A stretch of DNA of 29,027 nucleotides, taken from positions 1 to 29,027 of IMG/VR virus record IMGVR_UViG_3300049737_000122, one strand, 5' to 3'. The notes under the pieces are model-generated. The model made no database searches and was not told the DNA's origin. It saw only the letters and a program-made list of their open reading frames with translations. Positions 1 through 29,027 of this stretch are shown here, piece after piece. Position numbers and translations under genes: made by a program. This stretch comes from a virus. Positions within the stretch are counted from its first letter, which is position 1, and every line of letters begins with the position of its first letter.

Positions 1-449
1 ATCTTGCTAACCTCTAATGTGACTGGTTTACCTTGTAGTAATACTGCAGATACTTTTCTATACATACGTTCATAAGCATTACGTGACTGTCCAATCATAC
101 CGTCTTTACCTAAGTCAAGATCTTGTTGAGTATTTCCTGTCAATATACAACCCGAAGTATGCTCATCGGTGTTGCCAGAATGAACTAATATGTATTTAAA
201 GTTAGGTACATCTTGTAATTCAAGCATACCGTAGTGTGCATTCTTATATCTTGCGCTGTACTTAGTGTGAAATCCGCCAACTTTTCTGAATTTAATTTGA
301 TATGTACCTTCTGGTATGCAGGTTTCGTGCATTACTTTTACTGCTTGGTACTGGTCTTCTAGTGTGTAGCATTCAAACTTACCGTCAATGAACATCATTC
401 CATTGGTAGCGTCAATGCCAAACTGTGTTCTTACAACTTGTATCTTCAT
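1..449 (-). CDS. DUF5675 family protein, 3' end cut by window edge
   Basis: The minus strand reads openly from an ATG at 449 past position 1, giving about 149 residues. It begins MKIQVVRTQFGIDATNG. The family-like landmarks are YTLED near residue 28, a P-x-G-T-Y motif (residues 48-52), and H-S-G-N-T-D-x-x-T-S-G-C-I-L-T-G near residues 92-107. This layout matches DUF5675 as I remember it. The spaced His/Gly-Asn and Gly-Cys pair also recalls the active site of YkuD-type L,D-transpeptidases, but that enzymatic idea is inference. An AGGGAG Shine-Dalgarno sequence sits about 5 nt before the ATG. The start overlaps the stop of the upstream zinc-ribbon gene by four bases (ATGA). It lies downstream of the holin-like genes in the same transcript, so a role at the cell wall during lysis is possible. 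Confidence 0.8.
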   Translation of the reverse strand, partial: MKIQVVRTQFGIDATNGMMFIDGKFECYTLEDQYQAVKVMHETCIPEGTYQIKFRKVGGFHTKYSARYKNAHYGMLELQDVPNFKYILVHSGNTDEHTSGCILTGNTQQDLDLGKDGMIGQSRNAYERMYRKVSAVLLQGKPVTLEVSK

Positions 450-565
450 TCAGTCTCCCTGTTTATCTTAGTATAGTCTAAACAATCAGGGTTTGTACAG
501 TATAATTTATAAGGTTTTACCTGTACTTCAAGTGGTTGTCCGCATTTAGGACAAGATACTTTCAA
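446..565 (-). CDS. Small zinc-ribbon protein (39 aa)
   Basis: A 39-residue reading frame with two cysteine pairs: C-P-K-C near residues 5-8 and C-T-N-P-D-C near residues 23-28. This is the usual form of a minimal zinc ribbon, so metal binding is very likely; partner and function are unknown. The start is the weak point. A TTG at 565 is the first usual start after an in-frame TAA, and no Shine-Dalgarno sequence is visible before it. The stop overlaps the ATG of the DUF5675 gene by four bases (ATGA), and the upstream gene ends six bases away, which fits a packed phage operon and supports a real gene. Such short Cys-Cys proteins in phages may bind nucleic acid or host proteins, but nothing here decides that. 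Confidence 0.6.
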   Translation of the reverse strand: MKVSCPKCGQPLEVQVKPYKLYCTNPDCLDYTKINRETE

Positions 566-571
566 AATATA

Positions 572-736
572 TTATCTGTTTGCTGCCCACATATTATCCA
601 CCATATTAGGGTACTTACGACCATTAGCTTTAGCTCTTGCTTTAGCTTTAGACTTCTGTGCAGGTGTTAGCTTCTTGCTTTTACCTAATCCACTAGGTCT
701 TGGTTTGTCCCATACGGGTTTACTTTTTTTTGCCAT
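572..736 (-). CDS. Small basic protein of unknown function (54 aa)
   Basis: It begins MAKKSKPVWDKPRPSG and ends NMVDNMWAANR. The middle is a Lys/Ala/Arg-rich helix (roughly residues 19-42) with many alternating basic residues. There is no membrane segment or signal peptide. The high positive charge suggests nucleic-acid or membrane-surface binding, but I do not know a function. It starts one base after the neighbouring 88-residue basic protein ends, so the two are probably translated together. Proteins of this type, with a KP-rich head and a Trp-containing tail, are common in marine phage metagenomes as far as I recall. Confidence 0.75.
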   Translation of the reverse strand: MAKKSKPVWDKPRPSGLGKSKKLTPAQKSKAKARAKANGRKYPNMVDNMWAANR

Positions 737-737
737 G

Positions 738-1004
738 TTACCACTTTACCTTATCTGCCCAATAAGCTGCAGACATTTTGCCTTTCTTTATGTTCTTCGC
801 GTGTCGGGCTTTAAAAGACTTACGTCTTGCTTTAGACTTAGCGTCAGTTTTTTTGCCCGCCCCTGAAACGCCTTGTTGTCCGAACCTGATTAACTTAACC
901 TTACCGTTCTCTTTAGCTAGTACAGCGTGTGACTTACTAGCTTTAGGTGTACGTTTAGGTTTGTTGTAACCAGAGAACTTTTCTCCTCTGTACTCTATTG
1001 CCAT
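738..1004 (-). CDS. Small basic phage protein with RRKSFKARH motif (88 aa)
   Basis: The C-terminal half carries R-R-K-S-F-K-A-R-H (residues 61-69) and ends in A-Y-W-A-D-K-V-K-W, a pattern I remember from a widespread family of small marine-phage proteins (DUF6321-like) with the form RRKSFRARH...ARYWSCKxW. In that family the tail often contains cysteines that could bind metal; here those positions are not Cys. The N-terminal half is basic and Gly/Lys-rich. The start ATG has a good Shine-Dalgarno sequence (AAAGGAT about 6 nt upstream). Function is unknown. It lies in a cluster of four very small proteins downstream of the holin-type genes. Confidence 0.8.
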   Translation of the reverse strand: MAIEYRGEKFSGYNKPKRTPKASKSHAVLAKENGKVKLIRFGQQGVSGAGKKTDAKSKARRKSFKARHAKNIKKGKMSAAYWADKVKW

Positions 1005-1022
1005 ATTCTATCCTTTAGACTA

Positions 1023-1091
1023 TTACTTAGTCATTTTTTTCTTACGCTTGGAAGTATATCTTTTTTTCTTCCCTGTTTTGCTGTAAGGCAT
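1023..1091 (-). CDS. Tiny Lys/Arg-rich protein (22 aa)
   Basis: The frame begins MPYSKTGKKKRYTSKRK and ends KKMTK. More than half of the residues are Lys or Arg. Its ATG overlaps the stop of the upstream membrane protein as TAATG, the same junction used repeatedly in this genome, and an AGCAGG sequence a few bases upstream can act as ribosome binding site. The junction is the main argument that it is translated. It may bind nucleic acid or acidic membrane surface; nothing more can be said. Confidence 0.55.
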   Translation of the reverse strand: MPYSKTGKKKRYTSKRKKKMTK

Positions 1092-1318
1092 TACCTGCTC
1101 GCTTTCTTTTTGTTTGTTGCTTCTGGTTTATCTTTACGTAAACCTATTGTTAGTAACCATAAACCTAATGATATAAGTATAGCAATACCAACTATGTCCT
1201 TAGCTGTACCAGTAAGGGTTAGCCATGCTATAAAAAAACCAAGTAATGTAAAGGTTTGTGCTAATGTTTCTTTAAGGATCTCTCCTAACCAATTGATAAA
1301 TTTCTTAATGTATTTCAT
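1091..1318 (-). CDS. Two-segment membrane protein, holin-like candidate (75 aa)
   Basis: An amphipathic basic N-terminus (MKYIKKFINWLGEILKE) is followed by two hydrophobic segments, about residues 20-37 and 40-59, separated by a short TGTAKD turn, and a strongly basic C-terminal tail. This is the shape of a class II holin or small inner-membrane accessory protein. Its ATG overlaps the stop of the 625-residue secreted protein by four bases (ATGA). A better holin candidate lies at 3238-3519, so this could be a second holin, an antiholin, or an unrelated membrane protein. I recognise no family. Confidence 0.75.
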   Translation of the reverse strand: MKYIKKFINWLGEILKETLAQTFTLLGFFIAWLTLTGTAKDIVGIAILISLGLWLLTIGLRKDKPEATNKKKASR

Positions 1319-3192
1319 GTTCTTCTTATTCTAACTGGTACTACCGAGACACTAGCTATAATTTGCGAAGCTATGATAACTGGTACCACAACTTCTTGTG
1401 CTTTTTCTTTTTGGTCATCAGTCATATCATTACCTAAAGAAGTAAGGTCTATGTCTTGTACTTGTATATCTATAAAAGAACCTATAGGATCTGCTAAGAA
1501 TTGTTCTGTCTGTACTTCTGTAACTACATCGGCAAGTGTATAGTCTTCTACATCTTTATTTTCTACAGCTTTAGCAACGTATACTTCTACTGCTTCTGCT
1601 ACTGCTTCATCATTCTTAACTGCTTCTGCGACAATAGCAACGTCTTCTGCTTTATCTAAATTTAAAACTTCTGCAACAGTTTCTACTTGTTGTTCTGTTA
1701 ATTCTTGTACATCAGCAATAGCTTCCTCAACAACAGCTTGCACAACATCTTGTACTTCCTGCGTAGCTTGGTCAAGGTTTTGTACTCCAACATCGTTTAC
1801 TTCGTCAAGGACTTCAACAACTTCTTCTTCGGTAAGGTCTTGTACATACTCTTGTATTGCTTCTTCTTTTGCTTCTTCATATTCCTCCTCTGTTAAACTT
1901 TCAACATCTTCTTCTATAACAGGTATATTCACAATGTCTTCTATTTGTGAAATCTCCTCTTGTATTTCTTCTTCTGTAAGTTCTTTTACATCTTCTGTTT
2001 GAACTGGTACTTCAACCAACTCTTTAGGAATAGTGTCTTCCACAATCGGTGGAACGTCTTGCTCGACAATATCTTGTTCTTTATCAATCGGTATAATATC
2101 TTCATCTATTCCTTCCTCTATAATTATTACAATATCTTCTGGAATGTCAATGACTATTTCTTCAATGACAATAGTTTCTTCAATGGTATCAATAGCTTCT
2201 TGTATATCCTTTTTAATAACTTCTTCATCTGTAAGTTCTTTATCTTCATCTTGAATGACCACATCAGGTACCACAACATCATTGTCGAGAAGTTCTTTTT
2301 CGGTATCTTTTGGTTCATCTTCTACAATTATAATATCTTCTTCTACGATGTCATCATCTTTTACTTCTTCTACGGGTTTAGGAATATCACAATCCCCGCG
2401 CTCTATCTGTGCGTTAGTCATAAAACAACCGTACTCATTTTCATTATCTATACGTTCCTGATCTCTCTCTATAGTTCCATCATTAACGTCTGCTTGTGTA
2501 TAGGTCTTGTCAACACCTTCTACTTTTACATCTACAATAATTTCTTCAGGTGTAGGTGGTGGTGGAGGTGGTGGAGGAGGAGGTGGAGGAGGTACAGTTG
2601 TAGTTGTGGTAGTTGTAGTAGTAGATGTTGTAGTAGTAGATGTTGTACTAGATGTTGTAGTAACAGGTATTTCTACATACTGCCAGTAAAGTGTATCTAA
2701 TACAGATATATCAGTTAATATAACTTCAAACTTTGTAATAAATTTATCTGTGTTGGCTTCATCATTGTTGTAATCAGTAAATGATTTGTAAAAATCATCA
2801 TACATAGCATTGCCGTCTTCTCCCCAAGATTGCGCTGCATTGTTTATAGTTTCATCTGTTTCATCAGAGTAGTAATACTTTACATCATAAGTATTATTTA
2901 CTGCACCAACTAGAAATCCTACTTCATATACATCTTCTGCAAATTCAAATAGATAAGTACCACTTTGTAAAGCTAGTGAACAACCTGTAGTTCCATACCT
3001 ACCTTGTTCATTACAGTAAATATACGCAGCAGTACTACCTCCGCTTATAGTTAAACCTGTTTCGTATGTACTATCTTCAAATGCTTCATTGATAGTAACT
3101 TCATTAGGTACTTCTTCTGCAAATACAGGAATAGGAACTATAAGAAAAAGTACGATACATATCCGTACTAGACTATTAAATTTATATAACAC
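1315..3192 (-). CDS. Secreted Thr/Pro-rich acidic repeat protein (625 aa)
   Basis: Starts at a GTG, with a clear signal peptide (basic head, hydrophobic core ICIVLFLIVPIPVFA, likely cleavage after residue 25). Residues 26-175 form an N-terminal domain with a Cys pair. A Thr/Ser tract then leads to Val and 13 consecutive prolines, a rigid stalk. The rest is extremely acidic, with about five degenerate copies of the form [ED/S]-L-T-[ED]-[EQ]-[EQ]-[VIY], predicted helical. The C-terminus is hydrophobic (VVVPVIIASQIIASVSVV) ending in RIRRT, which could be a membrane anchor. Thr-tract plus VPPP linkers are typical of exported proteins in Acidimicrobiia-like Actinobacteria. It lies between two small membrane proteins, with ATGA coupling downstream. 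The GTG start has no good Shine-Dalgarno sequence, but the signal peptide immediately follows, which supports it. Function unknown: host-surface modification, superinfection exclusion or a lysis accessory role are all possible. Confidence 0.85.
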   Translation of the reverse strand: MLYKFNSLVRICIVLFLIVPIPVFAEEVPNEVTINEAFEDSTYETGLTISGGSTAAYIYCNEQGRYGTTGCSLALQSGTYLFEFAEDVYEVGFLVGAVNNTYDVKYYYSDETDETINNAAQSWGEDGNAMYDDFYKSFTDYNNDEANTDKFITKFEVILTDISVLDTLYWQYVEIPVTTTSSTTSTTTTSTTTTTTTTTVPPPPPPPPPPPPPTPEEIIVDVKVEGVDKTYTQADVNDGTIERDQERIDNENEYGCFMTNAQIERGDCDIPKPVEEVKDDDIVEEDIIIVEDEPKDTEKELLDNDVVVPDVVIQDEDKELTDEEVIKKDIQEAIDTIEETIVIEEIVIDIPEDIVIIIEEGIDEDIIPIDKEQDIVEQDVPPIVEDTIPKELVEVPVQTEDVKELTEEEIQEEISQIEDIVNIPVIEEDVESLTEEEYEEAKEEAIQEYVQDLTEEEVVEVLDEVNDVGVQNLDQATQEVQDVVQAVVEEAIADVQELTEQQVETVAEVLNLDKAEDVAIVAEAVKNDEAVAEAVEVYVAKAVENKDVEDYTLADVVTEVQTEQFLADPIGSFIDIQVQDIDLTSLGNDMTDDQKEKAQEVVVPVIIASQIIASVSVVPVRIRRT

Positions 3193-3197
3193 GGAAC

Positions 3198-3245
3198 TTA
3201 CTTAGTTCCGCAACAACCACCACCGCAACAACCGTCACTACCCAT
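3198..3245 (-). CDS. Cys/Gly microprotein MGSDGCCGGGCCGTK (15 aa)
   Basis: Fifteen codons encode two vicinal Cys pairs around three glycines. The ATG has a good Shine-Dalgarno sequence (GAGAGGA, 7 nt upstream) and overlaps the end of the holin-like gene by eight bases, while its stop ends five bases before the GTG of the 625-residue gene. The pattern suggests metal or thiol chemistry. It could also be a leader whose translation couples the holin and the secreted protein. It is too short for normal gene finders, so its reality rests on the ribosome site and the packing. Confidence 0.5.
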   Translation of the reverse strand: MGSDGCCGGGCCGTK

Positions 3246-3519
3246 GATCTATTCCTCTCCCGTTCATATCATTATGTGTTTTACTATCGAGAATACCGAA
3301 TGCCTGGTTGACTTCCTCCATTGTAAGTTGTCCATCATTAAGATATTTTCTTGCTAAGATTTCTAGTACGTTAGCTACTCCAAGTAATCCTGCTAGTAGT
3401 GCAGAACTAAATACGTCTATACCTACAAGACTACCTGCACCTATAACACTTAATGCTTGTGCTATAAAGACAGCTATCATACGTTTAGATATATTCCAAT
3501 ACAATTTGTAACCCTTCAT
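3238..3519 (-). CDS. Putative holin, r1t-like (93 aa)
   Basis: Residues 7-12 (YWNISK) and the following RMIAVFIAQALSVIGAG resemble the W-x-x-x-x-x-R-x-x-x-x-F-x-Q-A start of the phage r1t holin family as I remember it. Two hydrophobic segments follow, about residues 14-36 and 38-56. A soluble C-terminal tail carries DGQLTMEEVNQAF, a phrase I associate with small marine-phage membrane proteins. Holins form lesions in the inner membrane to time lysis. Its start overlaps the stop of the coiled-coil/membrane protein at 3516-3689 by four bases (ATGA), an arrangement like XhlA/XhlB pairs. It could instead be an accessory membrane protein. Confidence 0.65.
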   Translation of the reverse strand: MKGYKLYWNISKRMIAVFIAQALSVIGAGSLVGIDVFSSALLAGLLGVANVLEILARKYLNDGQLTMEEVNQAFGILDSKTHNDMNGRGIDHG

Positions 3520-3689
3520 TGCATAGATAAGCTACCAACGATCAATACAACCGTAGCAACTAATCCCAGTACTTTGTAAAATTCTGTTTTGTCCAATTTG
3601 TTATCTAGTTTTTCTTCTAGTTTATCAAGTCTTTCAATGACCATAGTTAATAATTCCTTTTGAGTAAAGCCGTTACCGTTAGTACTCAT
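3516..3689 (-). CDS. XhlA-like coiled-coil plus membrane-anchor protein (57 aa)
   Basis: It begins MSTNGNGFTQKELLTMVI, continues with a charged heptad-like helix (ERLDKLEEKLDNKLDKTEF, residues 19-37) and ends in a single membrane segment (about residues 39-55). This coiled coil plus C-terminal anchor is the architecture of the haemolysin XhlA family, which partners with holins in lysis modules. Length also fits. The ATGA overlap with the holin-like gene supports a functional pair. No good Shine-Dalgarno sequence is visible; it follows the previous small gene by two bases and is probably translated by coupling. Confidence 0.65.
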   Translation of the reverse strand: MSTNGNGFTQKELLTMVIERLDKLEEKLDNKLDKTEFYKVLGLVATVVLIVGSLSMQ

Positions 3690-3691
3690 GT

Positions 3692-3841
3692 TTATGGTAG
3701 GTCATCGTGGGATAGAAAATCCCATTCCTCGTCATACATACGATTATTTAAGTCATATTGACTTACTCTTTTAATAAGTTGTAGAGTTTCTTTTAAAAAA
3801 TAACCTAATAAAAATCCTATTAAATAATCCATAAAAGACAT
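3692..3841 (-). CDS. Small N-terminally anchored membrane protein (49 aa)
   Basis: The frame begins MSFMDYLIGFLLGYFLKE, one membrane segment, followed by a polar and acidic tail ending SHDDLP. The first ATG at 3841 overlaps a TATAAT hexamer at 3840-3845. The ATG three codons later (3832) lies 7 nt after that hexamer, so a leaderless transcript would start translation there and remove only MSF. This would be the first gene of the lysis-type operon, followed at a two-base distance by the XhlA-like gene. No family is recognised; possible roles are antiholin or membrane accessory protein. Confidence 0.6.
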   Translation of the reverse strand: MSFMDYLIGFLLGYFLKETLQLIKRVSQYDLNNRMYDEEWDFLSHDDLP

Positions 3842-3845
3842 TATA
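3833..3845 (-). promoter_or_regulatory. -10-like element before the lysis-type operon
   Basis: Minus-strand TATAAT at 3840-3845, then seven bases, then ATG at 3832. No convincing -35 is seen at 16-19 nt. The spacing is that expected for a leaderless mRNA. It lies in the 25-base gap between the cassette gene ending at 3867 and the small membrane-protein gene. Confidence 0.35.
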
Positions 3846-3866
3846 ACATGCTCTTAATTGAGGTAT

Positions 3867-4619
3867 CTATATTTTATGTTGTTTATAAAATTTAGGTTGT
3901 TTTTTATAACCTGTTATAAAGTTTTCATTAATTACAAAATTTGACTTTTCTAAATAATTTTCATCGTATTCTTTTTTTGTACCTTTGCGTACTTTTAATT
4001 TAATATCTTCTTTTTTAAATACGTGTACATAAACTAATGGTGTACCTGCTTCTATTGTACAATTATAATTTTCAATAGAAAAAGGGAATGCAACATAGCC
4101 CCATTTGTCTGCTTCAACTACTCCAGTAAGCATTCTTATATCATTTCTGAAGTTGTAAAATGGATCTTGATACATAACACTATAACCATCAGGGACTAAT
4201 ATTTTATATGGCATACCTAGTTTTAATATAGTTCCTTGTGGTGTCTTACCTATAGGCATATCTCCTACTTGGTGTTCAGTATGTGCGCCTAATAATTTTT
4301 CTTGATGATAAGTGTCAGAAGTAAAAGCGGCATAGGTAAAATCTTTACCATCTACTTTTTCTGTGCCTATATAAAGTTTACCCCATAAAGGTAATACAAT
4401 ACCCTCGCCAAAATAATCTTGTATTGCAGGACATTTTTTAGCTGTAATAAATTCATCTCCTGAAGGGATATTGAGATGTGAGTCTTTCCAACTTTCTCTA
4501 TAACTACCTGGTTTTAAATTTTTCCACCAATCAGGTAATATCTCTTTAGCTTTTACTGGTGGATACAACCTTAATAAATCTTCATACTCCTTACTCTTGG
4601 GTATAATCGTAATTTTCAC
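3867..4619 (-). CDS. Halogenase-cassette protein B, DUF6065-like paralogue (250 aa)
   Basis: No enzyme motif is recognised. It is a diverged paralogue of the upstream neighbour: P29-x-W31-W32-K33 and A60-K61-K62-C63-P64 align with the same features in that protein, and later both have P-x-G-Y-[SA]-x-x-Y, G-V-[VI]-E-x-D-K and I-x-x-G-x-P-[LI]-x-Y. The Pro-Trp head, the K-x-C-P motif and the late G-x-P-x-x-Y strand recall DUF6065, a family of unknown function that I expect to be a beta-rich fold; proteins like this also occur in marine T4-like phages as far as I remember. The GTG start at 4619 lies inside the upstream gene (29-base overlap), with a G-rich AAGGGGGG run upstream that may serve as ribosome site. 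Likely works with the halogenase, for example on substrate recognition, but this is inferred from position only. Confidence 0.7.
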   Translation of the reverse strand: MKITIIPKSKEYEDLLRLYPPVKAKEILPDWWKNLKPGSYRESWKDSHLNIPSGDEFITAKKCPAIQDYFGEGIVLPLWGKLYIGTEKVDGKDFTYAAFTSDTYHQEKLLGAHTEHQVGDMPIGKTPQGTILKLGMPYKILVPDGYSVMYQDPFYNFRNDIRMLTGVVEADKWGYVAFPFSIENYNCTIEAGTPLVYVHVFKKEDIKLKVRKGTKKEYDENYLEKSNFVINENFITGYKKQPKFYKQHKI

Positions 4620-5307
4620 TTTTACTGTACCCCCCTTTAAATCTACTAATAGTTACTAAATCTATTTTTTTAATAAATTTTTTTAATTTAGCGTCCATAT
4701 ATTTAAACTTGTATTTATATTTTTCTTTTTTGTAAGGAACTATGTAACAAATCGGCTCGCCTTTTTTAATTAACAATTCTTCTTTTTCAGTTGTGATTAA
4801 TATTTGTGTATTAAGTTGTGTCATTTTGTCTTGTTCTATGACACCGTAAGTTGCAAACCAATCAGTATTGAAATGTAGATTTAAAGGTATATATCTTAAT
4901 GCGTATCCTTTTGGTAACATGCAATGAAATCTAGTAGCTAATCTAAATACAGCTTTGATAGGTTTACCTGGTATATGATTTACAAATTGATCATCTTTGT
5001 GATGATTCAAACCTACGTTAGGATTAGCTGTTATTCCTTGCCATTTACCATTCATATTAAATAAATGAATGTCGCAAGGTGCTACTATAACATAAGTATT
5101 TTCGTGAAATATATTTGCAAATGAAGGACACACTTTGGTAGTTCTCCAATTAGGAACTATCTTGCTAACAAACCATGAGTGATTTTCAGGCATATCTACA
5201 GGCATATCTTTGTACCATTTTGGAACAAAATTTTTAGCAGGTTGAGGTTTAATATCTTCCATATCTAAAAACTCATCATAATCAGATGTAAACAATATAT
5301 CCACCAT
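4591..5307 (-). CDS. Halogenase-cassette protein A, DUF6065-like paralogue (238 aa)
   Basis: It has P29-K-W31-Y32-K33, then T57-K58-V59-C60-P61, and later L-P-K-G-Y-A-L-R-Y, G-V-I-E-Q-D-K and I-K-K-G-E-P-I-C-Y, all matching positions in the protein downstream. The two are therefore ancient duplicates kept side by side, suggesting a heteromer or two specificities. No catalytic motif is seen. The start has no Shine-Dalgarno sequence; a TATACT hexamer six bases before the ATG suggests a leaderless transcript beginning here. The C-terminus is Lys/Tyr-rich. DUF6065 membership is a memory-based guess from the motif layout. Confidence 0.7.
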   Translation of the reverse strand: MVDILFTSDYDEFLDMEDIKPQPAKNFVPKWYKDMPVDMPENHSWFVSKIVPNWRTTKVCPSFANIFHENTYVIVAPCDIHLFNMNGKWQGITANPNVGLNHHKDDQFVNHIPGKPIKAVFRLATRFHCMLPKGYALRYIPLNLHFNTDWFATYGVIEQDKMTQLNTQILITTEKEELLIKKGEPICYIVPYKKEKYKYKFKYMDAKLKKFIKKIDLVTISRFKGGYSKSENYDYTQE

Positions 5308-5319
5308 AATTAAAGTATA
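5308..5319 (-). promoter_or_regulatory. -10-like element for cassette protein A
   Basis: Minus-strand TATACT at 5314-5319, six bases from the ATG at 5307 and directly after the TAG stop of the preceding gene (5321-5323). No clear -35 is present. Spacing equals that of the halogenase promoter. Confidence 0.4.
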
Positions 5320-5320
5320 C

Positions 5321-5563
5321 CTATAATGCGTTCAAACAATAGAAATGTTTGACTTTTTGTTCTACAAAGTTTGTTGTACTAGGACCGCTAACTGTATCAT
5401 CTATAATAAAGGAGGAACCTGCATAAAATAATAAATCAAATGTAGAAAATCCTGCGCCACCACCACTATCTGGTAATAAATCTATATCTTCATCAATAGG
5501 TTTATTTCCTATAGTGTCTATACCTAAAGATCCACCTTCTTTTAACATTAATAATATTGACAT
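5321..5563 (-). CDS. Small Gly-rich protein of the halogenase cassette (80 aa)
   Basis: Unrecognised. The first 30 residues are acidic (DEDIDLLPD). A GGGAG stretch at about residues 34-38 leads into an aromatic-rich part (FSTFDLLFYAG) and a Thr/Ser-rich tail ending HFYCLNAL. It has no Trp, two Tyr and one Cys. The layout of an acidic front, a Gly motif and an aromatic rear superficially resembles a modified-peptide precursor, but it could equally be a small beta-rich tail or accessory protein. It starts 30 bases from the divergent halogenase and ends 13 bases before protein A. There is no Shine-Dalgarno sequence; TATAGT lies seven bases before the ATG. Confidence 0.6.
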   Translation of the reverse strand: MSILLMLKEGGSLGIDTIGNKPIDEDIDLLPDSGGGAGFSTFDLLFYAGSSFIIDDTVSGPSTTNFVEQKVKHFYCLNAL

Positions 5564-5593
5564 ATAATTAACTATAGCAGGTATAATTTTGAT
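5557..5593 (+). promoter_or_regulatory. Sigma70-type promoter of halogenase, leaderless
   Basis: Perfect TTGACA at 5557-5562 and perfect TATAAT at 5582-5587, separated by 19 bases. The expected transcription start coincides with the halogenase ATG at 5594, and no Shine-Dalgarno sequence is present. The -35 overlaps the start codon of the divergent gene. The 19-base spacer is two longer than optimal. Confidence 0.65.
5564..5576 (-). promoter_or_regulatory. -10-like element for the minus arm of the cassette
   Basis: Minus-strand TATAGT at 5571-5576, seven bases before the ATG at 5563. It overlaps the spacer of the opposing halogenase promoter, so the two divergent promoters interlock and may compete for polymerase. 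The -35 is weak. Confidence 0.4.
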
Positions 5594-6685
5594 ATGAAGA
5601 AATTAGTAGTGTTAGGCGATGGTATAGCAAGTATGCTAGCTATTAATTATTTTAAACTACATACTGATTGGGAAATAGAATGTCTCATAAAACCTGATAG
5701 TAAGCATTGGGACGTAGGTATTAGTTCTGCATTAGATACTCCCTTCCAATTAGATAACGTTAATTATTTAGACATAGAAAAATTTAATGCTAATTTAAAA
5801 CTAGGAATTATGAAAGAAAATTTTAATGGTAAAGATTATTTTCAATCGTATAAATTAAGCAACGCCAGTTTACAATTTAATTCTAAAGATTTCATTGCGT
5901 ATTTAAAATCAATTAACAATATTAAATATACAGAGACAGATGACTTCATTACTGATAGTGCAGATTTTATTATCGATGGAAGCGGCGTGCCTGTTATAGA
6001 CGATAGTTATAATATTATAAAAAATATACCAGTTAATACTGCATTAGGAATTAAAATACCACACGAATATCCACCATTTATGTACACAAAAATAAAAGCA
6101 ATGCAACATGGTTATATCTCAATGATACCAAGCAAAAGATATTTATTTGTTACACACATGTATAACTCAAATATAAATACAGAAGATGAAATACTAGAAG
6201 ATTTAGAAAAAATGTTTCCTATAAATAAACATCAAACAATACCTTTTAAAAATTATTACAAAAAGTTTCCATATAAAAATAACAAAGTATACATTGGTAA
6301 TAAAAACTTTTTTGTTGAACCTTTTGAAGGCACAAGTTTAACTGGTATTAATATAACTATTAACTCTGCTTATCATTTGTGGAACAACCCAAGAAGTTTT
6401 GAACCACAAGCATTGAGAGATTATATTGATGAAGCAATAGATACAATTCTTATGCACTATTTAGCTAATAAAAATATTGATACTGCCTTTTGGAATACAG
6501 CTAACAGTTTAGCTATAGATCATTTTACAAATAGTACATCTAATAATTTTAAAAATAGAGTATTAAATATATACGATCCAAGAGTTAAATACAGTTACTC
6601 ACATTTTTATGATCAAAAAATGTTAAAAGCTAATTTAGATTATTTAGGTGTAGGAAGTCTATTCCGTAACTTGTTCGGGAATTGA
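5594..6685 (+). CDS. Flavin-dependent halogenase-like protein (363 aa)
   Basis: Resembles the flavin-dependent (tryptophan) halogenase family, which oxidises halide with FADH2 and O2 to give a halogenating species carried to a catalytic Lys. Seen here: a dinucleotide-binding start V-V-L-G-D-G-I-A-S (residues 5-13, in place of GGGTAG), N-L-K-L-G-I (67-72), where K69 fits the catalytic Lys of T-x-K-x-G-I, D-F-I-I-D-G-S-G (124-131), and Y-I-G-N...F-F-V-E-P-F-E-G-T-S-L (233-249), the usual FAD-binding close. The WxWxIP box is changed to Y-I-S-M-I-P (174-179). At 363 residues it is much shorter than bacterial tryptophan halogenases (about 500-540). Related halogenases are known in cyanophages, for example VirX1 of Syn10. 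It is the only plus-strand gene and has its own promoter. The substrate cannot be read; the changed Trp box leaves open a related monooxygenase or an inactive form. Confidence 0.75.
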   Translation: MKKLVVLGDGIASMLAINYFKLHTDWEIECLIKPDSKHWDVGISSALDTPFQLDNVNYLDIEKFNANLKLGIMKENFNGKDYFQSYKLSNASLQFNSKDFIAYLKSINNIKYTETDDFITDSADFIIDGSGVPVIDDSYNIIKNIPVNTALGIKIPHEYPPFMYTKIKAMQHGYISMIPSKRYLFVTHMYNSNINTEDEILEDLEKMFPINKHQTIPFKNYYKKFPYKNNKVYIGNKNFFVEPFEGTSLTGINITINSAYHLWNNPRSFEPQALRDYIDEAIDTILMHYLANKNIDTAFWNTANSLAIDHFTNSTSNNFKNRVLNIYDPRVKYSYSHFYDQKMLKANLDYLGVGSLFRNLFGN

Positions 6686-6973
6686 AACTCTACCATCTTC
6701 CTCGTAGGTATTTTGCCATAAAGTTCCATCTGCAACATTAAACCAACGTGGATTACCCTCGCTATCTACTCCTGGTCCTGTATATGATTCATCATCGGGA
6801 TTATATTTATTACCCATAACTTCGACAGTAACGTTTTCAGCTGCTTCAAAATGATTATCTAAGTCACTAAATAAATTTACAGTACCATCTTCGTTAGTGT
6901 TTATTATATTGTCTTTAACTGTTTTATATCCAACAACTATGTTTGCTGTAGACAGCTCTATAAAATTTTTCAT
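6659..6973 (-). CDS. Small acidic protein at the end of the tail module (104 aa)
   Basis: Unrecognised. It is acidic and Asn/Thr-rich, with no signal or membrane segment; NPDDESYTGPG and a Trp-containing end (WFNVADGTLWQN) are visible. It is the last gene of the tail-protein run and has a Shine-Dalgarno-like AAGGG about ten bases before the ATG. Its last 27 bases overlap the 3' end of the plus-strand halogenase, so the two transcription units converge on each other. Position suggests a tail-tip or accessory virion protein; a fibre chaperone is another possibility. Confidence 0.65.
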   Translation of the reverse strand: MKNFIELSTANIVVGYKTVKDNIINTNEDGTVNLFSDLDNHFEAAENVTVEVMGNKYNPDDESYTGPGVDSEGNPRWFNVADGTLWQNTYEEDGRVSIPEQVTE

Positions 6974-6989
6974 ATCTTACTATCCCTTC

Positions 6990-7226
6990 TTACCAAAATT
7001 CTATTATCTCTCCAGTAAAATTCTGTCCTACTAATTTTGTTAATGTAGTACTGTCGCTTAAATACCAAGCAGAACCTTGACCATCATTCCCACCTTTAAA
7101 ATAGTTTAACACGATAGTTTTATCGGGATCTACTTTTTCAATAGTATATGGACTTGTTACTCTATCAAGTCTCTGTATTGATTTAATTGTTTTACCTTGA
7201 CCAGGTGTAATTACATTTCTAGCCAT
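6990..7226 (-). CDS. Tail adhesin-like paralogue 4 (78 aa)
   Basis: Carries the shared signature of this tandem family: an N-terminal I-K-S-I-Q-R, a central V-D-P-D-K-T-I-V strand, an S-T-T-L-T strand and a closing E-I-I-E-F-W. It is the shortest member, having lost much of the variable middle loop. The ATG overlaps the stop of the previous paralogue as TAATG. Small beta-rich proteins of this signature are common near tail fibres in phages, so a receptor-contacting or fibre-tip role is likely, but unproven. Confidence 0.7.
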   Translation of the reverse strand: MARNVITPGQGKTIKSIQRLDRVTSPYTIEKVDPDKTIVLNYFKGGNDGQGSAWYLSDSTTLTKLVGQNFTGEIIEFW

Positions 7227-7492
7227 TAGTTATACTCCACTACTTCTTGATAAGAGTTACCGCTATTTTGGTTACTGTATGTACCTTCACTTTTAAGAGC
7301 AATATTTGTAGTAGTAGATAGATGTGCAGAGTTATTGGCATTAAGCATACCATGTGCATGTTTAGAACTATGAAATAAAATAGTTTTATCTAAATCAACT
7401 TCTGTAATAGTTACATTAGCATTACCATTTGAACTGCCATGCGATTTATGTTGTATATTTTTTAAAACTGATACATTGTGTACTGTTCTCAT
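7226..7492 (-). CDS. Tail adhesin-like paralogue 3 (88 aa)
   Basis: The start chosen is the ATG at 7492 (MRTVHNVSVLKNIQHKS), which overlaps the previous stop as TAATG; the frame also opens at 7516, eight codons earlier, but that would overlap the upstream gene further. Signature elements are K-N-I-Q-H, T-I-T-E-V-D-L-D-K-T-I-L, S-T-T-T-N-I-A-L and closing Q-E-V-V-E-Y-N. It is His-rich in the middle (SSKHAHG), unlike its sisters. Likely a small beta-sandwich tail protein. Confidence 0.7.
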   Translation of the reverse strand: MRTVHNVSVLKNIQHKSHGSSNGNANVTITEVDLDKTILFHSSKHAHGMLNANNSAHLSTTTNIALKSEGTYSNQNSGNSYQEVVEYN

Positions 7493-7836
7493 TAATAATA
7501 CTCCACTACTTGCCATGATACATAAGGATCACGTCCATTACCGCCAGGTCCATTTGAATATCCTTGAAACATATCAACCTCTATATTAGTAGATGAAGTT
7601 AATTGTACTTCAGGTTTTGAAAAGGTACTCAAAAAATAATGTGTGCTTTGCCATGAGTGTATTCCACCTGCAGTATCCCAACTAGCATTACAATATAATA
7701 CTGCGTTGTTTAGATCAACTTCAGTAATTGTAATATTAACAATATAGCTACCTTGATTTGTACTAGGTGCAATTAATTGTTGACCTCTTTGTATTGTTTT
7801 AATTCCTGAAGCAGGTGTGCTTTCACTTCTAACCAT
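7492..7836 (-). CDS. Tail adhesin-like paralogue 2 (114 aa)
   Basis: The preferred start is the ATG at 7836 (MVRSESTPASGIKTIQRG), a TAATG overlap with the upstream stop; the frame also opens at 7866. It shows G-I-K-T-I-Q-R, T-I-T-E-V-D-L-N-N-A-V-L, S-S-T-N-I-E-V-D and W-Q-V-V-E-Y-Y. The loop between the strands (Trp/His/Ser-rich, about residues 45-65) is the most different part among the four, as expected for a binding surface. Role inferred: tail-tip or fibre-associated receptor contact. Confidence 0.72.
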   Translation of the reverse strand: MVRSESTPASGIKTIQRGQQLIAPSTNQGSYIVNITITEVDLNNAVLYCNASWDTAGGIHSWQSTHYFLSTFSKPEVQLTSSTNIEVDMFQGYSNGPGGNGRDPYVSWQVVEYY

Positions 7837-8198
7837 TATACATACTCCACTATTTGTATAGACCAACTTGCTGTTGGTTGATTGTAATTATGACTTTGTC
7901 CGTAATATACACGAACAGTTGTAGAGTTTGTTAATTGAGCTGAATTAGTACCTGCGTCAAAACGCATTTGTGTGTCATTACCACCAGTACCCCATTGGTA
8001 CCAATATCCACCAACCATATAACTTTCAACAATTAAAAATGTTTTATTTGTATCTACTGCTGATATAGTTACGTCAGTAGACCTGGTACTGTGTGAACCA
8101 CCGCCACCTGCACCTGTATCAGGAACATTAGCGCTGCCTGTAATACGTTGTATAGATTTAATTTGTTGTACGTTAAGATCCTTTTCGGAATATCTCAT
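7836..8198 (-). CDS. Tail adhesin-like paralogue 1 (120 aa)
   Basis: First member of the tandem set and the only one with its own good ribosome site (AAGGA, 7-8 nt before the ATG). Elements are Q-I-K-S-I-Q-R, a Gly/Ser-rich spacer, V-T-I-S-A-V-D-T-N-K-T-F-L, an aromatic loop (GGYWYQWGTGG), S-T-T-V-R-V and closing W-S-I-Q-I-V-E-Y-V. The other three are probably translated by coupling from this one. No enzyme motif is present. Confidence 0.75.
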   Translation of the reverse strand: MRYSEKDLNVQQIKSIQRITGSANVPDTGAGGGGSHSTRSTDVTISAVDTNKTFLIVESYMVGGYWYQWGTGGNDTQMRFDAGTNSAQLTNSTTVRVYYGQSHNYNQPTASWSIQIVEYV

Positions 8199-8213
8199 TT
8201 TGTATCCTTAAAT

Positions 8214-8549
8214 CTATACTGTTTCTTCAATTCCCCAAACATTGACAACGACACCTGTTGCGTCAGAACTTGTAACTACTATGCTTCTACCTGCGTTAAG
8301 AACAATGTTAGTTCTTTCAACAATAGATTTACTAGCTAAAGTTGCGTCATCTTCAACTGTATCTACAGCGTCAAATGAACCATCTGTTTCATCAGGAACA
8401 GCTAAATCGAATGTTTGAGAGCTAGATGAGACACTTGCAATGTTTACATTAACTACTGCTAATGTACCTGCAGGACATGTATAAACAACTTTATCTGAAC
8501 CTGTTGAGGCAGATGTAATTGCTTTCTGTCCTAGTATACCACTTGCCAT
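8214..8549 (-). CDS. Small beta-rich virion protein (111 aa)
   Basis: It begins MASGILGQKAITSASTG and then has V-V-Y-T-C-P-A-G-T-L-A-V-V-N-V-N-I, the 'vyt.paG..a.v.v.i' strand pattern seen in many small phage structural proteins placed near tail fibres. It ends in a hydrophobic V-V-V-N-V-W-G-I-E-E-T-V strand. Mostly Ser/Thr/Val/Asp, so probably all-beta. The ribosome site is GGAG, seven bases before the ATG. It is not evidently a member of the IQR family that follows it. Confidence 0.75.
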   Translation of the reverse strand: MASGILGQKAITSASTGSDKVVYTCPAGTLAVVNVNIASVSSSSQTFDLAVPDETDGSFDAVDTVEDDATLASKSIVERTNIVLNAGRSIVVTSSDATGVVVNVWGIEETV

Positions 8550-8596
8550 CTATTTCTCCAATCTTATATTATTACTATAACACATCATAATTACCA

Positions 8597-9583
8597 CTAA
8601 CCGTTTAATGCGAAGAATAGGTTACTAGAATTTAAAGATACAGAACCACCACCGCCGCCACCTAAACTTATTTCTCCTGCACCACCCATAGCTGTATGAC
8701 TTGAACAATAGTAGTACAAAGTTTTAGTAGCGCCTTCTATTCCTAAAGTTTCTGGTGTTACTTCTATTTGTGTATATGCACCTGTAGTGCCAGGTGTTCC
8801 GTTAGTAGTTACATTAGTAGTAAATTCAGAACCTGAACCATGTGTTCCATCTTTAGTAGCAGAAAATCTGAAAGGGTGATTTGTGTTAGAACTATCTGAT
8901 TGATTAAAATAATATTTAAAACCTATCTTGAATAAAAAATGCGAAGATCTTGTACCTGCACCAGTATCTGTACCTGATAAAAAGTAAAAAACATTTTGAC
9001 TACCGCTACCATCATCAGCTACCTTAACATCTATGTTTACTGTTTGTGATGCTGTACCTTGCGTCAAACTATCTATGCTTGCTTGTAATGAAGTATCTGC
9101 TGTATCAACATAAGATTTATTTGCAGCGTCTGCTGCTGCTGTAGGTGTAGTAAGGTTTGTAATTTTATTATTGTTAGCGTTTAAGTCTGCAGCTAGTTTA
9201 GGTGTACCTGCTGTACCTGAAGCATAACTCACATCTACTACTTGACCAATTGCGTCAAACATATCTTCATATACTTGTTGTACAGGGACCATACGCACTA
9301 CGGAGTTCTGTGGGTGTGATAGTCCTGAAGCTGCTGATGATCCTGTTAAATATCTATTGTCTCCAGTAGAAGTTACTAACTGTGTAGAAGTAAATGTTCC
9401 ATCGAAAAATACATACTCACGCTGTGTTGCACTATCGGGTTCAATAACTAAATAACAAGGACTTGTCAATCCTGAAGTGGAAGCTACTGTTGCTGTTGTG
9501 TCTGTAGCACCAAATGTACTAGATAGCGTAGTTTCAAACGCATTCCTTGTAAATGTTTCTGCTGCTTTTCTTGTACTTGCCAT
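8597..9583 (-). CDS. Tail fibre protein with C-terminal cupredoxin-like domain (328 aa)
   Basis: Three parts. The N-terminal part (about 1-115) has a beta-structured module (REYVFFDG...GLSHPQNSVVRMV) like those in phage tail or connector proteins. The middle contains N-N-N-K-I-T-N-L...A-A-N-K-S-Y-V-D (about 136-160), the linker motif of many phage tail fibres before a coiled or triple-stranded stalk. The C-terminal part (about 195-305) looks like a cupredoxin fold: N-H-P-F-R-F with H236 and Y-Y-Y-C-S-S-H-T-A-M-G-G with C293, H296 and M299, the His/Cys/His/Met set of type 1 copper sites. Domains of this form are frequent in marine phage structural proteins as far as I remember. A Gly run and a short hydrophobic end close it. 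The ribosome site is AGGAGA, nine bases before the ATG. Copper binding is not shown. Confidence 0.78.
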   Translation of the reverse strand: MASTRKAAETFTRNAFETTLSSTFGATDTTATVASTSGLTSPCYLVIEPDSATQREYVFFDGTFTSTQLVTSTGDNRYLTGSSAASGLSHPQNSVVRMVPVQQVYEDMFDAIGQVVDVSYASGTAGTPKLAADLNANNNKITNLTTPTAAADAANKSYVDTADTSLQASIDSLTQGTASQTVNIDVKVADDGSGSQNVFYFLSGTDTGAGTRSSHFLFKIGFKYYFNQSDSSNTNHPFRFSATKDGTHGSGSEFTTNVTTNGTPGTTGAYTQIEVTPETLGIEGATKTLYYYCSSHTAMGGAGEISLGGGGGGSVSLNSSNLFFALNG

Positions 9584-9608
9584 ATTCTAATTTCTCCTGT
9601 TTAGTATA

Positions 9609-11597
9609 TCACACACCAAATTGGTGTATTCCCAATCTTCCAATACCAAGCGCACCTAATGAAGTAATCTCTCCAGTTGCAGACGCTTGTCTCTGACCAC
9701 GTACTTGTATAGTACAAAATACCATAGTAGAACCTAGCTTAGTAATCTCTTGTACAGGTAAGGTAACATTTTCTACAATGCCTCTAATTATTTCATCAGG
9801 TTTAAAAAGTGTTAGCGTTACTGATTTACCTTCTAATTTTTTTACAGCGTCAAATAATTTTTTACCAATGCCAGGTATATTTTTTGCACGTTTACCTGGA
9901 CGCTCTATACGATCAGATACGTTAATAGGAATACGTGCAAGTATGTCTTCTGGTTCTGGGAAAGCACGATAACTATATGAGTAAACTTCTGGACTAGCTG
10001 TCCTACCTGAATCAGAAGTTATTGTTAACTTAGGAACTAGCCACCTATTAATAACATTGATCATAGGTACTTCATTGCCACTCTCTGATGTTTCTATTTT
10101 AGTTAAAGTTGAATAACTTATAGCATTAGGATTTTCTAATGCGTCTAATTCAGTACTAAATTCTGCTAATACGTTAGAACCTGCAGGTATATCGTTAGTG
10201 TAAATACGACCACCTATCCATTGTTTAGCTTGTGAAGTATAGAAATCTGCAGCAGGTAGTATTAAATAACCGTCATCAACTAAAGTAGCAGCTTCTTTTA
10301 TTAAACCAATAGCTGCAACTATAAAAAATAATTTACCATTAGCTATAGCTATACCTGTTACTTTACCTGATGTACCTGTGTAATATATATTTCGTGCATA
10401 CCCTAGTGTTGGTAAGTAAATAGAATATAGATCTGTTTCTGTTGCGCTATCTATTACACCAAAATATATTTGATCTCTTGTGTTAAAGAATGCAGTAGGA
10501 CTTTTATCTACTGTTGTATCGTTGTCTCCAAATTCTTTTATAAGTTGTCTGTCGTCAAGTGTATAAAGCACACCATCTGTTGCGATAGTTCCTCTATATA
10601 CTCTACCTATTTTGCCTCCACCTGATGATGACTGTGAAGTAGAAAAGAAAACAATTCCATTACTTTCAGTCATATCGACTATATCTTCGCCCTCAATAAA
10701 AGTTTGACCAGACAATACAAGACCAGAGGTACTGTCATCTTTTATAGCATAAATATATCCATCATCAGAAGCTGCTAAGATTACAGATCCACCGTCTATA
10801 ACACTTGTCCATAAAGATCCTGATGGTAAAGATTTTATAAGTGGAGGACTGTTTGTACCATCTATCTCGTGTAAGTGTCCGCTTGTGTCTATAGCTAAAA
10901 CATAATTTTTTATATAAAATAATCCTGTGTATACGTGTGATGAGTGTAAGTTCATAACGTTACTCCAACCACTTGGAATGTCATCAGCGTCAAGTTTTCT
11001 AATAATACTATCTGTACCGTCATTTAATGAAACATACAACTCGTGTCCGACTAACACCATTCCTGTTACATTAAAACTTGGACCTGCTGAATAGGGATCT
11101 GTAGTTGTCCAGGTTTCTCCGCCATTTGATGAATAATGTACATCGTGACCTTGTGACACGTATAAAACATCTTCATGTGATATAAGGTTTTGATAAGCAC
11201 TAGCGCTAGCTCGTGCAGTAACAGCAGTTGTTTCGTTTAATAATTCTATAGAGTATGCTTTACCACTATCATCTGCATTTTTAAAAACGTCTATACCTTT
11301 ACTATCAAAAAATCTTCTGAAGTCATTTGTTCCTTGCACTCTTTGGTGTGCTTGATCTAATCCTGCACCACCAGAAAAATCTGATCTTGCGTATGACTGA
11401 CCAAACTCAGCTCTAAATTCTTCAGGTACTTGTGCGGTGTTAACCTGTTGCGCAGATAATGGTGCAGTAGTAATAGTTAATTCTCTACCTGGTGCTACTG
11501 CTAAACGTAAAAGTATATCAGTAATACCATCAGATATTTGTGCTTGGTATCCAAAAGCTAACGGGTTGGAAACGTTTGACGTTGAAGGTAAAGGCAT
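9609..11597 (-). CDS. Propeller-like tail protein (662 aa)
   Basis: After a ~120-residue N-terminal part there are many blade-like repeats with alternating short strands (for example Y-V-S-Q-G...Y-A-I-K-D...). One clear Asp-box, S-S-N-G-G-E-T-W (residues 156-163), is typical of BNR/sialidase-type blades. The last 120 residues form a separate beta domain (F-K-P-D-E-I-I-R-G-I-V-E-N-V...T-I-Q-V-R-G). No sialidase catalytic Arg triad is apparent, so it is more likely a structural tail-hub or nozzle protein, comparable in place to the T7 gp12 position. It starts as TAATG on the connector gene. Confidence 0.72.
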   Translation of the reverse strand: MPLPSTSNVSNPLAFGYQAQISDGITDILLRLAVAPGRELTITTAPLSAQQVNTAQVPEEFRAEFGQSYARSDFSGGAGLDQAHQRVQGTNDFRRFFDSKGIDVFKNADDSGKAYSIELLNETTAVTARASASAYQNLISHEDVLYVSQGHDVHYSSNGGETWTTTDPYSAGPSFNVTGMVLVGHELYVSLNDGTDSIIRKLDADDIPSGWSNVMNLHSSHVYTGLFYIKNYVLAIDTSGHLHEIDGTNSPPLIKSLPSGSLWTSVIDGGSVILAASDDGYIYAIKDDSTSGLVLSGQTFIEGEDIVDMTESNGIVFFSTSQSSSGGGKIGRVYRGTIATDGVLYTLDDRQLIKEFGDNDTTVDKSPTAFFNTRDQIYFGVIDSATETDLYSIYLPTLGYARNIYYTGTSGKVTGIAIANGKLFFIVAAIGLIKEAATLVDDGYLILPAADFYTSQAKQWIGGRIYTNDIPAGSNVLAEFSTELDALENPNAISYSTLTKIETSESGNEVPMINVINRWLVPKLTITSDSGRTASPEVYSYSYRAFPEPEDILARIPINVSDRIERPGKRAKNIPGIGKKLFDAVKKLEGKSVTLTLFKPDEIIRGIVENVTLPVQEITKLGSTMVFCTIQVRGQRQASATGEITSLGALGIGRLGIHQFGV

Positions 11598-12541
11598 TAG
11601 GTAAAGCTAATTCCGTATAACTCTACGCCTTGCGGAAATCGTGAACGCTGTTCCCTTCTTGCTCTGTCTAACAATACTCCATAATATCGAAGTAAAGCAT
11701 TTCTAAGTCTTTCTCCAGAACCAACAGGAACACCTCTTTGTTCTAGGTTTTCTGTTATATAGTTTTGTGTACTTGCGTCAACATCTAACTCTGACAATAA
11801 CTGTGCTACAGCACCAACCATAACTATTTGCTCGTGAAAATCTTCTAGTCCTGATACAGCATTTAAGTCATCAGTTTCTGCTGATGGTCTTGTAAACTTT
11901 GAAGCATATACAACATATACACTCTTACCTGATGTTGGAGAGGTAGGAAACTGTACTGCTGCTTCTGTTGTAGATCCTGCAAAGTCTGTTAGTAATTCAA
12001 GTGGTACATCTGTATAACTTGTAGTAGTTCCACCAGTTGTACTGTTGTCTATTTTTGCTTGTAAAATTCTTTGTGTTCCTGCAGGCATTTCTACAAATTG
12101 TGTTGATGAGGTTGTAAGTGTTGTCTTCTTTACAGCGTACAATGCAGGAAATAAACCAATGACTTGATCGCCAATGGAATTAGTTACGTTTAGTCTTGGA
12201 TACTTTGGTTTAAGAATAATGTCAGTATCTTCTGTATGTTCTGCTGCAGTAGAACCTAACCTACCACGTTCAATTGTTATCTCTCTAGATACTGTGTTGA
12301 TGTCTTCAACCATAACAAGTTCACTATCAATTTCCAATACTGAACCCGCACCAATAAGTTCTTCTTCTTCTGGTGTAAATAGTCCTTCTTTGTATTGTAA
12401 AGTTGTACCAGTTGATGTAAGACCTTGACCACCACCAGTAATGCTATCTAAGTTAGCAACTTGTGTTAAAGGTTCTTGTTCTTCTACAGGTCGTAAATAC
12501 TCTCTGTAGGTTCTATCAATTAGCTGTCCTAGTGTAGACAT
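11597..12541 (-). CDS. Head-tail connector / tail adaptor (314 aa)
   Basis: An N-terminal helix (LGQLIDRTYREYLRP) is followed by a beta module (EIDSELVMVEDI...ITIERGRLGSTAAEHTEDTDI) often found in phage tail or adaptor proteins, then a helical C-terminal half (FHEQIVMVGAVAQLLSEL...LRYYGVLLDRARREQRSRFP). The alpha-helical bundle after capsid genes and before the tail hub is the expected position of a T7 gp11-like adaptor. It has an AGGT ribosome site. The exact family is not certain. Confidence 0.7.
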   Translation of the reverse strand: MSTLGQLIDRTYREYLRPVEEQEPLTQVANLDSITGGGQGLTSTGTTLQYKEGLFTPEEEELIGAGSVLEIDSELVMVEDINTVSREITIERGRLGSTAAEHTEDTDIILKPKYPRLNVTNSIGDQVIGLFPALYAVKKTTLTTSSTQFVEMPAGTQRILQAKIDNSTTGGTTTSYTDVPLELLTDFAGSTTEAAVQFPTSPTSGKSVYVVYASKFTRPSAETDDLNAVSGLEDFHEQIVMVGAVAQLLSELDVDASTQNYITENLEQRGVPVGSGERLRNALLRYYGVLLDRARREQRSRFPQGVELYGISFT

Positions 12542-12553
12542 GAATACCTACCT

Positions 12554-12856
12554 TTAAGCAGTTCTAAATATTAATTTAATTTTTCTGTCTGCAGCTTCTG
12601 TTCCGTCTGAAGTTATCCTAAGATAACCACCGCTAGCAAAAGCCCAACCGCTAGGATCTACACGTGTTGCATTACCTGCACTAACTGTGTATGATCCATC
12701 TACTGAAAAATCAAAGGTAATGTTTGAACCAGTCATAGCAGATGGGAATACGATCCCTGCTAAAAGCATGTTATCTACGTTGACTGATGTACTGTTACTT
12801 GCGTCATCTGAAATGTCTATTAAAGCTACTTCGCTTTTACTTCTACCGTATACCAT
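12554..12856 (-). CDS. Small virion protein following capsid gene (100 aa)
   Basis: Contains I-V-F-P-S-A-M-T-G-S-N-I-T-F-D-F-S-V-D-G-S-Y, a motif of small structural proteins seen in several marine phages ('ivfPsamtgs.itF..S.DG'). All-beta, about 100 residues, no cysteines. Its position directly after the capsid gene suggests a head decoration or head-completion protein. There is no Shine-Dalgarno sequence; a TAGAAT hexamer at 12864-12869 lies seven bases before the ATG, just past the hairpin at 12874-12912. Confidence 0.7.
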   Translation of the reverse strand: MVYGRSKSEVALIDISDDASNSTSVNVDNMLLAGIVFPSAMTGSNITFDFSVDGSYTVSAGNATRVDPSGWAFASGGYLRITSDGTEAADRKIKLIFRTA

Positions 12857-12873
12857 ATTGTAAATTCTAACAT

Positions 12874-12912
12874 ACTCAAAACACCGCTATGGTGGAATAG
12901 CGGTGTTTGAGT
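12874..12912 (-). terminator. Strong hairpin after the major capsid gene
   Basis: ACTCAAAACACCGCTA (12874-12889) pairs with TAGCGGTGTTTGAGT (12898-12912): 15 base pairs with one bulged A and an eight-base loop. It lies 16 bases after the capsid stop. No U-run follows on the minus strand, so it may be a partial terminator or an mRNA-stabilising hairpin rather than a full stop. Confidence 0.7.
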
Positions 12913-12928
12913 AATTATTGAATAGGAA

Positions 12929-13975
12929 TTAACCTATTACGTTATCGATCTGACAATGGTATTGTTGTGGACCAAAGTCCATAGCCATTTCCATGTATAC
13001 AGCTTTAGCAATTCTTGCGTTATCTGCTTGATCTAAGTCTCTAACGAACATTGTTCCATATCCTGGGATATTTAAGAATATTGGTTTAACGAAACTAAGG
13101 TCAACGATAAATGATTGCTTAGAACCTGAAATAGTACCTGCTGGTAAGAAGTCAGATAATGCTAGTCCGATTGAACCGAATGGTGTAACGATTGTATCAA
13201 TGTCAACACCTCCAACATTTCTGTCTCTTGGTAAGATACCATAATTTACAGATCCAACTGTAGCTTTAACGAGTTCCTTGTTAAGATCCAACAACATTGT
13301 TGGAGATACAAAGAGAACTGGTTGTTTCATTGGTGCGCCTGCGTCATACAACGCCTTCATACCACTAGCTATGATGTCCCAGTTTAGTTTTTGTGCTGCA
13401 GGAGTTCCTGCACCATCATCGTTATTTACTGCAGTTCCGCCTGATAGATCTTGATGTTCTTTCAAACCTCTCATCTGACGGTTGCCTGTTGTACCATCGT
13501 TGTAGGAAGCATTGAATGCTGCCCACTCTACTTTTTTAGCTACTGTCTCTAATACTAATTCCATTTGATAAGCAAGCTCATCATTGATTGGGTTAGTTCC
13601 TGCTAAAGCTAATGCAGGATCAGAGTTTTTATAGTTGCCCGCTAAGTTGAACGGTACTATTTCTCCAGAAGCAGCTTGTGCAGTATAAGAAATCTGCGCG
13701 GCTTCATGGAATATTTGTAAAACACCTTGTTGTGCTGCTCTGCTTCGTCCTGAATAATTAGGCGCGCCGCCTTCGTCATCAGGAGTTACTGCAGAAACTG
13801 CCGCATTGTCTTGTGTTTGGAATTGGAAGAATGTGCTGTTTGTAGCAACTCCGCCATTCAAACCACCTGCAGCAGCGAGTAGTGGTGTTCTATGAGGTGT
13901 TATTTTAAATAATTCGCCAGTAAAGTTGTTCACGTCACTAGCGACTACTGGATTTGCACCTGATATTGCTGCCAT
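12929..13975 (-). CDS. Major capsid protein (348 aa)
   Basis: Length, position after a scaffold-like gene and the sequence fit an HK97-fold capsid protein of the SU10/DUF5309 type: an N-terminal F-K-I-T-P-H-R-T-P-L-L-A-A (about residues 22-34), the loop T-P-D-D-E-G-G-A-P, then Q-I-F-H-E-A-A-Q-I-S-Y-T (about 88-99), and a late segment with D-L-D-Q-A-D and a final H-C-Q-I-D-N. It forms the icosahedral shell. It has a modest ribosome site (GAAGGG). Base composition is more GC-rich than its surroundings (30 of 60 bases G or C in 13321-13380), as expected for a highly expressed gene. No separate protease is seen. Confidence 0.82.
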   Translation of the reverse strand: MAAISGANPVVASDVNNFTGELFKITPHRTPLLAAAGGLNGGVATNSTFFQFQTQDNAAVSAVTPDDEGGAPNYSGRSRAAQQGVLQIFHEAAQISYTAQAASGEIVPFNLAGNYKNSDPALALAGTNPINDELAYQMELVLETVAKKVEWAAFNASYNDGTTGNRQMRGLKEHQDLSGGTAVNNDDGAGTPAAQKLNWDIIASGMKALYDAGAPMKQPVLFVSPTMLLDLNKELVKATVGSVNYGILPRDRNVGGVDIDTIVTPFGSIGLALSDFLPAGTISGSKQSFIVDLSFVKPIFLNIPGYGTMFVRDLDQADNARIAKAVYMEMAMDFGPQQYHCQIDNVIG

Positions 13976-14008
13976 TTTCTACGTCCCTTCTATTTGTAGT
14001 TAATTGGT

Positions 14009-14464
14009 TTATTGATTTTTTTGTTGTTCTTGTAAGGCAATTTTTGCCCTTAGACTATCTCTTACAGAAGTCTCTGGACTACCAATAACGTCTTGCATTT
14101 TCTGTGTCCAATCAGCAGGTTGTTGTGCAGATGAGTTCTGTTGTATCTGTTCTAACTTACTGTCACTTTCAGCGATCTTTGCAGCAGCTACTTCGTTGTT
14201 CTGCTGTACTTGGGTATCGATGTTATAAGTGTCTTTAAGCCATTGACCTAACTCTGAAGTATTTGGTTTTCCGTCATATAGATCGAAAGCCATTTTACCT
14301 GTACCAGAGTTTGGATCTAGTCCAACATCTTTAAACATAGAAGTCTTTACGACATTCTTTAGTTCTTTATTCTCTTGCTCAACTGATTTAAGTTTATCCC
14401 TTAAACCTTTAATACCTTCGTTGGTATCGTTGCCGTCCATTATTTGTTCTCCGTTATCTGTCAT
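14009..14464 (-). CDS. Scaffold-like protein (151 aa)
   Basis: The frame opens with a GTG at 14485, but GGAGAT lies seven bases before the in-frame ATG at 14464 (MTDNGEQIMDG), so that start is preferred. A coiled-coil region (LRDKLKSVEQENKELKN, about residues 20-37) is followed by an F-K-D-V-G-L-D-P...G-K-M-A-F-D-L-Y-D-G-K segment and a Gln-rich helical C-terminus. Small, charged, coiled coil, directly before the capsid gene: the usual traits of a phage scaffolding protein that guides capsid assembly and then leaves. Confidence 0.7.
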   Translation of the reverse strand: MTDNGEQIMDGNDTNEGIKGLRDKLKSVEQENKELKNVVKTSMFKDVGLDPNSGTGKMAFDLYDGKPNTSELGQWLKDTYNIDTQVQQNNEVAAAKIAESDSKLEQIQQNSSAQQPADWTQKMQDVIGSPETSVRDSLRAKIALQEQQKNQ

Positions 14465-14485
14465 TTGATAATCTCCATTTCTCAC

Positions 14486-14647
14486 ACAATTACACCGTTC
14501 TCCAATAAGGTGTGGTACATATTGGGAGTGGTTACATAATTATTATTACATGTTGAATGGGCGCTGTAACATACGCATACAACACCTCTACGAATTAAAT
14601 ACGTGGTAAGGACGTAGGAACCCTTAACCAGAGTGATGATCTATTAT
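14486..14647 (-). other. Intergenic stretch with possible leader ORF and small inverted repeat
   Basis: This is the longest gene-poor gap in the structural region (162 bases), placed before the scaffold and capsid genes. A ten-codon frame MRMLQRPFNM at 14578-14546 has a good ribosome site (AGAGGT). TACGT/ACGTA arms with a seven-base spacer lie at 14600-14616. No strong promoter or tRNA is visible. It may be an untranslated control region for capsid expression. Confidence 0.4.
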
Positions 14648-14821
14648 TTACTTGGCGGATACTGTCAACGCCAATACAATTAGTATAACACATAAAAACA
14701 CGGTTAATGATTTTTTTCCTGTTTCTGTTAATATAATTTTATAAGCGTCATTCCACCATGTCCATGCTTTGTCAGACTTGTAGTGACCTTTTTTATTTCT
14801 AGCACGTACCCATTTAAACAT
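14648..14821 (-). CDS. Small C-terminally anchored membrane protein (57 aa)
   Basis: It begins MFKWVRARNKKGHYKSDK, a basic Trp-rich head, and has one membrane segment near the end (SLTVFLCVILIVLALTV) followed by SAK. It starts as TAATG on the upstream structural gene. TTGGCG (14652-14657) and CGCCAA (14669-14674) form a small hairpin inside its 3' end. A membrane protein inside the virion module may help genome entry or be a misplaced lysis gene. No family is recognised. Confidence 0.65.
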   Translation of the reverse strand: MFKWVRARNKKGHYKSDKAWTWWNDAYKIILTETGKKSLTVFLCVILIVLALTVSAK

Positions 14822-16068
14822 TATTGTTCAACCAATCCAGTTATACCTGCTTGTGTAGCTGCTGCGCCACCTTCTTGCGTAAAGACTGTAGCTTGTTCTC
14901 CTTCAAGTCTTGCACGAACTTGGTCTGCAACACCATCTCCAAAGACTTCACTTTCTATAAACTCTGATAAACCAAAGATGTCTTCTCTACCAGTAAACCT
15001 GCTAGCCAATCTTTGTAACCTAGGCAACTGTGTCTCTGCTCTAGCTGCTAACTGTTGCGCACCTGTACCTGAAACACCTGCACTAATAAGTCTTTGTGCT
15101 TGTTCTGTTGATATAGCAAAGTCTTGTTCTAAGAATGCACCACCAATTTGTGATACTTCAACTCTTTGGTTAATAATATCTGCTGATACATCTTCTGATA
15201 TAAAGCTAGCAAATATAGCTTCGTCTGTAATATCTTCAGTTGTTGGAAATATATTAGGATAGTTGTTAACGTAGTATTGTTTTACAGCACCAAACTGTGG
15301 AAACAATGAGTTGTATGCAACGTTAAGTCTTTCCTCGAATGTTCTAGGTGCTACATCGTTTTCAAATAATGTCTGTATTTGATTTCCAAAATAATCAGGA
15401 TTAAGGTTGTAATCAGCTAATAAATTAGTGTAATCTTCATCAATCTTAATATAATCAAGTTCTGGTGTTGGTGTATCAATACGTAAAGTTTTACCATCTT
15501 CTCTAAAAATTCCAGGAAACTTATCTTTATATGCTTGTGTAGTTCTTAATACACGCAATGCTTCTTCTTCGTCTCCTCCATTTGTATTAAACTCTTGTAA
15601 GAAACCTTCAGATAACTCTGGACCTAACCATGGGTAATTAGTTTCTGCGTATGCTTGTGCGTCAAATTCTTCTACTGGATCTCCAGGTACTTCTACAACT
15701 GGACCAGGTAAAGGTGGTGGATCTGTTTGTAAACCTTGAAGTTCTAATTCTAGTCTTCTACGTTCTTCTTCTAGTCTTAACCTTTCTTCTTCTAATGCTG
15801 CTTTTTCAGCTTCTAAAGGATCTATTAGACCGTTTTCATCTTCTTCTACAACAGGTGGAACTGATGTTACTGGTGTAGTAAAAGCAGGTTCTGTTATTCC
15901 TCCTGCTGCAGCTGCTGCACCTGCACTCTGTTCTCTAAGTCTTTCAAGATTATCTACAGTTGGTTCTTCAAAATTTACCTCTGGTTCTGATCTAGGTGCT
16001 GATCTAGGAGGTGCCATTACGCCATCAATCATAGGACTTAGTTGTGCTAATCTACCTAAGATACTCAT
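14821..16068 (-). CDS. Putative internal virion protein (415 aa)
   Basis: An acidic and proline-rich N-terminal region leads to a strong charged coiled coil (EEERLRLEEERRRLELEL, about residues 93-110), a proline linker, then a mainly helical domain with Y-K-D-K-F-P-G-I-F (about 181-189) and D-Y-N-L-N-P-D-Y-F-G. There is no signal or membrane segment. Similar helical proteins accompany giant ejection proteins in marine phages as far as I recall. Starts as ATGA on the gene upstream with a strong GGAGGT ribosome site. Function inferred from neighbours: part of the DNA ejection apparatus or portal-proximal core. Confidence 0.6.
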   Translation of the reverse strand: MSILGRLAQLSPMIDGVMAPPRSAPRSEPEVNFEEPTVDNLERLREQSAGAAAAAGGITEPAFTTPVTSVPPVVEEDENGLIDPLEAEKAALEEERLRLEEERRRLELELQGLQTDPPPLPGPVVEVPGDPVEEFDAQAYAETNYPWLGPELSEGFLQEFNTNGGDEEEALRVLRTTQAYKDKFPGIFREDGKTLRIDTPTPELDYIKIDEDYTNLLADYNLNPDYFGNQIQTLFENDVAPRTFEERLNVAYNSLFPQFGAVKQYYVNNYPNIFPTTEDITDEAIFASFISEDVSADIINQRVEVSQIGGAFLEQDFAISTEQAQRLISAGVSGTGAQQLAARAETQLPRLQRLASRFTGREDIFGLSEFIESEVFGDGVADQVRARLEGEQATVFTQEGGAAATQAGITGLVEQ

Positions 16069-17309
16069 GCAAACCTACCTCCGCCTGTTGCTCGTTGACC
16101 AGGTGTACCAAACTTACTTTCCATTCTTGTCTGCAATGTATCACGATATGTTTGTGTACCTAGTTTTGCAGCTTCCTCAAACGCTATATCTTCTCTTTCC
16201 TTAACGTCATTAGTAGCCATAAATCTTTGCCATGCTGATGATGTTTCATCTGGTAACTGTCCAGTAACTGTATTCCATTGTTGTCTAAATGTACCTGAAG
16301 CAGTTGCATAATTCTTTACTGCTGTTCCTTTAAACTGTGTATATTTGTTTTGGAATGTTTCCTCTAACTGTGGAATAAAAGTTTCGTTATACCAAGTTGG
16401 ATTAGCTTCTGCTTCTTTAGCTATAGATTCTACATCATAAAATTCTGTTTGCCCAGGTCCTAAAACGTTCTCAATATATTCCGCAATATCTCTTGTCTTT
16501 AATATTACATCAAAAGATTGTCCTGTAAGTACTGCTTGTACTTCTGGATCAAGTGTATATCTTATACGTTCATTAACCATCTTGTCTAAAATATTATTTA
16601 ACTCTGTAGTGTCAGAGATTTTACCTGACTGTAACAAGTTAGTAAGACCTGATACTACGTTAGGGTTTATTGTTTGCACCCCTCTGTTAACCATACCATC
16701 AACAATTAGCTGTTGGTTTGTAACAGATTGTTCTGCATATTTAGCAGGATCTGAAGCGAATAGTTCTGCTGCTTGTCTTTGACTAGGTGGTGTAGTTCTA
16801 TACCAATTAACACGTTGTAAGTCTGCAGTACGTACCGCTTTACCTTCTAACGCATTCTCTATAGCTAATGCTAAGAAATCTAAATTACCTTCATCATCTT
16901 CTGACAATATCCATGGGCTATACTTTGCTTCTTCTTGTAATGCTTCTACTAAATGATCATAAGGTTCTGCACCTGCTTCTGCTTGTGAGAATAACAATTG
17001 GTTAGCATTGCCAAAATAAAAACTGTTGTTGTACTCTTGTCCTGTAATAGCTGATGAACCTTCTATAACATTCATACCACTATCTACTACAACGTTTGCT
17101 ACTAAGTTATTTCCTGCTACTTTTTCTTTTACTGCGTTCCAATCTGATATTTCATAACGCCATGTAAATTTACCAGATGATCCTTCAAACTCTGGTATTT
17201 GTGCAACGAGGTAGAACTTACTACCAAATTCTGTAATTTCTTCCCATATCTCAAAGTCTTTAGATATAGTGTTTATAAGTTTATTTGCTGTTTTTTCTTG
17301 TGTCGCCAT
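16065..17309 (-). CDS. Putative internal virion protein (414 aa)
   Basis: Unrecognised. A beta-rich N-terminal part (about 1-110, with W-E-E-I-T-E-F-G-S-K-F-Y-L-V) is followed by a long helical part containing T-P-P-S-Q-R-Q-A-A-E-L-F-A and many Glu/Gln/Asn. The C-terminus is Gly/Arg-rich (TPGQRATGGGRFA). It starts as TAATG on the lysozyme gene and overlaps the next by ATGA, so all are translated together. Probably a virion core or ejection protein. Confidence 0.58.
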   Translation of the reverse strand: MATQEKTANKLINTISKDFEIWEEITEFGSKFYLVAQIPEFEGSSGKFTWRYEISDWNAVKEKVAGNNLVANVVVDSGMNVIEGSSAITGQEYNNSFYFGNANQLLFSQAEAGAEPYDHLVEALQEEAKYSPWILSEDDEGNLDFLALAIENALEGKAVRTADLQRVNWYRTTPPSQRQAAELFASDPAKYAEQSVTNQQLIVDGMVNRGVQTINPNVVSGLTNLLQSGKISDTTELNNILDKMVNERIRYTLDPEVQAVLTGQSFDVILKTRDIAEYIENVLGPGQTEFYDVESIAKEAEANPTWYNETFIPQLEETFQNKYTQFKGTAVKNYATASGTFRQQWNTVTGQLPDETSSAWQRFMATNDVKEREDIAFEEAAKLGTQTYRDTLQTRMESKFGTPGQRATGGGRFA

Positions 17310-18268
17310 TATACAAACTTTCCGCTGAACGTTCTCTTTATTCTATCATACATGTCTGGCTCACTCACTTCATTATTTGCTGTTGGAATGTTGTATGTTT
17401 TTTCTAATTTATCTTTTAGTTCTTGTTTGCTTTTTTCTTTTTGCTCTAATGCTTCTTTATATCTATTGTTTGTAGTTCTAAATCTATTGTAACCGTATGG
17501 ACCTACTTGTTCTGGTGTCTGTGATTTAAACTCTTGTTCTTTATTTTCATCAACTTCTACAGTATCTACTGTATTCATAGGTGTATCTTTTTCAGGTTCT
17601 TTAACTTCTACATCATCTTCTGGTGTATCTTCAATTACTTCTTCTTCGTCTGGTTCTTCTGGTTCGTATATACCATCAAGATACTCTCTTTGCTCTGCAA
17701 GTCTTTTTATAATACCCTCTGACTGATTACCATATAACTCAACAGTTTTTGCATGTGCCTTATCAAAGTCTCCTATTAATAAGTTACCTGTGATATGTGC
17801 ATGGTTTAATCCAGTCTTGTTAAATGCTGTAATTACTAGATAATCATAAGCACTATCTTCTAATTGATCTTTTTCAAACTTACCAAATCGTTCTATAAAC
17901 TTAGGTAAAGCTATATGTCGTTCAACTCTTGCATTAACAACTCTTTGTGTTTCTGTAAGATCTGCCTCAAACAATTCATTAGCTTGTTCTTCTGTTATCT
18001 CTTGACCTACTAAATCTTTTACAGCTTGTTTAGATCCACTTAATGTACCAGTATGACCATAGCCAATAGTCAAAGTTCCTTTTATATCTGTTCCCTCTAC
18101 ATAAGGTACTGGTGGATATTGTGCCATGTCATCATATACGAAAAGCACAAGTTCTTCTTTATCCTTAATGAACTCTATTCCACCTTCTGTAATCTCTAGG
18201 TTCTTATCAACCACTACTTGCCAACCTGGACATAGCGTCAACAGTACTAAATAAGTAGCTAAGATCAT
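17309..18268 (-). CDS. Virion-associated lysozyme, GH24-type, with acidic tail (319 aa)
   Basis: The catalytic triad of T4-type lysozymes is visible: E38 (KEEL), D47 (VYDD) and T67 (TLTIGYGHTG), with the E-to-D distance of nine as in T4 lysozyme and an insertion before the Thr. It cleaves the glycan strand of peptidoglycan. The catalytic domain covers about residues 25-205. After it comes a very acidic linker (EPEEPDEEEVIED) and a charged helical tail (residues 270-300). The ATG at 18268 has a good AAAGGA site and adds a short hydrophobic start (ILATYLVLLTLC) but overlaps the upstream gene by 62 bases; a GTG at 18214 would remove it and leave an eight-base overlap. Its place among ejection proteins suggests cell-wall digestion during entry; an endolysin role is also possible because no other lysozyme is seen. 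Confidence 0.8.
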   Translation of the reverse strand: MILATYLVLLTLCPGWQVVVDKNLEITEGGIEFIKDKEELVLFVYDDMAQYPPVPYVEGTDIKGTLTIGYGHTGTLSGSKQAVKDLVGQEITEEQANELFEADLTETQRVVNARVERHIALPKFIERFGKFEKDQLEDSAYDYLVITAFNKTGLNHAHITGNLLIGDFDKAHAKTVELYGNQSEGIIKRLAEQREYLDGIYEPEEPDEEEVIEDTPEDDVEVKEPEKDTPMNTVDTVEVDENKEQEFKSQTPEQVGPYGYNRFRTTNNRYKEALEQKEKSKQELKDKLEKTYNIPTANNEVSEPDMYDRIKRTFSGKFV

Positions 18269-19913
18269 TACGTTCCTTTGTAGCTTGTTGCGTAGCTTGT
18301 ACTTCTGCGCCTAATACAGCGTCAGCATACTCACTAAGTTTAGCGTCTGGTGTCTCTGGTACAACTAAAGTCTTGTCTGCACCTGGAAACATACGTTGTG
18401 CTAGATCATAATTCTTGTTATAATCTGCAACTGCTGTTTGATAATCTCTACTAGATTGTGTATAAAAATCTGCGAATGCAACCATCTCTGCTTCTGATAA
18501 TTCTCTGTTTATACCAATAGCATTTAACGCACCATCAACTTCTGCTTTAATTTGTGTTGGACTAGGTTCAGTATATACCTGTGGTAATAACGGAGGTCTC
18601 TTGTAAAGTCTTTGTTTTTCTTCTGCTAAGTGTGTACCTATGTCAGTAAGTTCATAGTTAGAAGCAGTCATAGCTGATAACATTGCAGCTTGACTATTAC
18701 CACCCCATGTACCTTGTTCAAAGAACCAGTCATCATAACTAAGATAACCTGCTTGTAGTAAGTCTGTTTGTACTTGCACACGTTCTTGTGGCAACATGTT
18801 AAAACCTATTTGTATATGGTCTTGACCACCATATCTACTTGCTGCGTCTTCTGCACTAAGTGTTATTGTTTCTGCTGCTAAATCTCCTGGTGTTAGTTCT
18901 TTACCTTCTTCAAATACAGAAGCGAGATCAGGGTTTTTATAAACTGTGTAACCTGGTGTGATACCACCGAACAATCCACCTACTTGATAGTCTGTTTGTC
19001 CTAAAATAGCTTCTTTAGCTTGATTAACTATTGCACTATCTTGACTTTGTATAACAGTATATCCACCATCTAGTTGTTGTTCTGTAAGTGCAACTAATTC
19101 GCTCTCTGATACAGTTAATTGTTCTGTCTCTCCAGTAGCATTATTAATCTTAGTTACTAAACCACCTGCTTCTTTAACAGTTAAAGGTGTACCCTTATCA
19201 TCTCTATCTTGTACGTATGAGTTGTATTCTCCACTAAATTCATACTTACCTGGTTCTCCAGACATTATTGGTTCATACAATACTGTTGGCTCTGCTCTAA
19301 ATCCTACTTTAGGTACTTTAGTTCTACCAGGATCTGTTTCTCTAAATTGTTGTACGCTTACTGATGGTGCGTCATAATTCTTTTTGTACCTATCGTAATC
19401 TTCTGATGAAAATAGTACATAACCTTTACCTCCACCTGGTTTTACAATTGCACCTATTTGTCCTGTTGTGTCATACCATTCGTCTAATTTAACTTTAAGA
19501 AATTCAAAATATGCTTCGCTATCTTCTCCGCCTGCTTCTACCCCTGCAGACATATCAAATCCCATAAGTATATCTTGTACTACGTCTAGTGGTGTATTTA
19601 CTAACCATGGTTTATATTGTCCAGGAGAGTATCCCTGCACAGGACCTTCTAATGGTGTTGCAGCTATAGCGTCATTTAAAGAATTTTCTAATACTTTCTT
19701 TGTAACTAGATTAGTACCTAGACCAGTTTGACTTTCTTTGTTTATACTTTGGTCAAATATAGATAATGCTGTATTTACTTTAGCCATAAACATACTATCA
19801 GACACACCTTCTTTAACTAAAGCATTTAATTCTTTAGCAAACTCGGAACTATCGTCTAGTTGTCTCTGTGCTTTAATACTGTCAACAATTGCTTGTTTAT
19901 ATTCTTCTGTCAC
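18207..19913 (-). CDS. Putative internal virion / ejection protein (568 aa)
   Basis: Unrecognised. Mostly helical, acidic, Gln/Asp-rich. A beta-like central part (about 190-300) is followed by L-L-Q-A-G-Y-L-S-Y-D-D-W-F-F-E-Q-G-T-W, a phrase that recalls peptidoglycan-binding-like or virion-core repeats, then a helical end with the phrase L-S-E-A-E-M-V-A-F-A-D-F-Y. GTG start overlapping the giant gene's stop by GTGA, with a GGGAGA ribosome site. Lying between the giant protein and the lysozyme, it probably belongs to the same ejection assembly. Confidence 0.6.
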   Translation of the reverse strand: MTEEYKQAIVDSIKAQRQLDDSSEFAKELNALVKEGVSDSMFMAKVNTALSIFDQSINKESQTGLGTNLVTKKVLENSLNDAIAATPLEGPVQGYSPGQYKPWLVNTPLDVVQDILMGFDMSAGVEAGGEDSEAYFEFLKVKLDEWYDTTGQIGAIVKPGGGKGYVLFSSEDYDRYKKNYDAPSVSVQQFRETDPGRTKVPKVGFRAEPTVLYEPIMSGEPGKYEFSGEYNSYVQDRDDKGTPLTVKEAGGLVTKINNATGETEQLTVSESELVALTEQQLDGGYTVIQSQDSAIVNQAKEAILGQTDYQVGGLFGGITPGYTVYKNPDLASVFEEGKELTPGDLAAETITLSAEDAASRYGGQDHIQIGFNMLPQERVQVQTDLLQAGYLSYDDWFFEQGTWGGNSQAAMLSAMTASNYELTDIGTHLAEEKQRLYKRPPLLPQVYTEPSPTQIKAEVDGALNAIGINRELSEAEMVAFADFYTQSSRDYQTAVADYNKNYDLAQRMFPGADKTLVVPETPDAKLSEYADAVLGAEVQATQQATKERNDLSYLFSTVDAMSRLASSG

Positions 19914-22900
19914 GCTTCTCCCTGCTGTACGGGCAAGTATGCACCGTATTCTAACATTGTATCATAATCGTACTCTAAATCCTCTAAGAACTGTGTCCTC
20001 TCTTGGAATAATGGTAATAATAAATTCTGTGCAATAACATAGAAATCCTCATTATCTCTTGACTGTTGACCTATGAAATCTCTTAATTGCTGTCTTTCGA
20101 GTAACATAGTACGTGATGTTCTCCAACCTGCAGATGATAAGCCACGTCCTAGTGATTTCTTTTCTAGTATTTTTATATAATCTAATACTTGTACTACTGC
20201 TTTACCAGTATCTGTATTTTTGAGTTTAGAGTTCTTTTCCCAATTACTTAACTCTTTAAACTGATCATCAAGAGTTCCTCTTTGTGGTAATCCAGGTATT
20301 GTAGAACCAAACCCTGGCAATCTCTGTTGCATTGTAGCTCTATGTACAGCTAATATTCTTTGACGTTGTTTAGCTTGAAATGGATCTGTTATATCAAACT
20401 GTTGTAATGTTTGTACTCTTTTGTTTTCCATTGCAAAAGCACCTAAACGTTGGTTACGTGTAGCAACCCATTCTTCTGGTGTCAGTGGTTCACGTTGTTC
20501 GTTATATATAGATCTTGTATATGCTTCATAATCAAATGCACCACCACCACCATTAGGTACTGCATAAAATGCTGTAAGTGGATATTGTTCAAACAACTCT
20601 GGGTTTTCTTTTTCAAACTGTACACCACGTTCATCAACAGGTCTAGGTTCTATAATTACAGACTTAGGTGTTGCTATATCTAGTGGATTAAAGCCATACT
20701 CATCAATAAAGTATTTAGTAGCAGAGAAGTTATCTCCTGGTGCAAATAGGAAGTTACCTGTTACAGGATCTTTAGGTGGTGTCTCTATAAGTTCTCTATA
20801 TCTATCAGATAGTATTTGCATTGAATACATAGCACCTGCATTACGTGGATCTCCAATATCAAACCTAGGGTTCAATCCTGTAGGTCCAACGAACTGTGAG
20901 AATGCTTTTATCTTAGTTAAATTCTTAGCAATACTTCTTGCTTTCTTTAAAAGTTGATCTTGTTGTTCTGGTGTCATATCATCTTCGCCGTTAGCTTTGA
21001 GTACACGATATACGTCAATAGTAGAGTTAGCAGCTATACGTGATAGCTCTCCTGGAGGTGCGTCTTCACTAAACATAAACATAGCTCTAACACCATTCTT
21101 TAACCACGCAGGCATACCTATTTCTTGTACTAAGTCTCCAGGTGTTTTAATTGTAGGTAAACCAAATGGAAACAAAAACTTTTGTGTTTCTGTAAATTTA
21201 GGTGTTCCTTCTAAGAAAAATCCTGCAGGTATAGCTGCGGTTGGACCAATACCAGGTACAACTTCTAATGCTAAGTTAAGTGATCCTGCATAACCAGGTA
21301 GTCTTACACCAACATTTCTATCAGAACCAAACAATGCGTCAGATACAAGATCATCTACTATAGGATAATAAAATACTTCTTCTCCTGTTGTCTCGTCTTC
21401 TGCTAGGAAACCCTCTCCTTCAACAGGACTAAAGACATTATCTTTCCTAGCGTTGTTAATAACTACTTGCCCACGTCTTGCTATCTCTGGGTTTTCTTTT
21501 AATAACTTAGTCCAGGTAGTAAGGATTTCTGCGTATGCTTCTCCGAATGGAAATATGCCTCTAAGGTTGTAGGTTATCTTACTACGTTTACTTAGATCGT
21601 ATAGTAATCCTTGTAACTCTGATAAAGCAATTGATTTAGCAAAGTTGTCTATATACTGTGCGTCTATAAATCCATCATCGAAACCCGCTGCTTTATTTAT
21701 ATCAGTAAGTTCTCCGTCTATTTGTGTTTTAAGATCGTTAAACGCGTCTAGCAAAGTATCTTTTTCTTTTTCTAGTTCAGTAACGTCCATATCATCAGTA
21801 AGTGCTTTATTAATAGCGTCATCTATTTCATCAACTTGTTTGTCATACTTACGTCTAGCTATCTGTAATTCTTGTACTTTTTTAGATTGATCTTTTGTAT
21901 TATCTACAAATGCTGTACCTAGTTTTGTATCAGCGTCATTAAGTTCTTTAACTTTACGCTCAAACATATCAAGGTTAATCTCTACTTCTCTTTTACGTAA
22001 CTTCTCTGGTGTAATACCAATGTCAGCTTTTATAGAGTTAAGTAGGTTTTCATTAGGAATGTTAGATTTTCTAGCACCTCCTACTTTAATTGTCTTGCCA
22101 CCTTGTCTGTAAGTCTTACCTTCTAATAGTATTGTTCTCATAGCGGGTGTCATACGTGGTAGTAAATCATATACTGCACGCCAGTATGCTTGTCTAAATA
22201 CTGGAGACCTAGAAGCATTGTCTGTTCTCTGTCCCATTATGACATCAAAACTATTTTCTATAAAACGTTGTATGTATTTTTGATCATCTAATACTGTATC
22301 TTCAATAGGCGCAGTAACTAGATCTGGTAAGCTATCTCCATATTCTTCAACGATTGTATCGTAATATCTATTAACAGCTTTCTTTTGTGCTTTTTCATCT
22401 AGTTTTGTAAAGCTCTTACCAAAAGATTTAAACAAGTCGTCTAGTGTTTCAAAACCTATATCCTCTATGTCCTCTATAAGATATTTAGTTTCCCCGCCAA
22501 CTTCTACTGTCTCTTTAACAAACTTTAATTGTTCTTCTGTTGGATTGTTTATCCAAACACCATCAGATCGTTTTTGTATTTTATTTAATTTACCACTTAA
22601 CATCATGTCAAACAAGTCTTCGTTACGTGTTCTATCTAGTCTTAATGGAAAAGGGTTCTTAGAAAAATCTATTTCATCAAACTCTAATCTGTTTATAAGG
22701 TCATTTAATAAGTCAACATCTTCATCAAATGCACCACCTGCAACCTGTTGTAACCTAGCTTCTAAGGATTTAGCATAAACATATCGACCACCTGCTGTAG
22801 TCATAATGTCTTCGTATCTTTGACCACCTTTTGCATACTCCTCTATAACAGCTTTGGCTCTAGGTGTTTTACCTTCTACCCATTCTTTTAAAACTTTTTC

Positions 22901-25372
22901 TCTCGCTACAGGATTATTCTTACCTCTAAACAATAACGTAAACAAATCATCTTGGTATATCTTAGAGACTTCATTAGTCCATGCTCTAACAAATTTATTA
23001 GCACCTGCTTTATCTCCTGCAAATGCTTCACGTTTATCTAAGATGTCATAGTCATGTGGTCCCATCTTTTTACGAAACTTCTTTTTTTGTTTTTTAAATC
23101 TTTCTGCACCACCGAATGCTTCGTCATTATTGTTAGCACCACGCATACGTGATGATCCTTGTTTCCATTCCAAACTTTCTGCAAGAGGATCTCCAAATAA
23201 ATCTTTGAACTCTACATCTTTTTGTGTCCATTTCTTTGCTTGTTTAGCGTCTGCTTTTTTAAGCAATGATAAAGATAAGATACTTGCAGGTCGCGAAAAG
23301 ATTGTGTCATATCCTTTAGTAAACATACGTAATTGTTCTTCTCCTACAACACGTAGTAACCATGCACCTCGTAGAAGTACTAATGGTTTCCAGAACTCTG
23401 TGTAGTACCAATCAGTACTTTTACCCATAATTCCTTTTTGCATTGCTTTAGGATATTTTTTAAGGAAGTCGTCCATACCTTTAGTACCACCCATCTTGCT
23501 TCTTAATATAGACATAGAGTTCATAGCTTTAGCTAATTGTCCTGCGTCTGGCATAGGTATAGTTCTATTAATAAACTCTGTAGTTAAATGTGCGTCAGGT
23601 ACTGGTCTCATTTTACCACTAATAGTTATTGGAGACATCTTCATACCTGGTTGGTTTACGTTCTTACCTGTGTAAGCGTCTATAAAATACTTACGCATGT
23701 CATCTTGTGTCTCTGCAAATATACGTGTAAAGTTGTCAGCGTCCTGTTTGCTTACTTGAAAGTTATCTACTAAGTCATCTCCAACTTCTTTAAGCATTGA
23801 AGTAGCAACTTGAAACAATCCTGCTTGGTCTCCTGGACGTAGTACTGCAGCTTGTCTTAATATCTTATCTTTACTATTTCTATTTAAGTCTGTTTGATCT
23901 AACCATCTTTTTACTTCTCCATAGCTTTTTTCTATGTTCTCGCTATCTAAATATCTAAGTGGTAAGTCTTTTGTGTAAGTAGAAAATATACGTGCTGCTC
24001 TACTATTACTATCCATTAAAGCAAGTTTTGCTACTTTCTTAGCACCAAACAATTGACCTGTACCTTCTGGTACAGTCTTGCTAATACTTTCTGCTGCACC
24101 ACCTAAAAATCTACCAACTGCACCTACTGTAGGTTTAGTTGTACCAAATGGTAAATCTTTAAAACCAATAGATTGATCTATAAGTTGTGCCATCTCTATT
24201 TGTTTATCAGCTGATGATTTAGTAAAGTCTTGTGTAATCTTCATAAATCTACTGACAATCTCTGGATCTTCAATACCTGTAATGTCCATAAACTTACTAT
24301 CTGATGTAATGTTTGACATGTACTTAACAAGTTTCATGCCACCTGGATCTTTTTGTAAATAATCAGTAACTGACTTAGATGATATAAACGGTAGTCCAAA
24401 ACCTCGTTCTACAATACCTAATTGTTTTAGTTCTGCAGGTGTAAACTTTGTATCTACTTTTTTAAGCATTGATATTGTTTGATCACTTGCTCTTAACGTT
24501 TTAGCACTTTTTCTTGCTGCACCTACACCTAAAGTTAAGTAGTTAGATGGATCAAGAAACAATGCCTTGCCTGCGTCTAGTATTCCAGATACAACATTAA
24601 ACCCTTTAGTACCTGGTTCTGTAACACCTAACGCTACAGTTCTTCCTAATGAGATAGGTGTTTTAACAGTTTCTCCAGTACCTAGTTGTGTGGATATATT
24701 AAACTGTCCGCTCTCCTCTTGCATACGACTATCTATATCTGTAATAGCTGAACCTAGTTGATTTTGTATAATGTTTTGCGCACGTGTATTGTCAAACCCA
24801 GACTGTACTAAATATTTATATTCATCGTAATATTTACTATTAGGATTTTCTGGATCGAATACTTCTGAATTAGGTAGTAACCCTTCTCCTAAATTTATTT
24901 CTTTACCTTGTGCTAAGTTACTAAATACTTGTTTAACTGTTGATTTACCTGATTGTGCATAAGCGTCCCTAAAGGTTAAGTCTTCTGCATTGTCTCCAAT
25001 AGTTGCAGCAATCATAGAGTTAATAGGTCTATCTACTGCTGTTCTGTATAAGTCTTCTAATCCTAGTAAACCAAAACGCACGGCACCTTTAAGTGGATCG
25101 AATACTTTATCGACTAAAGATTTCTTATTGTTTTCTAAAACACGTTCTGATAACGTACGTAATACTTCTGCTTCTGGTTTTACTTGTAACATAGTCAATG
25201 AAGTAATTACATCAGGAGAAAAGTTAGGATATAACTGTGCAATAGTAGAAGCTCTTACTGCGTCTTCTCTAGTTACGCTAGCTTTAGCTCTGTTCCATTG
25301 TGTTTTTCTACCCTGTAATTCTTTGTACAAGTCTTGTTCAGTTTTAGGGTTGTCATTATGAAATACACCCAT
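19910..25372 (-). CDS. Giant internal virion / ejection protein (1820 aa)
   Basis: By far the largest gene. It is mainly helical, with a hydrophobic patch near residues 80-110 (LKGAVRFGLLGLEDLYRTA), a very basic segment near 755-775 (KKQKKKFRKKM), a long coiled coil around 1115-1235, and F-P-F-G-E-A-Y-A-E-I near 1270, a phrase similar to the conserved core of giant phage ejection or polyvalent proteins (LPD38-like, from memory). There is no signal peptide, no protease or RNA-polymerase motif that I can identify, and no tape-measure-like repetition. It is placed between portal and scaffold rather than after the tail genes. The most likely role is a T7 gp16-like core protein that passes into the cell with the DNA. 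A tape measure is the main alternative. Confidence 0.65.
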   Translation of the reverse strand: MGVFHNDNPKTEQDLYKELQGRKTQWNRAKASVTREDAVRASTIAQLYPNFSPDVITSLTMLQVKPEAEVLRTLSERVLENNKKSLVDKVFDPLKGAVRFGLLGLEDLYRTAVDRPINSMIAATIGDNAEDLTFRDAYAQSGKSTVKQVFSNLAQGKEINLGEGLLPNSEVFDPENPNSKYYDEYKYLVQSGFDNTRAQNIIQNQLGSAITDIDSRMQEESGQFNISTQLGTGETVKTPISLGRTVALGVTEPGTKGFNVVSGILDAGKALFLDPSNYLTLGVGAARKSAKTLRASDQTISMLKKVDTKFTPAELKQLGIVERGFGLPFISSKSVTDYLQKDPGGMKLVKYMSNITSDSKFMDITGIEDPEIVSRFMKITQDFTKSSADKQIEMAQLIDQSIGFKDLPFGTTKPTVGAVGRFLGGAAESISKTVPEGTGQLFGAKKVAKLALMDSNSRAARIFSTYTKDLPLRYLDSENIEKSYGEVKRWLDQTDLNRNSKDKILRQAAVLRPGDQAGLFQVATSMLKEVGDDLVDNFQVSKQDADNFTRIFAETQDDMRKYFIDAYTGKNVNQPGMKMSPITISGKMRPVPDAHLTTEFINRTIPMPDAGQLAKAMNSMSILRSKMGGTKGMDDFLKKYPKAMQKGIMGKSTDWYYTEFWKPLVLLRGAWLLRVVGEEQLRMFTKGYDTIFSRPASILSLSLLKKADAKQAKKWTQKDVEFKDLFGDPLAESLEWKQGSSRMRGANNNDEAFGGAERFKKQKKKFRKKMGPHDYDILDKREAFAGDKAGANKFVRAWTNEVSKIYQDDLFTLLFRGKNNPVAREKVLKEWVEGKTPRAKAVIEEYAKGGQRYEDIMTTAGGRYVYAKSLEARLQQVAGGAFDEDVDLLNDLINRLEFDEIDFSKNPFPLRLDRTRNEDLFDMMLSGKLNKIQKRSDGVWINNPTEEQLKFVKETVEVGGETKYLIEDIEDIGFETLDDLFKSFGKSFTKLDEKAQKKAVNRYYDTIVEEYGDSLPDLVTAPIEDTVLDDQKYIQRFIENSFDVIMGQRTDNASRSPVFRQAYWRAVYDLLPRMTPAMRTILLEGKTYRQGGKTIKVGGARKSNIPNENLLNSIKADIGITPEKLRKREVEINLDMFERKVKELNDADTKLGTAFVDNTKDQSKKVQELQIARRKYDKQVDEIDDAINKALTDDMDVTELEKEKDTLLDAFNDLKTQIDGELTDINKAAGFDDGFIDAQYIDNFAKSIALSELQGLLYDLSKRSKITYNLRGIFPFGEAYAEILTTWTKLLKENPEIARRGQVVINNARKDNVFSPVEGEGFLAEDETTGEEVFYYPIVDDLVSDALFGSDRNVGVRLPGYAGSLNLALEVVPGIGPTAAIPAGFFLEGTPKFTETQKFLFPFGLPTIKTPGDLVQEIGMPAWLKNGVRAMFMFSEDAPPGELSRIAANSTIDVYRVLKANGEDDMTPEQQDQLLKKARSIAKNLTKIKAFSQFVGPTGLNPRFDIGDPRNAGAMYSMQILSDRYRELIETPPKDPVTGNFLFAPGDNFSATKYFIDEYGFNPLDIATPKSVIIEPRPVDERGVQFEKENPELFEQYPLTAFYAVPNGGGGAFDYEAYTRSIYNEQREPLTPEEWVATRNQRLGAFAMENKRVQTLQQFDITDPFQAKQRQRILAVHRATMQQRLPGFGSTIPGLPQRGTLDDQFKELSNWEKNSKLKNTDTGKAVVQVLDYIKILEKKSLGRGLSSAGWRTSRTMLLERQQLRDFIGQQSRDNEDFYVIAQNLLLPLFQERTQFLEDLEYDYDTMLEYGAYLPVQQGEA

Positions 25373-25375
25373 AAA

Positions 25376-25858
25376 TTAACCTAGTTGTGTTGGTGTTCTA
25401 TTTATCTTTTGTTCTGCTGTTTGTAATAAATTTATAAGTTCTGGTGTAGGATTTATACCTACCATTGCTCTAATTAACATTAGGTCATCTGGTTCTAGCA
25501 AGGTACTTTCTTTTTGTTGCATAGTAGAAAATGTGTTAATAGGAGTACCATCTCCTTGTCCAAATATTTCTCCAACCCCACCAGGTAAAGGTGTTATAAC
25601 TCCAGGTTCTTCTGAAACTATTTGTCCTTGTCCTGCAGGTACAACTGTTTCTTCTTCTGTTGCATTTATGTTGCCTTCTCTAACTTGGTTTACAAGTGCT
25701 TTTTCTTCTCCTGCACTTTCAGTTACCATAGCACGTACTTCATCAATAGTAGGTGCAACGCTATCAGTTCTTCTAGATAATTTACCAGGACCACTTACTG
25801 CAGCAGGTTTTTTAACGCCACCACGTCTTCCATTTTGCCTACTACTATCAATAGCCAT
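25376..25858 (-). CDS. Small virion-module protein (160 aa)
   Basis: A basic, Gly/Arg-rich start (RQNGRRGGVKKP) is followed by an acidic, proline-containing middle and a helical end (L-E-P-D-D-L-M-L-I-R-A-M-V-G and N-P-T-P-E-L-I-N-L-L). There is no known family. Strong AGGAG ribosome site; starts 11 bases inside the previous gene and ends three bases before the giant protein. It may be a portal-associated or head accessory protein. Confidence 0.65.
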   Translation of the reverse strand: MAIDSSRQNGRRGGVKKPAAVSGPGKLSRRTDSVAPTIDEVRAMVTESAGEEKALVNQVREGNINATEEETVVPAGQGQIVSEEPGVITPLPGGVGEIFGQGDGTPINTFSTMQQKESTLLEPDDLMLIRAMVGINPTPELINLLQTAEQKINRTPTQLG

Positions 25859-26090
25859 ATTCTTCTCCTAAGTTTTCTTGTGGTCCAAACATAATAATTA
25901 TACCGTTAGGTATGTATTGCACGACCATGCCTTGTGGGAAAGCAGATAACTGTGTCTCTTGTTCATCGTTATCTTTTAAAAAAGTATCATAGTCGTCTAA
26001 GTATTCTGTAGTTCTTTGCCAAATATCAAATAATGATGTCTCGCAAATATCTGCAAACTGCATGTTTGTATTATCTTTTGGTTCAGGCAT
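25848..26090 (-). CDS. Small acidic virion-module protein (80 aa)
   Basis: An N-terminal helical acidic part (ETSLFDIWQRTTEYLDDYDTFLKD) is followed by a beta-like end (MVVQYIPNGIIIMFGP). It starts as TAATG on the portal gene with a strong AGGAGG site. Unrecognised. Position directly after the portal suggests a head or portal accessory role. Confidence 0.65.
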   Translation of the reverse strand: MPEPKDNTNMQFADICETSLFDIWQRTTEYLDDYDTFLKDNDEQETQLSAFPQGMVVQYIPNGIIIMFGPQENLGEEYGY

Positions 26091-27832
26091 TATTGTCCAC
26101 CTCCTAGTAATAATGATCTAATGTCTGGTGCAGGTCCTTGTGGTACTGCTAGTTCTCCACCCCCTAGATCCTGACCTAACAATGCTGCTTCTGGTTCTGG
26201 TATCTCTGGATCCTCTGCGGTATAAAATTTATCTAAGATTGATTGCATACTATTTGGATTTTTATAAATCTGTACCAATGCCATAGTTGCTTTCTCATCT
26301 CCCTGACTAGCTTGTATTTTTAATGTCTCAAACAATGTACGTTCAGCTTCGTCTTTTAGTATTCTATCATTAATCTTCTGAACGTTATCTAAACCGTCCA
26401 TGTTTTCTTGTAAGGTTTCTTTATCTATGATACCTGCTTGTAGTAACTGAAGTCCAGAAACAATTTTAGTAGGTTCATCAAAACCTGCCATGACACCATA
26501 GATACGTCTTGTCTTGTACATACCTTTAATATCTGCTGCAGGTGTGTATTGTTCAGCATAAGCTGTACCTTTTAAGTAACCTGCCATAGGTTTTTTAGTT
26601 TGACCGTTAAGCGCCTCGTCCATTTCTAAACGTTTATAATCTAGTTCTTCCATTGCTGTTTTTAGTGATAACTGATATTCCTTGACGTTTAGATCAACGG
26701 ACGATAATAGTTCTTGCAACCCTCTACCTGTTACAAACGAGTTAGGGGATATAGCGTCATCGCTTACTGGATAGCTAGAACCAACACGAAGTTGTCTCTC
26801 TATCCTGTCAATCTGTGTAAACAACTGATACGGAATATTATTAGGTGGTTTAGAAACTTGTGAACCTGGGCTTAGGTAGTTGACTGATAATCTACCACGC
26901 TTATAGTTACCGCTTTCTAGTTCTCCAATAATATTGGTTTCTGTGAATACACTATCTTCCATAGCAATAATAGATAAGACGTTAATCTTTGCCATTGCTG
27001 CCATCAAACCTAGTACGTGGTCATACTGACCAGTTAATCTATCAAAGCTAAATCTCTTAGAGATAACAAACCTTGGACCTGATTTAAGTGGGTTAGGAGT
27101 GTAATCTAAAATCTGTTTTGTATCTGGTAAGAATACGTAAGTACCTTCTTCGTTATAGTACTCTACTAATTCAACACCGTCAGCTAGTTGGTTATCCCAA
27201 CTTCTCTGGAAACCGTCATGGTATTTAAACTTACTGTAACCTGATGGGAACTGACTACTCTCATCAACCATCACTTGTGCTTGTGGATACATCTGTTTAA
27301 TAACTGCAGTAGGTACAAGTCGTATAAGTGCTAGCTCTTTAGGATCTTGGTCTGGACCATAATATCCTGGGTAACAATCATAAGGATCTCTAAGTTCTGC
27401 ATGAGGATACATGATACCGTCTGGCGACATCTTCTGTCTTATTATCCATACACAAAAACCATAACCAGGTAGCCAACGTGCAGCTTGTGGCATTTGCATA
27501 TCCATCTTAGAGTTTCCGTCTAAGCTAGAAACAATACGTTCTAATTTTTCTGCTTTGCCTTTTGCTCGTTCACTATCTGCATACTGGTCAACTTTAATGT
27601 CAGGCATACGCCCTAGTTTCTGTGCAAGATGTTCTAAACCTGAATTGATAAGGTTAGGGATTGGTAAGTCTGTGTCGTAGTTTTTAGCGTCATTACCTAG
27701 TAATGCTGCGATACCATTGCTACCGCCATTCATTATAGAACGCACTCTATCACGATACTCATAGTGTCCACTATGCTCGTGCATACCTTTTAAGTCGTCC
27801 GTTTTAATAAGTAGTTCGTCAGGTGTTAACAT
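26090..27832 (-). CDS. Portal protein (580 aa)
   Basis: Immediately follows the terminase (TAA then ATG) and has the expected length. Portal traits: an N-terminal helical domain (Y-E-Y-R-D-R-V-R-S-I), P-I-P-N-L-I-N-S with L-A-Q-K-L-G-R-M-P-D-I near residues 57-79, a central beta wing (Y-V-F-L-P-D-T-K), and a long helical stem region with L-N-V-K-E-Y-Q-L-S-L-K-T-A-M-E-E-L near 379-395. Twelve copies form the channel for DNA packaging and exit and bind the terminase. The C-terminal 60 residues are acidic then Gly/Pro-rich. Confidence 0.85.
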   Translation of the reverse strand: MLTPDELLIKTDDLKGMHEHSGHYEYRDRVRSIMNGGSNGIAALLGNDAKNYDTDLPIPNLINSGLEHLAQKLGRMPDIKVDQYADSERAKGKAEKLERIVSSLDGNSKMDMQMPQAARWLPGYGFCVWIIRQKMSPDGIMYPHAELRDPYDCYPGYYGPDQDPKELALIRLVPTAVIKQMYPQAQVMVDESSQFPSGYSKFKYHDGFQRSWDNQLADGVELVEYYNEEGTYVFLPDTKQILDYTPNPLKSGPRFVISKRFSFDRLTGQYDHVLGLMAAMAKINVLSIIAMEDSVFTETNIIGELESGNYKRGRLSVNYLSPGSQVSKPPNNIPYQLFTQIDRIERQLRVGSSYPVSDDAISPNSFVTGRGLQELLSSVDLNVKEYQLSLKTAMEELDYKRLEMDEALNGQTKKPMAGYLKGTAYAEQYTPAADIKGMYKTRRIYGVMAGFDEPTKIVSGLQLLQAGIIDKETLQENMDGLDNVQKINDRILKDEAERTLFETLKIQASQGDEKATMALVQIYKNPNSMQSILDKFYTAEDPEIPEPEAALLGQDLGGGELAVPQGPAPDIRSLLLGGGQ

Positions 27833-29027
27833 TTACCAAAAAACCTCATTGTGTTCGCTTTGCTTGTAATAGCTATAAGATGGAGTATAGTCACTCTGCA
27901 CTTCTGATAACATGATTTTTACGTTTGTGCGTATACGTTTCATTGGAAACCAACTTGCCATAACTAAGTCAGTTTTAGTTTTTACATTACGTGAGTTAGA
28001 GGCACCTGCTTGTGAAAAGTAGAGTAACTGTTGTCTAAGAATGTTTACTTTACGTTTTGTTTGTGCGTCTGCCCACGGTAAGTTCATCTTCTGTTGTTCA
28101 TACATACCAACCATACTGGTTACACCAAAGGTCGGATCCCATTTATTTTTATATGTCTGATGTCCTTCTAGTCGTACACCATGTGCTGCTGCCCAGTTTC
28201 TAATCTCTCTGTCTTGTCCAATAGCACGTTGAAAACCATTCTCCTCTATTACCCAATGACTTAACCAGTATTTCTCATACCATTCTTTCATTAAGTTATG
28301 TGCTTTTTGTATACCACCACCTTGGTCATTCTTGACATCAACTAGCCATACTTGTTGCGTTTTTGCATTATACGCCCAAAGCACCGCTGCTTGATACCCC
28401 GTACTTGCAGGATCTAACCCTGCAATCAATGCAGTATGCGGAGGTATATCTCCTAGTTTTCTAGATGTATCTAAACACGCGTCTACACTCTCTGCGGTAA
28501 ATAAACTCATGCCGTCAGGTATAGCTTTATTAAGATAGACCATTTCAAATATATTTCTACCACCTGTTGTCTCTGCTGACGCTAACTGTTCTATTAACCA
28601 CTTATGTGTACGTTTTTCTGCCCATAACATGTGTGGTGTATGGTCTAGGGTTTCGTCCTCTAGTGGTATTTCTAAATCATGCGCACGGTCTACAATGCTT
28701 TCCCATGCTTGGTTCTCTAAGAGATGATGGTAAAGATCGTCTGGGTGTTGTCTTGATCCGATGACAACCATGCCTGTGTGTTCCTCTTTACGTGACTGTA
28801 ATGTTGTTGTCCACCAGTTCCTGGTGTTTTCTCTAGCACTTGGTTGCACAGTACTTCCATGATCCTCGATGTCGTCTGCAATAATAAGGTCTGCGTCTCG
28901 GGAAAGGATTTTACCTCCCTTTCCAATTGCGACAAGAGTTGGCGACTTAATACCAGAGACTGTTCTAGTTGCAACAGTAAATTGACTGGACGACCAACTT
29001 TTTCCGCTTCTATTAGCAGGTCTAAAT
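27833..29027 (-). CDS. terL: Terminase large subunit, 5' end outside window
   Basis: The frame is open to the right edge, so about 397 residues are visible. Reading inward from the edge: S-P-T-L-V-A-I-G-K-G-G, then the Walker B L-I-I-A-D-D-I-E-D (the two Asp codons at 28871-28876), then V-I-G-S-R-Q-H-P-D-D-L-Y, the usual coupling motif. The nuclease has its RNase-H-like acids: G-L-D-P-A-S-T-G (Asp codon at 28412-28414), W-V-I-E-E-N-G-F (about 28246) and K-T-D-L-V-M-A-S-W (about 27970). The Walker A lies outside. A GTG at 28849 is internal, because the Walker B precedes it. The enzyme powers DNA packaging through the portal and cuts the concatemer. Confidence 0.93.
   Translation of the reverse strand, partial: FRPANRSGKSWSSSQFTVATRTVSGIKSPTLVAIGKGGKILSRDADLIIADDIEDHGSTVQPSARENTRNWWTTTLQSRKEEHTGMVVIGSRQHPDDLYHHLLENQAWESIVDRAHDLEIPLEDETLDHTPHMLWAEKRTHKWLIEQLASAETTGGRNIFEMVYLNKAIPDGMSLFTAESVDACLDTSRKLGDIPPHTALIAGLDPASTGYQAAVLWAYNAKTQQVWLVDVKNDQGGGIQKAHNLMKEWYEKYWLSHWVIEENGFQRAIGQDREIRNWAAAHGVRLEGHQTYKNKWDPTFGVTSMVGMYEQQKMNLPWADAQTKRKVNILRQQLLYFSQAGASNSRNVKTKTDLVMASWFPMKRIRTNVKIMLSEVQSDYTPSYSYYKQSEHNEVFW

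Follow-up and report, generated by a model that had tools for sequence, protein, structure and literature searches.

A halogenase-family flavoprotein gene and paired paralogues of predicted dUTPase fold in an exchanged block of phage tail-region genes

VirX1 of cyanophage Syn10 (PDB 6QGM) has been called the first viral halogenase to be characterised; it is a 531-aa protein of the PF04820 superfamily and acts on many small molecules (reviewed in PMC8407142). Halogenases are present in 20 of 153 cyanophages, where they are treated as auxiliary metabolic genes (PMC10452541). Flavin halogenases have also been reported to act on ribosomal peptides; these include SrpI, which does so via a disordered stretch of its precursor (PMC10858898), and ChlH (PMC12518702). 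Both belong to bacterial biosynthetic systems in which gene-encoded peptides are modified, and their abstracts make no mention of dUTPase-fold partners.

The locus described here lies in a 29,027-nucleotide stretch of viral DNA (the window; positions 1–29,027 of IMG/VR record IMGVR_UViG_3300049737_000122). Four of its genes, at 3867–6685, had been predicted from the sequence to form a halogenase cassette: a halogenase-like gene (H), two paralogues (A and B, whose family is referred to as D) and a gene for an 80-aa protein (S). All four open reading frames lie at the positions predicted (Table 1), and H is the sole plus-strand gene, all other likely genes in the window being on the minus strand. 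The island is bordered, as described, by a tail/tail-tip module (6659–9583) on one side and by lysis-region genes (572–3689) on the other. Its genes are real, but the natural block is wider than first drawn, running from ~3690 to 8549 and taking in four KSIQR-type small proteins (K1–K4) and a 104-aa protein (C104). These five proteins, the dUTPase fold predicted for the paralogues and the pairing of A with B were not part of the original prediction.

Table 1. Features of the block and its flanks, with positions in the window
Feature	Position	Strand	Description
93-aa holin-like protein	3238..3519	-	Conserved gene flanking the block opposite its upstream edge; 91% identity in L002, L220 and L047
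A	3867..4619	-	phrog_7084/DUF6065-like, 250 aa, predicted dUTPase fold, type A (CPAIQD)
B	4591..5307	-	238 aa, type B (CPSF); paralogous to A and overlapping it by 29 bases
S	5321..5563	-	80 aa; first 32 residues hyperconserved and unstructured, C-terminus variable; divergent from H
H	5594..6685	+	Trp_halogenase-superfamily flavoprotein, 363 aa; from PF04820, phrog_2928, PDB profile matches and residue check
C104	6659..6973	-	104 aa; 3' end overlaps 3' end of H
K1	6990..7226	-	KSIQR-type small tail-tip protein, from family distribution and alignment
K2	7226..7516	-	KSIQR-type small tail-tip protein
K3	7492..7866	-	KSIQR-type small tail-tip protein; uncertain start codon
K4	7836..8198	-	KSIQR-type small tail-tip protein
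111-aa protein	8214..8549	-	Upstream edge of the exchanged block; 38% identity in L220

The halogenase-like character of H is upheld by its matches to PF04820 Trp_halogenase (E 1.6e-18; 67.2 bits against a curated cut-off of 21) and to phrog_2928, 'tryptophan halogenase' (E 4e-44). In a PDB profile search, the H family profile matched PrnA, RebH and VirX1, the last with an E value of 2e-46. Alignment to the solved enzymes indicates that the catalytic residues are kept as Lys69 (the position of PrnA K79) and Glu245 (the position of E346). Motif residues were checked across 78 relatives, and the catalytic Lys is present in 72/72 classified relatives. The GxGxxG dinucleotide motif reads GDGIAS (GxGxxS) in H, its final Gly being replaced by Ser; Ser or Ala occupies this position in 5 of 21 D-linked relatives. 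The WxWxIP motif is absent from H, which has YxSxIP (GYISMIP) at this site, whereas WxFxIP is the usual form in other phage relatives. With both Trp residues lost, even halogenation is unproven. Some true halogenases, such as Bmp5, also lack the motif (PMC8407142), so H is classed only as a member of the Trp_halogenase superfamily and as a putative halogenase. VirX1 resembles H in being viral and in its superfamily, but it is considerably longer (531 against 363 aa) and H has YxSxIP where WxWxIP is expected.

The paralogy of A and B is borne out by BLASTP (25% identity, E 2e-9), by matches of both to the phrog_7084 profile (A, E 5e-44 over 2–241; B, E 3e-40 over 5–230) and by hhalign of the B-type against the A-type family (probability 99.8%). 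Against DUF6065 (PF19541), A scores 16.4 bits, under the 26.6 cut-off, and B has no match. DUF6065 is matched by 51 of 122 members of the A/B family, which on these profiles is a sister family to it; A and B share a sequence family with DUF6065 proteins of Alphaproteobacteria and phrog_7084 proteins of haloarchaeal viruses. Unlike the genes in the window, bacterial DUF6065 members adjoin a secreted SSSN-repeat protein and have no halogenase nearby, while the relative in haloarchaeal viruses sits near thymidylate synthase or ribonucleotide reductase. The AlphaFold model of A (pLDDT 93, pTM 0.85) gave 28 Foldseek matches below 1e-3, all 28 to dUTPases or dCTP deaminases, and the best 50 rows in VIA-align were all dUTPases (Z 9.5–10.4). 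We are confident in predicting from the model that A and B share the dUTPase fold, which gives DUF6065/phrog_7084 a fold assignment; the literature search found no paper on DUF6065. Motif-3-like and motif-4-like regions align with those of the dUTPase/dCTP deaminase superfamily, but the first, catalytic Asp of motif 3 (GxIDxDY) is not kept in the D family: position 169 is E in 37%, D in 26%, N in 12% and K in 8% of members, and Glu in A. Visual inspection of A and B showed no Gly-rich C-terminal motif 5. D further differs from dUTPases in its conserved Cys63 and His113 and in ~100 additional residues, and the TM-scores are partial (0.24–0.32 on the query).

Known phages searched by tblastn gave no match for B and only distant relatives for A, and NCBIfam gave none for H, A, B or S; a mixed A1 alignment held no stretch conserved enough for scanning. 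Bacterial TonB-associated halogenase/SapC/cupin clusters exist in which, as in the window, a halogenase neighbours an uncharacterised ~240-aa protein and one of oxygenase type. They served as a lead only: SapC (PF07277) and D are unrelated by sequence profile (hhalign probability 0.3%), and the literature search found no paper with halogenase, SapC and TonB together.

H and the A/B hetero-pair form a conserved gene unit. Across divergent phage halogenases, 19 of the 24 lineages have H and D adjacent, where 4.3 would be expected (P 1.8e-11). The two abut or overlap in most lineages, with gaps of mainly 0 bp, are found in two opposite gene arrangements and occur together also in phages in which neither the capsid nor the portal of the window has a match. 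The 20 fully typed two-gene D pairs comprise 19 of A+B, one of A+A and none of B+B, and the gene order in L279 is D D D H H H. Marine phages commonly carry halogenase genes, and the A/B pair now provides these with a recurrent partner; no description of an H–D system was found in the literature searched. The proposal that all four genes form one unit stands for H and the paralogues and fails for S, which is not generally part of it. Occurrence of the halogenase without its neighbours, or the reverse, had been named as counting against a unit, and the outcome differs by gene. D is absent from 51 of 72 classifiable halogenases, such halogenases being common in other clades, and 18 of 39 S-bearing contigs carry D without H; in these 39 contigs H is always accompanied by D (7/7). 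D is distributed more widely than H and occurs without it, and so must serve some function independent of H.

The block lies between tail-shaft and lysis genes and is exchanged as a unit between phages. In L220 and L047, the capsid, tail and 93-aa genes are 88–92% identical to those of the window, but H just 29–31%; the 662-aa tail protein upstream of the 111-aa gene is 89% identical in L220. Divergent versions take the place of the whole block in phages whose portals share 92% identity with that of the window. L224 and L254 carry the same module, yet neither the portal nor the capsid of the window has a match in them. The four K proteins and C104 are present in 7/7 window-clade halogenase lineages and at 0/65 other halogenase loci, and are tied to this clade more tightly than S. 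In a scan of the viral collection, C104 was found solely beside window-clade H (12/12 relatives), and all 12 contigs also carry H, four K genes and D. Phage halogenases often adjoin 2OG-Fe(II) oxygenases and Gly-rich tail-fibre proteins, so the placement of oxidative enzymes next to tail genes extends beyond this locus; in another halogenase clade, most members are coupled to Gly-rich fibre genes.

S, whose start codon is 30 bases from that of H, is indeed a small protein, but its description as Gly-rich holds just for a short run in mid-protein. It has 161 relatives in viral contigs (70 distinct sequences); known phages contain no relative of a representative family member, and the AlphaFold model of S (pLDDT 54) is uninformative. 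S is a widespread tail-module protein, usually adjoining tail genes and usually free of a halogenase: 32 of 39 contigs have no H and 14 neither D nor H. In S-only phages, fibre-like genes occupy the same slot. Window-clade S genes are located within or next to the A/B operon, and their products form a separate C-terminal class with conserved Tyr and Phe.

The joint exchange of the block suggests that H chemically modifies part of the virus particle. We tentatively favour, as a possible reading, a co-inherited tail-tip module in which an A/B heteromer helps H to halogenate an aromatic residue in a tail-tip protein. A and B would form a heteromer, trimeric as in dUTPases, which would have lost dUTPase chemistry and act as a subunit that gives H its specificity or presents its target; that A, B and S supply, bind or present the halogenated substrate, as first proposed, is an inference. 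H would consume host-reduced flavin to produce hypohalous acid, passed along the Lys69/Glu245 site. In the window clade the candidate substrates form a closed list of the four K proteins, C104 and S, of which the K proteins would be the first candidates and window-type S the second. Nearly all K proteins terminate in [IV]E[YF] followed by at least one further residue, and this near-terminal aromatic apart, no conserved residue of K or S singles out a halogenation site. Modification might alter receptor binding or stability of the virion tip, adding a possible chemical layer to tail-tip evolution. Peptide modification by H would resemble that by SrpI and ChlH, and is a proposal. The full version, that the phage halogenates its own virion, with a repurposed dUTPase-fold heteromer directing H and with enzyme, guide and substrate swapped as one block, we consider rather unlikely. 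Counting against the tail-tip model, co-transfer with tail-tip genes may be hitchhiking within the exchanged block, H lacks both Trp residues of WxWxIP, D is distributed more widely than H, and bacterial DUF6065 relatives have no halogenase nearby.

The precedents of VirX1 and the cyanophage genes would suit a small-molecule, auxiliary metabolic role, in which H halogenates a host metabolite or signal, A/B hold or supply that compound, and the tail region is a mere variable insertion slot. Features of the locus agree with this insofar as dUTPase-like folds bind small molecules and the slot is variable, holding fibre-like genes in S-only phages. Strict coupling, with K and C104 in one clade and with Gly-rich fibre genes in the majority of a second, would be unexpected for a free-standing metabolic enzyme, and biosynthetic genes are absent nearby; we regard this role as somewhat unlikely. 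Alternatively, D proteins could be virion components or tail-assembly chaperones and H a passenger in the same block, with no joint work between them. D often occurs in these tail modules with no H present, A/B pairs resemble hetero-oligomeric structural parts and the block is exchanged whole, but H and D abut or overlap far above gene-order expectation, and their link persists without capsid or portal matches and through opposite gene orientations. The D D D H H H order of L279 and the bacterial D relatives beside a secreted repeat protein also argue against a passenger, which we think improbable.

Stronger doubt attaches to S as a RiPP-like ribosomal precursor, with its first 32 residues recognised as a leader by D and/or H and the modified core formed by its variable C-terminus. 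A conserved leader with a variable core is what S displays, and its place by the A/B operon and its Tyr- and Phe-bearing C-terminal class in the window clade are in keeping with such a role; the same pattern is also expected of a virion anchor peptide. An exclusive link to modifying enzymes is lacking in S, given the contigs without D and H, and its usual neighbours are tail genes. Moreover, L283 has a Gly-rich adhesin-like domain fused to the S N-terminus, and L027, L224 and L254 have the module and no detectable S, so a precursor role seems quite improbable. Least likely, and in our view very improbable, is nucleotide or DNA modification, whereby H would halogenate a pyrimidine nucleotide bound by the dUTPase-fold pair, disguising phage DNA or poisoning host pools. 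The dUTPase/dCTP deaminase fold and the haloarchaeal-virus relative near nucleotide-metabolism genes are suggestive of it, and 2OG oxygenases also serve in base modification. Against it, the motif 3 catalytic Asp is not conserved, the locus is part of the late tail-lysis region, no modified-base kinase, synthase or glycosyltransferase was seen in the window, and known flavin halogenases favour electron-rich rings.

A promoter scan of the window returned fewer sites than shuffled sequences and no terminators, and so gives no information on expression; a tRNA search of the window found none. The five original G+C hand counts (10, 19, 19, 30 and 21) were exact on recount. The island has 28.6% G+C against 36.6% in the rest of the window, the third lowest value among 525 windows of equal length. 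Recent foreign cargo, considered on this low G+C, was rejected: GC3 of the island genes (0.15–0.21) is the same as that of the adjoining tail genes, and the low G+C therefore reflects amino-acid content.

The island around H, the halogenase-like gene and the sole likely plus-strand gene of the window, is best read as a tail-tip module that combines an oxidative tailoring enzyme with a hetero-pair of dUTPase-fold proteins, A and B. All four open reading frames of the original prediction (A, B, the 80-residue protein S, and H) were located among those of the window at the positions proposed, and five hand counts of G+C were exact on recount. The island has a G+C content of 28.6%, against 36.6% for the remainder of the window, and is among the lowest-GC stretches of the window; its third-position GC does not differ from that of the tail genes.

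Coordinates of genes and loci discussed (window positions unless a locus is named)
Feature	Positions	Strand	Description
625-aa protein	1315-3192		signal-like start, Thr-rich then Pro-run linker, long acidic repetitive tail
93-aa protein	3238-3519	minus	holin-like; matches phrog_26427, labelled 'nuclease'
A	3867-4619	minus	D family
B	4591-5307	minus	D family
S	5321-5563	minus	80 aa
H	5594-6685	plus	halogenase-like
K1-K4 and C104	6659-8198	minus	four KSIQR-type small tail-tip proteins and a 104-aa protein
111-aa protein	8214-8549	minus
T4-lysozyme-like start	17309-18268
Virion-type protein	19910-25372		1,820 aa
L027 protein	4198-4773		oxygenase-type
L115 protein	13253-13765		oxygenase-type
L279 locus	9210-17036		D and halogenase-family genes

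Membership of the Trp_halogenase superfamily bore out the halogenase-like call for H. In a residue check with 78 phage relatives, H retains both catalytic residues, Lys69 and Glu245; the WxWxIP site reads YxSxIP in H and WxFxIP in most of the relatives, and Ser replaces the final Gly of GxGxxG. Some true halogenases lack WxWxIP, and low activity remains after a Glu to Asp change (review PMC8407142). In view of this motif state and these statements, H is treated as halogenase-like and its halogenation activity as putative.

A and B are indeed paralogues, both being relatives of phrog_7084; they define a family (D) to which DUF6065 is related. A PDB profile search with A, B and their relatives gave nine weak matches (E 0.005-0.6), all dUTPases and including the related viral dUTPase Wsv112. 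A was modelled with AlphaFold on 122 relatives (pLDDT 93, pTM 0.85), and the model gave 28 Foldseek matches below 1e-3, every one a dUTPase or dCTP deaminase, while the top 50 rows with VIA were dUTPases throughout (Z 9.5-10.4); TM-scores were partial (0.24-0.32 on query) because A carries approximately 100 extra residues. Asp is not conserved in D at the dUTPase catalytic position, and Cys63 (97%), His113 (89%) and Trp31 (79%) are conserved, so that D is predicted to be a dUTPase-fold family with another chemistry, or with a binding role. Fully typed two-gene pairs (A+B 19, A+A 1, B+B 0) suggest that A and B form a heteromer.

The original prediction joined H, A, B and S in one functional unit whose partners supply, bind or present a halogenated substrate. 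For H with A/B the linkage holds: where a locus has both genes, H neighbours D in 19 of 24 lineages, whereas random gene order would give 4.3 (P 1.8e-11, a value too small since lineages were taken as independent, though the effect is still large). Intergenic gaps are mostly 0 bp, and in the window and L005 the small S gene alone separates H from D. Among 78 distinct phage halogenases, from the best 80 of >453 relatives and so representing the window's neighbourhood of the family, 21 are linked to D, 51 are unlinked and six are unclassifiable. On the halogenase tree the linked label changes three times versus 18.2 with shuffled labels, giving the window's divergent-arrangement clade, a codirectional clade (mostly D-H-D) and a single case. 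At L279 and L280, three D genes are followed by three consecutive halogenase-family genes. Neither the H–D system nor the DUF6065 fold was found described in the literature searched, a weak absence since this comprised open-licence papers.

S itself fared differently. Viral contigs yielded at least 161 relatives, most of 50-85 residues, and a representative of the family has no match among 50,697 known phage records. The first 32 residues are nearly invariant and are followed by several mutually unrelated C-terminal classes; in one case the N-terminus is fused to a Gly-rich domain. The usual position is after a tail protein, and fibre-like genes fill the slot in phages with S and neither D nor H. 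Among 39 longer S contigs, D occurs in 25 and H in just seven, each of which also has D. This distribution and position argue that S is a tail-module protein rather than a dedicated halogenase partner. In the window clade, S has been relocated next to A and B and has a C-terminal class of its own.

The module extends to the tail-tip genes. The four K proteins with C104 occur in 7/7 window-clade halogenase lineages, 0/14 other D-linked and 0/51 unlinked halogenase loci, and 1-2 of 117 D-only loci. A C104 scan of the viral collection returned 12 contigs, each of which has H, D and exactly four K genes, although more distant relatives were possibly missed as the scan was seeded from such contigs. 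In L283, which is cut off by the contig end, K, C104, D and S are present and H is not visible. The evidence on the phage module comes from metagenomic contigs throughout.

Contigs L002, L220 and L047 have portals 92% and capsids 88-89% identical to those of the window. The module of L002 closely resembles that of the window (H 85% identical). In L220 the 662-aa tail protein is 89% identical, but the 111-aa protein drops to 38%, K2, K3 and C104 to 33-35%, H to 29% and A and B to 47%, before the 93-aa gene is back at 91%. L047 lacks the K/C104 part and has a D-H-D version (H 31%) instead, with equally conserved flanks. L224 and L254 have the window-type module and no match to the window portal or capsid. 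Taken together with these two contigs, a block replaced between conserved flanks indicates that the module, tail-tip genes included, moves as one unit. The 'nuclease' label of phrog_26427 is doubtful, because the 93-aa sequence resembles a membrane protein.

Such linkage suggests that the H module may modify a tail-tip protein; a small-molecule role for H is the rival account, and is somewhat less probable. The commonest neighbours of phage halogenases are 2OG-Fe(II) oxygenases (PF13640 19 and PF13759 17 among 150 neighbours) and Gly-rich fibre proteins. An oxygenase of this type lies within or next to the D genes of L027 and L115, with PF13640 in L027 and HxD...H seen by eye; both proteins match phrog_274 ('DNA endonuclease V'), a label which looks wrong.

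Outside these phages, a D relative is conserved in the haloarchaeal tailed viruses HRTV-2 and HF1, where it lies at the margin of the tail-fibre module with thymidylate synthase or ribonucleotide reductase nearby. Bacterial DUF6065 genes, mostly from Rhizobiales, have no halogenase nearby; in 78 of 80 loci they adjoin an SSSN-repeat secreted protein, a possible peptide partner of this dUTPase-fold family. This small protein starts like a signal peptide, contains a long repeat and lies mostly within a few hundred bases of the DUF6065 gene; in Sinorhizobium, sigma/anti-sigma and S8 peptidase genes are close by. Elsewhere in the window, relatives of the 625-aa protein in L028 and L176 differ in linker length, and the 1,820-aa protein and the one with a T4-lysozyme-like start are separate proteins of the same gene block.
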